NCBI GenBank assembly: GCA_040388375.1
Contig: JAZKBU010000003.1
Location: forward strand, 248,001-312,000
From: Bacteroidota bacterium
GTDB lineage: Bacteria; Bacteroidota; Bacteroidia; UKL13-3
DNA length: 64,000 bases
Reading direction: 5' to 3'
Part shown: positions 1 to 64,000 of the stretch, piece by piece
How positions within the stretch are numbered: the stretch's first letter is position 1
Layout: each line of letters opens with the position of its first letter
Notes under the pieces: model-generated
Database searches by the model: none
What the model was told of the DNA's origin: nothing
What the model saw: only the letters and a program-made list of their open reading frames with translations
Position numbers and translations under genes: made by a program

Positions 1-955
1 AGAAGGTATTCCGTGGAAAGGAAATTACAGCAGTTGGTTAGAGCAAAAAGCCAATCGTTTAAAAGCAGAAGAGAAAGCAGAAGGCAAACGTGCCAAAGCA
101 TTAGAGCGTGAGTTAGATTGGGTACGTCAGGGAGCTAAAGGTCGTCAAACAAAACAAAAAGCACGTTTGAATGCCTACGACAGAATGTTAAGCGAAGACC
201 AAAGAGAAAAAGAACAAACATTGGAATTGTTTATTCCTCCCGGTCCGCGTTTGGGCGATGTGGTTATTGAAGCGCAAGGCGTAAGTAAATCTTATGGCAA
301 TAAGTTATTATACGAAAACTTAAACTTTAGTTTACCTAAAGGAGGTATAGTAGGTATTATAGGTCCGAATGGAGTTGGTAAAACTACCTTGTTCCGTATG
401 ATGATGGGCTTGGAACAACCTGATAGCGGTACCTTTAAAGTAGGTGAAACAGTTAAAACAGCTTATGTTGACCAAAGCCATAAAGATTTATTACCAGACA
501 AAACAGTATTTGAAGTAATTAGCGGTGGAACAGAAACCATAGTAGTAGGTACACAGCAAGTAAATGCAAGAGCTTACGTATCCAAATTTAATTTTGGTGG
601 CAGCGACCAGGGTAAAAAGGTAAGCGTACTTTCAGGTGGAGAACGTAACCGTGTGCATTTAGCTATTACATTAAAGGAAGGTGGTAACGTATTGTTATTA
701 GATGAGCCTACCAATGATATAGACGTAAATACTTTACGTGCTTTAGAAGAAGCCATTGAAAACTTTGCAGGTTGCGTGGTTGTTATTTCCCATGACAGGT
801 GGTTTATTAACCGTATTGCTACCCATATTTTAGCATTTGAAGGAAACTCGCAGGTATATTTCTTTGAGGGTGATTACAGCGCTTACGAAGAAAACAAAAA
901 ACAACGTTTAGGTGATTCAGCACCACATAGAGTAAGATTTAAAAATATCAATTAA
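1..955 (+). CDS. ettA: ABC-F ATPase EttA (energy-dependent translational throttle), 3' part
   Basis: This is the C-terminal part of a cytoplasmic ABC-F protein that binds the ribosomal E site and couples translation elongation to the ATP/ADP ratio. The reading frame is open from base 2, so the gene starts to the left of the window. The first visible residues (GIPWKGNYSSW, then a Lys/Glu-rich helix) match the inter-domain arm typical of EttA. The second ABC domain is complete: Walker A GPNGVGKTT near base 365, signature LSGGERNR near 630, Walker B LLLDEPTND near 695 and H-loop SHDRW near 790. There is no membrane segment. The gene converges on a T9SS cargo gene, with a strong hairpin terminator between them. 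EttA is preferred over other ABC-F members because of the arm sequence and the short C-terminal tail ending in RVRFKN. Confidence 0.9.
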   Translation, partial: EGIPWKGNYSSWLEQKANRLKAEEKAEGKRAKALERELDWVRQGAKGRQTKQKARLNAYDRMLSEDQREKEQTLELFIPPGPRLGDVVIEAQGVSKSYGNKLLYENLNFSLPKGGIVGIIGPNGVGKTTLFRMMMGLEQPDSGTFKVGETVKTAYVDQSHKDLLPDKTVFEVISGGTETIVVGTQQVNARAYVSKFNFGGSDQGKKVSVLSGGERNRVHLAITLKEGGNVLLLDEPTNDIDVNTLRALEEAIENFAGCVVVISHDRWFINRIATHILAFEGNSQVYFFEGDYSAYEENKKQRLGDSAPHRVRFKNIN

Positions 956-965
956 TAGTAGTCCG

Positions 966-983
966 TCCCGATAGTTATCGGGA
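966..983. repeat. Perfect 8-bp-stem palindrome (dispersed-repeat type)
   Basis: The sequence TCCCGATA-GT-TATCGGGA forms a perfect inverted repeat just after the ettA stop codon. There is no T-run beside it, so it is a poor terminator by itself. From memory it resembles a palindrome that occurs many times between genes in Bacteroidota. A genome-wide count would settle whether it is a dispersed repeat. Confidence 0.5.
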
Positions 984-1010
984 GCTATCAGACGAGAATA
1001 ACCTATCAAT

Positions 1011-1043
1011 AAAAAAGAGGCTGTTTTAACAGCCTCTTTTTTT
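1011..1043. terminator. Bidirectional rho-independent terminator between ettA and the T9SS protein gene
   Basis: The arms AAAAAAGAGGCTGTT and AACAGCCTCTTTTTT form a stem of up to 15 bp flanked by A-run and T-run. It lies between two convergent genes and can serve both strands. Confidence 0.85.
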
Positions 1044-1057
1044 ATGTGTTAATGTAT

Positions 1058-1077
1058 GTTGAGCGGAGTCGAAACAT
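1058..1077. repeat. 20-bp dispersed repeat copy (GAGCGGAGTCGAA type), intergenic
   Basis: GTTGAGCGGAGTCGAAACAT occurs here and again, perfectly and in inverse orientation, inside purL at 56960-56979. It resembles the short GAGCGNAGTCGAA elements that I recall as scattered through Bacteroidota genomes. Confidence 0.6.
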
Positions 1078-1086
1078 GCACTTGCA

Positions 1087-3105
1087 TTAATGTATAATAA
1101 CTAGTTTTTGAGGTAATAAACCATTTGCATTTTGAGTCATGATGCTATACACACCGGCAGGCAAATCACCTGTATACACAGTATTGGTTTCATGCGCATG
1201 TATTTCAAAAGTATGTACTGTTTGCCCTATTTGATTAACGATATAATAGATGCCACTTGTATTGCTGCTGATTTCAAATTGTCCTTTGTTAGGATTTGGA
1301 AATAAGTGTAGATATTGACCTTTTATTTCGTTTACACCATTGTTTACAAAAGGAATAGAATCAGTATAGTTTTTACAGTTGTTACTGTCAATAGCAATGG
1401 CATAATAAGTCCCATTAGCCGTTGCATAAATAGAGGCTGTATTTACACCATTCAATAGCACACCATTGTTATACCATTGATAGCTTTTACCAATAGCCGG
1501 TTGCACAGCAAGTGTATTGCCATTTTGAGTTAGTGTAACAGGTTTTAAAGCAAATACTTTAACTACTACTTTTACTGGCTTACTGATAGCCGGGCCCGAG
1601 CTTTGGGTTACATAAACTACAGTATCTGCTGTTAGGTTAAGAGTTATAGTATTGCCGCCTTGTTGTATAATATTATTGGTCAATGAATCGCTATACCAAG
1701 TTATGTTATTTCCAATTGCACTGATAATTTTGGGCGTATTGTCGTTACAAAAGTTTGTACTGTTTATCGATGGAGCAGCAATGGCAAAGTTTTTCAATAC
1801 ATATGCATCAGCTTCGCCTACTACAGCAACATTGTTCCCGTCTATTTGATTGGTGGTAGTGGCTTGGAAATTACCGCCAAGGTACCAGTTGCCTTTTTTA
1901 TCTATAGCTAAATCTACCGCATAGGTCCAATCTTTTTGACCCAGTGTTTTAATCCAATCAGTATTTCCGTCTTTATCTAAACCCATCATTAAGGAGTAGC
2001 GTTTGTTACTTATACCATCACCTCCAGTAGTGCCTCCCAAACCAAATGAAAAACTATAATCAGCTATAACAGCTATTTTTCCATTGAATAAAAATTGAAC
2101 AGCATTGCCCGATGAATATATGGTAGTAGAACGTTTGGCCCAGCCTAAGCTTCCATCTTTATTGTACGATGCGATAAAAAAATTCTCTTTATCGTTAGGG
2201 TTGCTTAAAACGGTATTGTCAATTTTTATTGGTTCGTAAAATTCGCCCGTAATAACTACCTGATGATTATCAGAAACGGCCATATCCCAAGCGTGCTGAC
2301 TACCTGTAGAAGTACCATTTAAGTAGATGCCTTTAGCCCATTTGTAATTACCCGATTTACTAAAACTGGCAGTAATTATACGGGCATCTTTTATAGTGTC
2401 GTTGCCTATATAAACACTATTGTCAGAGTTGGTATAAACATAAACCAAACTATCTTTTAAAGCAATTCTACCAACACGTGAACTAAGGCTATTGCTACCA
2501 ATAGGAATAACCATTTGCCCTGTTAAACTCGAATCGAGTTTAGCTATATACATGCCTGTTCCGTTTAAATGAGGCATAGCAGGCAAGCCATCTAAACTAA
2601 AATTATATTGACTAAATGAACCCCCAATCCATACATTTAAGTTGGTATCGATTACAACGTTCGATAAACGAGCATTCCCTGCTTGCATCGTTTTTTTAAT
2701 AGCAACTGTTCCATTTGGGGTAATTTTAAAAAGAGTACCTGGCTTTTCAATAGCCATATAAACAAAACCAAGCTTATCGCAAGCCAAGCCACTTGCCTGG
2801 TCAATTCCCGCAGGTATATCAACATTTAAAGCCCAAACAAAATTGCCCGATTCAGTATACTTGACTACAAAATAATTATAGGAACCACTTGAGTTTATTT
2901 TAGTTAGAGTAGTATCGCCCACAGTCATATTTGCACGCATTCGTCCTGCCACATATACATTGTTTGAATCATCGGTGGTTACTCTGTCTAAATGGTCAAA
3001 CTCCAAAGAACCAAAGGTTTTAAGCCAGGTGTTTTGTGCTTGTATAGTATAACTGCTTATGAGTAGTAAAACGATGAGTGAGATTGTTTTTTTCATACTT
3101 GCCAT
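1087..3105 (-). CDS. T9SS-secreted beta-propeller-type protein with C-terminal sorting tail
   Basis: A secreted or surface protein of 672 residues with unknown substrate. An N-terminal signal peptide (hydrophobic ISLIVLLLISS, cleavage after AQ near residue 24) targets it to Sec. Residues about 25-440 show repeated blocks such as DDSNNVYVAGR, DKLGFVYMA and DKKGNWYLGGN, the SBBP/beta-propeller-like pattern common in Bacteroidota exoproteins. Residues about 450-590 look like Ig-like strands (YQWYNNG). The last 70 or so residues (LFPNPNKGQFEI, then PAGVYSI and KLVIIH) are a type A T9SS sorting domain, which is removed after outer-membrane passage. The first Met is followed by another at residue 4, which is an equally good start. 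It is monocistronic, flanked by terminators. Function beyond export cannot be read from the sequence. Confidence 0.85.
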   Translation of the reverse strand: MASMKKTISLIVLLLISSYTIQAQNTWLKTFGSLEFDHLDRVTTDDSNNVYVAGRMRANMTVGDTTLTKINSSGSYNYFVVKYTESGNFVWALNVDIPAGIDQASGLACDKLGFVYMAIEKPGTLFKITPNGTVAIKKTMQAGNARLSNVVIDTNLNVWIGGSFSQYNFSLDGLPAMPHLNGTGMYIAKLDSSLTGQMVIPIGSNSLSSRVGRIALKDSLVYVYTNSDNSVYIGNDTIKDARIITASFSKSGNYKWAKGIYLNGTSTGSQHAWDMAVSDNHQVVITGEFYEPIKIDNTVLSNPNDKENFFIASYNKDGSLGWAKRSTTIYSSGNAVQFLFNGKIAVIADYSFSFGLGGTTGGDGISNKRYSLMMGLDKDGNTDWIKTLGQKDWTYAVDLAIDKKGNWYLGGNFQATTTNQIDGNNVAVVGEADAYVLKNFAIAAPSINSTNFCNDNTPKIISAIGNNITWYSDSLTNNIIQQGGNTITLNLTADTVVYVTQSSGPAISKPVKVVVKVFALKPVTLTQNGNTLAVQPAIGKSYQWYNNGVLLNGVNTASIYATANGTYYAIAIDSNNCKNYTDSIPFVNNGVNEIKGQYLHLFPNPNKGQFEISSNTSGIYYIVNQIGQTVHTFEIHAHETNTVYTGDLPAGVYSIMTQNANGLLPQKLVIIH

Positions 3106-3211
3106 GTTTTATTACAAGTATAGTTGCTTACAACCAATTAAGTATTAAAAACAGTGAATTTTACAAATGATAGTTTATAATTTAAGGCGATTTTGATAAC
3201 AGCCTTAAAAT

Positions 3212-3243
3212 AAAAAAGGCTGCCTTTTTAGAGACAGCCTTTT
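3212..3243 (-). terminator. Rho-independent terminator after dxs
   Basis: Downstream of the dxs stop on the minus strand, AAAAGGCTG pairs with CAGCCTTTT around a 12-nt loop and is followed by a T-run. Confidence 0.8.
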
Positions 3244-3267
3244 ATTTATAAAGAATAGTTTTTATAG

Positions 3268-5187
3268 TTATGCCATTACATTTTCATGTAACATTACTTT
3301 TACTGTTTTGGTTATTGATTTGGCATCGAAACCACATTCAGCATACAACTCAGGTTGTTCACCATGTTCAGTTATTTTATCAGGCATACCCAACATTTTA
3401 ACCTGTGCATGGTAATTGTTAGCAGCCATAAACTCCAATATAGCGCTTCCTGCTCCACCTACTATGGTTCCATCTTCTACGGTTAGCACTTTGCTGTATT
3501 TGCTAAATACTTCGTGTAACATTTCTTCATCAATAGGTTTAACAAAACGTAAGTCGTAATGAGCTGCCTGAATATTTTCGCCTGCTAATTTTTCAATAGC
3601 ATCACTGGCTAAATTGCCTGCAGTACCAAACGATACAATGGCTATTTCTTGTCCGTCTTTTAATTTACGTCCTTTACCTATAGTTAATTCTTGTAATGGT
3701 CTTTTCCAATCGGGCATTACACCATTACCTCTTGGGTAACGAATAGAAAATGGACCTGCATTTTTATCCAACGAAGCCGTGTACATTAAGTTACGCAATT
3801 CTTCTTCGTTCATAGGAGCTGATACTACCATATTAGGTATACAGCGCATATATGGAATATCAATCATACCATGGTGAGTTTGACCATCGGCACCGGCTAA
3901 GCCTGCTCTATCCATACAAAATACAACATGTAAGTTTTGTAAAGCTACATCATGCACTACTTGATCGTAAGCACGTTGCATAAATGAGGAGTAAATATTG
4001 CAAAATGGTACTAAACCTTGTGTGGCTAATCCTGCAGAAAATGTTACTGCATGTTGTTCTGCTATGCCTACATCAAAAGCTCTGTCAGGCATGGCTTTCA
4101 TCATAATATTTAATGAAGAACCTGAAGGCATGGCAGGCGTAATGCCCACAATTTTTTTATTGGCTTCAGCTAATTCAACCAAAGTGTGTCCAAACACATC
4201 CTGATATTTTGGGGGTTGAGGTTTATCGGTAACGGTTTTAAATATTTCACCTGTTACTTTATCAAACAAACCTGGTGCATGCCATTTGGTTTGGTCTTTT
4301 TCTGCCAAGGCATAACCTTTACCTTTTACCGTTACACAATGCAATAATTTAGGTCCCGGTATTTTCTTTAAGTCTTCCAATACTTTTACCAAATGGTTTA
4401 CATCGTGTCCATCTACCGGTCCAAAGTATCTGAAACGTAACGATTCAAATAAATTGCTTTGACGTAATAAACCTGATTTAAGGGTATCATGTATTTTAGT
4501 AATTACATCGCTTGAGAATTTTCCAACTTTGTCCAGCTTGTTTAAAGCCTTCCAAACATCGTCTTTAAATTTGTTATACGTTGGCGAAGTAGTAATATCT
4601 GTTAAGTATTCTTTTAAAGCACCAACGTTCGGGTCAATGCTCATACAGTTGTCGTTTAAAATAACAATGATATTGCTGTTTTCAACGCCTGCATGGTTTA
4701 ATCCTTCAAAGGCTAAGCCTGCAGTCATGGCACCATCGCCAATAATGGCAATGTGTTGTCTGTCAAACTCCCCTTTTAAGCGGGAAGCAACGGCCATACC
4801 TAATGCTGCTGATATTGAAGTAGAGGAGTGACCTACTCCAAAAGTATCGTATTCGCTTTCAGCTCTTTTAGGGAAACCTGAAACACCTTTGTAAACACGG
4901 TTGGTGTAAAATTTATCTCTTCGGCCGGTTAAAATTTTGTGCCCGTAAGCTTGGTGTCCCACATCCCAAACCAATTGGTCGTATGGGGTGTTAAATGCAT
5001 AATGTAAGGCAACAGATAATTCTACTACACCTAAACTTGCACCAAAGTGCCCACCATATACCGAAACAGTATCAATAATGTACTGACGCAAATCGGCACA
5101 TACTTTTACTAAATCTGATTCATTTACTTTTCGTAAATCGGCAGGGTAGTGGATGGGGTCTAAAAAAGGTCCGGCTTTTATTTCCAT
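3268..5187 (-). CDS. dxs: 1-deoxy-D-xylulose-5-phosphate synthase
   Basis: DXS condenses pyruvate and glyceraldehyde 3-phosphate to 1-deoxy-D-xylulose 5-phosphate, the first step of the MEP isoprenoid pathway, using thiamine diphosphate. The 639-residue length is normal for the family. Visible signatures are GHQAYGHKI near residue 80, the thiamine-diphosphate motif GDGAMTAG followed about 28 residues later by NDN, and the catalytic-glutamate region GIAEQHAVTFSAG near residue 375. The C-terminal transketolase domain contains RYPRGNG and a DGTIVGGAGSAI stretch. It is a cytoplasmic homodimer. The ATG at 5187 begins a conserved N-terminus (YPADLRKV). The gene is monocistronic, with its own terminator. 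The identification is secure. Confidence 0.97.
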   Translation of the reverse strand: MEIKAGPFLDPIHYPADLRKVNESDLVKVCADLRQYIIDTVSVYGGHFGASLGVVELSVALHYAFNTPYDQLVWDVGHQAYGHKILTGRRDKFYTNRVYKGVSGFPKRAESEYDTFGVGHSSTSISAALGMAVASRLKGEFDRQHIAIIGDGAMTAGLAFEGLNHAGVENSNIIVILNDNCMSIDPNVGALKEYLTDITTSPTYNKFKDDVWKALNKLDKVGKFSSDVITKIHDTLKSGLLRQSNLFESLRFRYFGPVDGHDVNHLVKVLEDLKKIPGPKLLHCVTVKGKGYALAEKDQTKWHAPGLFDKVTGEIFKTVTDKPQPPKYQDVFGHTLVELAEANKKIVGITPAMPSGSSLNIMMKAMPDRAFDVGIAEQHAVTFSAGLATQGLVPFCNIYSSFMQRAYDQVVHDVALQNLHVVFCMDRAGLAGADGQTHHGMIDIPYMRCIPNMVVSAPMNEEELRNLMYTASLDKNAGPFSIRYPRGNGVMPDWKRPLQELTIGKGRKLKDGQEIAIVSFGTAGNLASDAIEKLAGENIQAAHYDLRFVKPIDEEMLHEVFSKYSKVLTVEDGTIVGGAGSAILEFMAANNYHAQVKMLGMPDKITEHGEQPELYAECGFDAKSITKTVKVMLHENVMA

Positions 5188-5303
5188 ATTATTGTAACAA
5201 ACGACAAAGGTTTAAAATTGTTTGATGTAAAAAGTAATTAAAAACCAATGTCGCAAAATAGACAAATCGTATTTATTTTTATGTCTATTTATTCAAATCG
5301 TTG

Positions 5304-6023
5304 TTAATTAAGTACGAGCTTCTGCGTTTGCTGCGAAAGATTGTTCTTTAAAGTAACAAAATACAATCCTTTTGGCAAGGCACTTACATCAATTGTTTGT
5401 TTATTGTTTTGTGGTAATGTTTTGTTTATTAGTGTTTTACCTGTTATGTCGCTGATGTATAAATCACCGGCTGCTGATACATTATTGTTTTCTATCTGAA
5501 TGCTGGCAGTAGCAGGGTTCGGGTAAATTTTAAAAGTATTGTTGTTTAATTCTTGTACGCCACTTTTACCTGTGGTATAATAATCAATAATGCTTGAATC
5601 AATTCTTTGTATTTGTTGGTCAAGGCCTTTAATTTTAAGATATGTTTTAACAAATATTTTTATTTCGTAATGGTAAAAATGTTGTGCTGTAGGCATACCA
5701 CTAAATAATGCGCATCCTTTACCTCCGCCTGGCCAGGTGCAGGTTGAATTGTTACAAGCATAGGTGAAACCCGGAGGTAAATTTTTTATTGTATCAACCT
5801 CGGCTGAGTCAATGGTTACGTCATAAGTATTGCCTGAGTATACAATAACGGTATCGTTGTTTATTTTAAAAGAAATAACGGTAGAGTATGCCTGGCCCAC
5901 TTCACCATCGGGTAACCTATTTGGGTTAATGCCATTTGAGTTCCAATTAGGGTCAGGAGTACATTGTGCTGAAGCGTTTAAGCTGGCTACAATAACAAGT
6001 AATAGTAAGTAAATTTTTTTCAT
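5304..6023 (-). CDS. Small T9SS-secreted protein with C-terminal sorting tail
   Basis: A secreted protein of 239 residues. The signal peptide is MKKIYLLLLVIVASLNASAQ. The middle part (residues 21-160) contains CTPDPNWNSNG and a cysteine-rich segment (CNNSTCTWPGGGKGC) describing a small beta-rich domain. Similar modules in Bacteroidota are seen in lipocalin- or Ig-like cargo, but I do not recognise a specific family. The last 75 residues (FKIYPNPATASIQI, then GLYFVTL and KLVLN) are a type A T9SS sorting domain. It lies directly upstream of dxs on the same strand and downstream of waaA (28-bp gap), so it may be read from the waaA transcript. The function is unknown. Confidence 0.8.
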   Translation of the reverse strand: MKKIYLLLLVIVASLNASAQCTPDPNWNSNGINPNRLPDGEVGQAYSTVISFKINNDTVIVYSGNTYDVTIDSAEVDTIKNLPPGFTYACNNSTCTWPGGGKGCALFSGMPTAQHFYHYEIKIFVKTYLKIKGLDQQIQRIDSSIIDYYTTGKSGVQELNNNTFKIYPNPATASIQIENNNVSAAGDLYISDITGKTLINKTLPQNNKQTIDVSALPKGLYFVTLKNNLSQQTQKLVLN

Positions 6024-6051
6024 AGTTAGTTTGTTAAAAAATCAAATTTAA

Positions 6052-7305
6052 TTAAGCTTTTATAATTTTCGATATAATTTTTTCAGTTGCTCCTACATTA
6101 TCTAAAACCAGTTGTTTGGCATTATTGCCCATGGTCAGTCTTTTATTCTTATCATTTAGTAAACTACTCAAAGCTGTTTCAAAACTTGTTTCATCATTTA
6201 CAACAATGGAACCCTTGTTTGCATTGAGTAGTTTTGCCTCAGGGAAATAGCCGATTTTATCTCCGTGAATAATGGGTTTTCCAAAGGTGGCTGCTTCTAA
6301 AATATTATGTAATCCTTTTGCTTTAAAACCTCCACCAATAATGGCTATATCAGCATATCGGTATATTTTGCTGAGCATGCCAATATTGTCAATCAGTAGT
6401 GATTGGTGTTTTTCTATATTGGTTGCATTGGCTTGGCTAAAACGTAAAATGCCAGTAAAACGCTGTTCTATTTCAGTTAACCTTTCGGGGCTGATAAAAT
6501 GAGGGGCTATAATAATTTTAACACCCGTATTTGGGTTTTTCTCCATAAAATGTTGCAAGAATGTTTCTTCTATGGCATAACTACTTCCTACCACAATCAG
6601 TAATTTATCTTGCTTAAATTGTTCAATTAATGGCAGAGATTCAAACTGTTGTACCGACTGGTAAACGCGGTCGAAACGGGTATCTCCGGTGCTTAACGTT
6701 TGGTTGATACCTATATTGTTTAGCAGCAATGCGGTTTTTGTGTTTTGGGTGAAAATAAAGCGGAAACAATGGAACATTTTTTTATAAAATGCAGCGTACC
6801 ATTTTAAGTAAGCAGGGTCTTCGGTAAAGCTGGCCGCAATTAAATAAACCGGAATATTGTTTTTTGAAAGTTGGTTTAAATAATAGTACCAAAAATCGTA
6901 TTTAACCCAAAATGCCATAGCCGGTTTTATCAGTTTAATAAATGGTACGGCATTTTTTTTACTATCGTTTGGTAAATAAAAAATATAGTCGGCAATGGAA
7001 TCATCTTTTTTGTTTTCGTAACCTGAAGGGGAGAAAAAAGTAATGACTATACAGTACTGAGGAAATTTAACTTTTAATACTTCAATTAAGGGTTTGGCTT
7101 GTTCAAACTCGCCAAGCGATGCCACATGAAACCAAATGCTTTGTCGGGTTTCGTTTTGTAAGCTTTGTTCAATATGTTTTAATAAACCTTTGCGACCGCT
7201 GTTAAATGCTTTGGCTCTTGCATTAAAGGGAGCTATTAGCTTTACTACTAAAAAATAAGCATTGGTTGCAAGCAGGTATAAAACAAAGCCTATGTAATAA
7301 AGCAT
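6052..7305 (-). CDS. waaA: 3-deoxy-D-manno-octulosonic acid (Kdo) transferase
   Basis: WaaA (KdtA, glycosyltransferase family 30) transfers Kdo from CMP-Kdo to lipid A precursor on the cytoplasmic face of the inner membrane. The length of 417 residues is normal. An N-terminal membrane anchor (residues 2-22) precedes WFHVASLGEFEQAKPLI, which matches the conserved acceptor-side motif with its catalytic glutamate. The C-terminal half has the nucleotide-sugar fold with GGGFKAKGLHNILEAA and FGKPIIHG. The ATG at 7305 lies 9 bp after the stop of the upstream outer-membrane protein gene, so the two are probably co-transcribed. Confidence is high because both N- and C-domain signatures are present. 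Confidence 0.93.
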   Translation of the reverse strand: MLYYIGFVLYLLATNAYFLVVKLIAPFNARAKAFNSGRKGLLKHIEQSLQNETRQSIWFHVASLGEFEQAKPLIEVLKVKFPQYCIVITFFSPSGYENKKDDSIADYIFYLPNDSKKNAVPFIKLIKPAMAFWVKYDFWYYYLNQLSKNNIPVYLIAASFTEDPAYLKWYAAFYKKMFHCFRFIFTQNTKTALLLNNIGINQTLSTGDTRFDRVYQSVQQFESLPLIEQFKQDKLLIVVGSSYAIEETFLQHFMEKNPNTGVKIIIAPHFISPERLTEIEQRFTGILRFSQANATNIEKHQSLLIDNIGMLSKIYRYADIAIIGGGFKAKGLHNILEAATFGKPIIHGDKIGYFPEAKLLNANKGSIVVNDETSFETALSSLLNDKNKRLTMGNNAKQLVLDNVGATEKIISKIIKA

Positions 7306-7314
7306 TAATTTAAT

Positions 7315-8088
7315 TTATCGTTTTAAAAAGTCAAACTCATCGCCTTTGCTGCTTAAATAAATAGGAATCATCCAGCCAAATCTAAGCGCCACCATATTGT
7401 CGTTTTTAGAGGCATTGTCGTATCTGCGTTCATCGTAGTTATAACCTCTTAAGTTTTGTGTAAATGCCTGGGTAAAATCAAAACCTGCAAAAAAATTGGT
7501 AAATCTGTTTTCTCCCTGAAAGTAATAACCTACAAATTGGTTTAAAGCGTAGCCTGAATGCAGTTTGTCATAACCCCTTTGGAAATCTTCATTTAGTTGG
7601 GGAACATTGTTTTGCGATATGCTGTAATTTAAGTAGTGTGTTAAAAAACCGGCTCCCACCTGAACTATAAATCCGTGGTTTTTATTTAACCTGCTTACCG
7701 GAAATATTTTACCCACTTTGGCAAAACCACTCCAGCCTCTCATGGTTACACTTACTGTAGCAGGCGTACCGTTATTGCTGTTTATGGTATTGCCATTGCT
7801 GTTGGTCAGGTTAATTAAGTTAACAGCATCTTTTAAGTTTTCAGAAAGAATATAATTACCTTCTAAGCTAAAATGCCAGTTGGTAATACTTTTGTAGTTT
7901 ACACCAAATCCTAAACCATGGCTTAAACCATATATTTTAGCCCAATCGCCCGATGGGAACTGTGCATTATAAGTAAATTGGAAGTTAAATATTTTGTTGC
8001 TAAATTCATCTCCTTTTTTCTGCCCAAAAGCCTTTTGGCCAAACATAAAAGTAACAAAAAGAACCAATACTTTAAATTGATTTAACAT
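7315..8088 (-). CDS. Predicted outer-membrane beta-barrel protein
   Basis: A protein of about 257 residues that I do not recognise as a named family. The frame can be read from 8112, but the Met at 8088 directly begins a normal signal peptide (LNQFKVLVLFVTFMFG, ending KAFGQ), so that start is preferred. The rest alternates short amphipathic strands with aromatic ends (FSLEGNYILS, VALRFGWMIPIYL), typical of porin-like or OmpW-like small barrels. A -7-like box TATATTCG (8093-8100, minus strand) lies only 4 nt upstream of this start. It is followed after 9 bp by waaA, which hints at an envelope role but does not prove one. Confidence 0.7.
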   Translation of the reverse strand: MLNQFKVLVLFVTFMFGQKAFGQKKGDEFSNKIFNFQFTYNAQFPSGDWAKIYGLSHGLGFGVNYKSITNWHFSLEGNYILSENLKDAVNLINLTNSNGNTINSNNGTPATVSVTMRGWSGFAKVGKIFPVSRLNKNHGFIVQVGAGFLTHYLNYSISQNNVPQLNEDFQRGYDKLHSGYALNQFVGYYFQGENRFTNFFAGFDFTQAFTQNLRGYNYDERRYDNASKNDNMVALRFGWMIPIYLSSKGDEFDFLKR

Positions 8089-8209
8089 GATGCGAATATA
8101 AATTTTTTGCATAGATTATAACAAGCCCTTAAAAATAGCTAAATGGTTGCTTTCTATCAATAAATAAAATGATTGGCGAGGCTAAATAGTATATTAAATT
8201 AAATAATGT

Positions 8210-8239
8210 TTGGCAATTGTTTAGGGAATTATATTTTTG
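8210..8239 (+). promoter_or_regulatory. Promoter of the ugd-decarboxylase operon
   Basis: TTG at 8210-8212, a 19-bp spacer and TATTTTTG at 8232-8239 fit the Bacteroidota primary sigma-factor consensus TTG-N19-TAnnTTTG exactly. The start site should be near 8243, leaving a leader of about 20 nt before ugd. Confidence 0.8.
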
Positions 8240-8263
8240 GGAAAATATTTAAAGTAATTTAAC

Positions 8264-9589
8264 ATGAAAATAGCAGTAGTAGGAACGGGTTATGTTGGAC
8301 TTGTAACAGGCACTTGTTTTGCAGAAGTGGGTATTGATGTTGTTTGTATAGATGTAGATCAAAAAAAGATTGAAAATTTAAAAAAAGGCATTATGCCTAT
8401 ATATGAGCCGGGCTTAGAAGAAATGGTACTGCGCAATACGGAGAAAGAAAGATTACAGTTTAGTACCAGTCTGGCTGAAAGTATAAAAGATTGTGATGTG
8501 GTTTTTATAGCAGTAGGTACCCCTCCGGGAGAGGACGGTAGTGCTGATTTAAAATATGTATTAGCTGTTGCTAAAGAAATAGGCCAGAATATAAATGATT
8601 ACTGCGTAGTAGTAACAAAAAGTACTGTACCTGTTGGAACGGCTAAAAAAGTAAAAGCTGCCGTATCTGATGAATTAGCAAAACGCAATGCAGCTATTGA
8701 ATTTGATGTAGCTTCAAATCCTGAATTTTTAAAAGAAGGTGCTGCTATTGATGATTTTTTGAAACCTGATAGAATTGTAATTGGTGTAGAAAGCAAACGT
8801 GCAGAAGAAAAAATGCGCAAATTGTATAAGCCATTTTTATTAAACGGGCATCCAATCATTTTTATGGATGTACCGAGTGCTGAAATGACAAAATATGCGG
8901 CTAACAGTATGCTGGCAACCAAAATTAGTTTTATGAACGACATAGCTAATTTATGCGAGATAATGGGTGCAGATGTAAACATGGTTAGAAAAGGTATTGG
9001 TAGCGATGGCCGTATTGGTAATAAATTTATTTACCCGGGTATAGGTTACGGTGGAAGTTGTTTTCCAAAAGATGTGAAAGCATTGATAAAAACGGCTAAA
9101 GACAATGGTTATACGATGCAGATTTTAGAATCGGTTGAATCAGTTAACGATGCACAAAAATCAGTATTGTTTAACAAAATAGTAAAACACTTCAATGGCA
9201 ATTTAAAAGGAAAAACATTTGCTATGTGGGGTTTGTCGTTTAAACCTAAAACCGATGATATGCGTGAAGCCCCATCGTTGGTTATTATTGAAAAATTATT
9301 AGCGGCAGGTGCCAATGTAAAAGCATACGACCCGGTAGCCATGAAAGAAGCTAAACATACTTTAGGCGAACAAATTGAATATGCTAAAAACGAAAACAGC
9401 GCATTAATAGATGCCGATGCTTTATTGGTAGTTACCGAGTGGCCGGAGTTTCGTTCGCCTGACTTTATGGTCATTAAAAAATTAATGAAAGGCAATGCCA
9501 TTTTTGATGGACGTAATATTTATGATATTGCTGAAATGAAAGAACTAGGATTTGATTACTATTGCATAGGAGTTAATACCACCGCTTAA
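8264..9589 (+). CDS. ugd: UDP-glucose 6-dehydrogenase
   Basis: Ugd oxidises UDP-glucose to UDP-glucuronate with two NAD+. The 441-residue protein starts with the Rossmann motif AVVGTGYVGLVTG. The catalytic cysteine lies at residue 266 in GYGGSCFPKD. The central and C-terminal UDP-binding domains contain AEMTKYAANS and WGLSFKPKTDDMREAPS. The ATG at 8264 follows a consensus promoter. The next gene starts 22 bp downstream and encodes the decarboxylase that would use the product, so the pair forms a UDP-xylose operon. It acts in the cytoplasm and supplies surface polysaccharide or glycoprotein synthesis. It could belong to the UDP-N-acetylmannosamine dehydrogenase relatives, but the motif spacing and the neighbour favour Ugd. 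Confidence 0.93.
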   Translation: MKIAVVGTGYVGLVTGTCFAEVGIDVVCIDVDQKKIENLKKGIMPIYEPGLEEMVLRNTEKERLQFSTSLAESIKDCDVVFIAVGTPPGEDGSADLKYVLAVAKEIGQNINDYCVVVTKSTVPVGTAKKVKAAVSDELAKRNAAIEFDVASNPEFLKEGAAIDDFLKPDRIVIGVESKRAEEKMRKLYKPFLLNGHPIIFMDVPSAEMTKYAANSMLATKISFMNDIANLCEIMGADVNMVRKGIGSDGRIGNKFIYPGIGYGGSCFPKDVKALIKTAKDNGYTMQILESVESVNDAQKSVLFNKIVKHFNGNLKGKTFAMWGLSFKPKTDDMREAPSLVIIEKLLAAGANVKAYDPVAMKEAKHTLGEQIEYAKNENSALIDADALLVVTEWPEFRSPDFMVIKKLMKGNAIFDGRNIYDIAEMKELGFDYYCIGVNTTA

Positions 9590-9611
9590 CAGAATTTAAA
9601 CTAATAGAAGC

Positions 9612-10589
9612 ATGACAAAAAAACGCGTACTTATAACGGGAGCAGCAGGTTTTCTGGGTTCTCATTTATGCGATAGATTTATTAAAGAAGGATACCATGT
9701 AATTGGTATGGATAACTTAATAACAGGTGATTTAAAAAATATTGAACATCTTTTTAAACTAGAGAGTTTTGAATTTTATAACCACGATGTAAGTAAGTTT
9801 ATACATGTATCAGGTCAGTTAGATTATATTTTACATTTTGCCAGTCCTGCCAGCCCTATTGACTATTTAAAAATACCTATTCAAACCTTAAAAGTAGGTT
9901 CGTTGGGTATTCATAATTGTTTAGGTTTAGCTAAAGATAAAGGAGCAAGAGTATTAATCGCTTCTACTTCCGAAGTATATGGCGATCCATTGGTTCACCC
10001 ACAAACAGAAGAGTATTGGGGTAATGTAAACCCGGTTGGCCCGCGTGGCGTGTACGATGAAGCAAAACGTTTCCAGGAAGCTATTACGATGGCCTACCAT
10101 ACTTATCATGGTTTAGAAACGCGTATAGTACGTATTTTCAATACTTATGGTCCGCGTATGCGTTTAAACGATGGTCGTGTATTGCCTGCTTTTATAGGGC
10201 AAGCATTGCGTGGCGAAGACTTAACTATGTTTGGCGATGGTTCACAAACACGTGCATTTTGTTATGTAGATGATTTGATTGAAGGTATTTACAGATTGCT
10301 TTTAAGCGATTACGCACATCCGGTAAATATTGGTAACCCTAATGAAATTACCATCAAAGATTTTGGTGAAGAAATTATAAAGTTAACAGGCACTAATCAA
10401 AAGCTAATATCAAAACCATTGCCTAAGGATGACCCTAAGCAACGCAAGCCGGATATTACCAAAGCCAAAGAAATATTAGGTTGGGAGCCAAAGGTAAGCA
10501 GGGCAGAAGGATTAAAAATTACTTACGAGTATTTTAAATCACTTTCACCGGAAGAATTAAAAAAATCAGCTTATCATAAATTTGATTAA
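9612..10589 (+). CDS. UDP-glucuronate decarboxylase (UDP-xylose synthase)
   Basis: An extended short-chain dehydrogenase of 325 residues that decarboxylates UDP-glucuronate to UDP-xylose. It has the NAD motif [10 protein letters not shown] at the N-terminus and [11 protein letters not shown] near residue 77. The TSEVYGDP stretch comes next, and the catalytic YDEAK (YxxxK) lies near residue 150, preceded by [11 protein letters not shown], a signature of this subfamily. NTYGPRM and the C-terminal substrate segment [16 protein letters not shown] are also present. It lies 22 bp after ugd and is followed by a terminator, so the operon has two genes. A dTDP-glucose dehydratase or an epimerase is the main alternative, but the SPASPIDY motif favours the decarboxylase. 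Confidence 0.88.
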
Positions 10590-10601
10590 ATATTAAAAAA
10601 G

Positions 10602-10627
10602 AAACACGCTTCAAGGCGTGTTTTTTT
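10602..10627 (+). terminator. Terminator after the UDP-xylose operon
   Basis: AAACACGC pairs with GCGTGTTT around a 6-nt loop and is followed by seven T residues. Confidence 0.85.
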
Positions 10628-10663
10628 ATGTTTAATGAGTAAACAACCAATAAGCAATAAATC

Positions 10664-10671
10664 TATTTTTG
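10664..10671 (+). promoter_or_regulatory. -7 promoter box of the MOSC gene
   Basis: TATTTTTG fits TAnnTTTG. It ends 5 nt before the preferred start codon, so the transcript would be leaderless or nearly so. No TTG is visible at the expected upstream distance, so the promoter is tentative. Confidence 0.5.
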
Positions 10672-10676
10672 CAGCC

Positions 10677-11462
10677 ATGTATCATATCACTCAAATTTTT
10701 ATTTATCTTGTAAAATCATTGGGGGCTATTGCGTTAAGCGAAGCCAGGATAGAAGAACGGGGATTGCAGTATGATAGAAGATGGATGCTTTGTAATGAGG
10801 AGAATAAATTTATAACCCAACGTGAGTTTAAGGAATTGGCTTTGTTTAAAATACAGTTTGATGAAAAGGGGTTTGATATAAATTACCTAGATGCATTGCC
10901 TTTGTTTATTCCGTTTACTATTGATGGCGAAACAGAACAAGTAGTAGTTTGGGATGATACTTGCGAGGCCATTGAATACAAAAAGGGTTCAGCATGGTTT
11001 AGTAAAATGCTTTCGTTTTCCTGTAAGTTGTTTTATATGCCAAACGAAACAAAAAGAAAAGTAGATGTAAAGTATGCTACCAATAATGAAATTACCAGCT
11101 TTAGCGATGGATCCCCGATACTGATTGTAGGGCAACAATCGTTGAACGATTTAAACAATAAGTTGAGTGAGACCATAACAATAGACAGGTTTAGACCTAA
11201 TCTTGTATTTGACGGAGGTACTGCTTTTGATGAAGATCAATTTGTAGATTTTAGTATCAATAATGTTTTATTAAAAGGAACAAAACCTTGCGGACGTTGC
11301 GAGGTTGTTACCATAAACCAGACAACGGCCATAAGTGGTAAAGAACCATTAAAAACATTAGCCAGTTACCGCAGTAAAAATAACAAAGTATTATTCGGGC
11401 GAAATGTAATTGTGCAGCAGGAAGGAAATATTAAAATAGGGGATAGCATATTCTTACATTGA
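10677..11462 (+). CDS. MOSC domain-containing protein
   Basis: A cytoplasmic protein of about 261 residues. It has a MOSC N-terminal beta-barrel (IFIYLVKSL followed by ERGLQYDRRWML) and a C-terminal MOSC domain (RFRPNLVF near residue 180 and the cysteine motif KPCGRCEVVTIN near residue 215). Family members include the C-terminal domain of molybdenum-cofactor sulfurase and the mARC/YcbX reductases, which bind molybdenum cofactor through the conserved cysteine. A frame start at 10635 exists but would include a -7 box. The ATG at 10677 gives the conserved family N-terminus, so it is preferred. The substrate is unknown. The gene appears monocistronic, between a terminator and a histidine kinase gene. 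Confidence 0.88.
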   Translation: MYHITQIFIYLVKSLGAIALSEARIEERGLQYDRRWMLCNEENKFITQREFKELALFKIQFDEKGFDINYLDALPLFIPFTIDGETEQVVVWDDTCEAIEYKKGSAWFSKMLSFSCKLFYMPNETKRKVDVKYATNNEITSFSDGSPILIVGQQSLNDLNNKLSETITIDRFRPNLVFDGGTAFDEDQFVDFSINNVLLKGTKPCGRCEVVTINQTTAISGKEPLKTLASYRSKNNKVLFGRNVIVQQEGNIKIGDSIFLH

Positions 11463-11573
11463 TTTTATGCTTTTTAGCTGTTCTTTTAAACAATAATATT
11501 ACTTTATAATGTCTGAGTGGGCTATATAAATTTCACAACATATTAGTTATTTAACTATTTTCGTTTTTTACAT

Positions 11574-12728
11574 ATGCGTTTATACGAACAAAAAAAATGG
11601 TGGAAGCGGGCTTTAGCCATTATAGCTATTTGTATTGGAGCCTTTTCTGTTTGGTACACAAGTAAGTTGGTAAAACAACTTGGTACTGAAGAAGAAAAAA
11701 AAATAAAATTATGGGCTAATGCCACCCGTTTAATGGCAAAGAGTGATGGCAATATTGATTTTATGCTCGATATAGTTCGAGACAATGAAACCATTCCTAT
11801 TATTTTAACTGATAAGGATAATAAAATAATTGACTCCAGAAATTATGATTCATTACTGGTAAAAGATACCGCATATTTAAGCGAAGAGTTATTGGAAATG
11901 CGTAGTCAGCATGAACCCATTAAAATTCCTTATGATGAAGAAAATGGATTATATAATTTACTGTATTATAAAAATTCAACCGTACTTACTCAGTTAAAAG
12001 CCTATCCGCTAATTCAATTTGGCTTAATTGGTTTTTTTGCCATTATGAGTTATTTGGCTTTGAGTAGCAGTCGAAGAGCCGAACAAAATCAAGTATGGGT
12101 TGGTATGAGTAAAGAAACGGCTCATCAGTTAGGAACACCTATTTCCTCCTTAAGTGAATGGATTAATTTATTGAGAGATACACCAAAAGAAGACCAAGGT
12201 TATTTGTTGGATGAACTCCAGAACGACACCAAGCGTTTAGAATTAATAACAGAAAGGTTTAGTAAAATTGGTTCCGAACCTATATTGAAAGAAGAGAATA
12301 TGGATTTGGTAATAGAAAATTCTATTCAGTATTTACGAACCCGTGTATCAAGTATGGTTAATATTCAAATTACCATTAACCAACCCGGCAATTGGGCCAA
12401 AATTAATATTTCATTGTTTGATTGGGTGCTTGAAAATTTATGTAAAAATGCTATTGATGCCATGAATGGAATAGGCTCTTTAAATATAAATATCAGTCGT
12501 GATGCCAAGTTTGTATATATTGATATCCGCGATACAGGTAAAGGTATACATAAATCAAAATTCAATACCGTTTTCAAACCGGGTTATACTACCAAGAAGC
12601 GTGGTTGGGGTCTTGGTTTATCCTTAGTAAAACGTATAGTTGAAGGTTACCACAAGGGCAAAATATTTGTAAGAAATAGCGAGGTTGGTAAAGGAACTAC
12701 CTTTAGAATTATGCTTAACGCAGCTTAA
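11574..12728 (+). CDS. Membrane sensor histidine kinase (orphan)
   Basis: A kinase of 384 residues without a response-regulator neighbour. It has two membrane segments (about residues 12-30 and 144-163) enclosing a small periplasmic sensor region of about 110 residues. The phosphoacceptor His184 lies in ETAHQLGTPIS. The ATPase domain shows the N-box ENLCKNAIDAM, G1 DTGKGI and G2 GWGLGLSLVKRI. No HAMP domain is evident. The spacing between the second membrane helix and the H-box is short. A TATTTTCG -7-like box ends 10 nt before the ATG. The signal sensed cannot be inferred. The HQLGTPISSL form of the H-box is frequent in Bacteroidota kinases of this type. Confidence 0.9.
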   Translation: MRLYEQKKWWKRALAIIAICIGAFSVWYTSKLVKQLGTEEEKKIKLWANATRLMAKSDGNIDFMLDIVRDNETIPIILTDKDNKIIDSRNYDSLLVKDTAYLSEELLEMRSQHEPIKIPYDEENGLYNLLYYKNSTVLTQLKAYPLIQFGLIGFFAIMSYLALSSSRRAEQNQVWVGMSKETAHQLGTPISSLSEWINLLRDTPKEDQGYLLDELQNDTKRLELITERFSKIGSEPILKEENMDLVIENSIQYLRTRVSSMVNIQITINQPGNWAKINISLFDWVLENLCKNAIDAMNGIGSLNINISRDAKFVYIDIRDTGKGIHKSKFNTVFKPGYTTKKRGWGLGLSLVKRIVEGYHKGKIFVRNSEVGKGTTFRIMLNAA

Positions 12729-12753
12729 TGCAAAACGAAGATTTTCGCTCTAT

Positions 12754-13275
12754 TTATTCAACGGTAAAACCATCAGCACCCAAAGTAGCAGTAAGTTGAC
12801 TAATGATTAAATCGTTGTCGTTAAACTCTTCTTTTACGTAATGGGGTTTTCCATTTTTGCCAAAGGTAATGGCAATAGGATTTTCAGTAACATCCTCAAT
12901 TAAATACTGACTTGTTGTAAAATTAGCCGGTGTGCTTAATCCAATGCTATTGGCATATTGATTGGCTTCTCTAATAATTTGACTACATAAACTATAAGGT
13001 GCCTCAGCCATTGTTTTACCGGTACTTAAGCGGGTATAAATTTCACCTACTTTTTTCTCAGTTACACCGTAGCCCCATGATGTTTGTTTAATACCCAAAC
13101 AATGTAAGTCTATTTGAAAACTTCCAATAATATAATTGGTTTTAGGAATATGTTTTACAATTAAGATAGTAGCCTTTCCGGTTTCTTGCCAGTTGGTATT
13201 TAAGTAACAAGTTTTAATCAACAAACTTTGACCTCTGTCTTTTATATATTTTTCAGGTTTAATATGTTTTGTCAT
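12754..13275 (-). CDS. Conserved hypothetical protein, unrecognised
   Basis: A soluble protein of 173 residues with no signal peptide or membrane segment. The frame extends to 13305, but that start lies inside the infB terminator stem. The Met at 13275 (TKHIKPEKYIKDRG) is therefore preferred. Visible features are ILIVKHIPKTNYIIGSFQIDL, HCLGIKQTSWGYGV and a Thr/Asp-rich C-terminus. The HCLGIK and the aromatic WGYGV stretches look like conserved family motifs, but I cannot name the family. It faces the histidine kinase gene convergently with only a 25-bp gap and lies downstream of infB on the same strand. Confidence 0.65.
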   Translation of the reverse strand: MTKHIKPEKYIKDRGQSLLIKTCYLNTNWQETGKATILIVKHIPKTNYIIGSFQIDLHCLGIKQTSWGYGVTEKKVGEIYTRLSTGKTMAEAPYSLCSQIIREANQYANSIGLSTPANFTTSQYLIEDVTENPIAITFGKNGKPHYVKEEFNDNDLIISQLTATLGADGFTVE

Positions 13276-13303
13276 AATAATATTGGTTGTATTTTTTGTA
13301 AAC

Positions 13304-13337
13304 AAAAACAGCCAAGCTTTTCAGTTTGGCTGTTTTT
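13304..13337 (-). terminator. Terminator after infB
   Basis: AAAAACAGCCAA (13304-13315) pairs with TTGGCTGTTTTT (13326-13337) in a perfect 12-bp stem with a 10-nt loop, directly beyond the infB stop. Confidence 0.88.
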
Positions 13338-13360
13338 TGCTATCAGTATTTTATACTTAT

Positions 13361-16300
13361 TTATTTACTAGTTGGACGTTTGATTTCAACTTCTTCGTAT
13401 GCTTCTACAAAGTCACCTACTTTCATATCGTTAAAGTTTGCAATGGTTAAACCGCAATCAAATCCATATGCTACTTCTTTCACATCATCTTTAAAGCGTT
13501 TCAACGATGATAACTCACCTGTATGAACCACTACACCATCTCTGATTAAGCGGATTTTAGAGTTACGGAATACTTTACCATCGGTAACCATACAACCTGC
13601 AACAGCTCCCACTTTGGTAATTTTAAATACTTCACGTATTTCAATATTACCTGTAATTTTTTCTTCCATTTTAGGTGTGTGCATACCTTCAATAGCCGAT
13701 TTAATTTCGTTGATAGCGTTGTAAATAATTGAATACATACGTATATCAATTGATTCATTCTCGGCTAATTTACGTGCTTGTGGCGAAGGACGTACCTGGA
13801 AACCTATAATGATAGCATCAGACGCAGAAGCCAACATTACATCGCTTTCTGATATTTGACCTACCGCTTTGTAGATTACACTTACTTGTACTTCTTCGGT
13901 TGATAGTTTAATCAATGAATCGCTCAATGCTTCTACCGAACCATCCACGTCACCTTTAACAATAATTTTTAACTCTTTAAAGTTACCAATTGCTAACCTG
14001 CGTCCAATCTCATCCAATGTAATATGTTTATTGGTACGTAAGCCTTGTTCGCGTTGTAACTGTTTACGTTTGTTCGAAATTTCTTTGGCTTCCTGCTCGT
14101 TTTTGGTAATAATTAATTTATCACCCGCTTGCGGAGCACCATCAAAACCTAATACTACTGCCGGAGTTGAAGGACCTGCTGAAGTCATTTTTTTACCACG
14201 TTCATCAAACATGGCTTTTACTTTACCAGAATTGGTACCCGCAATAATTGGGTCTCCAACCTTTAACGTTCCATTTTGAACCATTAAGGTAGCTACAATT
14301 CCACGTCCTTTATCAAGTGAGGCTTCAATAATAGAACCAACCGCTCTTCTGTTTGGATTCGCTTTTAAGTCTAATATCTCTGCTTCTAATAATACTTTTT
14401 CAAGTAATAAGTCAATGTTTAATCCTTTTTTAGCTGAAATTTCCTGGGTTTGGAATTTACCACCCCATTCTTCAACCAATATATTCATTTGGGCTAATTG
14501 CTCGCGGATACGCTCCACATTAGCACCGTCTTTATCTATTTTATTAAATGCAAAAACTATTGGTACACCGGCTGCTTGCGCATGGCTGATAGCTTCTTTT
14601 GTTTGAGGCATTACGCTATCGTCAGCCGCAATTACTACAATTACTATATCAGTAATTTTAGCTCCACGAGCACGCATCGCTGTAAAAGCTTCGTGACCAG
14701 GTGTATCTAAGAATGCTATTTTTTTACCGTTATCTAAGGTTACTTCATAAGCACCAACGTGTTGGGTTATACCTCCCGCTTCGCCAGCTATTACATTGGC
14801 TTTACGTATATAATCCAATAATGAGGTTTTACCATGATCAACGTGACCCATTACGGTAACAATAGGAGCGCGTGATACTAAGTCAGCAGGATCATCTTCA
14901 TCTTCCTCCACTGCTTCTTGTACTTCTGCACTTACAAAGTCAACTTCAAATCCAAATTCTTCCGCAACTATACTAATGGTTTCGGCATCTAAACGTTGGT
15001 TAATTGAAACCATCATACCTAAACTCATACAAGCAGAAATAATTTGAGTAATGGTTACTTCCATCATTTTGGCTAACTCATTGGCCGTAACAAATTCAGT
15101 TACTTTCAATACCTTAGTTGCCATTTCTGCTTCCATTGCTGCTTCTTCTCTATCAGTTCTGGCATCATCGCGTTTTTGTTTACGAATTTTAGAACGAACA
15201 GCACCAATGTTTTGTGATTTACTTCCCGGATTTAAACGAGCTAAAGTAGCTTTTAATTTATCCTGAATTTCTTTATCGGTAATTTCTTTTTTCTCAGTCG
15301 GTTTAAAGCTATTTCCACCAGTTTTGTTGTTGGTGTTATTTCTGTTAAACGGTGGACGGGCTCCTCCATTATTGTTATTGCCTTGGTAAGGAGTTCTTGG
15401 TCCGTTATTGTTATTATTACCTTGGTAACCCGGGCGGGCTCCACCAGCATTATTGTTGTTACCTTGGTAAGGAGTTCTTGGAGTTCCTGTATTTGTACCT
15501 TCAGTACTTGGAGATTTACCAAATTTATTTAACTTATCATTAGCAGTATCGCTTCCGCCAATGTAGTTATTACGTTTACGTTTCTTTTTGTTATTGGCAT
15601 CGCTTGATGCAATAGGCTTAGAAGTTTTTGGTTGTTCAACTGGTAATTGAATTTTACCCATTACTTTTAAACCCGAAAGTTTTTCGTAATTAGTTTCCAT
15701 TACTTGTGGAGCAGCGTCTTCTGAATCATTACTTTCTACTGTCGTTGTAGGGGCTACTTTTTCAGCAGCAGGCTCAACTACTTCAGGTTTGGCTTTGCTT
15801 TCAACAATTGGTGCAGGAGTTTCTTCTACAGGCTTCTCAACAACCTTAGCCTCCGGTTCTTTTGCCGGAACTGGTTTAGGTTCGTCTTTTTGTTTTTTAT
15901 CCTTTACCTTTTTATCAGGTCTTGTCTTGGTATTTAGCGCATCTAAATCAATTTTGCCTAAAACAGTTAGTTTTGGTGCATCATCATCGTCAGCCTTATC
16001 AGTTGCCGGAGCTTTAATTTCAGCAGGAACTATTTTAGTTTCTTTAGGCTCTTGCTTGGTTTCTGCAATGGGTTCAACTACTGGTTTTGGAGCTTTTTCA
16101 ACTATTGGTGTTTCAATAGGAGCTACTTTCTCTATAACTTTTTCCTCTGCAACGGGTTCAACTACTTTTTCAACGGTTTTAACTGCCGGTGTAGGTTGTT
16201 TTTCGTTTTTATTGGTTAAACCTGATTTTACAACAACAACTTCATCTTCGTAATCGTCTTCGACAATTACTTTAGGTTTAGCTTGTTCTATAGTTACGTC

Positions 16301-16528
16301 TTTAGGTTTAACTTTATTTTGGCTAAGTTGTTTTGACTCTTCTTTGGTTTTTTTCTCGCTATGAAAATCATTAAGCAAGATTGTATATTGCTCATCTGAA
16401 AGCTTAGTAGTAGGCTTAGCATCAACACTATGTCCTTTCTTAGCCAAATGCTCCACTAAGGTTTGCATTCCTACATTCAGCTCTTTTACTACTGCGTTTA
16501 ATCGTTTTGTTCCTGTGCTTTCGCTCAT
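13361..16528 (-). CDS. infB: Translation initiation factor IF-2
   Basis: IF-2 is the GTPase that brings initiator tRNA to the 30S subunit and promotes subunit joining. The protein has 1055 residues, long even for the family because of its N-terminal half. That half has a charged Pro/Glu/Lys/Val-rich stretch (residues about 60-280) and an Asn/Gly-rich tandem segment (about 345-400). The conserved core follows. It has the IF2-N helix region near residue 480, then G1 GHVDHGKTS near residue 560, G3 DTPGHEAF and G4 NKID, followed by the two C-terminal beta-barrel domains. The ATG at 16528 starts a winged-helix-like N-terminal module ([22 protein letters not shown]). It is monocistronic here, not linked to nusA. 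Confidence 0.97.
15340..15490 (-). repeat. Asn/Gly-rich coding repeats in infB
   Basis: Three imperfect copies of a unit encoding PYQGNNNN or GYQGNNNN plus GGARP or GPRT lie in tandem. The DNA copies share the plus-strand string CCTTGGTAA with nearly identical flanks, which suggests expansion by slippage or recombination. The encoded segment should be disordered. Confidence 0.7.
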
Positions 16529-16715
16529 TAAAATTGGTATCGAATTCTTATAAATGTGGGCGAATATCGTATTTTTATATCAAATATCTTGTATTCAGTA
16601 AAAAGTATTTTAAAATGTAGGGTTAAAACTATCTGCATTGACAGCCAAAAAGCAACGATTTATTAATTGAAGTATCACATAAAAGGAAATCAGAAAAATG
16701 TAATGATTTGATAAT

Positions 16716-17360
16716 TTATAATTTACCTCTTTGGATATTGATTACTTCAAATGATTTTATTTCGTCAACAAACCACTGCCCGATAGGCTTATTTGTCAGA
16801 ATACTTTTCATACCCATGTTTTCAGCCGTTTTAAAATGCATGCGTGTATCATCAATAAAAATGGTTTCTTCTGCTTTTAGTTGTTGTTCATCCAATATGT
16901 GTTGCCAGGCTTCAGCATGTGGTTTTCTTAAACCTATTTCATGTGAGTAATAAATTTTATCAAATAAGTTTTCCCAATTTTCGGTAGGGTGGTCGTTTTC
17001 GAAAATACTTTTGAATTCTTTTATATGTAACTCGTTTGTGTTACTCAGAATAAATATTTTATATGATTTGCGCAATTGTTTTAAAATGCTGATTCTATCA
17101 GCCGTAACATTTAAAATCATATTGTTCCAGGCACTTACAATTTCTTCCACAGTGGCTTTTCCTTTTAGTTCTGCTTTTATGGTTTGAACAAAAGTGTCGG
17201 TATCAATTTTGCCGGTTTCGTATTGTTTAAAAATGGGTAGTTTTTCGTTTATTTCATCTAAATCTACATCCAATCTTTTAAAACTTCTGATGGTTCTGTC
17301 TTGGTCCAGATTAACTATAACTCCCCCTAAATCAAAAATAATGGCTTTATATTTAAGCAT
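16716..17360 (-). CDS. HAD-superfamily hydrolase (subfamily IA, YihX-like)
   Basis: A cytoplasmic phosphatase-like enzyme of 214 residues. HAD motif I is IIFDLGGVI with the nucleophile Asp10, motif II is ILSNTNE near residue 114, motif III is the lysine in GLRKPH near residue 146 and motif IV is FIDDTRMHF near residue 170. The cap between residues 16 and 95 is helical, as in subfamily IA. FDLGGVI with this spacing resembles YihX-type alpha-glucose-1-phosphate or other sugar/nucleotide phosphatases, but the substrate cannot be read. The ATG at 17360 is divergent from the tRNA promoter. The gene is monocistronic as far as can be seen. Confidence 0.88.
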   Translation of the reverse strand: MLKYKAIIFDLGGVIVNLDQDRTIRSFKRLDVDLDEINEKLPIFKQYETGKIDTDTFVQTIKAELKGKATVEEIVSAWNNMILNVTADRISILKQLRKSYKIFILSNTNELHIKEFKSIFENDHPTENWENLFDKIYYSHEIGLRKPHAEAWQHILDEQQLKAEETIFIDDTRMHFKTAENMGMKSILTNKPIGQWFVDEIKSFEVINIQRGKL

Positions 17361-17374
17361 TTTGCAATTTTTAT

Positions 17375-17405
17375 TTGCAACAATAATAGTAAAACCCTAC
17401 TATTG
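17375..17405 (+). promoter_or_regulatory. Promoter of tRNA(CAU)
   Basis: TTG at 17375-17377, a 20-bp spacer and TACTATTG at 17398-17405 resemble TTG-N20-TAnnTTTG with one deviation. The tRNA-Asn promoter has the same deviation (ATTGCA). Confidence 0.6.
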
Positions 17406-17434
17406 CAACCCACAAAAACAGACAATAGTTTGTT

Positions 17435-17508
17435 GGGCCTATAGCTCAGTTGGTTAGAGCACCTGACTCATAATCAGGTGGTCCCTGGTTCGAGCCCAGG
17501 TGGGCCCA
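17435..17508 (+). tRNA. tRNA with CAU anticodon, probably tRNA-Ile2
   Basis: The 74-nt cloverleaf has the acceptor GGGCCTA paired with TGGGCCC, the D-arm GCTC...GAGC and the anticodon arm CCTGA-CTCATAA-TCAGG. The T-arm contains GGTTCGAGCC and the discriminator is A. The CCA end is not encoded. The CAU anticodon fits either elongator Met or Ile2 with lysidine. C4-G69 and C5-G68 in the acceptor stem are features that the lysidine synthetase TilS prefers in E. coli tRNA-Ile2, and they are absent from its tRNA-Met, so Ile2 is favoured. A promoter lies upstream and a terminator follows 7 nt downstream. Confidence 0.85.
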
Positions 17509-17515
17509 CACTGGT

Positions 17516-17546
17516 AAAGCAACTTTGAAAAAAGTTGCTTTTTTTA
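17516..17546 (+). terminator. Terminator of tRNA(CAU)
   Basis: AAAGCAACTTT pairs with AAAGTTGCTTT in an 11-bp stem with a GAAA loop, followed by a T-run. Confidence 0.88.
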
Positions 17547-17562
17547 TGCAAAATTTTATGCA

Positions 17563-17593
17563 AAAAAATAGCCGCTAAATGCGGCTATTTTTT
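17563..17593 (-). terminator. Terminator after the PfkB kinase gene
   Basis: A stem of 13 bp (core GCCGC/GCGGC extended by TA and A/T pairs) with a TAAAT loop lies 18 bp beyond the kinase stop codon. The symmetric A/T flanks let it act on both strands. Confidence 0.82.
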
Positions 17594-17611
17594 ATATGTA
17601 TAATGGGTAAA

Positions 17612-18526
17612 TTAAATAGTGAATGATGACAGTTTTTTAAATTCTGCAATACGGCCATTTAATTCAGTTTCAGTTAAGTTAACCAAACGTTCAGTTCCAA
17701 AACGTTCTACACAAAAGCTTGCCATAGCCGAACCATAAATAACAGCATTTTTCATGTTTTCAAAGCTGATATCATTTGTTTTAGCTAAGTAGCCAATAAA
17801 TCCACCTGCAAAAGTATCACCTGCTCCTGTTGGATCAAATACTTCTTCTAATGGCAATGCTGGCGCATAAAAAGTTTCTTTACCATAAAATAATAAAGCA
17901 CCGTGCTCGCCTTTTTTTATAATTAAATATTTAGGGCCCATAGCCTGAATTTTAGCGGCAGCTTTTACCAGCGAATATTCACCTGAAAGTTGACGCGCTT
18001 CTTCGTCATTGATGGTTAATACATCAACCATTTTTAAGGTTTCACGTAAATCATCCATCGCAATTTCCATCCAGAAATTCATGGTGTCCATTACGATTAA
18101 CTTAGGACGTTTAGTTAATCTTTCAATAACTGTTTGTTGGATTTTTGGTGTTAAGTTACCTAACATTAAAAATTCACAATCTTGGTAAGATGCAGGAACA
18201 ATAGGGTCAAAATCGGCTAATACGTTTAATTCAGTAACTAATGTATCGCGGGTGTTCATGTCGTTATGGTATTTACCACTCCAAAAAAACGATTTCTCTC
18301 CTTGTTTAATTTGAAGTCCGTCAGTATTTACCCCATTTGTATTTAAATGATTGATAAATTCTTGTGGGAAATCATCGCCAACTACGGCAACTAAATTTAC
18401 ACTTTTAGTAAAGTACGATGAACACAAAGAAATGTAAGAAGCAGCTCCGCCAACTATCTTATCTGTTTTGCCAAATGGCGTTTCAATGGCGTCAAATGCT
18501 ACTGAGCCAACAACTAATAAACTCAT
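17612..18526 (-). CDS. PfkB-family carbohydrate/nucleoside kinase
   Basis: A cytoplasmic kinase of 304 residues in the ribokinase family, which phosphorylates a sugar or nucleoside with ATP. It starts SLLVVGSVAFDAIETPFG and has the substrate-side motif GGAASYISL near residue 28. The anion-hole/catalytic motif DPTGAGDTFAGGF lies near residue 245, with Asp of GAGD as the base. The frame is open up to 18589, but the extra residues (YYAIFAPKKIKKS) do not fit the family, so the Met at 18526 is chosen. Substrate specificity (adenosine, inosine, ribose or other) is not decidable. It sits between two tRNA genes on the opposite strand. Confidence 0.9.
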   Translation of the reverse strand: MSLLVVGSVAFDAIETPFGKTDKIVGGAASYISLCSSYFTKSVNLVAVVGDDFPQEFINHLNTNGVNTDGLQIKQGEKSFFWSGKYHNDMNTRDTLVTELNVLADFDPIVPASYQDCEFLMLGNLTPKIQQTVIERLTKRPKLIVMDTMNFWMEIAMDDLRETLKMVDVLTINDEEARQLSGEYSLVKAAAKIQAMGPKYLIIKKGEHGALLFYGKETFYAPALPLEEVFDPTGAGDTFAGGFIGYLAKTNDISFENMKNAVIYGSAMASFCVERFGTERLVNLTETELNGRIAEFKKLSSFTI

Positions 18527-18570
18527 AAATAAATATTTAAAACTTTTTTTAATTTTTTTCGGTGCAAATA

Positions 18571-18601
18571 TTGCATAATAAATTATCAATTCCTATCATT
18601 G
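18571..18601 (+). promoter_or_regulatory. Promoter of tRNA-Asn
   Basis: TTG at 18571-18573, a 20-bp spacer and TATCATTG at 18594-18601 match the arrangement at the other tRNA gene, including TTGCA at the upstream element and ATTGCA at the -7 element. Confidence 0.6.
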
Positions 18602-18642
18602 CACCCTCGTTAGATGAAAAAGATAACGAACATGAAGAACAT

Positions 18643-18716
18643 TCCTTGGTAGCTCAGCTGGTTAGAGCACATGACTGTTAATCATGGGGTCGCTGGTTCG
18701 AGCCCAGCCCGGGGAG
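18643..18716 (+). tRNA. tRNA-Asn (GUU)
   Basis: The 74-nt cloverleaf has the acceptor TCCTTGG paired with CCGGGGA (two G-U pairs), the D-arm GCTC...GAGC and the anticodon arm CATGA-CTGTTAA-TCATG with anticodon GTT. The T-arm contains GGTTCGAGCC and the discriminator G73, as expected for Asn. The CCA end is not encoded. Confidence 0.93.
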
Positions 18717-18717
18717 C

Positions 18718-18750
18718 AAAGCCGTTTACTTTTAGTAAGCGGCTTTTTTT
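18718..18750 (+). terminator. Terminator of tRNA-Asn
   Basis: GCCGTTTACT pairs with AGTAAGCGGC (one G-U pair) around a TTT loop, extended by A/T pairs and followed by seven T residues. Confidence 0.88.
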
Positions 18751-18817
18751 ATGCATTACATTTAAATTCTTCGTCAGTAGTATAATTATCTGGTAAAGGA
18801 TATAAAAAAAATACCAT

Positions 18818-18846
18818 AAAAAAAGCCCTGCATTTCTGCAGAGCGA
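18818..18846 (-). terminator. Terminator of the beta-helix protein gene
   Basis: On the minus strand GCTCTGCA pairs with TGCAGGGC (one G-U pair) around a GAAA loop, followed by seven T residues. It is 46 bp beyond the stop codon. Confidence 0.82.
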
Positions 18847-18891
18847 TTTTCAAACAACCCAAACATTTTAAGGATTGGCTTATAGGCTTTA

Positions 18892-21800
18892 TTATCGTTT
18901 CATCACTTTTAATACTTGTGTTTCACCATTAATAGTGACTTTTACAAAGTATACTCCTGATGTAAGGTCGTTTATTTTAGCTGCAGGTATATTATTGGTA
19001 CCAGGCATAACAGGCGCAATTTGTTTACCCACTAATCTTCCCTGTAAATCTATTGTTTCTATTAATGCGTCTCCGGTAATAGTGGTGCTTAAAGCAAGTG
19101 TATAGTCGTTTATAAATGGATTTGGATATACTGAAACTGCGTTTGTTTGTTGCCCATCAGTGCTCACTTTTACTGAATTTGAATACGTATATTTTCCATC
19201 CGTATCTATTTGCTTTAAACGATAGTATAACAGGTTACTGTTGGTTTTAGCAAAGGCTTCATTATCTGAAATAGTATAATGTAATACTTTGTTACTATTA
19301 CCTGCACCCTTCACAAATCCTACAAATTCGAATGTGTAACCATCTGTGGAACGTTCTACCTCAAACCCTTTGTTATTGTTTTCTGATGCTGTTGACCATG
19401 ATATGATAACATCTGTTGCTTTCAATCTTGCGGTTAGTTGCAATAACTTTACAGGTAATGGAGAACTTGCAATCTCATCAGCTCCGATATATGGCTTAAC
19501 AGACCTTGTTTGCCCATCAAAATCAATATTAATACCGTTTATTATAACACCTTCGAAAGTATGTACACCCGCCATAACTGTGGCTAAATGTAAATCCTGG
19601 TTGGAAACAAAAGCTACAATAGTGTCTTTAGAATTGGCATCAACGGTTGAAGCTGTTTGCCAGTCAGCAAAAAATTGTTGTCCCAGATTGTTAAATATAC
19701 CTATAGAATCAGCCCTGTAAATATTGTTGTTTTGTGTAAGTGTATTTGCATTATTTAAACCAATGGCTAAATGTCCTGCACCAAATCCACCACTGTTTCT
19801 TGCATTCACAAATATGTTGTTTCTTACATCATCTGTACCAGCACCAATACGTTGAAACGCAAAAGTTCTGTTAACACCGGGAGAAACGCCTACTCCTCCA
19901 ATTTTAACAGTATTAAAGTAAATATTGGCAGAACCTGTATTTTTAATAATTCCGTTTATAGCACAAGCCGCTGATACACTCGAACCCAAATTGTCAAAAC
20001 CAAGACTAATCATATTATTGGTTACAGTTGTGTTCCCTGCTAATAAATTTAATCCATTCATAACAACATAAGGATTGTAAGCGGTTATGGATAAACTGTG
20101 TACCAGGTTGCCATTCACCGCATTATTTCCGGTGGTATTGGTATTAAATACAATGCCCGCAATATTTATCGTGTCCACGATTGACGGATTGGTTAATACC
20201 AATGAATGAACCACATTGCCGGAAGCAACCTGTGAAGTAGATGCAACAGCATCAACCACAATACCCCCCAATGTTGCAAAAACTCCGTTATTTTTTACAC
20301 GGGAAGCCGCACGGATATTCTTTACCGTGTTACCTATTACCGAATCAGTACCAGTTACAGTTGGCCCTATATAAATTCCTCTTGTAGCTGAGTTAAGGGT
20401 TGTTGCAGATTCATACGCATTTGTAATATTGGCAATAGTGTTATTAAAGATTTTATATGAATGACCTGCTGTAGACGAGTTTGCAAATACACCGCTTACT
20501 CGTTGTAATGTTACACTCGAACTGCTCGTGCTTAATATATTGATACTATTGGACAAAGTAGTATCTCCAATCAGGTTATTGATTACATTAACTTTTGCTC
20601 CACCTGAAATATTAAATCCAAAAAACTCAGGAGCCGTAGTAGTGCTATTTCCGTATAAATTAATTCCACTAGCAATGTTATTGGTTATATTGATTGTATC
20701 TGTAGTTGCAGCCGCACTTGAAGTTCCAAGACCGGCACCTGTTCTTATTACCATAAAACCGCCATTGGTAGTTGTAAAAGTGGTGAACGTGATTGCCCCA
20801 TTTACAAATCTTGAACCAATCAGGTTCCCGTTACAGTTAATTTTTCCACCTGAAAAATTAAATGCAACAAATGATACTGAAGATGAAGCAGAAGTTGAAT
20901 CGTTAAAATTGGTAATGGTATTTCCTTGTACTGTGGTTGCAGCACCTTTGCCAACAGATATTTCCATTGCAATATACTGACGTAAGCCTGTTGAAGAAGA
21001 CGCACTCGCCATTTCGTAAATTCCCGTTCCGTCTGCTGCATTTCCTCCAATAAAATTACTATCAATTGCAAATCCGCTTGAAGTTGTTAAGTCGGCAGTA
21101 TTAGGTGTAATCCAGAACCCTCTGTGCACAACGGCTGCTGTATAAATTCGCTTAGCTGTTTGATACAAATGATTTTTTTTGATTACCCAAGAGCTGTTGT
21201 TAGCTCCAACATAAATACCAGCAGTCGTTGCAGAGGTTAAATAGAAATCATAAATATTACAATTCTCTATGCGGTTATTGTCATTATTGGTTAACGTTGT
21301 TGTTGCCGAACCAATTGATGAGATACCAACTGCCGGCAAACCGGTAGCACCTCCATGAATATCACAAAAACGGATAATATTTGAATCGTTGCCATTGGTA
21401 CCGGTGGTTGTTCCAAAATTCACCACACCTGCGGTAGCTATAGCCGCTGCTCCCGTATTAGTCCCGCGTAAATCGGTATACAAAATTTTATTTTTAGAAG
21501 CATCATTTATAAAACGAACAGCAGGAGCACTTGTACTTGTATTACTAATGACCAAATTAGCTCCTAAAGAAAATCCACCACTTCCATTTATACTTCCGTC
21601 TATAATAAAGTTAGAACCTCCATTAAAGTCAATAGTTGCTGTATTGTTTGAGCTTTCTATTGTTGAGCCAACTACGTTAGGTATAATAGTAATTGTGTTA
21701 ACTGCAGAAGCTCCGGTTATTGTATTTAATATGATTGGGAATGTTTCACCGGAACTTGCATTGTATAACGCATCCATAAGCGTTAAGGTTACGGGCCCGT

Positions 21801-24800
21801 CTATTCCTATAGTTGTAAGTTCATTTATTGCAGATGTAATGGTAGGAAAAACGTACCCAACCCCTATATAGTAATTTCCTGACATAGGTGCCTTTACCTG
21901 GATATTACCGGTTGGGTTTCCATTGATTAATCCAAATGAATTTCCACTTATAGTTATACTGGTTACGGCTGCATCAACAAAATTGTTTGGAGTTGCTGTT
22001 GAAGAAATGTCGTATACAACCCAAAAATAATTAGCGCCTCCGGCTAAAGTGGCCGAACCTGAAATAGTATAAGAGCTTGCCGGAGCAACCGACCCAAACA
22101 ACTGTGGATTTGTGAAGGTAGAATCAGAAGCCGTGTAATAAATTTTAGTATTGGCAATATCTGTTGTACTACTTGAACTGGCTAAAGTTAAGTGGAAAGC
22201 AGTTGCCTGTAAAGCATTCATTCCTTTTTCAGTATACACCCTTACGCGTAACATTTTTACATTATTAGTCCCCCTTAAAACCAAACCCGTATATTGGTCG
22301 GCATTTGCGGAATCAAAAATCATTTGATTAGCAACATTGCCTGTATAATTTCCTTCAAAGGCACCTATATCAGGCAGCCCTGATGTTCCGGTATAACCCG
22401 AATACCCGGCTCTTACCTTTCCGCTATAATCTGTTTTAACATCAGTTATAACAGACCCGTTGGCTTCAATTTGTGTTAAAATAGTTGAATCTATATTTAA
22501 GAATAAATTTGAACTACCTGTTGTACTTAAAAAGTTAGGAATTTCAGTTACTGATAAAGTTTCTCTTGGTGTTACCCTTGTTTTGTAATCAGCTATTGTT
22601 TGATCAGCATTTGCGCCATCGTAAAAAATGAGATTGGTTGCACTTGGAGTACCCGAATAAAACAAATTATTGTTTGAGTTTAAATTAAAGTTACTCAAAT
22701 TAGTAGAGGCCGATCGTCTGAAAGCTGATGTGAAACCGGTTCCGTTTGCGGTTGATGTATTCACAATAATATTATTGCGCATATCAAGCGCAGCAGAGGT
22801 GGCTGTAGCACTATAAGTATGGTAAACACCTGCAGTTGAAAAGTTGGTTCCCGTTGACGTGGCATTCAAATAAATAGTATTGTGGTAAACGCCTAAAGTA
22901 GTTGAAGCAGATGTGCTTGTCAAATCAATACCTCTTACAGTAGGCGTTGTACCTCCATTTGATGCAGATGCGCTCAAGCCGGAAATTAAATTATTATAAA
23001 CGGTTGCTTTACCTGCTGTTGAGGCTGATAGAGTAATACCCGAAACAATCAATGAAGTACTTGTTGTACTTATATTATAAATTTTGTTTGAAAAAATGCT
23101 TGGTACACTAGAGGTTTGAAATATTCCGCTTACCGAACCACCACCACTGATTGCGTACAACGTGTTACGGGAAACCGTTCTTACACCTGTAGTAGTAGCC
23201 GTATAAATACCATAAGTATTTCCTGTGCTCAAGTGCGAAAGATTGTAGATAGTATTGTAATTATAATTCTCGTTAGTAGTTGTAGACGAAACGTAAATTC
23301 CATACAAACCGGCTGTTCCGGTACAGCTTAAATTAAAAATAGTATTGCTGTCACAAATAATAGTTCCACCAGATAATTGAATTCCATACAACGTACTTGA
23401 TACTCCTGTTCCGGCAACATTAATATTACTTATTGTATTTCTTTTTACAGTAGTTGTTGATGTTCCTGTTGATCCGCCTGAATGATAAATACCAATAGTA
23501 GTTCCTCCTCCGGTTCCATTACGTGAAATATCGTTTATGGTGTTATCTGAAATACTTATAGCAGGTGTAGTGCTGTTGTAAAATATTCCATAAATTGTTT
23601 TAGTTGCAGAGCCTGCCGTACTAAGTATTGTTTTAGTAATAGCATTACTGTTTATATTTAAAGCTACTGATGGAGCTGCTAATACACCAATAGTATAAAA
23701 GCTACCTGTTAGATTGGCCCCTGTTAATACAGTAGAATCAATAGTATTATTTAAAATATTTAATGTGCCACATGCCAACTGGCTCAAAATAACTTCTGAG
23801 GTTGCAGTACCTGCATAACTAAAACCATAAAAATAATTGTTAGTAACATTTACCGTAGTTGCTGCTGTATTTAACCAAACCGCTGTGAAAGCTACTGTGC
23901 TTGCTGCTGTTACATTACAATTTAAAAATTGGTTATTCTTAATGTTAATAGTATTTCCATTTGCCCCGCTCTGTGCCATTTCCATATCAATGCACCAGTT
24001 TATGGTACTTGTACTTGTTCCTCCATTAATGGTAATTTTGTTATATGTTATATCACAACCTGCTCCTATAGAAGACCCATACAACCAAATTCCTCTGTTG
24101 CTGGTTGGATGGTTTATACCCGCACCGTTGTTGTTATTGATATTATTGTATGAAATATTAAAACTCCATTGATTGTGAATGAAAATAGCACCACACTGAG
24201 CAGTTGCACCTGAACCACCACCAAAATTAATAATGGTATTTCCTGTTGCAGCTGAGCTTCCACCTATATCATTATTTACATCAGCTAATGTGTATGGACT
24301 TGGGGCAGCATAACCACCTAACGAAATTCCAAAATTTACATTTTGAATAGTGTTACCGTAGAATTTATTATTAGAGCTGGCTCCCGATACAGAAGTAACC
24401 GTAATGATGTTTCCAACCGAAGTGGGTGTGCAGGCCATTACTTCAATACCTACCGAACCTACAGCATTACTACGCGGCCCTGTTGAAGCTGTTGAATTAT
24501 TTCGGTTAAGCGTTACAACACAGTTTTTAATGGTGTTATTATTTACCCCGTCTGTAGCGCTTGCTTTGTACAATCCGTAACCTACTTCCATTTGAGTAGT
24601 AGCCGTTGTATTCGTTATCGGATCGACTAAATCAATTCCATTTATGGTAATATAATCAGAGCCAACAAGGCTCCACATAATATCAATAGAGGCGTTAGAT
24701 GAAGCCAGCTGTGTACCTGCATAAGCCGTAATAACTGGGTTGGCACCACCACCATTTTTTGCAAAAACAATAGGGTTTGCAGCGGTTCCTGTTGCCGTTA

Positions 24801-25044
24801 CCTGTAGCTGACCGGATAATGTTTCCGTATAGCCGGCCGCAACATTAAATGTTACGCCTCCCGTACCAACACCATATAAATTTAAAGAATCAATGGCAAT
24901 TTTGATAGAAGAATAATTGGTGGAAGGGACAGTAATAGAACCTGTTAATTGTCCAAATGCGTTTTTTCCTGCAAGCAGCATGGTAAAAAGTAAACAGACC
25001 ATAGCAGCCAATCGAAAGGATGTGTTTTGTAATTTTTGATTCAT
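18892..25044 (-). CDS. Giant T9SS-secreted parallel beta-helix protein
   Basis: A 2050-residue surface or secreted protein. The signal peptide covers residues 1-32 (hydrophobic LAAMVCLLFTMLLAG, ending FGQ). Residues about 60-880 and 1060-1840 are rich in short Asn/Thr/Ser/Gly-rich repeats of the form NxIxNxxxxG, typical of right-handed beta-helix folds such as pectate-lyase-like and adhesin domains. The block between them (about 905-1060, NQMIFDSANADQ onward) is a separate beta-sandwich-like module. Residues about 1860-1965 (LPVKLLQLTA, FEVERSTDG, YYRLKQIDTDG) form the fibronectin-like module that often precedes T9SS tails. The last 80 residues (VYPNPFINDYTLAL ... VLKVMKR) are a type A sorting domain. 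A TAGATTTG -7 box and a 17-bp palindromic site lie upstream. An adhesin or polysaccharide-binding role is inference. Confidence 0.88.
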   Translation of the reverse strand: MNQKLQNTSFRLAAMVCLLFTMLLAGKNAFGQLTGSITVPSTNYSSIKIAIDSLNLYGVGTGGVTFNVAAGYTETLSGQLQVTATGTAANPIVFAKNGGGANPVITAYAGTQLASSNASIDIMWSLVGSDYITINGIDLVDPITNTTATTQMEVGYGLYKASATDGVNNNTIKNCVVTLNRNNSTASTGPRSNAVGSVGIEVMACTPTSVGNIITVTSVSGASSNNKFYGNTIQNVNFGISLGGYAAPSPYTLADVNNDIGGSSAATGNTIINFGGGSGATAQCGAIFIHNQWSFNISYNNINNNNGAGINHPTSNRGIWLYGSSIGAGCDITYNKITINGGTSTSTINWCIDMEMAQSGANGNTINIKNNQFLNCNVTAASTVAFTAVWLNTAATTVNVTNNYFYGFSYAGTATSEVILSQLACGTLNILNNTIDSTVLTGANLTGSFYTIGVLAAPSVALNINSNAITKTILSTAGSATKTIYGIFYNSTTPAISISDNTINDISRNGTGGGTTIGIYHSGGSTGTSTTTVKRNTISNINVAGTGVSSTLYGIQLSGGTIICDSNTIFNLSCTGTAGLYGIYVSSTTTNENYNYNTIYNLSHLSTGNTYGIYTATTTGVRTVSRNTLYAISGGGSVSGIFQTSSVPSIFSNKIYNISTTSTSLIVSGITLSASTAGKATVYNNLISGLSASASNGGTTPTVRGIDLTSTSASTTLGVYHNTIYLNATSTGTNFSTAGVYHTYSATATSAALDMRNNIIVNTSTANGTGFTSAFRRSASTNLSNFNLNSNNNLFYSGTPSATNLIFYDGANADQTIADYKTRVTPRETLSVTEIPNFLSTTGSSNLFLNIDSTILTQIEANGSVITDVKTDYSGKVRAGYSGYTGTSGLPDIGAFEGNYTGNVANQMIFDSANADQYTGLVLRGTNNVKMLRVRVYTEKGMNALQATAFHLTLASSSSTTDIANTKIYYTASDSTFTNPQLFGSVAPASSYTISGSATLAGGANYFWVVYDISSTATPNNFVDAAVTSITISGNSFGLINGNPTGNIQVKAPMSGNYYIGVGYVFPTITSAINELTTIGIDGPVTLTLMDALYNASSGETFPIILNTITGASAVNTITIIPNVVGSTIESSNNTATIDFNGGSNFIIDGSINGSGGFSLGANLVISNTSTSAPAVRFINDASKNKILYTDLRGTNTGAAAIATAGVVNFGTTTGTNGNDSNIIRFCDIHGGATGLPAVGISSIGSATTTLTNNDNNRIENCNIYDFYLTSATTAGIYVGANNSSWVIKKNHLYQTAKRIYTAAVVHRGFWITPNTADLTTSSGFAIDSNFIGGNAADGTGIYEMASASSSTGLRQYIAMEISVGKGAATTVQGNTITNFNDSTSASSSVSFVAFNFSGGKINCNGNLIGSRFVNGAITFTTFTTTNGGFMVIRTGAGLGTSSAAATTDTINITNNIASGINLYGNSTTTAPEFFGFNISGGAKVNVINNLIGDTTLSNSINILSTSSSSVTLQRVSGVFANSSTAGHSYKIFNNTIANITNAYESATTLNSATRGIYIGPTVTGTDSVIGNTVKNIRAASRVKNNGVFATLGGIVVDAVASTSQVASGNVVHSLVLTNPSIVDTINIAGIVFNTNTTGNNAVNGNLVHSLSITAYNPYVVMNGLNLLAGNTTVTNNMISLGFDNLGSSVSAACAINGIIKNTGSANIYFNTVKIGGVGVSPGVNRTFAFQRIGAGTDDVRNNIFVNARNSGGFGAGHLAIGLNNANTLTQNNNIYRADSIGIFNNLGQQFFADWQTASTVDANSKDTIVAFVSNQDLHLATVMAGVHTFEGVIINGINIDFDGQTRSVKPYIGADEIASSPLPVKLLQLTARLKATDVIISWSTASENNNKGFEVERSTDGYTFEFVGFVKGAGNSNKVLHYTISDNEAFAKTNSNLLYYRLKQIDTDGKYTYSNSVKVSTDGQQTNAVSVYPNPFINDYTLALSTTITGDALIETIDLQGRLVGKQIAPVMPGTNNIPAAKINDLTSGVYFVKVTINGETQVLKVMKR

Positions 25045-25067
25045 TATTTGGTTTAAAATTTTCGAAT

Positions 25068-25075
25068 CAAATCTA
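25068..25075 (-). promoter_or_regulatory. -7 promoter box of the beta-helix gene
   Basis: TAGATTTG on the minus strand fits TAnnTTTG. No TTG is visible at the usual upstream distance, which fits a promoter that depends on an activator. Confidence 0.55.
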
Positions 25076-25098
25076 TAGGTTCACCTGCATGAATGCAC

Positions 25099-25115
25099 CC
25101 ACATGAGCATGTAGG
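25099..25115. promoter_or_regulatory. Candidate response-regulator binding site upstream of the beta-helix gene
   Basis: CCACATGAGCATGTAGG contains the dyad ACATG-AG-CATGT. It matches a site upstream of the response regulator gene at 15 of 17 positions. Its centre is 35.5 bp from the centre of the -7 box, which places it near -44, a usual activator position. Confidence 0.55.
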
Positions 25116-25218
25116 ATATTGAAAAATAAGGCGTTTGGGGCGTTAATGAGCAATCATTTGAAAGAGAATAAATGATAAGGTCAAATGGATAATTTAGTAT
25201 TGTAGAAACTACTTAAAA

Positions 25219-25851
25219 CTATATTTCTCCTTTAAGCGCTTTAGTAATTACCTCTGTTTTGCTGTTTACCTGCAGTTTGCGGTAAATATTTTTAATATGA
25301 AATCGAACAGTATCAATAGTGATGAGCAGTTTTTCGCCAATCAATTTATAGCTTAAACCTTCTGTTAAAGCCATAATAATTTGTTTCTCTTTTTGTGTTA
25401 GAGGTTCATCGTATTCTTTCTTTACCGGTGAAAAATATTCCATAACCCTCCTGGCAATAGAAGGAGTCATGTAACTGCCTCCTTTGTTTATTTCAATGAT
25501 GGCTTTTTTGATTTCAGGTAATGGAGTATCTTTCAATAAGTACCCTGTTGCACCAGCACAAATAGATTTAAAAATTTTATCGTTATCCTTAAATACCGTT
25601 AGCATAATAATGTCGGTATCGGGCCATTGCGCTTTAATTTTTTTCATGCCATCAATGCCATTCATTCCCGGTAATCCAATATCTGTAAGAATAAGATCCG
25701 GCCTGTGAGTTGAGTCAACGGCATTAAAAAAGGCTTCCACACTATTGCTTACTAAAATGCAATCCATTTCGTGCTGTTGCTCAAAATAATCTTGCAAATT
25801 TTCCCTTATGTCGTCAATGTCTTCTATTATGGCTAATTTAATCTTACTCAT
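25219..25851 (-). CDS. NarL/FixJ-type response regulator
   Basis: A two-component transcription factor of 210 residues. The receiver domain (residues 1-120) has the acidic pair ED at residues 10-11, the phosphoacceptor Asp57 in LILTDIGLPG and the conserved lysine in GYLLKDT near residue 108. A LuxR-type helix-turn-helix follows (about residues 145-208; LTQKEKQIIMALTEGLSYKLIG, then TVRFHIKNIYRKL). It lies 68 bp downstream of the propeller-type kinase gene on the same strand and surely pairs with it. A palindromic 17-mer lies 50-66 bp upstream of its ATG and recurs before the beta-helix gene, which suggests autoregulation and control of that gene. Confidence 0.93.
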   Translation of the reverse strand: MSKIKLAIIEDIDDIRENLQDYFEQQHEMDCILVSNSVEAFFNAVDSTHRPDLILTDIGLPGMNGIDGMKKIKAQWPDTDIIMLTVFKDNDKIFKSICAGATGYLLKDTPLPEIKKAIIEINKGGSYMTPSIARRVMEYFSPVKKEYDEPLTQKEKQIIMALTEGLSYKLIGEKLLITIDTVRFHIKNIYRKLQVNSKTEVITKALKGEI

Positions 25852-25870
25852 CCTCTTGCTAATTAATCAT

Positions 25871-25878
25871 CAAATTTC
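25871..25878 (-). promoter_or_regulatory. -7-like box of the response regulator gene
   Basis: GAAATTTG on the minus strand differs from TAnnTTTG at one position. It lies 34.5 bp (centre to centre) downstream of the palindromic site. Confidence 0.4.
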
Positions 25879-25900
25879 AGTAAATAATTGGATTTATAAA

Positions 25901-25917
25901 CCACATGACAATGTAGG
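25901..25917. promoter_or_regulatory. Candidate response-regulator binding site upstream of its own gene
   Basis: CCACATGACAATGTAGG is a dyad ACAT-GACA-ATGT in the 68-bp gap between the kinase and regulator genes. It matches the site at 25099-25115 with two mismatches, both in the spacer. Confidence 0.55.
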
Positions 25918-25919
25918 GG

Positions 25920-28871
25920 CTATATTAATACCGTTACTTCAAAAGAATCCTCCGTTTTATGAATAACAGATGTCCCCTTTAACAGCTCTGCCCTCATCTT
26001 AATATTACTAAGTCCCTGGCCCGTATGCACCGTTTCTTTATTGGGTATTACACCATCATTTTTTACTTTCAACAAGCAATGTTCTTTTGATTGCTTATAG
26101 GTGATTTGAACATTTTGCGCATTGCTATGCTTGATAATATTATTGATTGTTTCCTTGAACAGCAAAAATAAATGCTGCCTGAATTCAGGTGATAGTTTTT
26201 CCTGGTGGTCAATTTTCGCAAAATCAATAGATAAGCTTACTCCTCTTGGGAAAAGTAAATCTTCAGCATGTTCCCGCATCCTGTCAGTTAAGTTGCCCGT
26301 AAAATCATTTCGGGAATCAATGGCCCACAATACATCACTCATAGCCACATTTGCTTCTCTGCTCAGTGTTGCCACTCCTTCTAATTTATCTCTTGTTTCC
26401 GAATCTCTTGACATTCTTGTTGCCAGCCTGTCAGCCGACATAGTAATACGTGTAAGTAAACTACCCACTTCATCATGCAAATCACTTGCAATTTTCATGC
26501 GTAATAATTCTAGTTTTTTCTGGTTATGCAACCTGTTTAAAAAGTAAAAATAAATGAGTGCTGCAATGCCCGTTGCCAGCAAAAGGTAAAACCATATTGT
26601 TTGATAAAAGGTTTGCTTAACCAATAAATTATACGTTAATATATTAGTTGATGATATACCCCTGCTTCCTTTGGTAGCCTTAATTAATAACTTGTATTCC
26701 CCACTTGTTAAGCTCTCTAAACGCAATGTTGATTCCGTGCCTAATGAAATCCAGTCAGCAGCATGTTGTCCTTCTATTTTGTAAAAATAAGTATGCAATT
26801 CGGGAGCGGTATAATCAGTTACTGAAAACGAAAAGCTTAACAAATTATCTCCGGGATACATAACAATTTTATTGTCGGCTTGTACATGAACATCCAAAAT
26901 TTCTTTTGATTCTTTTTCCCATTTATGTATACCGGAAACAAAAACCTGATATGGAATTTCATGTATGTCTAATTGAGGCGGATAGAAGGATGTTATGCCA
27001 TTAATTCCTCCAAAATACAACTTTCCATCGTTTGCCCTGAATGAAGAGTTTTGATTGAATTCATTATCTGTTATGCCATCCGATTTGTAGTATTGAATAA
27101 TCGTTTGGGTTTGCGTGTGGTAATAATTTAACCCATTGTAAGTGCTTATCCATAGCCTCACGGAATCTTGCCATTGCATACTATACACTTCATTACTGCT
27201 TAAACCATCCTCCTTCGCAATCGTGTATATTTTCTTTAGGTCTGCTGATAATACATTGATTCCTCCTGACTCTGTTGCAATCCAAATATTTCCTTTGGTG
27301 TCAGTTGTTATGGCATTAATAAGACTACCACTTAAGGCTGGTGTTGTACGTTCATCAATATAAAACATCGTTCCTTTATATTTGTCTACCAAATAGGCTC
27401 CCTTGTCAGTACCTACCCAAAACTGCCTTTTACCCGGTAACATATACATAAAACGTACAGCCGATCCTCCTACACTGTATTTATCATTTGTATGGCAAAA
27501 AAGTTTAGACTTAACAATATCAAAGCTCAACAATCCATTTTCAGAACCTAGCCAGATAATTCCTTCAATATCCTGTACCAGTGCCAAAGAAGAACCTTTT
27601 GTATCACACATTCCATCTTCAGAACGGTAGAACAAACTTTCAATAGATTGAGTATGCTTGTTATAACGGACAAAATAATTAGCATCAGAGCCCATATAAA
27701 TATAACTGGTATCAACATTTAAAAGTGAGCGCAGAGAAAAGGGTTCAGTTTTCCCTTGGTACATTATTTTATCCCGGTTGGTCCATGTATGTCTTCTTTT
27801 TTCATACTTCAAAAAACCCGCATAACTTGCCACATAAATATCTCCGTTGGTGTCTTCAATAATTTGTCTTGTACTTACTTTTTTAGGCTCGTTATAAAGT
27901 AATTTTTCAAATACCGGTTTAGGTTTGTCGGGAATTAATTTAATAAGCCCTTTATTGGTACCAATCCAAATTACATTAAACTCATCTTCGTAGAGGCAGA
28001 AAATACGCTTATGGCCAATCACGTTATTATCGTTTACCGATATGTCTGTTGTTTTAAAAGTTTTCTTTTCTATTTTAATAATCTTGGTAAAATTCCTGTA
28101 TCCTATTAAAACGTGGTCTTTTTGATCCAATAAATATTCCGGGTCCTGTTTAACTGAATTCAATGAATCGAAAGAAATGATTGCATGAGCAGCATGTGTT
28201 AAATTTTTAATCCCTATATTAACACCACCTGCATACAGTTGATCAGAAATGAGTGTTAAAAAAGTAATGGAGCGGTTACGCTGACTTGGTATATAAGCCA
28301 CTTTTTCTGTTCCGGCAACTAATTTTATAATATCGTCTCTCTTTGTTAGGCGAGCATAAATATTTCCCAACTTATCCACCTGCATTCTGTTATTCTTGAG
28401 TTGACCTTGTGCAAAATGGTATATTACTTTACAACTCCAATCGGGAGCAATTTGTAGAATATACTTATAGTGAAAGCCAACAATGATATTGGAATGAAAG
28501 AGTGCTAAACACATGACCGCATTTTTTTTTGACGAAGGAGTACATTGTATTATATGGCCATCTTTACAAGAAATATACTGAAGCCCTATATCCGTTCCTA
28601 TCCATACAACATCACGAAATTCATCATACAGAATAGTATATATGAAGAGCTTTTTAAGAGGTGCAATTTCAGAAAAAGTATTGCCATCATATTTGTAGAG
28701 TCCATGCTTGGTTGCAATCCACATCATACCCGATTTATCTTTGGTAATAGCTGTTACCTCAATATTATTCAGGCCCGCCTCTTCATTAAACAATATAGCT
28801 TTTGCCTGAGCACATACTGTGGAAAGTAAAAGCCCCAAAACAAAAAAAAGAGTAGCGATTTGTTTATTCAT
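25920..28871 (-). CDS. Propeller-type sensor histidine kinase (Reg_prop, Y_Y_Y, HisKA_3, HATPase)
   Basis: An inner-membrane kinase of 983 residues. A signal peptide (MNKQIATLFFVLGLLLSTVCAQ) leads into a large periplasmic sensor of about 670 residues with propeller repeats such as DKSGMMWIATKHGLYKYDG, IWIGTNKGLI, IWLGSENGLLSF and IWIATESGGINVL. A Y_Y_Y-like domain (YFYKIEGQ) follows. One membrane helix lies at about 757-777. HisKA_3 has its phosphoacceptor His near residue 798 in SDLHDEVGSLLTR, and the ATPase domain covers about 880-983. It resembles hybrid carbohydrate sensors but lacks fused receiver and AraC domains. The partner is the separate NarL-type regulator just downstream. A frame start at 28925 exists. 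The Met at 28871 opens a proper signal peptide, so it is preferred. Confidence 0.93.
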   Translation of the reverse strand: MNKQIATLFFVLGLLLSTVCAQAKAILFNEEAGLNNIEVTAITKDKSGMMWIATKHGLYKYDGNTFSEIAPLKKLFIYTILYDEFRDVVWIGTDIGLQYISCKDGHIIQCTPSSKKNAVMCLALFHSNIIVGFHYKYILQIAPDWSCKVIYHFAQGQLKNNRMQVDKLGNIYARLTKRDDIIKLVAGTEKVAYIPSQRNRSITFLTLISDQLYAGGVNIGIKNLTHAAHAIISFDSLNSVKQDPEYLLDQKDHVLIGYRNFTKIIKIEKKTFKTTDISVNDNNVIGHKRIFCLYEDEFNVIWIGTNKGLIKLIPDKPKPVFEKLLYNEPKKVSTRQIIEDTNGDIYVASYAGFLKYEKRRHTWTNRDKIMYQGKTEPFSLRSLLNVDTSYIYMGSDANYFVRYNKHTQSIESLFYRSEDGMCDTKGSSLALVQDIEGIIWLGSENGLLSFDIVKSKLFCHTNDKYSVGGSAVRFMYMLPGKRQFWVGTDKGAYLVDKYKGTMFYIDERTTPALSGSLINAITTDTKGNIWIATESGGINVLSADLKKIYTIAKEDGLSSNEVYSMQWQDSVRLWISTYNGLNYYHTQTQTIIQYYKSDGITDNEFNQNSSFRANDGKLYFGGINGITSFYPPQLDIHEIPYQVFVSGIHKWEKESKEILDVHVQADNKIVMYPGDNLLSFSFSVTDYTAPELHTYFYKIEGQHAADWISLGTESTLRLESLTSGEYKLLIKATKGSRGISSTNILTYNLLVKQTFYQTIWFYLLLATGIAALIYFYFLNRLHNQKKLELLRMKIASDLHDEVGSLLTRITMSADRLATRMSRDSETRDKLEGVATLSREANVAMSDVLWAIDSRNDFTGNLTDRMREHAEDLLFPRGVSLSIDFAKIDHQEKLSPEFRQHLFLLFKETINNIIKHSNAQNVQITYKQSKEHCLLKVKNDGVIPNKETVHTGQGLSNIKMRAELLKGTSVIHKTEDSFEVTVLI

Positions 28872-29013
28872 GTATGAAACATTGTACACCTGTAGTCGTG
28901 CAAACAAATACATTATGCAAAACAAATACAGGTAAACATTTTATTTAGCAGCAATCATACTAAAAAAGCAGATTCTTTTTATTTAAGTGCGATGAATACA
29001 TTTATTTTGCTCA

Positions 29014-30198
29014 ATGCTTTCAAACCGACAACTATTTTTAGCGCATCAGGCACAAACTACCAATTTCCCTTTATTGTTAGAAGTAAGTAAAGCTGATGGC
29101 GTTTATATATACGATACCAACGGTAAACCACATATTGATTTTATTTCAGGTATTTCAGTAAGTAGTTTAGGTCATGGTAATGAAGCAGTGAAAGAAGCCA
29201 TTAAAAAGCAAGTAGACGATTACATGCATTTAATGGTGTATGGCGAATATGTGCAGGAACCTACAGCGCAGTTAGCATCTAAATTAGTTTCGTACTTGCC
29301 CGACTCTTTAAACACCGTTTACTTTGTAAACAGTGGAGCCGAAGCTACAGACGGAGCTTTAAAATTAGCCAAACGAGTTACCCAAAAATCAAAAATAGTA
29401 GCCTGTAAAAACGCATACCATGGCAGTACACATGCGGCATTAAGCTTAAATAGCAACGAGTATTATACACAAGCCTTCAGGCCATTATTGCCCAATATAG
29501 GTTTTATAGAATTTAACAATATAGAAAGTCTTTCGCTCATAGATAACGATACTGCCTGTGTAATTGTAGAAACCATACAGGGCGAAGCAGGTTATATAAT
29601 ACCCGATATAGAATTTTTGCAGGCATTGCGCAGCAAATGTACCGAGCAGGGTTGTTTGTTGATTTTTGATGAAATACAGGCAGGCATTGGTAAAACAGGT
29701 AAAATGTTTGCTTTTGAGCATTGGCATATTATTCCCGATATTTTATTATTAGGTAAAGCCTTAGGAGCAGGTATGCCCATAGGTGCATTTGTGAGCTCAC
29801 AACAGTTTATGCATACTTTAACTGATAATCCGATACTGGGGCATATTACTACCTTTGGCGGGCATCCCGTAATTGCTGCTGCTGCCTTGGCTGGTTTACA
29901 GGAATTAGAAAGATTAGACTTAATGAGTGAAATTGAAACAAAAGAGGCTTTAATCAGGCAACAATTGGTACACCCGAAAATTAAGCAAATAAGAGGTAAA
30001 GGATTAATGCTGGCCGTTGAATTAAATAATTTTGATGAGGTGTTAAAAGTATGCCAGTTGTGCTTACAAGACGGGCTCATTATTGACTGGTTTTTGTTTG
30101 CCAACAACTGTATTCGTTTAGTTCCACCTTTAATTATTACCCATGAGCAAATTGAAAAAGCCATTTCAATTATCCTGTCTAACTTAAATAAATTATAA
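29014..30198 (+). CDS. Class III aminotransferase (ArgD/ornithine aminotransferase-like)
   Basis: A pyridoxal-phosphate enzyme of 394 residues in the cytoplasm, in the acetylornithine/ornithine/lysine aminotransferase group. Motifs are FISGISVSSLGHGN near residue 45, YFVNSGAEATDGALKLA near residue 103, the cofactor-binding FDEIQAGIGKTGKMFA near residue 222, and the Schiff-base lysine Lys248 in LLGKALGAGMP. It also shows TTFGGHPVIAAAAL. The ATG at 29014 is only 4 nt after a TTATTTTG box, so the transcript may be nearly leaderless. The next gene, pyrD, follows 53 bp downstream but has its own -7-like box. The exact amino donor is not decidable without the arginine genes nearby. Confidence 0.9.
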   Translation: MLSNRQLFLAHQAQTTNFPLLLEVSKADGVYIYDTNGKPHIDFISGISVSSLGHGNEAVKEAIKKQVDDYMHLMVYGEYVQEPTAQLASKLVSYLPDSLNTVYFVNSGAEATDGALKLAKRVTQKSKIVACKNAYHGSTHAALSLNSNEYYTQAFRPLLPNIGFIEFNNIESLSLIDNDTACVIVETIQGEAGYIIPDIEFLQALRSKCTEQGCLLIFDEIQAGIGKTGKMFAFEHWHIIPDILLLGKALGAGMPIGAFVSSQQFMHTLTDNPILGHITTFGGHPVIAAAALAGLQELERLDLMSEIETKEALIRQQLVHPKIKQIRGKGLMLAVELNNFDEVLKVCQLCLQDGLIIDWFLFANNCIRLVPPLIITHEQIEKAISIILSNLNKL

Positions 30199-30226
30199 TC
30201 AGTTCGGTTTTTTATCAATAGGGAAT

Positions 30227-30234
30227 TACTTTCG
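30227..30234 (+). promoter_or_regulatory. -7-like promoter box of pyrD
   Basis: TACTTTCG (variant TAnnTTCG) lies 17 nt before the TTG start of pyrD. The same 8-mer is found in the fur-gldJ intergenic region. Confidence 0.45.
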
Positions 30235-30251
30235 CGCAAAAACTAAAAGCT

Positions 30252-31277
30252 TTGTATAAAATACTCCTTAAAATATTATTCTTAATGCCGGCAGAAACTG
30301 CGCATTATTTCTCCTTAAATACCTACCGGATACTTTGCAAAATACCATTCGTAAGAAATATTTGCTCAGCCATATTCAGGGTGAAAAACCCCGTTCAGTT
30401 TTTAGGTTTAAATTTTTATAACCCCGTAGGCTTAGCAGCCGGTTTCGATAAAAATGCAAAATATTTAAAAGAATTAAGTTCCTTAGGTTTTGGTTTTGTG
30501 GAGATAGGAACGGTTACTCCTTTGCCGCAAAGTGGCAATGATTTACCTCGTTTATTTCGTTTACCCCAAGATGAATGTATTATAAACCGAATGGGCTTTA
30601 ATAATGATGGTTTAGAAGTAATAAAACAACGTTTGGTTAACAGGCCCGCTGATTTAATAGTTGGGGGCAATATTGGTAAAAACAAAGTTACACCCAACGA
30701 AAATGCCAAAGACGATTATGTAAAATGTTTTGTGGGCTTGTATCCATTAGTCGATTATTTTGTGGTGAATGTAAGCTCGCCAAACACACCTAATTTGCGC
30801 GAACTGCAAGACAAAAAACCATTAAGTGAAATATTAATGGCTTTAATAGAAGAAAGACAAACATTTATCAAAGAAGGACAAAAGCAAAAACCCATTTTAT
30901 TGAAAATTGCACCGGATTTAACTTTATCGCAATTAGACGATGTAATTGAAATAGTACAAATAACGGGCATTGATGGTTTAGTAGCAACCAATACAACCAT
31001 AAGCAGGGAAGATTTGATTACTGATAAAGGCGAAGTGGAAGCAATAGGGGCAGGAGGGTTAAGCGGAAAAATACTAAGCGAAAAGTCAACCGAAATAGTA
31101 GCTTATATTCAGCAAAAATCAAACGGGCAAATTCCAATCATTGGCGTTGGCGGTATTCATTCAGTAGAAACAGCTAAACAAAAATTAGCCGCAGGAGCAG
31201 GTTTAATTCAGTTGTATACAGGCTTTATTTATGGAGGCCCTCAATTGGTAAAAAAGTTAGCTAAGTTTTCAAAGTAA
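30252..31277 (+). CDS. pyrD: Dihydroorotate dehydrogenase (quinone), class 2
   Basis: PyrD oxidises dihydroorotate to orotate with FMN and membrane quinone, the fourth step of pyrimidine synthesis. The 341-residue protein begins with an amphipathic N-terminal region (YKILLKILFLMPAETAHYFSL) that is typical of class 2 membrane association. FMN-site motifs follow: NPVGLAAGFDKNAKYL near residue 57, FVEIGTVTP, and INRMGFNNDG near residue 112. The catalytic serine region VNVSSPNTPNLR is near residue 175, and TNTTISR and GVGGIHSVE are C-terminal. The start codon is TTG at 30252. The IscA-like gene follows 15 bp later and is likely co-transcribed. Confidence 0.95.
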   Translation: MYKILLKILFLMPAETAHYFSLNTYRILCKIPFVRNICSAIFRVKNPVQFLGLNFYNPVGLAAGFDKNAKYLKELSSLGFGFVEIGTVTPLPQSGNDLPRLFRLPQDECIINRMGFNNDGLEVIKQRLVNRPADLIVGGNIGKNKVTPNENAKDDYVKCFVGLYPLVDYFVVNVSSPNTPNLRELQDKKPLSEILMALIEERQTFIKEGQKQKPILLKIAPDLTLSQLDDVIEIVQITGIDGLVATNTTISREDLITDKGEVEAIGAGGLSGKILSEKSTEIVAYIQQKSNGQIPIIGVGGIHSVETAKQKLAAGAGLIQLYTGFIYGGPQLVKKLAKFSK

Positions 31278-31292
31278 AAGATTACAAACAAC

Positions 31293-31583
31293 ATGAATTT
31301 AGTACATTTAACACCCGCAGCCATTAAGGCTATTCAACAGTATAAAGTGAGCTTACAAATACCCGAAAATTATTTTTTGCGTGTAGGCATTAAACAAAAA
31401 AATGCAAGTGATAAGGGCTTGGTTATTGGATTTGATGAACCTACCGATAAAGATAAAATAGTGGAGGTTGAAGGAATAAAAATTATTTACCATCCAGGTC
31501 AGGCTTTATTTTTTGCAGGTATGCAAGTTGACTTTATAGAACGCGATGGAAAAGAAGGTTTTGAGTTAATAGAAAAAAGGTAA
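31293..31583 (+). CDS. IscA/HesB-like protein without cysteines
   Basis: A small cytoplasmic protein of 96 residues with the fold signature of A-type iron-sulfur carrier proteins (LTPAAIKAIQQY, YFLRVGIKQ, GLVIGFDEP, IIYHPGQALFFAGMQVDFIE). The family normally has a cysteine after the first beta-strands and a C-terminal CGC. Here the first position is filled by the KNASDKG segment and the tail ends in FELIEKR. The whole protein contains no cysteine. It therefore cannot ligate a cluster by the usual residues, and a structural, regulatory or relict role is likely. It lies 15 bp after pyrD in an apparent operon. Confidence 0.8.
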   Translation: MNLVHLTPAAIKAIQQYKVSLQIPENYFLRVGIKQKNASDKGLVIGFDEPTDKDKIVEVEGIKIIYHPGQALFFAGMQVDFIERDGKEGFELIEKR

Positions 31584-31680
31584 TATTTACTATAAAGTAA
31601 AGTCAGGTGCAAAGCTTTATAAAGCTGCGGTCTTCTACTAAACTAAGGGGTTTTTTAAACAAATAGCTATTGAAAAAAAA

Positions 31681-31956
31681 TTACAGTTTTGTATTACTAT
31701 AAAAAGTGCCAAACGGGATAAATGAGGCTAGAAAAAACAAAAATGTTTTACCCAAACTCCATTTGTATTGAATAGCTACCAACACTAAAAACAATACATA
31801 CAACATAAACAAAACACCGTGAGTCATGCCAATATAATAATTGGGTTCCATTATACCATATGCATATTTTAGTGGCATGGTAATACCAAACAATAAATAA
31901 GAACAGCCTTCGGCAAAGGCTATTCTTTTAAAAGCTAACAATAAGTTTTTTTGCAT
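31681..31956 (-). CDS. DUF3817 family small membrane protein
   Basis: A membrane protein of 91 residues with three predicted helices (FAEGCSYLLFGITMPL, GVLFMLYVLFLVLVAI and TFLFFLASFIPFGTF). The FAEG/GxxxHG-type pattern and the FIPFGTF ending match the DUF3817 (YdzA-like) family, which has no known function. The Met at 31956 lies 4 bp after the purA stop codon, so the two are probably translated from one transcript. Confidence 0.85.
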   Translation of the reverse strand: MQKNLLLAFKRIAFAEGCSYLLFGITMPLKYAYGIMEPNYYIGMTHGVLFMLYVLFLVLVAIQYKWSLGKTFLFFLASFIPFGTFYSNTKL

Positions 31957-31960
31957 TCGT

Positions 31961-33223
31961 TTATCTTACGATAGTTTCATCTCTATCCGGACCCACAGAA
32001 ATGGTATTTACTTTTAAACCGATTTGCTCTTCAACAAAAGCCATATAGGTTTTAAAAGATTCCGGTAATTCGTTATACGTTTTTATTTTACTTAAGTCAC
32101 CTGTCCAACCGGCAAAATTCTGGTACTGTGGGTCAATAGCGGTATCTACTAAACTGTAAGGAATTTTATCGCTGATAACACCATCAATATCGTAAGCATG
32201 GCAAACAGGAATTTGTCCTAAACCACTTAATACATCGCTTTTGGTACAAATTAAATCAGTCACACCATTTAGCATAATGCTGTATTTTAAAGTAGGTAAA
32301 TCAAGCCAGCCGGTTCTTCTTGGCCTGCCTGTTGTAGCGCCAAATTCATGTCCTAATTGTCTTAGTTCTTCACCTTGTTCATTGTCTTGTTCTGTTGGAA
32401 AAGGACCGCTTCCTACACGTGTACAATAAGCTTTGAAAATACCATATACACGTTTAATATGTTGAGGGGCTACTCCAAGTCCGTTACAAACACCACCAGT
32501 AATAGTATTTGATGAAGTTACAAATGGATAAGTACCGTAATCAATATCTAACAAAGTACCTTGCGCACCTTCTGCTAAAATTTTCTTTCCATCGTTAATT
32601 AAATCATTTAAAAAGTATTCAGTATTTACTATTTTAAATTGTTTTAAAAATTCAACAGCTTCAAAAAAAGCCGGTTCATGGTCAGCCATATTGTAAGGAT
32701 GGCTAAATCTATCCAATAAAGTGCGGTGATTGGCTGCTACTATCTGGTATTTTTGGTTGAAATTAGCTGATAAAATATCGCCTACACGTAAGCCACTTCT
32801 TCCAATTTTGTCTTGGTAAGTGGGACTGATTCCGCGAAGTGTAGAACCAATTTTATGTTCACCTTTATTGGCTTCGCTTGCAGCGTCTACTAGTCTGTGT
32901 GTTGGAAGAATGATATGCGCTTTCTCTGAAATATAAAGATTTTCAAGTGGGTTAGCTCCACCAATACTTATTTTTTCAATTTCTTTTTTAAACGTAATAG
33001 GGTCAATAACAACACCACTGCCAATTATATTGATACAGTGTTTGTGAAATATACCGGAAGGGATTGTGTTTAATACATGTTTTTGACCATTAAACTCCAA
33101 TGAGTGACCGGCATTTGGCCCTCCTTGAAATCTAGCCACCACATCATATTGTGGAGTAAGTACATCAACTATTTTACCTTTACCTTCATCGCCCCATTGT
33201 AGGCCTAATACTACGTCTATCAT
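31961..33223 (-). CDS. purA: Adenylosuccinate synthetase
   Basis: PurA makes adenylosuccinate from IMP, aspartate and GTP, the first step from IMP to AMP. The length of 420 residues is normal. Motifs are LGLQWGDEGKGKIVDVL at the N-terminus (P-loop-like, catalytic Asp), QGGPNAGHS with the catalytic His, GAQGTLLDIDYGTYPFVTSS near residue 215, and TGRPRRTGWLDLP near residue 295. The final GPDRDET matches the family end. The ATG at 33223 starts directly at the conserved MIDVVLG. The DUF3817 gene follows by 4 bp. The Fur-family gene lies upstream on the same strand with a 70-bp gap. Confidence 0.97.
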   Translation of the reverse strand: MIDVVLGLQWGDEGKGKIVDVLTPQYDVVARFQGGPNAGHSLEFNGQKHVLNTIPSGIFHKHCINIIGSGVVIDPITFKKEIEKISIGGANPLENLYISEKAHIILPTHRLVDAASEANKGEHKIGSTLRGISPTYQDKIGRSGLRVGDILSANFNQKYQIVAANHRTLLDRFSHPYNMADHEPAFFEAVEFLKQFKIVNTEYFLNDLINDGKKILAEGAQGTLLDIDYGTYPFVTSSNTITGGVCNGLGVAPQHIKRVYGIFKAYCTRVGSGPFPTEQDNEQGEELRQLGHEFGATTGRPRRTGWLDLPTLKYSIMLNGVTDLICTKSDVLSGLGQIPVCHAYDIDGVISDKIPYSLVDTAIDPQYQNFAGWTGDLSKIKTYNELPESFKTYMAFVEEQIGLKVNTISVGPDRDETIVR

Positions 33224-33293
33224 TTTTATTTTATTTTTATATCTTTAAGCCATTAATTGTGTTGGCTGTTGCTTAATTAGTTTATCAAATCAA

Positions 33294-33785
33294 TTAATAA
33301 TCCGGTTTAGGAATTACTTTTTGACAGGTTAAACAATTGCGGTTTTCATCTAATTTTGGGTTACCAAATAAATACAAAGAGTGATTGGTCACTTCAAATT
33401 GCATTAAATCGCCCATCATGGTTTTTATTTGGTGTATTCTTGGGTCGCAAAACTCTAAAATATTGCTGCAATAATTACAAATCATGTGGTCATGCTGCCT
33501 AAAACCATATGCTCTTTCAAAACGGGCTAAGTTTTTACCAAATTGGTGCTTTATTACTAGGCCACAATCCAATAGCAAATCAAGTGTGTTGTAAACAGTA
33601 GCTCTACTTACCCTGTAATTGCGCTTTTTCATGTGCTCAAACAGCGTTTCAACATCAAAATGCTCTTTATTGTTATAAATTTCATCAAGTATGGCAAAGC
33701 GTTCAGGAGTTTTACGTTGTTCGTTTTGCTCCAAAAATGTAATAAATTTTTGCCTTACCTCGTCCTTAATTTGGTCATTGCTCAT
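33294..33785 (-). CDS. Fur-family transcriptional regulator
   Basis: A cytoplasmic metal- or peroxide-responsive repressor of 163 residues. The winged helix covers about residues 15-90 with the recognition helix VSRATVYNTLDLL. The zinc/metal-binding C-terminal domain has HDHMICNYCSNILEFCD and a terminal CLTC, the two cysteine pairs of the structural zinc site. A frame start at 33797 exists. The Met at 33785 (SNDQIKDEVRQKF) fits the family better. It could be Fur, PerR or Zur, and the sequence alone does not decide. A TTG-N19-TTTATTTG promoter lies upstream. Confidence 0.9.
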   Translation of the reverse strand: MSNDQIKDEVRQKFITFLEQNEQRKTPERFAILDEIYNNKEHFDVETLFEHMKKRNYRVSRATVYNTLDLLLDCGLVIKHQFGKNLARFERAYGFRQHDHMICNYCSNILEFCDPRIHQIKTMMGDLMQFEVTNHSLYLFGNPKLDENRNCLTCQKVIPKPDY

Positions 33786-33808
33786 AAATTTGCGCACCGA
33801 TTAAGGTT

Positions 33809-33838
33809 CAAATAAAATTGTTATTACTTGCCTTTCAA
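33809..33838 (-). promoter_or_regulatory. Promoter of the Fur-family gene
   Basis: On the minus strand TTG (complement of 33836-33838), a 19-bp spacer and TTTATTTG (33809-33816) fit the Bacteroidota promoter with one deviation in the -7 box. Confidence 0.55.
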
Positions 33839-34096
33839 AACATTGTTGATTGTTTGTTTGCCTAAATTTTGCCTTTGACTCTCTAATGTGTTAGTTTTTA
33901 AATGCCTATAAATTTATTGGCAGGTAAATTTTAAAGAAATAAATAATTTTTGTTAATTACTTTCGCATTGGTTTAAAGGGTCTTTTTGTGCCATTTTTCA
34001 ATGGTTTTAAGTGCTTCTATTTCAAACTTATCAACCAGAAACACACATTTTTAACATTTTTTTTTCGTATTTATACACTAAAGTCTTAAAATCCGT

Positions 34097-34104
34097 TATA
34101 TTTG
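34097..34104 (+). promoter_or_regulatory. -7 promoter box of gldJ
   Basis: TATATTTG fits TAnnTTTG exactly and ends 19 nt before the gldJ ATG. No TTG is seen at the usual upstream spacing. Confidence 0.55.
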
Positions 34105-34123
34105 GAAACTTTAAGAAAACTAT

Positions 34124-35557
34124 ATGAAATTAGTAAATCAATTATTGTTTGCATCGTTTGCCGCCACCATGGTTTTTTCAGCTTGCTCTGAAAAATCAAG
34201 TTCAACAGGTTGGAAATACAACGATACTAAATGGGGAGGATTTGAGAAACATAAATTCACAGACCAAGAGACCGGGCCAGGCTTAGTATTTGTGGAAGGT
34301 GGTACTTTTGTAATGGGAGCTTCTGAACAAGATGTTACCTACGATAGAAATAATTTAAAAAGACGTCTTACCGTTAATAGTTTCTATATGGATGAAACAG
34401 AGGTAACTAACTTACATTACTTAGAGTATGTATATTGGTTAAATCGCGCTTATAGTGCTGAAAATCCGATAGTAGCTGAAAAAGCTTTACCTGATACTTT
34501 AGTATGGCGCTCAAAACTTTCATACAATGAGCCTTACGTAAATTACTATTTACGTTATCCAAACTTTAGAGATTACCCGGTTGTAGGTGTAAGCTGGTTA
34601 CAAGCCAATGAGTATTGTAAATGGCGTACTGACCGTGTGAACGAAATGATTATGATAAGAGAAGGCTTAATGAAAAATAGCAATCTTTTAAAACAAGGTC
34701 AGGAAACATTTAATACAGAAGCCTATATGTTAGGTTTAACTCCTGTTGATATTAAAAAAGAACTTAAAGACTATACACCTAATGGTAAAAAACGTCAGGT
34801 AAAAATGGAAGATGGTATTTTATTACCTGATTACCGTTTACCAACAGAGGCTGAGTGGGAATATGCTGCAAATGGTTACATGACTGCTTCATATAACGAG
34901 AATGTTGATGTTAGAAGAATTTACCCTTGGAACGGTTTAACTTTACGTAGAAGCGATAATGAAAAAACACGTGGAAGAATGTACGCTAACTACGTAAGAG
35001 GAAGAGGTGATTACAAAGGTATTGCAGGTAACTTAAACGATAATGCTTCATATACTACTGCAGTAAAAGACAAGTTTTTTATTCCTAACGATTTTGGTTT
35101 GTATCATATGGCTGGAAACGTTAGCGAGTGGGTAATGGATGTTTATCGTCCACTTTCGTTAGAAGATAATAGCGATATGGATGCATTCAGAGGTAATGTT
35201 TACAAAACTCAGGTACGTGATGCCGATGGAGCAATTACTGAAAAAGATAGTTTAGGTAGGGTTATTTACAGAGATGTAACAGAAGCTGAAAATGCAAAAA
35301 GACGTAACTACCAAAGAGCTGATAATATCGGTTTCCGTGATGAGTTAACTTATGCAGATATTGATCAAAAATACGAGTACAGCGTAACATCATTAATTAA
35401 CAATGCTGCCAGAGTTTATAAAGGTGGTAGCTGGAACGATAGAGCATATTGGTTAAGTCCGGGAACAAGAAGATATTTAGACCAAGAGCAAGCAACTGCA
35501 ACCATTGGTTTCCGTTGTGTAATGGATAGATTAGGAAGCCAAAACAAAAAGAAATAG
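34124..35557 (+). CDS. gldJ: Gliding motility/T9SS lipoprotein GldJ
   Basis: An outer-membrane lipoprotein of 477 residues required in Flavobacterium for gliding and for stability of T9SS components. The signal peptide ends in a lipobox (VFSAC, Cys21). The N-terminal GWKYNDTKWGGF and the QETGPGLVFVEGGTFVMG stretch match GldJ rather than GldK. The rest is an FGE-sulfatase (SUMF1) domain: DETEVTN near residue 90, VVGVSWLQANEYCKW near residue 155, RLPTEAEWEYAA near residue 245, and the C-terminal GGSWNDRAYWLSPGTRRY and GFRC. It appears monocistronic with its own -7 box and terminator. It acts with the SprA translocon encoded 10 kb away. Confidence 0.9.
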   Translation: MKLVNQLLFASFAATMVFSACSEKSSSTGWKYNDTKWGGFEKHKFTDQETGPGLVFVEGGTFVMGASEQDVTYDRNNLKRRLTVNSFYMDETEVTNLHYLEYVYWLNRAYSAENPIVAEKALPDTLVWRSKLSYNEPYVNYYLRYPNFRDYPVVGVSWLQANEYCKWRTDRVNEMIMIREGLMKNSNLLKQGQETFNTEAYMLGLTPVDIKKELKDYTPNGKKRQVKMEDGILLPDYRLPTEAEWEYAANGYMTASYNENVDVRRIYPWNGLTLRRSDNEKTRGRMYANYVRGRGDYKGIAGNLNDNASYTTAVKDKFFIPNDFGLYHMAGNVSEWVMDVYRPLSLEDNSDMDAFRGNVYKTQVRDADGAITEKDSLGRVIYRDVTEAENAKRRNYQRADNIGFRDELTYADIDQKYEYSVTSLINNAARVYKGGSWNDRAYWLSPGTRRYLDQEQATATIGFRCVMDRLGSQNKKK

Positions 35558-35579
35558 GCTTTATAAAAGTATTAATATA

Positions 35580-35615
35580 AAATCCGAATCAGTTAAACTG
35601 GTTCGGATTTTTTTT
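35580..35615 (+). terminator. Terminator after gldJ
   Basis: AATCCGAATCAGT pairs with ACTGGTTCGGATT (one T-G pair) around a TAA loop, followed by a T-run. Confidence 0.88.
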
Positions 35616-35720
35616 ATGCTTATGGCTTTACTTGAATAGAGAAGTAATAAATTTAAAAGGATGAGTATAGTATCTTAGCTTCCAAAACTAAATTGATAAA
35701 TAGTAGAGATGCTTATCCAT

Positions 35721-35753
35721 AAAAAAAGCCAAATCAATTTGATTTGGCTTTTT
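35721..35753 (-). terminator. Terminator after the DEAD-box helicase gene
   Basis: AAAAAGCCAAATC pairs with GATTTGGCTTTTT in a perfect 13-bp stem with a 5-nt loop. It lies beyond the helicase stop on the minus strand. Confidence 0.87.
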
Positions 35754-35778
35754 AGTATAATTATGTGAATCTGATTAA

Positions 35779-37680
35779 CTAATCTTTTCTACGTCTTCTT
35801 TCTCCTCCGCCATCACTATTTCTAGGTCTGTCAGATGAACCAGAACGGTATGATCTTCCTCCTCCATCTCTGCTACCACCTGAATCACGTGTTCCGTATC
35901 CACCACCAGTATTAGAGCCACCTTCACTTCTTCTGTTACTTCCGCTGTAGCTTCTGCTTCTACCACCTTCACTACGTCCTCCGCTGTCTCTGCTGCCACC
36001 TTCACTTCTTCCATATCCACCGCTGCGACCACCGTTACGAGAACGTCCACCGCTACCACCTGGTTTGTCACCACTTAATTCAGCACGTACCGGACGGCCT
36101 TCATAAGTACTGCCATTTAAAGCATCTATAATTTTAGTTGCGTGTTCTGTATTGGAATCAACAAAACTAAAAACACCACTCACGTCAACATGTAATTCTT
36201 TCCAATCTAAACCACTCATTTGAGCAACCCAATCTTTAAAACTACGGATATCAAAACCATCTTTTTTACCTAAACTTACAAAAATGCGTTGATTTCTATC
36301 TCTTCCTCTGCCTTCGCTTGAACCCGAATCACGGTCACGTGGCGCTTTGCTATCAACATTTAAGTCAGGAGCATTTAAGTATTCAGCACTAAATCTGCGT
36401 AATTCAAGTGAAAGGAATTTTTGAATTAACTCTTCAGATGGAATAGCCATTAATGGATGTAAACCAGCCATTACTTTTTCATCAAAAATACTTGTTTCAA
36501 TTTCAGTATTTATAATGGTATCAGTAAAAGCTAATAATTTTTTATCACGTACTTCTTCGGCACTTGGAATAAGAATTTTTTCAAATTTAACATTTGAAAG
36601 ACGTTCAATATCTTTTAATCTGCCGTTTTCACGCATATTAAGTAAAGTAAATGAAACACCTAATTTACCTGCTCTACCTGTTCTACCACTTCTGTGTGTG
36701 TAGTTTTCGATATCATCTGGTAAATGGAAATGTATTACGTGGGTTAAACCAGTAACATCAATACCACGAGCCGCTACATCAGTTGCTAATAATATTTTAA
36801 TAGCGTGATGGCGGAAACGGTTCATTACCTTTTCACGTTGTCCCTGGCTTAAATCACCGTGTAAACAATCAGCGTTATAACCATCTTTGATTAATTTATC
36901 GCTAATGTCTTGGGTTTCGTGTTTGGTAGTACAGAAAATAATAGCATAAAGATTATCACTATTAAAATCTAAATAACGTTTTAACGCTGCATATTTATCG
37001 CGAGCATGCACTGCTGCATATTGATGCGTAATATTTACATTACCTGAATTTGATTTACCTACGGTAATCTCAAATGGGTTTTTCATGTATTTATTAGCAA
37101 TATTTCTGATGCTTTTAGGCATGGTTGCACTGAATAAGCATACGCGTTTTTCAGCAGGAGTTTCGGCTAAAATGTATTCAACATCTTCTTCAAATCCCAT
37201 ATTAAGCATTTCATCTGCTTCGTCAAGTACCACAAAATTAACGGTTGAAATGTTAATAGCTCTGCGGCTCATTAAATCCATTAAACGACCCGGAGTTGCT
37301 ACAATAATGTTTGCTCCACGTTTAATATCAGAAATTTGACGTTCAATGCTACTACCTCCGTAAACGGCAACAATACTTAAATTAGATTTAAATTTGCTAA
37401 AGTTTCCAAGGTCTTTGCTTATTTGCATGCAAAGTTCACGAGTTGGACAAATAATTAATGCTTGAATATTTTTGTTGGTAGGCTGTATAAGTTGGATAAT
37501 TGGCACTCCAAATGCTGCCGTTTTACCTGTTCCCGTCTGGGCCAATCCTAAAATATCTTGCCCTGTTTCTAAAAATACCGGAATAGACTGTTCCTGTATA
37601 GGCGTTGGGGTCTCAAACCCCATCTCTTGAATCGCATTCAAGATGGGCGTTTCTACGCCCAAATCACTAAAATTTTTCAA
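35779..37680 (-). CDS. DEAD-box RNA helicase (DeaD/CsdA-like) with Arg/Gly/Ser-rich tail
   Basis: An ATP-dependent RNA helicase of 633 residues acting on cytoplasmic RNA (ribosome assembly, decay or cold adaptation). Motifs in order are the Q-motif (GFETPTPIQEQSIP), Walker A AQTGTGKTAAFG, PTRELCMQI, DEADEML, SATMP and the C-terminal ATDVAARGID and HRSGRTGRAG. Residues about 463-540 (IFVSLGKKDGFD ... LSGDKPG) are a DbpA-type RNA-binding domain. The last 90 residues are a repetitive tail of GGRS, GGYGRSEGG and SGGRSEGGRS units, probably a flexible RNA-binding segment. A TATCTTTG box (37704-37711, minus strand) lies upstream. The gene is monocistronic. Confidence 0.95.
   Translation of the reverse strand: MKNFSDLGVETPILNAIQEMGFETPTPIQEQSIPVFLETGQDILGLAQTGTGKTAAFGVPIIQLIQPTNKNIQALIICPTRELCMQISKDLGNFSKFKSNLSIVAVYGGSSIERQISDIKRGANIIVATPGRLMDLMSRRAINISTVNFVVLDEADEMLNMGFEEDVEYILAETPAEKRVCLFSATMPKSIRNIANKYMKNPFEITVGKSNSGNVNITHQYAAVHARDKYAALKRYLDFNSDNLYAIIFCTTKHETQDISDKLIKDGYNADCLHGDLSQGQREKVMNRFRHHAIKILLATDVAARGIDVTGLTHVIHFHLPDDIENYTHRSGRTGRAGKLGVSFTLLNMRENGRLKDIERLSNVKFEKILIPSAEEVRDKKLLAFTDTIINTEIETSIFDEKVMAGLHPLMAIPSEELIQKFLSLELRRFSAEYLNAPDLNVDSKAPRDRDSGSSEGRGRDRNQRIFVSLGKKDGFDIRSFKDWVAQMSGLDWKELHVDVSGVFSFVDSNTEHATKIIDALNGSTYEGRPVRAELSGDKPGGSGGRSRNGGRSGGYGRSEGGSRDSGGRSEGGRSRSYSGSNRRSEGGSNTGGGYGTRDSGGSRDGGGRSYRSGSSDRPRNSDGGGERRRRKD
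35782..36060 (-). repeat. Coding Arg/Gly/Ser repeats in the helicase tail
   Basis: Short tandem units encoding GGRS, SEGG and RDSGG occupy the 3' end of the helicase gene. The DNA is locally more GC-rich and purine-biased than its surroundings and creates an overlapping minus-strand frame that is only a shadow. Confidence 0.7.
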
Positions 37681-37703
37681 AGTACTGTTATAAAAATAAG
37701 CGA

Positions 37704-37711
37704 CAAAGATA
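37704..37711 (-). promoter_or_regulatory. -7 promoter box of the helicase gene
   Basis: TATCTTTG on the minus strand fits TAnnTTTG exactly, 23 nt before the ATG. Confidence 0.55.
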
Positions 37712-37834
37712 GCTAAATAAATGACAAATTGTTCCTAGTGAGATAAATAAGTTAATTAAAGTGTTTAAAATGATACTGTTAAGTATTGGTTTTAAAGGGA
37801 TATAGGACACAATAAAAATTAATATTATTTAAAC

Positions 37835-37870
37835 AAAAAAGCCAACGCTTTATAAAGTGTTGGCCTTTTT
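37835..37870 (-). terminator. Terminator after recA
   Basis: GCCAACGCTTTA and TAAAGTGTTGGC (one G-T pair) form a 12-bp stem with flanking A- and T-runs, 32 bp beyond the recA stop. Confidence 0.85.
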
Positions 37871-37901
37871 ATTTGAATTTTAATGTGTTAAATAGTTATT
37901 T

Positions 37902-38924
37902 CTATTCTGGTTCTACCTTAATTTTAACACTACCTGAATTGGCTCTTTCAATAATTTGTTTTTCAATTTCAGCGGTTAATTCAGGGTTGTCGGTTAATAT
38001 TTGTTTAACCGCATCACGCCCTTGGCCTAATTTTGTCTCGTTATAGCTAAACCACGACCCTGCTTTTTTGATAATTTCAAAATCAACACCAAGATCAATA
38101 GTTTCGCCTAAACGACTAATACCTTCTCCATAAATAATGTCGAACTCAACTGTACGGAAAGGAGGAGCTAATTTATTTTTGGCTACTTTTACTCTTGTTC
38201 TGTTACCAATAATTTCAACACCCTCTTTTAATTGGCCTATTCTACGGATATCTAAACGTACTGAAGCATAAAATTTAAGTGCATTACCACCGGTAGTTGT
38301 TTCCGGGTTACCAAACATAACACCAATTTTTTCGCGTAATTGGTTAATGAAAATACAAACGCAACCTGTTTTATTAATGGTACCGGTTAACTTACGTAAT
38401 GCCTGACTCATTAATCTGGCTTGTAAACCCATTTTGCTTTCACCCATTTCGCCTTCTATTTCGGCTTTTGGAACCAATGCAGCTACCGAGTCAATTACAA
38501 TAATATCAATAGCACCTGAGCGGATTAATGCATCGGCAATTTCTAATGCTTGTTCTCCGTCATCGGGTTGCGATATAATTAAATTGTCAACGTCAATGCC
38601 TAATTTTTCTGCGTATGTTTTGTCAAATGCATGTTCTGCATCAACAAAAGCAGCAATACCGCCTTTTTTTTGTGCTTCGGCAATGGCGTGCATACTTAAT
38701 GTAGTTTTACCTGACGATTCTGGTCCGTATATTTCTATAATTCTACCAACTGGTAATCCGCCAACACCTAAAGCAATATCTAAACTTAACGAGCCTGTTG
38801 AAATGGCTTCGCTGGCAACAACTAATTTATCGCTCATGCGCATTACGGTTCCTTTTCCGTACTGCTTATCAAGCTTATCCATAGTAAGCTGAAGTGCTTT
38901 TATTTTTTCTTTATTATCACTCAT
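37902..38924 (-). CDS. recA: Recombinase RecA
   Basis: RecA coats single-stranded DNA, carries out strand exchange and stimulates LexA-type self-cleavage. The 340-residue length is normal. Motifs are Walker [10 protein letters not shown] near residue 66, [20 protein letters not shown] near residue 140, the loop L1/L2 region ([29 protein letters not shown]) and KNKLAPPFR. The C-terminus ends in a short acidic tail. The ATG at 38924 is preceded by a TACTTTTG -7 box (38946-38953, minus strand). Plug lies upstream on the same strand with a 112-bp gap and no clear terminator, so some read-through is possible. Confidence 0.98.
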
Positions 38925-38945
38925 AATATTCTTTATTTTCTATTT

Positions 38946-38953
38946 CAAAAGTA
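38946..38953 (-). promoter_or_regulatory. -7 promoter box of recA
   Basis: TACTTTTG on the minus strand fits TAnnTTTG, 21 nt before the ATG. No LexA-type box was recognised. Confidence 0.5.
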
Positions 38954-39036
38954 ATTGAGGCTTTTGTATGGCTATTAAATATTTATAAACATTTTTAAAT
39001 TGAAACAATTGTATGTGAAAGTCAAAAGTTTAAAAT

Positions 39037-40299
39037 TTAACGCAACGTATTAAATAGATAGGAACCTATTAATTCGTCATAATTGAATTGCAGGTTATGG
39101 TTGTAAACATAAATCATGTATTCATTTTCGGTATTGGCATAGTTGCCTTCAAAATCTGACTCGTCAGGTAAATTGGTTTCCGGATTTAATAATGCGTATG
39201 CATATTCATATCGGCCTTGTTTTAATGACACATCCAAATCGTACCGCATTCGGTTGGCATTGTATGTCATTTTAAATTCCGGTTTTAGTTTCCAGTCAGT
39301 AAACTCGCCAAAAACATATACATCGGTATTAGGGGGCAATATGGCTGTAGCACTTAGTTGAAATTGCATGAGAGCATAATCACCATCTAAGTCGGCATTA
39401 GTACCTTCTTTGTTATCAACAATGCGTTTTCCATTATAATCTAAATATTGTGAGTATTGTTTGCTGCTTCTTGGTTCATCAATGTTTAAAAGGCATTTAT
39501 ACACGGAGTCAAAATATTTGGTGCGCACGTTTACGCTATATTGCCTGAGGTTACGGGTATCAAAAAAACGGAATTCATTGCCTCCACTAAATAACGTTCT
39601 ATCTAAATAATTAAAATCTAATTTACCATTGCTGGCAAATAAAGGCGGTACTCCCCGCAAAGCATTATCCCAACGGTTATTTTGAAGCACTACTACTTTT
39701 ATATCTTGTAAAGGATTGGGTATAATGGCAGCATTGTATTCAACAGTGAAATTAAGTTCTTGTTTTGTAAACCGATATTCGGCTAAGGATGCTGGTTTTG
39801 CGGTAGCTGCAATTTTTGTCTGGTTGTTTAGTATCATGAACCGTCTTGTTAATACTACTTTTTCTTCATCAAAGTTGCGGTACACTTTTATAATATAATT
39901 ACCGGCTAGCATGGGTTTCATATTGTCGTTTGGTAAACGCAAATTGTAGTGCACATACTTAACATAGGTATTGGTTGAAAACTTAAAGTCGTTTATGTTA
40001 TCAAAGGTCATCCCTTTTATATATAAACTTTGTGCCATAGGGGTGGGTTGCCAATTAGCATCGCAATGAATTAAGGTGTATTGAAAGTACTCGTTGTTGT
40101 TGCCAATTATATCAAAACTTAATTTTAATTGCTGATTGCTGTTGAGTAATAATATCGGGTAACGGTCGTCAGTTCCATCAATAAGTAGCTGAACTGTTTT
40201 AATGTTTTTATCGTAAGTGGCATTATCGTATACAATCTGTGCGGAACATATATGTAGCTTTACTAAACAAAAAATAATTATTAAATATTTTAAATTCAT
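39037..40299 (-). CDS. Type IX secretion system Plug protein (DUF5103)
   Basis: A periplasmic protein of 420 residues. In Flavobacterium johnsoniae, Plug closes the periplasmic side of the SprA translocon when no substrate or PorV occupies it. The signal peptide ends CSAQ near residue 21. The first beta-domain shows YDNATYDKNIKTVQLL and PILLLNSNQQLKLSFDII, with LIHCDANWQPTPM and SLYIKGM near residue 80 as clear family motifs. NYVKYVHYNLRLPN and ADLDGDYALMQF follow. A final Ig-like domain (VYVFGEFTDWKL, RYEYAYALLNP) resembles glycogen-binding folds. The TTTATTTG box 5 nt upstream of the ATG suggests a very short leader. Confidence 0.88.
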   Translation of the reverse strand: MNLKYLIIIFCLVKLHICSAQIVYDNATYDKNIKTVQLLIDGTDDRYPILLLNSNQQLKLSFDIIGNNNEYFQYTLIHCDANWQPTPMAQSLYIKGMTFDNINDFKFSTNTYVKYVHYNLRLPNDNMKPMLAGNYIIKVYRNFDEEKVVLTRRFMILNNQTKIAATAKPASLAEYRFTKQELNFTVEYNAAIIPNPLQDIKVVVLQNNRWDNALRGVPPLFASNGKLDFNYLDRTLFSGGNEFRFFDTRNLRQYSVNVRTKYFDSVYKCLLNIDEPRSSKQYSQYLDYNGKRIVDNKEGTNADLDGDYALMQFQLSATAILPPNTDVYVFGEFTDWKLKPEFKMTYNANRMRYDLDVSLKQGRYEYAYALLNPETNLPDESDFEGNYANTENEYMIYVYNHNLQFNYDELIGSYLFNTLR

Positions 40300-40416
40300 T
40301 CATTCAAATAAACGGAAAAATTAACAGAATTAGTTGGCTATCCTTGGTTAAATTATTATTTGGTTATGGAGTAAATGTTTTATTATTAATTACAATTCAA
40401 TTAATTTGCCTTACTT

Positions 40417-41022
40417 ATGAAAAGAATTAAATTATTTACTTCGTTGTTTGTTATTGTTTTATTGAATAAGGCAATGGCTCAATCAAAAAATGACTATGGT
40501 ACAGTGAGTAAACCCCCAGCATTTTATATTGGTGTTGGTTCAGGCTTAAATAATAACTGTGGTTTAGTTGGACTTAAACTGGGTGTTAGATTAAGTGATA
40601 AATTATTATTGGATGCATCGGCAGGTGTTGGAAGCTGGGGCAATAAAGTTGGTTTAGGCCTTGTGTTTAATGCAATTAATACCAATGCATGGTGCCCGGT
40701 TATTAGTATTTCAAGGGCAACGGGAATTAATGAGCTACCTTTAAAGATGGAAGTGCAAAATATGTATGGAATGGGTACTGTTGAGGTGAATATGAGGTAT
40801 AATCCTGCTACTTTGTTTAACATATCTGTGCAACGCCAATGGATAAGAAAAAAAGGTAACAGGCTTGTTTTTGAAATGGGTTATTCTATTTTAATTGATG
40901 GTGCCAGTTATGAGTTATTGGATAACAGGTATACGCTAACAAGCAGAAGTAAAAATGTAATGAATGTGTTAAAACCAGGAGGCTTAATGCTTGGTTTCTC
41001 TTATAATTTTGGTGTCCATTAA
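40417..41022 (+). CDS. Predicted outer-membrane beta-barrel protein, unrecognised
   Basis: A 201-residue protein with a signal peptide (MKRIKLFTSLFVIVLLNKAMAQ). The rest is a set of amphipathic strands with Gly-rich turns (GVGSGLNNNCGLVGLKLGVRL, ASAGVGSWGNKVGLGL) and ends GFSYNFG, the usual end pattern of a small porin-like barrel. No named family can be assigned. It is divergent from plug and convergent with the S8 protease gene, with a strong terminator behind it. Confidence 0.7.
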   Translation: MKRIKLFTSLFVIVLLNKAMAQSKNDYGTVSKPPAFYIGVGSGLNNNCGLVGLKLGVRLSDKLLLDASAGVGSWGNKVGLGLVFNAINTNAWCPVISISRATGINELPLKMEVQNMYGMGTVEVNMRYNPATLFNISVQRQWIRKKGNRLVFEMGYSILIDGASYELLDNRYTLTSRSKNVMNVLKPGGLMLGFSYNFGVH

Positions 41023-41046
41023 GAGCATTATTTGTATTTTATGTAT

Positions 41047-41081
41047 AAAAAAAGCCGATTGAATTTCAATCGGCTTTTTTG
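41047..41081. terminator. Bidirectional terminator between the barrel protein and S8 protease genes
   Basis: GCCGATTGA pairs with TCAATCGGC around a 3-nt loop and is extended by A6/T6 on both sides, between convergent genes. Confidence 0.88.
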
Positions 41082-41095
41082 GTATTGAAGCAATA

Positions 41096-42700
41096 TTAAT
41101 TGTATGATTTGTAGCCTCTGCTTAAAGCTAAATTCACAGCATTGTATAAATTAACTACGCCACCGGTTTTAGATATTTCGCTCAATTTGGTTTTTGTTTG
41201 GCTACCTGGTATATATACTTTCTTTTTATATACAATGGCTGACTCTAAAATTAGTTCCTTGGTTTGTTGAGCGGTTAAATCAGGGAAGTAAGAACGTAAC
41301 ACAGCAGCTACGCCTGCAACCACCGGAGCGGCCATACTTGTTCCGTTAAAGCTTTCGTATTTGTTTTCGGGTACAGATGAATATATATCAAAACCAGGAG
41401 CAAAAACATCAACAGTGTTTTTACCATAGTTACTAAAGCTTGCTGTTAAATCTTTTTTGTTTTTCCATGTATTGGCACCTACCTCAATCCAGTTTGATGC
41501 TTTGTCGGTACCATATTCGTATCTGGCTGTAGGGAAATTTCCAACTGTATCAATATTATTATGGTCGTTACCAGCAGCGTGTACCAATAATACATCTTTA
41601 CTAACCGCATATCTTACGGCTTCATCTACTTCGTGTTTGTTAGGTGAAAGAGATTTGCCAAAACTCATGTTAATTATTTTTGCACCATTATCAGTAGCGT
41701 AACGGATGGCGTTGGCAATATCTTTATCGCGTTCATCTCCGTCAGGTACTACACGTAACACCATAATTCTAACATTATCTGCTACTCCGTTCATACCTAC
41801 ACTGTTGTTTCTTATTGCAGCTATAATACCGGCCACATGTGTTCCATGGTCGCCTTTAGGCCCGCTCACTCTATTATTGCCGTAATATTTTTCATTTACA
41901 TTGTCGTAATTATCACCCACCAATTGTCTAGTATTTAACTCTTGGTTTAAATGGGTTTCTAGCTGGTTGTTAAAATAGCTGTATGCTCCGTCCAGTTCAG
42001 CCAGCAAACTTTTTATAGGTAGTTTTTGTTTAATAGCATTGGTTACATTGATAACAGCCAGATTATCTATATTGCTTTTTACAGGATAAGTTTTTAATTC
42101 GTCTAGGGTAATATCTTCCTTGTTAAAATAGGTTACTATGCTTCTAATGCCTTCTCCAATTTTTTTATAAATGGTGGCATTTCTTTGGGCTTCGTTTAAT
42201 TTTTTTAAGTATAAAGCCTCTGCTTTTTTATATAAATCAAATTCTGTTTTTTCTACATTGCTTACCAGTTCACCTCGTGTGGTATTGGCAAATTTTTTAT
42301 TGTACTTGGCGTAAACACGGGTAATTTCCATATTGTCTTGTACTACATTGCTGTCTTTACCCCCAATAAAGTTCCAACCATTTACATCGTCAATATAACC
42401 ATTATGGTCATCATCAATTCCATTATTGGCAACTTCTTTTGGGTTTACCCAAATAACATCTTTTAAGTCTTCGTGGCTTACATCAGTTCCTCCATCAATA
42501 ACGGCAACAATAACTGTTTTTGATTTACGTCCTTTTAATAATTCGTTGTATGTTCTATCTGTACTTACGCCATAAACTTTATTGGCTTTGGGATCTAAAT
42601 TAAACCAGTTGTCAGGTGCTTTTTTCTGTGCATTTGTTTGTAGAAACAAAATGCTGCCTAATAAAATTAAAGCTAATTTTTTGTGTATAGTATTAATCAT
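41096..42700 (-). CDS. Secreted S8 (subtilisin-like) serine protease with a large internal insert
   Basis: A secreted protease of 534 residues with a signal peptide (MINTIHKKLALILLGSILFLQTNAQ). A TTG two codons upstream is possible, but the ATG at 42700 is preferred. Numbering here counts from that TTG. The catalytic Asp71 is in AVIDGGTDVSHEDL, His287 in DHGTHVAG, the oxyanion Asn380 in HAAGND and Ser457 in NGTSMAAP. A thrombospondin-like calcium segment (GIDDDHNGYIDDVNGWNF, residues 96-113) follows the Asp region. About 160 residues then intervene before the His motif, far more than in classical subtilisin. There is no sorting tail, so it should stay in the periplasm or be released through another route. 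A TTTATTTG box lies 3 nt upstream. Confidence 0.9.
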   Translation of the reverse strand: MINTIHKKLALILLGSILFLQTNAQKKAPDNWFNLDPKANKVYGVSTDRTYNELLKGRKSKTVIVAVIDGGTDVSHEDLKDVIWVNPKEVANNGIDDDHNGYIDDVNGWNFIGGKDSNVVQDNMEITRVYAKYNKKFANTTRGELVSNVEKTEFDLYKKAEALYLKKLNEAQRNATIYKKIGEGIRSIVTYFNKEDITLDELKTYPVKSNIDNLAVINVTNAIKQKLPIKSLLAELDGAYSYFNNQLETHLNQELNTRQLVGDNYDNVNEKYYGNNRVSGPKGDHGTHVAGIIAAIRNNSVGMNGVADNVRIMVLRVVPDGDERDKDIANAIRYATDNGAKIINMSFGKSLSPNKHEVDEAVRYAVSKDVLLVHAAGNDHNNIDTVGNFPTARYEYGTDKASNWIEVGANTWKNKKDLTASFSNYGKNTVDVFAPGFDIYSSVPENKYESFNGTSMAAPVVAGVAAVLRSYFPDLTAQQTKELILESAIVYKKKVYIPGSQTKTKLSEISKTGGVVNLYNAVNLALSRGYKSYN

Positions 42701-42792
42701 TTTCAAATAAATTGGGAAGCGGAATTACTTAATAAAATAGGCAATTACAAAATCAATATTGATAAAGGGCTTAAATTGGGGATTTTAAAAAT

Positions 42793-42825
42793 AAAAAAGC
42801 CACCTGCTAATAACTGGCAGATGAC
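42793..42825 (-). terminator. Terminator after the fasciclin gene
   Basis: On the minus strand GTCATCTGC pairs with GCAGGTGGC (G-U pairs included) around a 9-nt loop, followed by TTTTTTA. Confidence 0.7.
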
Positions 42826-42864
42826 TTAATTAACTAAAACTATTTATAAAAAAATTGAAGGAAA

Positions 42865-43425
42865 TTACATTTTAGGAGTAACTACTGCATCTATTACATG
42901 TATTACACCGTTTGACTGGTACACATCGTAGATAGAGATGTTTGAAACGTTTCCGTTTTCATCTTTTATTACAATGTTTTTATCGCCATTCATCATAGCA
43001 TATAAAGTACCACCACTTACTGTTTTTAAAGTAGCTACACCATTACCGGCTTTTATTCTTTTCATTAATTCTTTCGAATCAATTTTACCGGCTACTACGT
43101 GGTAAGTTAATATTTTAGTTAAGGTAGCTTTGTTTTCCGGTTTTACTAAATTTTCTACTGTTCCGGCAGGAAGTTTTGCAAAGGCAGCATTTGTTGGGGC
43201 AAATACGGTAAAAGGACCACTGCCTTGAAGTGTTTCAACTAAGTTAGCGGCTTTAACTGCAGCTACAAGTGTAGTATGGTCTTTAGAGTTTACTGCATTT
43301 TCTACAATATTTTTTCTAGGATACATGGCTTCTCCACCAACTGTTACGGTACTTTGAGCACTTACATTTACCTGGCTCATTACAAAAATTCCTAATGCAA
43401 TGGCAATTGTTTTAATTGTTTTCAT
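42865..43425 (-). CDS. Secreted fasciclin (FAS1) domain protein
   Basis: A 186-residue secreted protein. The signal peptide ends VSAQ at residue 24. One FAS1 domain follows (about residues 45-185), with the H1 motif GPFTVFAPTNAAFAKLP near residue 80, the YH motif LTYHVVAGKID near residue 108 and the H2-like IYQSNGVIHVIDAVV at the end. FAS1 domains mediate adhesion or matrix binding. The ligand here is unknown. It is monocistronic with its own terminator, and the closest genes are the S8 protease and a MORN protein. Confidence 0.92.
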   Translation of the reverse strand: MKTIKTIAIALGIFVMSQVNVSAQSTVTVGGEAMYPRKNIVENAVNSKDHTTLVAAVKAANLVETLQGSGPFTVFAPTNAAFAKLPAGTVENLVKPENKATLTKILTYHVVAGKIDSKELMKRIKAGNGVATLKTVSGGTLYAMMNGDKNIVIKDENGNVSNISIYDVYQSNGVIHVIDAVVTPKM

Positions 43426-43541
43426 GTGATTTGTTTTTAAGGTTGTTTGTAGCCATTTACGGTGAAAGAATAACTATGGATTTTAAATAGTTATTTTTTT
43501 TGTAAATGCGCTGTTTGAAAACACGTTAAAAAACAAATGGT

Positions 43542-43856
43542 TTAACAACCACAGCCTTTTAGTTTTTTTATTTCGCCTTTTTCATTGATGAGTTCGGCAG
43601 GTTTTTGCTTTTCATTGTATATGATGGTCCATTTTAATTTTCCATCTTTCCATCTTTCTTTTTTTGTTAGGCGCCCTTTCTCTGAATAATAATACCAAAA
43701 CCCGGTATGTTCATTATTTTTTATTTTACCTTTTACCTTTATAACTCCGTTGGTATAATATTCTTTCACTTTTTCCGTTCTAGTCTGACTAATTGTAATA
43801 AGAAAACTGAAACAAAAAAGAATTATAATGAAAAAGTGGCTGATTTTTAAGGACAT
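43542..43856 (-). CDS. Small secreted MORN-repeat-like protein
   Basis: A 104-residue protein with an N-terminal hydrophobic signal (FFIIILFCFSFLITIS). It has three short YwqK/MORN-type repeats: YYTNGVIKVKGKIKNNEHTG, FWYYYSEKGRLTKKERW and KDGKLKWTIIYNEKQKP. The C-terminus ends CGC after Lys-rich residues (KKLKGCGC). MORN variants of this type occur in many Bacteroidota periplasmic proteins. The function is unknown and no partner is evident. Confidence 0.72.
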   Translation of the reverse strand: MSLKISHFFIIILFCFSFLITISQTRTEKVKEYYTNGVIKVKGKIKNNEHTGFWYYYSEKGRLTKKERWKDGKLKWTIIYNEKQKPAELINEKGEIKKLKGCGC

Positions 43857-43927
43857 ATATTGTTTTAATTACTTAACAAATTTAAAAACATTTTATATTT
43901 TAGCACCCTTATTGTAAAAATTAAATA

Positions 43928-44515
43928 GTGATATCTCATATAAAAGGTAAGATTAGTGAAAAAACGCCCGCTTTTGTTGTTATAGATTGCAACGGTGTTG
44001 GGTATGGTGTTCAAATTTCACTGCATACTTACGAACAAATTAGTGCATTAACGGAAGTAAAACTTTTAACTCATTTGAGTATAAAAGAAGATGCACATAC
44101 GCTTTATGGTTTTGCCGATGATGAAGAAAAACAGCTTTTCTTACAACTGATTTCAGTAAACGGGGTCGGAACCAATACTGCCCGCATGATATTATCATCG
44201 CTTAAACCTGCAGAAATTAGACACGCCATAGGTACTGGTAACTGGACTTTATTAAAATCAATAAAAGGAATTGGGCCTAAAACAGCCCAGCGACTGGTGG
44301 TTGATTTGCAAGATAAAGTTAAAATGATCAATTTAAATCAACCTCAAAATACTGCTCAGGGAGTAACAAACTCAATTGTTGCAGAAGCACTGGGAGCTTT
44401 GGTCTCGCTTGGTTTTACAAAAGCTGATGCTGAAAAAGTATTGGTTAAAGTAAGGCAAACCAATCCCGATTTTAGTGTGGAGCAACTCATCAAACAAGCT
44501 TTAAAACAATTATAA
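43928..44515 (+). CDS. ruvA: Holliday junction branch migration protein RuvA
   Basis: RuvA binds Holliday junctions as a tetramer and recruits the RuvB motor. The protein has 195 residues, which is normal. It starts from GTG at 43928 (ISHIKGKISEKTPAFVVIDCNGVGYGVQIS is the usual oligonucleotide-binding domain I). Two helix-hairpin-helix motifs (VNGVGTNTARMIL near residue 78, IKGIGPKTAQRLV near residue 113) form domain II. Domain III is the C-terminal three-helix RuvB-binding segment (EALGALVSLGFTKADAEK). sprA starts 33 bp downstream on the same strand, so the two are likely in one transcript. A TATATTTTAGC box precedes it. Confidence 0.95.
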   Translation: MISHIKGKISEKTPAFVVIDCNGVGYGVQISLHTYEQISALTEVKLLTHLSIKEDAHTLYGFADDEEKQLFLQLISVNGVGTNTARMILSSLKPAEIRHAIGTGNWTLLKSIKGIGPKTAQRLVVDLQDKVKMINLNQPQNTAQGVTNSIVAEALGALVSLGFTKADAEKVLVKVRQTNPDFSVEQLIKQALKQL

Positions 44516-44548
44516 ACTTTTAGCAAAGTATTTAGTTATTGAAGCATT

Positions 44549-47500
44549 TTGGAAGTAACAAAATTTACATATATCAATTTTAAAAAAAGCCTATGTCAAA
44601 AATCTACATTGTTAAGTAGAAAATTTAAATTTAGTTTATACAACATAAGTCTGTTTGCTGTGTTAAGCAGTATGGCTTTTGCTATGGTGTCAACCACAAG
44701 TGCTCGTCCTGCGCGTTTGCGAAGGGATTTTATTTTATTACCTCCTGATAGCACTAACAAAAAAGACACTACCACTAAGAAATTACCTTTTCCGCTTAAG
44801 GATAAAAAACCTTGGGAAACAACCAGAAAAACCAATCCATTTGATTTAAACGATCCACCAAATATTAAAAGCAAGTATGAGTTAGATCCTCAAAAAAACC
44901 AGTATAATTATTCTTCAAAAATTGGAAACTATAATTACGGTTTACCTGCCAGTGAAACATTTAGTGAGCGTTTAAAAAACGAAAACAAAAAATCCAATAA
45001 GCAGTATTTTAAACAAAGATCGCAAGCCAATAATTTTGCAAAAGGAAGTAGCATAGTTCCGCCTATTCAAATACCAAGCAAGGCTTTTGATAAAATATTT
45101 GGAAGTTCTGTTATTGATATAAGACCAAGAGGAACAGCTGAACTTATATTTTCTTATAACGGAAATGAAGTGCGTAATCCTGCTTTCTCTTTACGCCAAC
45201 AAAGTACCTCTCAGTTTGATTTTAAACAAAAAATACAGTTGAATGTTGCAGGTTCGGTTGGTGATAAGGTAAAGGTAAACATGAATTACGATACCGAAGC
45301 CACTTTTGAGTTTGAGAATCAAATGAAATTGGATTATTCGGGTAAGGAAGACGATATTATTAAGAAAATAGAATTGGGTAATGTTGGCTTGCCTTTAAGT
45401 TCAAGCTTAATACAAGGTAGCCAGAGTTTGTTTGGGGTTAAAACAACCATGCAGTTTGGCCGCTTAACCGCTACAGCCGTTGTTTCACAACAAAGAGGGC
45501 GCAGTACTGAAACGGAATTGCAAGGCGGTGCCACCAGTACTAAATTCGATATTCAATCAAGTAATTATGATATGAACCGCCATTTCTTTTTGGCGCAATA
45601 TTTTTATCAAACGTATGATAATGCGGTAAGTAATTTACCCATTATTAATAGTAATGTAGTGATTACCCGTGTGGAGGTTTGGGTAACCAATAGAACAGGA
45701 GCTTTTGATAACTCGCGCGATGTTGTTGGTTTTTCTGATTTGAGTGAGGCCAGTCATCGTATTAATCAATTATGGCAGGTAAACAGCAGCCCTTTTGATA
45801 CGGCATTGAGTAATAAAGTAAATGGTTTGTGGGGTTATTTAAATGGTAGGGGTAATGCACCTGTGGCAGAAGGACCAATTACTAATCCAGATGTAAAAGC
45901 CAAGTTGAGTTCTTCAAAAAATGTATTGAACCAATTAGTGGCAGATGAAGCTGTAACAGGTCTTAAGCCATTGAACCAATATATGTTGGTTAATTACGCT
46001 CGCCAGTTAAACCCTAACGAGTATACATTTAATAACAGACTCGGATTTATTTCCTTGAACCAGGCATTGAACAATGATGATGTGTTAATGGTGGCTTTTG
46101 AAGGAAGCATAAATGGCAGGCCATTTAAAGTAGGAGAGTTTAGTGCTGATAAAGCACCTAATCCTGATGACCCGAATGTGTTGTTTTTGAAAATGATAAA
46201 AGGGCCATCGCAACGTCCGGATTTACCCATGTGGAAGTTAATGATGAAAAACGTTTATTCATTAGGTTCGTTTGGTATACAACCTACTAACTTCAGGTTA
46301 AACTTAGTGTATGCTGATGATCCATCGGGAGCGGATTTAAATTATTTACCTGTAAAAAATGAGCCTTTATTGAATGATCAGGCCTTATTAAATGTGTTCA
46401 ATTTAGATAAGTTAAATCTTCAGCAGGAAAGAGTTTCGGATGGTGTTTTTGATTTTATTGAAGGCGTAACAGTATTGTCTCAAACGGGTAGAATTATTTT
46501 ACCATCAGTAGAACCATTTGGAAAATATCTAAAGTCAAAGTTTATTAATAATCCAACCTTGGCCGATTATTATTGTTATTCGGCCTTATACGATAGTACC
46601 AAGTTTGCAGCTATTCAATTGCCTCAGTTTGATAAATTCTTTTTAAGAGGAAGTTTTCAAGGTTCTTCCAATAACGAAATTTCAGTAGGGTCAACCAATT
46701 TACAGCCGGGTTCGGTAAGAGTAACTGCCAATGGCGCACCATTAACAGAAAACGTAGATTACACAGTTGATTATAGTTTAGGCAGGGTTAGAATTGTAAA
46801 TACAGCGTTGTTAAATTCTAATGCTACCATTAAAGTTTCAACAGAAGGAAATAGTTTGTTTAATGTGCAGCAGCGTACCCTAGTAGGAGCTCGTTTGGAT
46901 TATAAAGTGCATAAGGATTTTTTACTGGGATCGACTTTTATTTACATGAATGAAAAGCCTTTAACACGAATAGTAAATGTGGGAGAGGAGCCTATTTCAA
47001 ATTTAGTAGTTGGCTTGGACGGAACATACAGACGCAACTCAAGGTTTTTAACAAAAATGGTCGATAAATTACCATTTATTGAAACCAAAGAACCTTCTAC
47101 TTTCTCCGTAACGGGCGAGTATGCACACCTGATACCGGGTATAAACAGCGCACTTAGCCAAGGTGGCACAGGTTATATTGATAACTTTGAAAATGCTGAA
47201 ATTCCATTTGATTTAAAATCACAAAGCTCATGGTTTTTAGCAAGTACTCCGCAAGGGCAGCCGGATATGTTTCCGGAAGGGAATACTTTAAACTCATTGG
47301 AAAATGGATACAAGAGAGCAAAAATTGCGTGGTATACTATTGCTACAAATTTCCATAACTCCAACGATCCTTATATGCCACAACATATAAAGGACAATCC
47401 GGGTGTTATTTCAAAACACAATGTACGACAAGTTATTGTACAGGATATTTTTGCGGCTAAACAAATTCAACCAGGTTTGCCAAATACTTTACCAACCTTA

Positions 47501-50500
47501 GACTTATCTTTTTATCCAAGTGAAAGAGGGCCGTTTAATTATAACGTAAACAATTTACAGGCGGATGGAAGGTTAGGTAATCCAACAGGTAACTGGGGTG
47601 GTATTATGAGAAGGATTGATCAGAATGACTTTGAACAATCTAATATTGACTATATAGAAATATGGATGCAAAATCCGTATGAAGACAATCCGGCCAGTAC
47701 GGATAAAGGAGAGTTGTATATTAACATAGGAAACGTAAGTGAGGATATATTACGTGATAACAGAAGAATGGCTGAGAATGGTTTGGCTAAAGAAGCTGAT
47801 AGTTTATCCATAGCCCAATCAACAGATACGACTGTATGGGGAAGAGTACCGCATAACCAGGTTATTAATTATGCTTTTGATGCCGATGCCGGGGTTCGCC
47901 AAAGACAGGATGTGGGTTTGGATGGTTTGGACGATAATGCAGAAAGAGAGTTTTTTAAAACCAGTTATTTGGGTGCAATAGCTCAAAAGTTTGGCCCTAC
48001 TTCTACTGCTTATAACTTAGCTAATGAAGATCCATCTGCCGATAACTACCATTACTTTTTGGGAGGTGATTATGACCAAGGTAACTTAGATGTATTGCAG
48101 CGTTATAAAAAGTATAATATGTCACAAGGAAACTCGCCAATTGTTGGTCAGGGTCCTGAGTCATACCCCACGGCAGCTTCCAACCAACCCGATGTAGAAG
48201 ATATAAACAGAGATTTTACTACGAATGATATTGAAGCTTATTTCCAGTATAAAATAGATATATCGAAAGAGAAATTTGTAATCGGGCAAAACTATGTGAC
48301 GGACAGTGTAAGAAATGTTGTTTCGTTTGCCAATCAAAATACGGCTCCTGAAACATGGTACCAATTGAAAATTCCGGTAAGGGAATTTCAGCGCCAGGTG
48401 GGTGATATTACCGATTTTAAATCAGTACGTTTTATGCGTATGTTTATGAGAGGTTTTAAAGACAGTACCGTATTGCGTTTTGCCTATTTGCAATTGGTAA
48501 GAGCGGATTGGCGTAAATATACCAATAACTTGGAAACAGGTGGCGAGCATAAACCTGTTGATCCAACTGATAATACCCAATTTGTAGTATCAACAGTTAA
48601 TATTGAAAAAAACGGTAGCAGAACACCCGTACCTTATACCACACCCCCTGGCATTGACAGGCAGATAGATTTCAGCTCCCCACAAAACATTCAACAAAAT
48701 GAGCAATCGCTTTCTTTATTGGTATGTAATTTAAAAGATGGTGATGCGAGAGCTGCATTTAAAACAGCCAACGTTGATATGCGTCAGTACGGTAAATTAC
48801 GCATGTTTGTGCATGCTGAAAGTGCGCAAGCTAAGAATGGTGATTTACGTGCATTTATTCGTTTAGGAACAGATTTAATAAATAACTATTACGAGTACGA
48901 AATACCATTAAACTTAACATCATTATCAGGAACCTCGAACAAAAGTGAAGTTTGGGCTAATGAAATGGTTATTAACTTAGAAGATTTAGTAGAAGCTAAG
49001 ATAGCACGTAACAATGCCAATTGGGCTTTTACATTACCTTATTCTGTACAAAAAGGAAATGGAAGAATAAGCGTAGTAGGTATGCCTGACTTTAGCCAGG
49101 CCCGTGTTTTAATGGTGGGTATTCGTAATCCTAAGCGTGAGTCGGGTAGTACAATCGATAATGGTTTACCTTTATGTGGTGAGGTTTGGTTTAATGAGTT
49201 GCGTATGACTGAATTTAATACCAGAGGTGGTTGGGCTGCAAATGGTAGAATGCAGGCTAAGTTAGCCGATTTAGGAACCGTTCAGTTAGCAGGAAGTATT
49301 GTTACCAATGGTTGGGGTGGTGTAGATAAAAAATTGCAGCAACGTGCTATGGATGATACTTACCAATATGATTTAACAACACAGTTTGAGTTGGGTAAAT
49401 TTTTCCCGGTAAAATCAGGTTTATCTATTCCATTCTTCTTTTCATACGGTAATACTTTAATCAGACCATTATACAATCCATTAAATCCCGATACCAAATT
49501 ACAAAAGGAGTTAGATGAAACAACCAATCCAACAAGGCGGGAACAAGTATCGCGGGCTGCAGATGATTACACCACAAGGCGGAGTTATAATTTTACCAAT
49601 GTCAGGAAAAACAGGGTAGGCAGTAAAAAAGCCTATCCTTGGGATGTAGAAAATTTATCGGCTACTTATTCATTTAGCGAAACCTTTAGGCGAAACCAAC
49701 AGTACGAAAGTTATTTGTTACAGATTTATCAAACCATACTTGGGTATAATTATACTTTTGTGAACAAGCCCGTAGAACCATTTGCCAAAGTTGTAAAATC
49801 AAAACATTTGGCACTGATAAAGGATATAAACTTTAACTATTTGCCATCTAACTGGGGAGCAAGGGTACAAGTAGACAGGCGTTATGGTGAAACCATTAAC
49901 AGAACCAATGACAATACTGGTTCATTACTTATGCCTGCTTTTTACGATAAGTTATTTACCATGCGCAGAACGTATGATTTAGGCTGGCAATTTACCAAGA
50001 GCATTCGGATAGATTACAATGCGATAGCTGATGCCAGAATTGATGAACCCAATGGAAGAATAGATGGTTCAACACCTAATAAAACAGATAGTATTTATAA
50101 TAATTTTTGGAAAGGAGGGCGTTTAACGCAATACGACCAAACAATCAGAGCCAATTATAATGTACCAATAGCTAAGTTACCGTTTTTAGATTTTATCAAT
50201 CAATCAAGTTATACATACGCAGTTACTTATCAGTGGAAACAAGCACCACCTGCTGCTGATAGTTTGGGTAACACTATTCAAAACTCGCGTCAGCAACAAT
50301 TTAATTTAGGAGCTAATGTTACTACACTGTACAATAAGTTTAAGTTTTTGCGCGATATAAATACACCACAGCAAGCCAGTAAACCTAAACCGGCAGCTAA
50401 GCCTAAACCAAAAAATAAAAACAATAAGAAAGACAATAAAGGTAAAAAAGTGGTAGAGGAAGAAACGCCTGAAGAGGAAGAGGAGGAAGCCAAGAAAATG

Positions 50501-51874
50501 CCAGCCGCGGCTACTGCTGCCTTCAAGTTCTTAATGGCTATCAAAAATATTTCAGGTTCATACAGTTTAACAGAGGGAACCATTATGCCGGGCTTTAAGC
50601 CCAAGCCAAACTATTTTGGACAAAACAATGATTTAAATGCTCCCGGATATGGATTTATATTGGGAGACCAGGATCCTAACTTTAGGTTCGAAGCAGCTAA
50701 AAATGGTTGGTTGGGTACGGATCCTAGAATGAATAATGCTTATGGGCAAAACATTCAGGAGCGTATAAATGGAAGAATTACCTTGGAACCTTTTGAGGAT
50801 TTTAGGGTAGAGCTAAGTGTAGAAAAGTCAACCCAGAATAATATTACTTCTATATTCCGTTACGATGAATTTGATGTTACCGGAAAACCATTTAAAGATT
50901 TTGGCTACCAGGAAACGGGAAGCTATAGTATTAGTTACGGAACTTGGAGCACTGCTTTTACCAGTGACAATGCACAAGGAATATCGTCCGTATTTACCCA
51001 GTTTGAAAACAACAGACTTGAAATATCCAATCGTTTAGCTGCCGAAAAAAATGGGGGAACTACCACAGGATTAGCACGCGATGATAATGGTTATGTGATT
51101 GGTTACAGCCGCTATAGCCAAGATGTATTAATACCTGCTTTTTTAGCTGCATACAGTGGCAATAGTGCAAGTAGTATAGCATTGACTCCTTTCCCTAAAT
51201 TGCCTATTCCAAACTGGCGTATTAACTACAATGGATTATCGAAATTATCGTTTGTTAAAAAATGGGCTAATAATATAGCCTTAAGCCATAGCTACTCATC
51301 AACCTATACGGTTGGCAACTTTTTAACACCAACAGCTTTAGAAAGAGATACCGCTGCAGGTGAAACCGATGTGCCTTCAAAGTATATTATACGTGGTGTA
51401 AGTATAAGTGAGCGATTTGCTCCGTTAATAGGTGTAGAGATTACTTTGATTAACAATATAACAACATCAGTTAAGTATAATAAAGATAGAATGTTGAATC
51501 TGGCCTTAGGTTCACGTCAGCTGAATGAACAAATAGGCGAAGAGTTTACGTTTGGTTTTGGTTACAGGACTAAAAAATTGAAAATTCCACTGGGACGCTC
51601 ACGCCAGATTGTATTGGAAAACGATGTTAATTTCAGGATTGATTTCTCCATACGCGAGAATGAAACAAAAATTAGAAACTTAGATAGAATAAGCAATGAA
51701 CCGGTTTTAGGGCAAACTATTTATAGTTTCAGACCGAGTGTTGACTACCAGATAAATGAAAAATTAATGCTTCGTATTTTTTACGACAGACGACAAACCA
51801 ATCCATCTACCTCCAACCAATTTCCAACCATTATTTCAAGCGGTGGCTTTAGTTTACGCTACACTATCCAATAA
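44549..51874 (+). CDS. sprA: SprA (Sov), T9SS outer-membrane translocon
   Basis: The 2441-residue SprA forms the single-chain 36-stranded outer-membrane channel of the T9SS, through which folded cargo exits to PorV. A hydrophobic segment (residues about 30-50, FSLYNISLFAVLSSMAFA) is the signal peptide. The family pattern is visible in GSSVIDIRPRGTAELIFSYNGN near residue 190, KVKVNMNYDTEATFEFEN near residue 235, and QGSQSLFGVKTTMQFG near residue 290. Long aromatic-rich barrel strands follow. A Lys/Pro- then Glu-rich low-complexity stretch (about 1945-1985, nt 50386-50500) is a likely flexible loop. No ATG occurs in the expected region, so TTG at 44549 or another TTG nearby must start the gene. 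It follows ruvA by 33 bp and works with Plug and GldJ from this window. Confidence 0.95.
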   Translation: MEVTKFTYINFKKSLCQKSTLLSRKFKFSLYNISLFAVLSSMAFAMVSTTSARPARLRRDFILLPPDSTNKKDTTTKKLPFPLKDKKPWETTRKTNPFDLNDPPNIKSKYELDPQKNQYNYSSKIGNYNYGLPASETFSERLKNENKKSNKQYFKQRSQANNFAKGSSIVPPIQIPSKAFDKIFGSSVIDIRPRGTAELIFSYNGNEVRNPAFSLRQQSTSQFDFKQKIQLNVAGSVGDKVKVNMNYDTEATFEFENQMKLDYSGKEDDIIKKIELGNVGLPLSSSLIQGSQSLFGVKTTMQFGRLTATAVVSQQRGRSTETELQGGATSTKFDIQSSNYDMNRHFFLAQYFYQTYDNAVSNLPIINSNVVITRVEVWVTNRTGAFDNSRDVVGFSDLSEASHRINQLWQVNSSPFDTALSNKVNGLWGYLNGRGNAPVAEGPITNPDVKAKLSSSKNVLNQLVADEAVTGLKPLNQYMLVNYARQLNPNEYTFNNRLGFISLNQALNNDDVLMVAFEGSINGRPFKVGEFSADKAPNPDDPNVLFLKMIKGPSQRPDLPMWKLMMKNVYSLGSFGIQPTNFRLNLVYADDPSGADLNYLPVKNEPLLNDQALLNVFNLDKLNLQQERVSDGVFDFIEGVTVLSQTGRIILPSVEPFGKYLKSKFINNPTLADYYCYSALYDSTKFAAIQLPQFDKFFLRGSFQGSSNNEISVGSTNLQPGSVRVTANGAPLTENVDYTVDYSLGRVRIVNTALLNSNATIKVSTEGNSLFNVQQRTLVGARLDYKVHKDFLLGSTFIYMNEKPLTRIVNVGEEPISNLVVGLDGTYRRNSRFLTKMVDKLPFIETKEPSTFSVTGEYAHLIPGINSALSQGGTGYIDNFENAEIPFDLKSQSSWFLASTPQGQPDMFPEGNTLNSLENGYKRAKIAWYTIATNFHNSNDPYMPQHIKDNPGVISKHNVRQVIVQDIFAAKQIQPGLPNTLPTLDLSFYPSERGPFNYNVNNLQADGRLGNPTGNWGGIMRRIDQNDFEQSNIDYIEIWMQNPYEDNPASTDKGELYINIGNVSEDILRDNRRMAENGLAKEADSLSIAQSTDTTVWGRVPHNQVINYAFDADAGVRQRQDVGLDGLDDNAEREFFKTSYLGAIAQKFGPTSTAYNLANEDPSADNYHYFLGGDYDQGNLDVLQRYKKYNMSQGNSPIVGQGPESYPTAASNQPDVEDINRDFTTNDIEAYFQYKIDISKEKFVIGQNYVTDSVRNVVSFANQNTAPETWYQLKIPVREFQRQVGDITDFKSVRFMRMFMRGFKDSTVLRFAYLQLVRADWRKYTNNLETGGEHKPVDPTDNTQFVVSTVNIEKNGSRTPVPYTTPPGIDRQIDFSSPQNIQQNEQSLSLLVCNLKDGDARAAFKTANVDMRQYGKLRMFVHAESAQAKNGDLRAFIRLGTDLINNYYEYEIPLNLTSLSGTSNKSEVWANEMVINLEDLVEAKIARNNANWAFTLPYSVQKGNGRISVVGMPDFSQARVLMVGIRNPKRESGSTIDNGLPLCGEVWFNELRMTEFNTRGGWAANGRMQAKLADLGTVQLAGSIVTNGWGGVDKKLQQRAMDDTYQYDLTTQFELGKFFPVKSGLSIPFFFSYGNTLIRPLYNPLNPDTKLQKELDETTNPTRREQVSRAADDYTTRRSYNFTNVRKNRVGSKKAYPWDVENLSATYSFSETFRRNQQYESYLLQIYQTILGYNYTFVNKPVEPFAKVVKSKHLALIKDINFNYLPSNWGARVQVDRRYGETINRTNDNTGSLLMPAFYDKLFTMRRTYDLGWQFTKSIRIDYNAIADARIDEPNGRIDGSTPNKTDSIYNNFWKGGRLTQYDQTIRANYNVPIAKLPFLDFINQSSYTYAVTYQWKQAPPAADSLGNTIQNSRQQQFNLGANVTTLYNKFKFLRDINTPQQASKPKPAAKPKPKNKNNKKDNKGKKVVEEETPEEEEEEAKKMPAAATAAFKFLMAIKNISGSYSLTEGTIMPGFKPKPNYFGQNNDLNAPGYGFILGDQDPNFRFEAAKNGWLGTDPRMNNAYGQNIQERINGRITLEPFEDFRVELSVEKSTQNNITSIFRYDEFDVTGKPFKDFGYQETGSYSISYGTWSTAFTSDNAQGISSVFTQFENNRLEISNRLAAEKNGGTTTGLARDDNGYVIGYSRYSQDVLIPAFLAAYSGNSASSIALTPFPKLPIPNWRINYNGLSKLSFVKKWANNIALSHSYSSTYTVGNFLTPTALERDTAAGETDVPSKYIIRGVSISERFAPLIGVEITLINNITTSVKYNKDRMLNLALGSRQLNEQIGEEFTFGFGYRTKKLKIPLGRSRQIVLENDVNFRIDFSIRENETKIRNLDRISNEPVLGQTIYSFRPSVDYQINEKLMLRIFYDRRQTNPSTSNQFPTIISSGGFSLRYTIQ

Positions 51875-51932
51875 TTAATCAACTGATTTAAAGTAAATTA
51901 ATAGTATGAAGAATAAATTATTAGGAAATTAC

Positions 51933-51944
51933 ATGTATATACAT
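51933..51944. promoter_or_regulatory. Candidate MarR operator
   Basis: ATGTATATACAT is a perfect 12-bp palindrome. It ends 1 nt before the -7 box of the marR promoter, a good place for autorepression. Confidence 0.4.
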
Positions 51945-51945
51945 A

Positions 51946-51953
51946 TAATTTTG
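51946..51953 (+). promoter_or_regulatory. -7 promoter box of marR-yceI
   Basis: TAATTTTG fits TAnnTTTG exactly. It ends 14 nt before the marR ATG. No TTG at the standard upstream position is visible. Confidence 0.55.
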
Positions 51954-51967
51954 TGCCGTTGAATTGA

Positions 51968-52426
51968 ATGAAACTAGAAGACGAAATAAAACAAAAGAAA
52001 TTCAGGAGTAAGCAGCAAAAAGCTATGTTGAATATTATTGTAACGGCCAGTTATATCAATACTATACAAGGTAAACTTTTAAAGCCTTATAATTTAACAC
52101 CCCAACAGTACAATGTAATGCGTATTTTAAGGGGGCAAAATGGAAATCCTGTAAGTATAAGTTTAATACAAGACAGGATGTTGGATAAACAATCTAATGC
52201 ATCAAGATTGATTGATAAATTAGAAGCAAAACAATTGGTTCATCGTTTTGTTTGTCCAAATGACAGGCGACAAATGGATATCTCCATTACGCAATCAGGA
52301 CTTGATTTGCTTTTAGAAATTGATCAAAAGTTAATTGATTCAGAAGGGAGCATTACCTTATCTGATGATGAAGCAGATATTATAAATAATATTTTAGATA
52401 GAATAAGACAAAACGAAACAACATAA
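51968..52426 (+). CDS. MarR-family transcriptional regulator
   Basis: A dimeric winged-helix regulator of 152 residues. The DNA-binding part covers about residues 45-120, with the recognition helix region SISLIQDRMLDKQSNASRLIDKLEAKQLV and the wing CPNDRRQMDISITQSG containing the conserved DRR. The N- and C-terminal helices form the dimer. A small-molecule or redox ligand is typical but unknown. The yceI gene follows 22 bp later in an operon. A palindrome upstream suggests autoregulation. Confidence 0.92.
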   Translation: MKLEDEIKQKKFRSKQQKAMLNIIVTASYINTIQGKLLKPYNLTPQQYNVMRILRGQNGNPVSISLIQDRMLDKQSNASRLIDKLEAKQLVHRFVCPNDRRQMDISITQSGLDLLLEIDQKLIDSEGSITLSDDEADIINNILDRIRQNETT

Positions 52427-52448
52427 ACATAAACTAAAAATAAATAAA

Positions 52449-53063
52449 ATGAAAAAGTTAATCATCGCTGCAGTAGCAGCAATCTCAATGGCAGCTGTGG
52501 CCTTTAAACCGGCAACAACAACTTCAACTTCTTACAAAGTAAGTGCTGAAAAATCAACATTTAACTGGCATGCTAAAAAAGTAACCGGTGAGCACATGGG
52601 TTTAGTGAAATTTGCAACTGGAACTATTGAAGCTAACGGAACTACTTTAATAGGTGGAAACTTTGATGTTGACATGACTTCTATTTCTTGTACTGATTTA
52701 ACCGGTGAGTGGAATGAAAAATTGATTGGACATTTAAAATCAGCTGATTTTTTTGCAGTTGATAATTTCAAAACAGCTAATCTTAAAATTAAAACAGCTA
52801 CAGCTATTAAAGGTGCTAAAGCAGGTGCTGATAACTACAATGTAGTAGCTGATTTAACTATTAAAGGTATTACTAAAGAAGTTGCTTTCCCTGCTATGGT
52901 AGTAATTAAAAAAACAGGTGAAGTAGTTGCAAACGCTAGCTTTGATATTGACAGAACAGCATACGATATTAAGTATGGTTCAAAAAGCTTTTTTGAAGGT
53001 ATTGGCGACAAAGCAATTGACGATAAGTTCAACGTTAAAATTAGAGTAGTAGCTACAAAATAA
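52449..53063 (+). CDS. YceI-family periplasmic lipid-binding-like protein
   Basis: A 204-residue protein with an N-terminal signal sequence (MKKLIIAAVAAISMAAVAF). YceI proteins form a lipocalin-like barrel that binds a polyprenoid or amide ligand. Signatures are YKVSAEKSTFNWHAKKVTGEHMG near residue 29, GGNFDVDMTSI near residue 72, HLKSADFFAVDNF near residue 97 and TIKGITKEVAF near residue 135. The final segment FEGIGDKAIDDKFNVKIRVVA is typical. It is the second gene of the marR-yceI operon and is followed by a terminator, so it is the likely target of the regulator. Confidence 0.92.
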   Translation: MKKLIIAAVAAISMAAVAFKPATTTSTSYKVSAEKSTFNWHAKKVTGEHMGLVKFATGTIEANGTTLIGGNFDVDMTSISCTDLTGEWNEKLIGHLKSADFFAVDNFKTANLKIKTATAIKGAKAGADNYNVVADLTIKGITKEVAFPAMVVIKKTGEVVANASFDIDRTAYDIKYGSKSFFEGIGDKAIDDKFNVKIRVVATK

Positions 53064-53082
53064 TTGATAGCTTATTAATGGT

Positions 53083-53120
53083 GAAAGCCCGGCTTTATAT
53101 AAAGTCGGGCTTTCTATTTT
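53083..53120 (+). terminator. Terminator after yceI
   Basis: GAAAGCCCGGCTTTA pairs with TAAAGTCGGGCTTTC (one G-T pair) in a 15-bp stem with almost no loop. The T-run is interrupted (CTATTTTAATTT). Confidence 0.78.
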
Positions 53121-53223
53121 AATTTAACTGTTTTATAATGTACATGTCATATTATGCTGGTTGCCGGCAATAGGTATGTATGATTATGAACTTTTTTTAC
53201 AATATTGGCAGCAAATTTTAAAA

Positions 53224-54012
53224 ATGAAAAAAATATATACCTTAATCTCCCTTATTTCTATCACATTTTTTTTAAGTACGCAGGTTATCTCCAATCCTAC
53301 AGGAGCACCTGCTGGTTATTCAGGCTCACCTGCGGATGGACAAACTTGTGGCAGTTGTCATGGCGTAGCTACTACCGAGGCAAGCAATGTATTAACCAGT
53401 AATGTACCGGGTACAGGTTACGTACCAGGCCAAACGTATACTATTACCGTTACCATTGCTGGCACTACAGCCCGTAAAGGTTTTCAAGTATCGCCACAAA
53501 ATGCCGATGGACAAATAGTAGGCAGTCTGGCTGCCGGTTCAGGTTCCAGATTATTGAGTGCAAAGTATATTACACATTCAGCAGCTAAAACCAGCACATC
53601 TTCAGTATGGACGTTTTTATGGACTGCACCCGTTGCCGGAACTGGCGATGTAAACTTATATGGTGCTTTTGTAAATGGTTATAATAATGTAAGTAAACAG
53701 ACTTTAACTGTTCATGAACAAACGTCAACCAATATAGCAGGTGTTGCTAATAATAGCTTGTTCAATGTATTTCCCAATCCAGCTAAAAATGTATTCCAGG
53801 TTGATTTAAACTTAACGAAAGCTGATGTGGTAACTATGCAGTTAATGAGTATAGATGGAAAAACAAATCAAATGGTTTTTGAGCAAGTGTTAAAAGCAGG
53901 TCAGCATCAATTAGCCATTGACATTAATGATAATAAATACCCAGCAGGTGTTTATTATTTACAAATAAACACAAACAATCAATTGCAGTATAAAAAACTC
54001 ATTATTGAATAA
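53224..54012 (+). CDS. T9SS-secreted choice-of-anchor V-type protein with CXXCH motif
   Basis: A secreted protein of 262 residues. Its signal peptide (MKKIYTLISLISITFFLSTQVIS) starts at the ATG 53224. A longer frame from 53161 adds residues that do not look like a signal, so it is rejected. The region after the signal (NPTGAPAGYSGSPADGQTCGSCHG) has one CXXCH, the covalent heme-c attachment motif, followed by a beta-sandwich region (YTITVTIAGTTARKGFQVSP, TFLWTAPVAGTGDVNLYGAFV) as in choice-of-anchor V/reeler-like proteins. A type A sorting tail (VFPNPAKNVFQVDL ... YKKLIIE) completes it. Whether heme is truly bound is not decidable from one motif. Confidence 0.82.
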   Translation: MKKIYTLISLISITFFLSTQVISNPTGAPAGYSGSPADGQTCGSCHGVATTEASNVLTSNVPGTGYVPGQTYTITVTIAGTTARKGFQVSPQNADGQIVGSLAAGSGSRLLSAKYITHSAAKTSTSSVWTFLWTAPVAGTGDVNLYGAFVNGYNNVSKQTLTVHEQTSTNIAGVANNSLFNVFPNPAKNVFQVDLNLTKADVVTMQLMSIDGKTNQMVFEQVLKAGQHQLAIDINDNKYPAGVYYLQINTNNQLQYKKLIIE

Positions 54013-54023
54013 TGTATAAACAT

Positions 54024-54052
54024 AAAAAAAGAGGCACGTGGCCTCTTTTTTT
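54024..54052. terminator. Bidirectional terminator between the CXXCH protein and DUF3108 genes
   Basis: AAAAAAAGAGGC pairs with GCCTCTTTTTTT in a perfect 12-bp stem around ACGTG. It lies between convergent genes and overlaps the DUF3108 stop codon by 2 bp. Confidence 0.88.
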
Positions 54053-54857
54053 ATTTTATTTTCGATGTTAGTGGATTCCGTAGTCCACTCATTTCTTCCA
54101 AATCTACCTTTATACTTCCTACAAAAATATCGCTTTCTACTCTTATAGGTATTTTGTTTTCATCGTCAGTAACCCACAAGGTTAATGCATCGTTGTCTTT
54201 AAAAACACGGCCTTCAATTAATTGAGGTTTTACTTTTATGGTTTTAAAGGTACCCATATCTGTTTTTAAAGTTTCTCTGCTCACAAATTTAAAGCGCAAC
54301 TCATACGTTTTACCATCCATATAAAACGGAACAGGAAATACATCACCGGGTTTTGCTGCACCCATATCCATGCTACGGGCATAGTATATTGCGCTAATAA
54401 TATCCTGGGTATTGGTTACAATCTCTGTTTTGCCCCTACGTCCGGTTGCAGTTTTGGCTGTATGGTCAAATAAAATAAAATCGCTGTCAGTATATTTTCC
54501 TTCTTTAATTTTTTTAGTGGCTTTTAAAGGCACCAAAGCTTCCTGGTCAATATAACTTTCAAATTCATCTTTTACTTTAAACATCATATCAACCAAGCCG
54601 GCTGATTTGCCATGCACTTTAACATAATAAGTATTTCTGTTATTTACCACTTGGGGGGCAGCATCTATACTAAAGTACGCTTTACCACCGTCCAGAGGTC
54701 CGTAATGAACGCGGTACGTTAATTTTTCGCCATAGGTAAATGCATTATTCACTTTTTTTATTTTTGATAATACATCGTCTAACTCTGACTGTGGTACTTG
54801 GTTCTGTGGCATAAATGAACACAGAAATATTAGAGAAATAAAACTAAGGCGTTTCAT
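54051..54857 (-). CDS. DUF3108 family periplasmic protein
   Basis: A 268-residue exported protein. The Met at 54857 opens a hydrophobic signal (KRLSFISLIFLCSFMPQ), while the frame up to 54944 adds residues unlike a signal, so this start is preferred. DUF3108 pattern: FTYGEKLTYRVHYGPLDGGKAYFSI near residue 40, TYYVKVHGKSAGLVDMMF, DQEALVPLKATKKIKEGKY, FILFDHTAKT and IRVESDIFVGSIKVDLEEM at the end. The family is widespread in Bacteroidota and its role is not known, possibly outer-membrane lipid or lipoprotein handling. It is divergent from purL. Confidence 0.85.
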   Translation of the reverse strand: MKRLSFISLIFLCSFMPQNQVPQSELDDVLSKIKKVNNAFTYGEKLTYRVHYGPLDGGKAYFSIDAAPQVVNNRNTYYVKVHGKSAGLVDMMFKVKDEFESYIDQEALVPLKATKKIKEGKYTDSDFILFDHTAKTATGRRGKTEIVTNTQDIISAIYYARSMDMGAAKPGDVFPVPFYMDGKTYELRFKFVSRETLKTDMGTFKTIKVKPQLIEGRVFKDNDALTLWVTDDENKIPIRVESDIFVGSIKVDLEEMSGLRNPLTSKIK

Positions 54858-54969
54858 GGTTGGTTGTTTAATAAAACTTGCTTTTGCAAATAATAGGCCA
54901 AAAATAATGAAATTAGGTTTTGGATAGGTTAAATTATTGAACAAATTTGCAAACTATTTTTAGCACAAC

Positions 54970-57216
54970 ATGAATCAATCAATTCCAAATGGCAATTTAG
55001 CCACGCTTGAACAAGCAAAACAGTTGGGTTTAAGACCAGAAGAGTTTGAAAAAATCAAAGAAATTCTAGGACGTACTCCAACTTTTACCGAAATGAGTAT
55101 ATACTCTGTAATGTGGAGTGAGCATTGTTCATATAAAAACTCAATTGTTTGGTTAAAAACATTGCCAAAAGAAGGCGAAAAAATGTTGGCTAAAGCAGGC
55201 GAAGAAAATGCGGGATTAATAGATATTGGGGATGGTTTAGCTTGTTGTTTTAAAATAGAAAGCCATAATCATCCAAGTGCTATTGAGCCTTACCAAGGCG
55301 CTGCAACTGGTGTTGGTGGTATTAACCGCGATATTTTCTCCATGGGAGCACGCCCTATTGCGCAATTAAACTCGTTGCGTTTTGGAAACATTGACAATGA
55401 AAGAACCAAATGGCTGGTTCGCGGTGTAGTAAAAGGAATTGGTAATTATGGAAATGCTTTTGGTATTCCAACAGTGGGTGGCGAAGTGTATTTTGACGAT
55501 TGTTACCAGATAAACCCATTGGTAAATGCCATGAGTGTGGGTATAGCCAAAGTAGGAAAAACAGTTTCGGCTATTGCTGAAGGTATTGGCAATCCGGTTT
55601 ATATATTTGGTTCAGCTACGGGTAAAGATGGTATTCATGGAGCTGCATTTGCCAGTAAAGATATTACAGAAGATTCAGCCAAGGATTTACCTTCGGTACA
55701 AGTAGGAGATCCTTTCTGGGAGAAATTAATTTTAGAAGCCAGCATGGAACTTTTAGAAACCGATGCCATAGTTGGTATGCAAGATATGGGTGCAGCAGGT
55801 ATTACTTGTTCAACCAGCGAAATGAGCGCTAAAAGTGGAACAGGTATGAAAGTGTGGTTGGATAAAGTACCTATGCGCCAGGAGGGAATGAAAGATTGGG
55901 AAATTCTTTTATCAGAAAGCCAGGAGCGTATGTTGGTGATTGTGAAAAAAGGAATGGAAGCGCAAGTGGAAAATGTATTGCGTAAATGGGATTTAACCTA
56001 CAATATTATAGGTGAAGTAACCGATTCAGGCCGTGTTCAATATTATATGAATGATGAATTACGTGCTGATATTCCCGGAGAAAGTTTAGTATTAGGTGGT
56101 GGTGCTCCTGTGTACCACAGAGAATATACCGAGCCAAAATATTTTGCAGAGATTGCAAAATTTGATTTAAACAAAGTAGCAGATTGCAGCATAGAACAAG
56201 CTGTTGATATAGCTAAATTTTTAGCAGCTCATCCAAATATAGCTTCTAAAAAATGGGTTTATAACCAATATGACAGCATGGTTGGAACCATTAACCAAAC
56301 TACCAATGCACCAAGCGATGCATCGGTTGTAAAAGTAAAAGGTACCGATAAATCAATTGCTATGACGGTAGATTGTAACAGCCGTTTTGTTTGGGCTGAT
56401 CCTTTTGTTGGTGGACAAATTGCGGTAGCCGAAGCAGCACGTAATTTGGTTTGCAGCGGTGCTGAGCCAGCAGCTATAACCAATTGCTTAAACTTTGGAA
56501 ATCCATATAACCCGGAAGTATATTACCAATTTGTATATGCTATAAAAGGAATGGGCGAAGCTTGTATAAAGTTTGATACGCCTGTAACGGGTGGAAACGT
56601 AAGTTTTTATAACCAAAGCAGCGATAACGATGCGGTGTTTCCAACCCCAACCATTGGAATGGTGGGTTTAATAGGTGGTAACAAAGCACACATGACCATG
56701 GATTTTAAAAATGCAGGTGATACTGTTTATTTATTAGGTAGCAGTAAAAACGATATTGGTTCATCTCATTACTTAGCACATTATAAAAAAGAACAATACT
56801 CTCCGGCACCATACTTTAACTTAGATGAAGAACACCAATTACACAAAGCTGTTTTAGGTTTAATCAATGGCAATCATATTGAGTCAGCTCACGATGTAAG
56901 TGAAGGTGGTTTATTTATTACTTTGTTAGAAAGTGCCATGAACAGAGGTTTAAGTTTCGATGTTTCGACTCCGCTCAACACGACAGCCATTAGAAATGAT
57001 GCATTTTTGTTTGGTGAAGCACAAGGCAGGGTAGTTGTTTCAGTAAAAGAAAGCAATTGCGCACAGGTAGAAAGTTTCTTGAAAGGTTTGAATATGCCTT
57101 TTGAAAAACTAGGAACAGTAACCGATAATAACATTCAGGTAAATGGAATTGATTTTGGTAAAGCTGCCGATTTTGCTACTATTTACAATACTGCGTTAGA
57201 AAACAAACTGAAATAG
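54970..57216 (+). CDS. purL: Phosphoribosylformylglycinamidine synthase subunit PurL
   Basis: PurL is the ATP-dependent synthetase subunit of the purine step FGAR to FGAM. The 748-residue form belongs to the PurS-PurQ-PurL system, so PurS and PurQ should be elsewhere. Motifs are [13 protein letters not shown] near residue 45, [24 protein letters not shown] near residue 98, [11 protein letters not shown] and [13 protein letters not shown]-type segment near residue 478, and [11 protein letters not shown] near residue 640. Near the C-terminus the 20-bp dispersed repeat (56960-56979) is read in frame as DVSTPLN. The ATG at 54970 is 6 nt after a TATTTTTAG box. A hairpin follows the stop codon. The esterase gene is next. 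Confidence 0.95.
56960..56979 (+). repeat. 20-bp dispersed repeat copy inside purL
   Basis: ATGTTTCGACTCCGCTCAAC is the exact reverse complement of 1058-1077. It is read in frame as part of PurL, near a surface-like loop before [12 protein letters not shown]. Confidence 0.6.
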
Positions 57217-57226
57217 ATTTAATTGA

Positions 57227-57259
57227 GCAATGACAATACTTGGTTATTGTCATTGCTTT
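57227..57259 (+). terminator. Hairpin after purL (terminator or attenuator)
   Basis: GCAATGACAATA pairs perfectly with TATTGTCATTGC around a 6-nt loop, 10 bp after the purL stop. Only TTTA follows, so termination may be partial. It covers an upstream ATG of the next frame. Confidence 0.6.
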
Positions 57260-57265
57260 ATACAA

Positions 57266-57907
57266 ATGCAAAAACACTACCTATCAGTTAGCAAAACTGC
57301 CCGTTATTTTACCCAAGGTACTTTAACGGATAGCACAAAATATATCTGGATAGTTATACATGGTTATGCGCAAACAGCCGAAGCTTTTCTAAACAGTTTT
57401 GAAAGTTTAGGCGATGAACATTTTGTAATAGCTCCCGAAGGTTTAAATAGATTTTACTCCCGTGGTTTTAGCGGCAGCCCTGTAGCCAGTTGGATGACCA
57501 GTTTAGAACGTGAGCATGAAATAGCCGATTACACCCATTATTTAAATACGCTGGTTGAGGCATTACAACTAACCTCGTTTACCAAAGCCAAACATATTGT
57601 TTTAGGTTTTAGCCAAGGTGTATCAACCCAAACACGTTTTATTAACCAAAGTAATTACCCAATTGATTATGCGGTAATGATTGCAGGCGAAATTGGGAAG
57701 GAGTTTCAGGAAGTATTGCCTCCAAAACTAGCTACCCAGAAAAGTTTGTATTTGGTGGGCGACCAAGAACAAATTATTAAACCTGAGAAAATTGAAGCAC
57801 ACCAGTTATTGTTTGCAAATGCCAATTGCGTATTTAAAACCTTTGAAGGTAAGCACGAGGTGAATGAAAATGCAGTAGCAGTCATAGTGGCTAATCTGGA
57901 AAGCTAA
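57266..57907 (+). CDS. Alpha/beta hydrolase of the phospholipase/carboxylesterase family
   Basis: A cytoplasmic esterase of 213 residues. The nucleophile Ser is in GFSQGVS (near residue 114), the oxyanion-side segment is IVIHGYAQT near residue 27, the Asp is in LVGDQEQI near residue 164 and the His in GKHEVNE near residue 198. An earlier ATG at 57230 lies within the hairpin after purL, so the Met at 57266 (QKHYLSVSKTARYF) is chosen. The substrate is unknown. It overlaps the outer-membrane protein gene on the opposite strand by 4 bp at the stop codons. Confidence 0.87.
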   Translation: MQKHYLSVSKTARYFTQGTLTDSTKYIWIVIHGYAQTAEAFLNSFESLGDEHFVIAPEGLNRFYSRGFSGSPVASWMTSLEREHEIADYTHYLNTLVEALQLTSFTKAKHIVLGFSQGVSTQTRFINQSNYPIDYAVMIAGEIGKEFQEVLPPKLATQKSLYLVGDQEQIIKPEKIEAHQLLFANANCVFKTFEGKHEVNENAVAVIVANLES

Positions 57908-58980
57908 AAATCCATCCATGAATCGTTTATTTCATCATTGATGGCGGGGTCTTCGCTATCTACAGACTCCAGCTTGTTATCCTTATTTTTTCTATGTTTT
58001 ACCTGTCCGACAGGAATTATAAAACTAATGCGTGCAAACAATGTATTGGTGCCACTAAACTCAAAATTGTTTAATATATTGTTATTGTCTTCTTCGGTAA
58101 ACCGAACGTTTTGATTGGCATTAATACCTAGTTGCCCAATAATGGAACATTTATTACCGATGTATTTCAGGTCAGTTGAAATTTGAAACGACCTTCTGCG
58201 CATAACCAGCACTCTGTTAATGGTGTCAATGTTTAATTTGTTTTGAAAACGGTTGTAACCACCAAAACTTCTGCTGCTAAAACCATAAAACAAGTTTTGG
58301 TATTTGGTACTGTGCTTATAGTTTATATTAAGTGGTAGCGTAAAGTTTAAAATAGATTTTTTGTTAATCTGCCACCTGGCCCCTAACAAGGGTAACACAC
58401 GTGGGTCGCCAAAAACATAGCTTAAAGCAATACCCACTCTATACGAAAATTTTGGATTTACTTTTCTGGTGTAAATAAAAGCGCCTGCGTATTTTAAATA
58501 GGCATTGGGTAAAGTATATTCATCTTCATTGGCCATAGCTGTTGCCGCACCAATAAAAGTATTTTTAGGCGAGGTATGAAAAATACCTAATAAGCCTAAA
58601 CTTAAGTTTATAAAATTTCTGGTAAACTGGTCTTTACCAAAATCGGCATGTGCCAGTTGTAAACCCGGTATTATACTAACTTGACTAAATGTAAGGTTGT
58701 TATCTATCAGGTTAAATTTAGAGAATAGATTGTGTTTGTAACTGATACCAGCTTGTCGGTAATCAAAACGATAAGCGCTGTTGTTGAGTAGGGAATCGTT
58801 GCTTCTTAATTTACTTTGGCCATTCACAAAGCCATTTACACTGATAAAATTGCCTAATTGGTTCCTGTTTTGCCCAAAAGTATGTAAAGTGCCAAAACCA
58901 GCAACTAGGGTAAATAAAAATGCCTTATTCAATACAAGTTTGAATAAGGCATTGGTATATTTTTTTTTGCTATTAAGCAC
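57904..58980 (-). CDS. Predicted outer-membrane protein (unrecognised), start uncertain
   Basis: A protein of up to 358 residues. The longest frame starts from GTG at 58980 and overlaps gcvH by 8 bp, suggesting translational coupling. TTG at 58932 is an alternative that gives a standard signal peptide ([20 protein letters not shown]). However, a terminator-like hairpin (58914-58953) spans it. The mature part shows long amphipathic strands with aromatic ends ([45 protein letters not shown]), so an outer-membrane beta-barrel is likely. An acidic C-terminal tail ([21 protein letters not shown]) follows the last strand. I cannot name the family. Confidence 0.68.
58914..58953 (-). terminator. Terminator-like hairpin after gcvH, overlapping the next gene's start region
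   Basis: AATGCCTTATTCA and TGAATAAGGCATT form a perfect 13-bp stem with a 9-nt loop. On the minus strand it is followed by TTTTTATTT. It lies 20 bp beyond the gcvH stop and inside the 5' end of the outer-membrane-protein frame. Confidence 0.7.
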
Positions 58981-59353
58981 CTACTAAGGTTTTATAAGCA
59001 GCAGCATCTAATAAATCGGCAACTTCCGATTGCTCAGTTATGCTTGATTTAACCATCCATCCTTTGCCATAAGCATCTGAATTTACATCTTCAGGAGTTT
59101 GATCAAGACCACTATTTACTTCTAGAATTTCACCGGAAAGTGGCATAAATAAGTCGGATACTGTTTTTACGGCTTCAACTGTTCCAAATACTTCATGTCT
59201 GGCAATTGTTTTACCTTTACTAGGTATATCTACATAAACGATATCGCCTAATTCTTTTTGTGCAAAATCAGTAATTCCGATATATGCTACATCGCCTTCA
59301 ATACGTATCCACTCGTGATCTTTTGTGTATTTTAAGTTTTCTGGAAAGTTCAT
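58973..59353 (-). CDS. gcvH: Glycine cleavage system H protein
   Basis: GcvH shuttles the aminomethyl group between the P, T and L proteins of the glycine cleavage complex through a lipoyl arm. The length of 126 residues is normal. The lipoyl Lys63 is in [19 protein letters not shown], with the preceding [32 protein letters not shown] and the following [12 protein letters not shown] also conserved. The ATG at 59353 begins the family N-terminus. A TATTTTAGC box lies 31 nt upstream. The other gcv genes are not in the window. A terminator-like hairpin follows. Confidence 0.97.
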
Positions 59354-59487
59354 TGTTATAAAATGTTATTGTTTATTTATGGCAGCTAAAATACGGTTTA
59401 GTATCAATATTCAAAATCAAATTTCGATTAATAAAATACCTGAACCTTGTTAGTTTAAAATGTAGGTTTTTAATTTTATGTTGCAGT

Positions 59488-59805
59488 ATGGAAAAAAAGT
59501 ACACCAGTTTAAGAACATTTTATCCGTTTTACCTGAGCCAACACCAAAACACAACCAGTAGAGTGCTTCATTTTGCGGGCACCAGCCTGTTTCTGTTTAT
59601 TTTTTTCGGGGCTTTTATTTTTCATCAACCCAAGTGGTTTCTGTTTTGCCCAATAGCTGGGTACGGTTTTGCTTGGGTTGGGCATTATTTTTTTGAAAAA
59701 AACAAACCCGCTACCTTTACCTATCCCTTGTATAGCTTACTCAGCGATTTTATTTTATACTTTGAATTATTAAGCGGCAAGCAAAGTTTTAGTGTAGAAG
59801 AGTAA
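59488..59805 (+). CDS. DUF962/Mpo1-like membrane protein
   Basis: A 105-residue inner-membrane protein with two to three predicted helices. Family signatures are TFYPFYLSQHQN near residue 10, SRVLHFAGTSLF near residue 24 and AWVGHYFFEKNKPATF near residue 62. The conserved histidines are the metal ligands in yeast Mpo1, a 2-hydroxy fatty-acid dioxygenase. Enzymatic activity in bacteria is inferred only. It is monocistronic, with a hairpin behind it shared with the NmrA-like gene. Confidence 0.88.
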   Translation: MEKKYTSLRTFYPFYLSQHQNTTSRVLHFAGTSLFLFIFFGAFIFHQPKWFLFCPIAGYGFAWVGHYFFEKNKPATFTYPLYSLLSDFILYFELLSGKQSFSVEE

Positions 59806-59822
59806 ACGTTACTTTATAAAAA

Positions 59823-59853
59823 AAATGCCAAAGGAAAATATCCCTTGGCATTT
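59823..59853. terminator. Hairpin between the DUF962 and NmrA-like genes
   Basis: AAATGCCAA pairs with TTGGCATTT and, after one mismatch, GGA pairs with TCC. It lies between convergent genes. Confidence 0.65.
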
Positions 59854-59874
59854 GACTAAGTAATAGGCAGGTTA

Positions 59875-60762
59875 TTAAGCGTTGTAAGCAGCAGTAAATT
59901 CTTTTGCAAAATCAGCTAGCTTTACTTTACCTAATTGTGGTTTGTTTTTCCAGTAGTCAGCCTGTATTAAACCTTCACGTATTGATTTACCCATTTGTAC
60001 ATACCCATTGGCAATAGTTTCCGGCAAACCAGCTTGTAACATGCCATTTAAGGAGTCGGCATCGCTAAAAGTTATCCAAGGTGTGTTTGGTTTATTGGCT
60101 GCACTTGATAAGGCTGTGGCAATATCAGCAACGGAGCATTCATCGCTGGCTACATATTGAATGCTTGCACCTGTAAAGTTTAAGTTTAATAAATGGTGGC
60201 TTACTGCATCGGCTATATCACTGGTATGAGTCAATACCAATTTCTCATCCGTATTGCCAAAGTTACTTCCCATAATATTTGCATTTTTTATTAAAGGAAT
60301 CATGTTAAATAAATTGTAAAAGAAGTAGGAAGGTCGTAACATTTTTATATTGGTATTACTCAATTGATTTAGTTTTTCTTCCAAATAAGCTACGCCATCA
60401 ATCGGTCCGGCTCCATTGCGCATATGTGCACCAATGCTGCTTAATTGTACTACGTTTTTTACCTTGTTTAATTCAATGGCTTGCGTGTAAATGTCAGCTA
60501 CTTCTTTTTGATATTGCAGCAAATCGGTAGTTGCAAAATTGGGAGGAATCATTAAATAAACGGCATCGGCACCCTGAAAGGTTTTGTTTATGAAAGCAGC
60601 ATCGCTTACTAAACCAACAGCCGCCTGGGCTCCTAATGCTTCAATAGCTTTGGTCTTATCTGCGTTGCTACTAACTACTGTTACATGGTGGCCTGCGGCC
60701 ACTAAATTTTTTACTACTGGTAGGCTAATATGGCCTAACGATCCTGTGATAATGTATTTCAT
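59875..60762 (-). CDS. NmrA-like NAD(P)-binding oxidoreductase (quinone-oxidoreductase type)
   Basis: An atypical short-chain dehydrogenase of 295 residues. The Rossmann start is MKYIITGSLGHISLPVVKNL and a frame start at 60795 adds non-homologous residues, so Met at 60762 is chosen. DAVYLMIPPNF near residue 80, VVQLSSIGAHM near residue 115 and LRPSYFFYNLF near residue 150 fit the NmrA/HSCARG type and E. coli YtfG-like NAD(P)H:quinone oxidoreductases. It is divergent from an HxlR-type gene, the same arrangement as ytfG/ytfH, so HxlR control is likely. A TATGTTTG -7 box lies at 60789-60796. Confidence 0.88.
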   Translation of the reverse strand: MKYIITGSLGHISLPVVKNLVAAGHHVTVVSSNADKTKAIEALGAQAAVGLVSDAAFINKTFQGADAVYLMIPPNFATTDLLQYQKEVADIYTQAIELNKVKNVVQLSSIGAHMRNGAGPIDGVAYLEEKLNQLSNTNIKMLRPSYFFYNLFNMIPLIKNANIMGSNFGNTDEKLVLTHTSDIADAVSHHLLNLNFTGASIQYVASDECSVADIATALSSAANKPNTPWITFSDADSLNGMLQAGLPETIANGYVQMGKSIREGLIQADYWKNKPQLGKVKLADFAKEFTAAYNA

Positions 60763-60788
60763 TTTTTTTATGTTGTTTAATTGTGGGA

Positions 60789-60796
60789 CAAACATA
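60789..60796 (-). promoter_or_regulatory. -7 promoter box of the NmrA-like gene
   Basis: TATGTTTG on the minus strand fits TAnnTTTG exactly. Its upstream element region falls between the two repeats of the putative HxlR operator. Confidence 0.55.
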
Positions 60797-60801
60797 AATT
60801 T

Positions 60802-60828
60802 GTACTTACTTTTTTACTAGTACTTACT
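60802..60828. promoter_or_regulatory. Candidate HxlR operator (direct repeats)
   Basis: GTACTTACT occurs at 60802-60810 and 60820-60828, exactly 18 bp apart. The segment 60808-60835 is also a partial inverted repeat (10 of 14 positions). It lies between the divergent NmrA-like and HxlR genes, over the -33 region of the former. Confidence 0.55.
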
Positions 60829-60845
60829 AAAAAGTGTGTTAAAAA

Positions 60846-61208
60846 ATGAATAAAAGAAAAACGACCTCAACCAATTTTCAAAACCAAATTGAAAATTATC
60901 ATTGCCCGGTAACGCTAACATTGAGTGTAATTGGAGGGCGATGGAAACCATTAATTTTATGGCAACTTTCGCAGGGAACCAAGCGTTACAATGAAATAAA
61001 AAAAGCCATTCCCAACGTATCGGAAAAAATGCTTATTGAAAAACTAAAGGAATTGGAAATGGATCAGTTAGTGGTGCGTAAGGCTAAACCTGTTGTGCCT
61101 CCGTATGTGGAGTACTCGTTAAGTGCCTTAGGTAAATCATTGGATCCGGTGTTAAATTCTATGGCACAGTGGGGAAACAATGAGATGATAAAAATTGTTA
61201 AGAGGTAA
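60846..61208 (+). CDS. HxlR-family transcriptional regulator
   Basis: A DNA-binding protein of 120 residues with a winged helix-turn-helix (about residues 25-105). The conserved HxlR features are NYHCPVTLTLSVIGGRWKPLIL with Cys20, a redox- or quinone-sensing cysteine position in characterised members, and RYNEIKKAIPNVSEKMLIEKLKEL. It is divergent from the NmrA-like oxidoreductase and probably represses it through the GTACTTACT repeats between them. Confidence 0.92.
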   Translation: MNKRKTTSTNFQNQIENYHCPVTLTLSVIGGRWKPLILWQLSQGTKRYNEIKKAIPNVSEKMLIEKLKELEMDQLVVRKAKPVVPPYVEYSLSALGKSLDPVLNSMAQWGNNEMIKIVKR

Positions 61209-61226
61209 TTATGCCAGATGAAAGTA

Positions 61227-61258
61227 TTGAATTTACCGTATGAAAATATGTATGTTTG
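61227..61258 (+). promoter_or_regulatory. Promoter of the TPR protein gene
   Basis: TTG at 61227-61229, a 21-bp spacer and TATGTTTG at 61251-61258 fit the Bacteroidota consensus. A GGAG at 61274-61277 lies 7 nt before the TTG start, one of the few Shine-Dalgarno-like sites in the window. Confidence 0.7.
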
Positions 61259-61284
61259 TTTAGATTAAAGATTGGAGAAAGCAA

Positions 61285-62988
61285 TTGAAATTGAATAGTA
61301 TAAAACTAGTAATAGTATTGATGTTGGGCATGATATATGGCGTACATGGACAAACAGGAAATTTAACAGAAGAACAACGCTTAGCTTTTGATAAAGTATT
61401 TTTTAGAGGCATGAAGGATAAGATGCAGGGCAACTTAAGCGAGGCTGCATTTGCTTTTAAAGAAGCTATTATTTTAGACCCTGATAATGCTAACGTCTAT
61501 TACCAGATAGCAGAAATTCTGTATACCCAAAAAAATCCCAGCGAAGCTTTAAAGTACGCAGCTTTAGCCGTGAAGCTAAATGCCACTAATGTATGGTATA
61601 ATAACCTGTTGGCTGATTTATATAAATCAACCAGGAACTATGAAAAATCGGCAGAGCAATACCTTTACATGTACGATAAGATAAAGCCAGAGGTTAATTA
61701 TTTATACGAAGCCGCTACTTGTTATTTTTATATACAAAAGTATAGCAAGTCAATTAAAATACTGGATAGAATAGAAGCAACAGGGCAGGGGCAGAAAGAA
61801 GAAGTGATTATTAAGAAAGAACAAATATATCTGCAACAAAATAAAATAGGCAAAGCTATAAAAGAGGTAGAGCGCTTAATAAAATTATATCCTGATGTAA
61901 GGTACAAAGGCATGTTGGCCGATTTATATATAACCAACAAAGAGGATGCAAAAGCATTGGAGATTTATAACCAGATATTGGCGCAAGACTCAAGCAACGG
62001 TTATGCCAGTATAGCTTTAAGCGAGTATTACCGTTCAAAAGGCAAAATTGATTTGGCTTATGCTTATTTGAAAAAGGCCATTGCATCGCCCGATTTAGAG
62101 ATAAAAAGTAAGATACAAATTTTAGTGCCTTTTGTTACACCGGAAGCTGGCAAATCAGCCAAATCCCAAGCCTACGAATTGGTTCAGATATATAAAAATG
62201 CACATAAGGCCGAACCTACAGCCACTATGTTGTTAGGCGATTTGTATATGCAGGATAAAAAATATGCAGAGGCCAGAGAAGAATATAGAAAAACAGCCAA
62301 GCTGGATGGAAGCAACTTTGCGGTATGGCAACAAATATTGTATTGTGGGCAGGAGTTAAACGATAACAAAGGTATTTTAGAAGATTGCGAAGAGGCTTTA
62401 ACATTGTTTCCAAGCGAGCCTTTGTTTTATAATTTTAAAGCATTGATTAACGTACAGGAAAAAAATTACGACATAGCTATTACTGCCGCTTTACAAGGTT
62501 TAGAATATGTAGTAGATAATGATGATTTAAAAGTACAGTTGTTAAGTATAGTTGGCGATGCCGCCCATTATGCTAAGCGTCCTGCTTTGGTTGATTCTGT
62601 ATATAATGAGGCTTTGCAGTTGCAACCCAATAATGCGTATGCATTAAACAATTATGCTTATTTTTTAAGCTTACGCAAAACCAATTTAAATAAAGCTGAC
62701 AGTATGAGTTATTTGAGTTTACAGTTAGACCCTGATAACCCAAGTTACCTTGATACGTATGGTTGGATTTTATACCAAAAACAAGATTACCAAAGAGCAA
62801 AACAATACATTGAACAATCGTTAAAAATATCGCCAAAAAGTGCAGATGTTTTAGAACATTTGGGTGATATAATGTATAGGCTAAACGATAAAGAAGCTGC
62901 TATGCGTTATTGGCAAAAAGCCAAAGACAACAATTCAAGCGGTGAGTTTTTAGACGAGAAAATAAAACAAGGCAAACTAATAGAGTAG
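61285..62988 (+). CDS. Exported tetratricopeptide-repeat protein
   Basis: A 567-residue periplasmic protein made of tetratricopeptide repeats. It starts from TTG at 61285, supported by a GGAG 7 nt upstream. The signal is KLVIVLMLGMIYGVHGQ. Repeats run through nearly the whole length: GNLSEAAFAFKEAIILDPDN, NPSEALKYAALAVKLNATN, KKYAEAREEYRKTAKLDGSN and QDYQRAKQYIEQSLKISPKS are clear units. No C-terminal sorting tail or lipobox is present. It is probably a scaffold for protein assembly in the periplasm; the partner is unknown. Its 3' end is 7 bp from the convergent PKD gene. Confidence 0.88.
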   Translation: MKLNSIKLVIVLMLGMIYGVHGQTGNLTEEQRLAFDKVFFRGMKDKMQGNLSEAAFAFKEAIILDPDNANVYYQIAEILYTQKNPSEALKYAALAVKLNATNVWYNNLLADLYKSTRNYEKSAEQYLYMYDKIKPEVNYLYEAATCYFYIQKYSKSIKILDRIEATGQGQKEEVIIKKEQIYLQQNKIGKAIKEVERLIKLYPDVRYKGMLADLYITNKEDAKALEIYNQILAQDSSNGYASIALSEYYRSKGKIDLAYAYLKKAIASPDLEIKSKIQILVPFVTPEAGKSAKSQAYELVQIYKNAHKAEPTATMLLGDLYMQDKKYAEAREEYRKTAKLDGSNFAVWQQILYCGQELNDNKGILEDCEEALTLFPSEPLFYNFKALINVQEKNYDIAITAALQGLEYVVDNDDLKVQLLSIVGDAAHYAKRPALVDSVYNEALQLQPNNAYALNNYAYFLSLRKTNLNKADSMSYLSLQLDPDNPSYLDTYGWILYQKQDYQRAKQYIEQSLKISPKSADVLEHLGDIMYRLNDKEAAMRYWQKAKDNNSSGEFLDEKIKQGKLIE

Positions 62989-62995
62989 TTAAAAA

Positions 62996-64000
62996 CTAAG
63001 GGTGCGCAAAAGCTATTTTAGCTTTCACATTATTCATATTTATTTTGCTGCTGCCATTGCTTAAAATACAATTCCATTCTACATCAAAACGATGTGTTGC
63101 TTGGTTTTTTTCGTTAAGCAGATAAGGCTCTTTTGATAATACTTTAAAATAGCTGCTTGCATCCTGTTTGGCTATATTGGAGCGCCAAACCTCTCCGTTT
63201 TTATCCGTATATTCAATAATTACAGTGGAAAACTGTGGTATGTTATGTTCAGGGGTAATAGTAAAATTAAAATTAGCCTTGCAGGCAGTAGTATTAATAG
63301 CTATGTTTTTGCTTACTTCTATTGTTTGGTTTAAGTACACCGTAGTAATGGTAGCTTTTACCAGGTATATACCCGGATTTGTATATTTATGATAAACAGA
63401 TTTACTGCTTGATGTATCACCATCACCCAGTTGCCAGGATATGGTTTTTATATTACTGGTGTCGTTAAAATATATGGATACGTTTTGTGCAGTGTCAGCA
63501 TCAGGAAAAATATTCATATCAGGATAAACTAAATTAATAGTATCTGCATTCATGAATATTTTTTTAGCAATACTTGAAGTACATGCCGTTACCGTATTTG
63601 TACTTTTGTACGTAATAATTGGATTGTTATTGGATGGAAATAATTTTGTTGGGTTGGATAGTGTAGAAGAAGTTCCATCACCAAAATCCCACTGATGAGT
63701 GGTATTTATCGTATCAGCAGCAAAAAAGTTTACTTTATAGTTGGTGGGGTTATCTATGTAATAATTGTAATTGCTGTAACCAAAAATAGAGTCAAAAGCA
63801 AAAGGTACGTTTTTTCCGTTATGGTTATTTCTGATAATTATTTTTAAAGATTCCTTGCAATCAATACATGGTTTTTTGAACTCACTTACATAAGTTATTA
63901 TATCATTGGTTGAATCGTACCCATAGTCGGTAAATAAATAAAAATCATCAATACCCGCTGTTATGTTAAGGTTTTGGCTGTTTACCAACCCTGTTACATT
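62996..64000 (-). CDS. PKD-domain surface protein, 3' part
   Basis: The C-terminal 335 or so residues of a larger exported protein; the frame is open to the right window edge. Two PKD domains are visible: HQWDFGDGTSSTLSNP (about nt 63650-63690) and WQLGDGDTSSSKSVYHKYTNPGIYLVKATI (about nt 63350-63450). The final segment (NFTITPEHNIPQFSTVIIEYTDKNGEVWRS ... VKAKIAFAHP) looks like another beta-sandwich. No T9SS tail is seen at the end. PKD domains usually mediate protein or carbohydrate contact. The N-terminal half, and so the function, cannot be seen. Confidence 0.82.
   Translation of the reverse strand, partial: NVTGLVNSQNLNITAGIDDFYLFTDYGYDSTNDIITYVSEFKKPCIDCKESLKIIIRNNHNGKNVPFAFDSIFGYSNYNYYIDNPTNYKVNFFAADTINTTHQWDFGDGTSSTLSNPTKLFPSNNNPIITYKSTNTVTACTSSIAKKIFMNADTINLVYPDMNIFPDADTAQNVSIYFNDTSNIKTISWQLGDGDTSSSKSVYHKYTNPGIYLVKATITTVYLNQTIEVSKNIAINTTACKANFNFTITPEHNIPQFSTVIIEYTDKNGEVWRSNIAKQDASSYFKVLSKEPYLLNEKNQATHRFDVEWNCILSNGSSKINMNNVKAKIAFAHP

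Follow-up and report, generated by a model that had tools for sequence, protein, structure and literature searches.

A candidate two-component switch for giant type IX-secreted surface proteins in a Bacteroidota bacterium, marked by a common 16-bp dyad

The window, by which we mean the whole 64,000-nucleotide stretch of Bacteroidota DNA that was analysed, carries on its minus strand a row of three genes for a sensor histidine kinase, a NarL/FixJ-type response regulator and a giant surface protein of the type IX secretion system (T9SS). Open reading frames and domain matches bear out the original prediction in the position and strand of all three genes. From the kinase end, the features of the locus are:

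25920..28871, minus strand: sensor histidine kinase, 983 aa, with Reg_prop propellers, a weak Y_Y_Y, HisKA_3 and a weak HATPase
26328-26501, minus strand: HisKA_3 of the kinase, residues 791-848 (Pfam)
25901..25916, no strand assigned: dyad 1, operator-like, between kinase and regulator; minus-strand sequence CTACAT-TGTC-ATGTGG, centred 57 bp 5' of the regulator start
25871..25878, minus strand: promoter -7-like box GAAATTTG, 22 nt past dyad 1, 5/6 to TAnnTTTG
25219..25851, minus strand: NarL/FixJ-type response regulator, 210 aa, with receiver D57 and a LuxR-type HTH, helix DTVRFHIK
25099..25114, no strand assigned: dyad 2, operator-like, between regulator and giant; minus-strand sequence CTACAT-GCTC-ATGTGG, centred 62 bp 5' of the giant's ATG
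25068..25075, minus strand: promoter -7-like box TAGATTTG, 23 nt past dyad 2, 6/6 to TAnnTTTG
18892..25044, minus strand: giant T9SS surface protein, 2050 aa, with a signal-peptide-like N terminus
21940..22281, minus strand: BNR_assoc_N domain of the giant, residues 922-1035 (Pfam)
19465..21927, minus strand: predicted beta-helix region of the giant, residues 1040-1860 (AlphaFold2 model)
18892..19131, minus strand: type A T9SS C-terminal sorting domain of the giant, residues 1972-2050 and stop (TIGR04183)
18825..18844, minus strand: terminator-like stem-loop with a T run, 48 bp past the giant's stop (consensus match only)

The kinase-regulator gap spans 68 bp and the regulator-giant gap 174 bp. 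A consensus scan finds no terminator-like site on the genes' strand between kinase, regulator and giant, with the scan of the window performing no better than shuffles (7 sites found against 6.7 expected). An E. coli-type promoter scan is at shuffle level, with 41 sites found and 42.3 expected. Flanking the unit are six genes, infB, a HAD phosphatase and a ribokinase-like kinase, which is the gene after the giant, and, on the other side, argD-like, pyrD and purA; SusC/SusD is absent among these six. The T9SS translocon SprA/Sov is encoded in the window at 44549-51874 (2485.6 bits), and the source genome of 3.97 Mb holds 144 T9SS sorting-domain matches, many of them in giant proteins.

The length of the kinase is counted from its ATG; the open frame extends to a TTG at 28925. 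Pfam detects Reg_prop at 79.6 bits and HisKA_3 at 33.5 bits (cut-off 24), and Y_Y_Y (21.5) and HATPase_c (19.6) score under their curated cut-offs. Among solved structures, a profile of five kinase sequences finds the Reg_prop/YYY sensors 4a2l, 3v9f and 3ott, and its kinase core matches DesK. Together with the Reg_prop score, these sensor matches back the predicted propeller and Y_Y_Y sensor, with Y_Y_Y itself below its cut-off. H799, N910 and N911 are invariant across five kinases. The regulator matches Response_reg (77.7 bits) and GerE (56.1 bits), and D57 and K107 are invariant across seven regulators, the receiver being intact. The pair displays the features of the HisKA_3/NarL-FixJ class, namely HisKA_3 with its conserved His and a separate receiver-GerE regulator. 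That receiver and output sit on a separate NarL-type protein had been read correctly, as they form a gene of their own; the accompanying idea that this is unusual for Reg_prop sensors does not hold, because we collected 80 such pairs.

The next gene on the same strand had been described as a 2050-residue T9SS protein with a beta-helix. Its type A sorting domain is directly visible (TIGR04183, 38.4 bits against a cut-off of 23), and the helix is supplied by structure prediction. Pfam gives no beta-helix match at E <= 0.01, and an AlphaFold2 model of residues 1040-1860 (pLDDT 76, pTM 0.83) is an all-strand solenoid that aligns, with Z up to 25, to lyases, epimerases, tailspikes, pertactin and PfbA, which are right-handed beta-helices. 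On this model, residues 1040-1860 are predicted to form a parallel beta-solenoid of the right-handed beta-helix class. The model of residues 30-620 is weak (AlphaFold2, pLDDT 59), a PDB sequence search with the giant returns no match, and Pfam detects no carbohydrate-enzyme family in it. The giant may have a role in adhesion or matrix; its predicted beta-helix also resembles polysaccharide lyases and epimerases.

The source genome contains a second copy of the arrangement. The nearest relative of the kinase lies on contig C4 (36% identical) and is followed, in the same order and strand as in the window, by a regulator 58% identical to the window regulator and by a T9SS giant of 2314 residues, with gaps of 66 bp (kinase-regulator) and 128 bp (regulator-giant). 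The two giants are related, with 34% identity over about 1400 residues. A third Reg_prop/NarL pair (L027) has no adjoining giant and no dyad, and at a further pair (L159, C4:194-196 kb) the neighbour is a gene of 169 aa and a dyad is again absent.

A gene-order search gave 64 genomes, all of one family. Among the candidates scored, a kinase at E <= 1e-110 is present in 4 of the 64 (the source genome, G065, G066 and G072), G010 having been found by a separate search; none of nine congeners has one among the candidates scored per genome, a result that is no proof of absence. In G065, kinase and regulator are followed by a secreted protein of at least 1027 aa, and in G066, where the kinase has an internal stop, by one of at least 436 aa, both cut by contig ends. 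G072, a member of genus g2, has kinase, regulator, a 650-bp gap and a giant of 3225 aa that combines three LamG stretches with a sorting domain. More distant pairs precede an FG-GAP protein of at least 767 aa in G050 and a discoidin-domain protein of at least 2247 aa in G055. At six of seven loci of genus g2 (G010, G073, G074, G076, G077, G078) no giant adjoins the regulator and a convergent gene is next; the G076 contig at this locus has the regulator only. Outside the family, the closest kinases are those of four Taibaiella species (34-37% identical, among the best 80 of 320 loci), with a giant beside the pair in none of the four and, in one, no called regulator next to the kinase.

The gene order expected in other Bacteroidota thus recurs in the C4 copy, in G065, in G072 and in the cut case G066, but the giant is missing at the Taibaiella loci and at six of the seven g2 loci. 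Absence of the giant beside orthologues of the pair is what the original prediction had named as counting against it, and this absence is real at those loci; in four of those g2 genomes, however, a dyad lies elsewhere before a giant or secreted gene. As a unit with a surface-protein output, the three-gene module stands, given the recurring order and the common dyad, but its adjacency is patchy among relatives.

The downstream giants themselves differ widely. By BLAST against the window giant, those of G066, G072 and G055 give no match; the G065 giant matches the C6 giant, and also the C4 giant over 69 residues, and the G050 giant matches only 29 residues of the G055 giant. A beta-helix protein as the conserved partner of the pair was considered and rejected, since in relatives this place is taken by giants of LamG, discoidin or FG-GAP type.

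Giants follow a NarL-type regulator at 7 of 66 family loci, the window among them, versus 13 of 621 loci for other genes (Fisher 0.0016); counting only proteins with 1000 aa or more in view, the figures are 5 of 66 versus 7 of 621 (Fisher 0.003). In a FastTree tree of 80 kinase-regulator pairs, which has long branches and rows that are not independent, all 8 giant-followed pairs fall within the 25 rows past a fully supported branch and none among the 55 outside it (Fisher 3.7e-5, again for rows that are not independent). The giant-followed state needs 5 changes on this tree against a shuffled mean of 7.7, a value as low being reached in 2 of 500 shuffles. The tree covers regulators immediately preceded on their own strand by a kinase of HMM score at least 200, and omits L049, L050, L109, L112, L113 and L118, repeat records that are present as G genomes. 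A giant here is a protein with a hydrophobic N terminus and at least 1000 aa, or at least 430 aa where a contig end truncates it; the sorting domain is seen in four of the eight (window, C4, G072 and L111), and the other four are cut by contig ends.

Both gaps of the unit harbor a 16-bp dyad with the core ACAT-N4-ATGT, which was first spotted by eye on reading the gaps and then tested. In the source genome, CTACAT-N4-ATGTAG occurs exactly at only two places, C4:343090 and C4:343809, which fall in the C4 copy, one per gap. Seven sites have one mismatch; two are the gaps of the window copy, three lie in ORFs, one, by its coordinates, within the ORF of the C6 giant, and one at the sprA start. Four of these nine sites thus fall in 436 bp of module gaps, where 0.001 would be expected, for a pattern drawn from these very gaps. 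At up to two mismatches there are 170 pattern sites against 244 for a backward control; the signal of the dyad therefore lies in its place, not its number, because at this tolerance the pattern is no commoner than the control.

Independently of this pattern, a listing of all palindromes with 4-base arms in the eight regulator-giant gaps has ACAT-4-ATGT in seven, with a shuffle maximum of 2-4. Over the 25 loci of the giant-bearing clade, the same pair of arms ranks first of all 4-mer arms combined with 11 loops (14 loci; the next, at 9, is part of the same dyad). In its strict form, the dyad is present between kinase and regulator at 10 of the 25 clade loci and between the regulator and the next gene at 6 of the 25, against shuffle means of 0.04 and 0.05, and in 3 of 152 other gaps; the corresponding counts at the other 55 loci are 0/55, 4/55 and 1/295. 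In hits selected by the core only, the two outer positions pair in 11 of 17 and 13 of 17 cases (binomial 0.001 and 3e-5). We prefer this count to an earlier covariation count, with 98.7% of cells paired and both-side changes at the outer pairs, because the sites of the latter were partly chosen for pairing. The dyad centre lies 44-57 bp 5' of the regulator start in 9 of 10 kinase-regulator hits and 61-255 bp 5' of giants. At 11 of the clade's 25 loci, which include three from Taibaiella and one giant-followed locus, L111, neither gap has the core.

Counts over whole genomes for BTACAT-N4-ATGTAV, given as pattern/control, are 6/4 in the source genome, 1/5 in G065, 2/6 in G066, 8/5 in G010, 4/6 in G076 and 5/6 in G078, and are clearly above control only in G072 (9/2) and G077 (6/1). 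The sole match of the dyad pattern in the G065 genome is its regulator-giant gap. Outside the family, both places of TCACAT-N4-ATGTGR in the Croceitalea genome fall in its kinase/regulator locus, and Flagellimonas has two such places, one 5' of its kinase and one in an ORF. The dyad arms measure 4-8 bp at most sites. Longer inverted repeats are found at G010 C5 (23 bp), at G077 C143 (17 bp) and in the G078 kinase-regulator gap (16-bp arms), and because of these few long inverted repeats another role of the dyad is possible at some places.

The dyad also keeps a fixed distance to a promoter-like element. The Bacteroidota -7 box is given as TAnnTTTG at -12 to -5 in PMC9723704. At all six exact-core module sites of the CTACAT class (two each in the window and C4, one each in G065 and G066), a -7 box matching at 5 or more of 6 positions starts 22-23 nt past the dyad, and in 3000 shuffled sets no offset gives more than 4 of 6. 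Seven of all 30 dyad sites have the box at this spacing, a number that 5 of 1000 shuffles attain at some offset. It is missing at this spacing from the one-mismatch kinase-regulator site of G066, the G050 and G055 sites and all sites in trans. A -7-like box is found at 33 nt in G055 and G050 and at 34-35 nt in three g2 kinase-regulator gaps. The full -33/-7 promoter pattern appears once, in the C4 regulator-giant gap just past the dyad, with partial matches in four other gaps, including those upstream of the C4 kinase and in G072 and G050. With the dyad ending 22-23 nt 5' of the -7 box, its centre would therefore be near -43, adjoining the -33 element. An activating NarL site at ogt is centred at -44.5, according to PMC7419079. 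The position of the dyad relative to the predicted -7 box would thus be as for an activator.

Sites away from the pair point at further candidate targets. Five g2 genomes contain 21 perfect GTACAT-N4-ATGTAC sites, 10 of which precede module, giant or secreted genes: two lie in module gaps, four are centred 103-205 bp 5' of a 3122-aa LamG-type T9SS giant (G010, G072) or its contig-cut relatives (G076, G077), three are 30-58 bp 5' of a secreted protein with DUF5122 propeller repeats where scanned (G076), and one stands before a secreted protein of 300 aa. Six sites are between convergent genes or just past a gene, and five are in ORFs, a placement that for three of them relies on an identical 16-mer only. 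Some of the sites in trans form the tip of longer inverted repeats with arms up to 23 bp. The regulator-adjoining giant of G072 and the giants in trans share 33-35% identity across more than 3000 residues. G066 has a perfect CTACAT dyad 72 bp 5' of a 1325-aa T9SS protein with DUF5122 repeats, the other match being in an ORF. The four Taibaiella genomes have 9 dyad sites versus 14 control sites; a T. lutea site 69 bp 5' of a small secreted protein and one of three T. helva sites, 53 bp 5' of a 659-aa T9SS protein, are counted here as weak evidence.

The outer bases of the dyad vary together with the recognition helix of the adjacent regulator. We took residue x from T(V/I)RxHI(K/R), directly after the conserved Arg; 18 of 80 regulators do not fit this pattern, and 42 of the 62 fitting ones have no site. 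K goes with GT (7/7), M with AC (2/2) and S, A or H with TC (6/6, one of them TA/TC), and F or Y goes with CT in 4 of 5, the fifth having CC/CT. The tally is limited to exact-core sites except for L041 (Y, one core mismatch), which is included among the F/Y cases. Among core-mismatch sites outside the tally, those of F regulators have CT (L145) or CC (L104, L117), and that of L082 (Q) has TA. We use this match as supporting evidence only, because it covers few lineages and many F, S, Q and T regulators have no site.

The observed gene order, domains, duplication, clade restriction, dyad and its placement, sites in trans and promoter spacing are best explained, in our judgement, by an autoregulated, non-hybrid two-component switch for exchangeable giant T9SS surface proteins, a reading that we regard as probable. 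The periplasmic propeller/Y_Y_Y part of the kinase would sense a ligand, perhaps a glycan-like one, upon which the HisKA_3 core would phosphorylate D57 of the NarL-type regulator. A regulator dimer might then bind the 16-bp dyad, NNACAT-N4-ATGTNN with paired outer bases, 5' of its own gene and of the giant's gene, and activate both. Relatives would keep sensor, regulator and dyad, with the giant exchanged or sited elsewhere behind a dyad.

Neighbourhood by chance would offer a simpler account, in which giants land near a pair that regulates something else in a genome rich in T9SS cargo. The 144 sorting-domain matches in 3.97 Mb and the many relatives lacking an adjoining giant agree with it, but giants follow the regulator more often than other genes (7/66 versus 13/621, Fisher 0.0016), are confined to one clade, and have dyad and promoter spacing in common, which makes this account very improbable. 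Only slightly easier to accept is that some other regulator acts at the dyad, or that it forms a structured RNA or an attenuator hairpin, the two-component pair being just one more of its targets. With 6-bp arms around a 4-nt loop, the dyad could be taken for a hairpin; arms are long at some sites, and some sites lie between convergent genes. Most arms, however, span just 4-8 bp, the loop varies while the outer positions pair in 11/17 and 13/17 core-only hits, and the -7 box spacing puts the dyad upstream of the transcript at six module sites. The concentration of sites at loci of the regulator's clade and the tracking of the regulator helix by the outer bases likewise speak for the regulator itself, and we consider this explanation improbable.

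A different question is what the switch would deliver. The giant may be a surface polysaccharide lyase or epimerase, making the locus a variant glycan-response locus with glycan processing as output, which is compatible with the switch. PL6 alginate lyases and mannuronan C-5 epimerases are among its closest matches in structure, and the sensor half resembles Bacteroides glycan sensors. The beta-helix fold, however, shows no function by itself, as PfbA, pertactin and tailspikes match at similar Z, and the giant has no carbohydrate-enzyme family match while relatives have LamG, discoidin or FG-GAP giants instead; we find a glycan-processing output rather unlikely, if less so than the two preceding accounts.

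Returning to the autoregulated switch, its variation among relatives hints at a transplantable cassette. Sensor, regulator and a private 16-bp operator would be kept, giants of beta-helix, LamG, discoidin or FG-GAP type would be exchanged or moved away with their operator, and helix and operator would change together, so that cassettes stay apart and a Reg_prop sensor, a type known chiefly from glycan import, picks the coat protein on display. We offer this extension tentatively, as a possibility that falls a little short of an even chance.

In the literature searched, which included few subscription papers, we found no description of a sensor-regulator-giant module and no account of how a single giant gene is switched on. 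The 16-bp dyad in the kinase-regulator and regulator-giant gaps is new here. PorX and PorY belong to protein families other than those of the window pair. The PorY/PorX(-SigP) system of Porphyromonas is similar in tying two-component control to the type IX system, as described in PMC4800418, PMC8050853 and PMC5005315, which disagree on direct action of PorX on genes. PorXY, however, concerns genes of the secretion machine, whereas the window pair would target single giant cargo genes. SprB-type gliding adhesins share, by description, the giant, T9SS-exported surface protein (PMC8986121); the window giant differs in its type A sorting domain, its predicted beta-helix and the ribokinase-like kinase gene next to it.

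With NarX/NarL, UhpB/UhpA and DesK-type systems, the pair shares a HisKA_3 kinase and a separate receiver-LuxR-HTH regulator. The NarL operator is a 7-2-7 inverted repeat, a short dyad next to the promoter (PMC7419079). Like that operator, the window dyad is 16 bp long, but its conserved arms, ACAT and ATGT, are four bases apart. The window system further differs from these systems in its giant periplasmic sensor and in a T9SS cargo as presumed target. The sensor, regulator and operator would together amount to a testable code, in which dyad and promoter spacing, looked up across genomes of the clade, predict the giant that a sensor controls.

The large periplasmic Reg_prop propeller and Y_Y_Y sensor resemble those of the Bacteroides hybrid two-component systems (HTCS; 4a2l, 3v9f, 3ott), which are defined, in PMC3243724, by having all phosphorelay domains and the output in one polypeptide. 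In the window, by comparison, kinase and regulator are two proteins with a LuxR/NarL-type HTH and a HisKA_3 (DesK-like) core, and the neighbour is a giant T9SS protein rather than a SusC/D locus. Because the regulator is separate and no Sus genes are among the six named neighbours, the system is not an HTCS; judged by its parts as predicted from sequence, it belongs to the HisKA_3/NarL two-component systems and has an HTCS-like sensor. Reg_prop sensors would then have a role beyond glycan-import loci.

In the genus g2, the inverted-repeat dyad also occurs away from the giant surface-protein genes:

L188 10035; L228 3400; L178 6748: perfect dyad, conserved in genus g2

At these loci the dyad is positioned between convergent genes, or downstream of a regulator gene, and lies 19 bp away from where the next gene ends. 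Upstream of a 3122-aa giant in the g2 genome G010 (contig C5, L190 around 10046), the dyad forms the tip of a longer inverted repeat with perfect 23-bp arms, of which a diverged form with 17-bp arms is found in G077.

The spacing between dyad and -7-like box is longer in two gaps between regulator and giant:

L168 and L165, regulator-giant gaps: -7-like boxes TACTTTTG and TACTTTCG, 33 nt from the dyad

This distance exceeds that of the window copy by approximately one helical turn.

The window additionally encodes part of the secretion machinery itself:

44549-51874: T9SS translocon SprA/Sov gene (TIGR04189, 2485.6 bits)

The start region of sprA is overlapped by a dyad site with one mismatch (window 44604-44619), one of seven such sites genome-wide. 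Since its core is disrupted, reading AAGT instead of ATGT, this site is probably there by chance.

In one related copy of the module, that of G066, the kinase is interrupted:

L041 5777-8728: kinase with an in-frame stop inside

The stop splits the kinase, whereas the regulator and the downstream gene are open over their visible extent.

T9SS sorting-domain matches number 144 in the 3.97 Mb of the window's own genome; a few of them lie within open frames longer than 3000 residues, with one frame reaching 6214 residues.

Related Reg_prop/NarL pairs from groups that include Ignavibacteria and Melioribacteraceae (L077, L084, L088, L090, L101, L108 and L117) have a T9SS-tailed protein of 430-1056 aa encoded directly after them. 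The exact-core dyad is absent from the gaps of these loci; those of L117 contain one-mismatch sites. A second sensor type beside giants is found in the window's own genome:

Contig C5, L030 3365-16478: different two-component pair and giants, on the same strand

Two giant T9SS proteins (1991 and 1424 aa) come after this pair, which, unlike that of the window, consists of a TPR His_kinase (PF06580) and a LytTR regulator.
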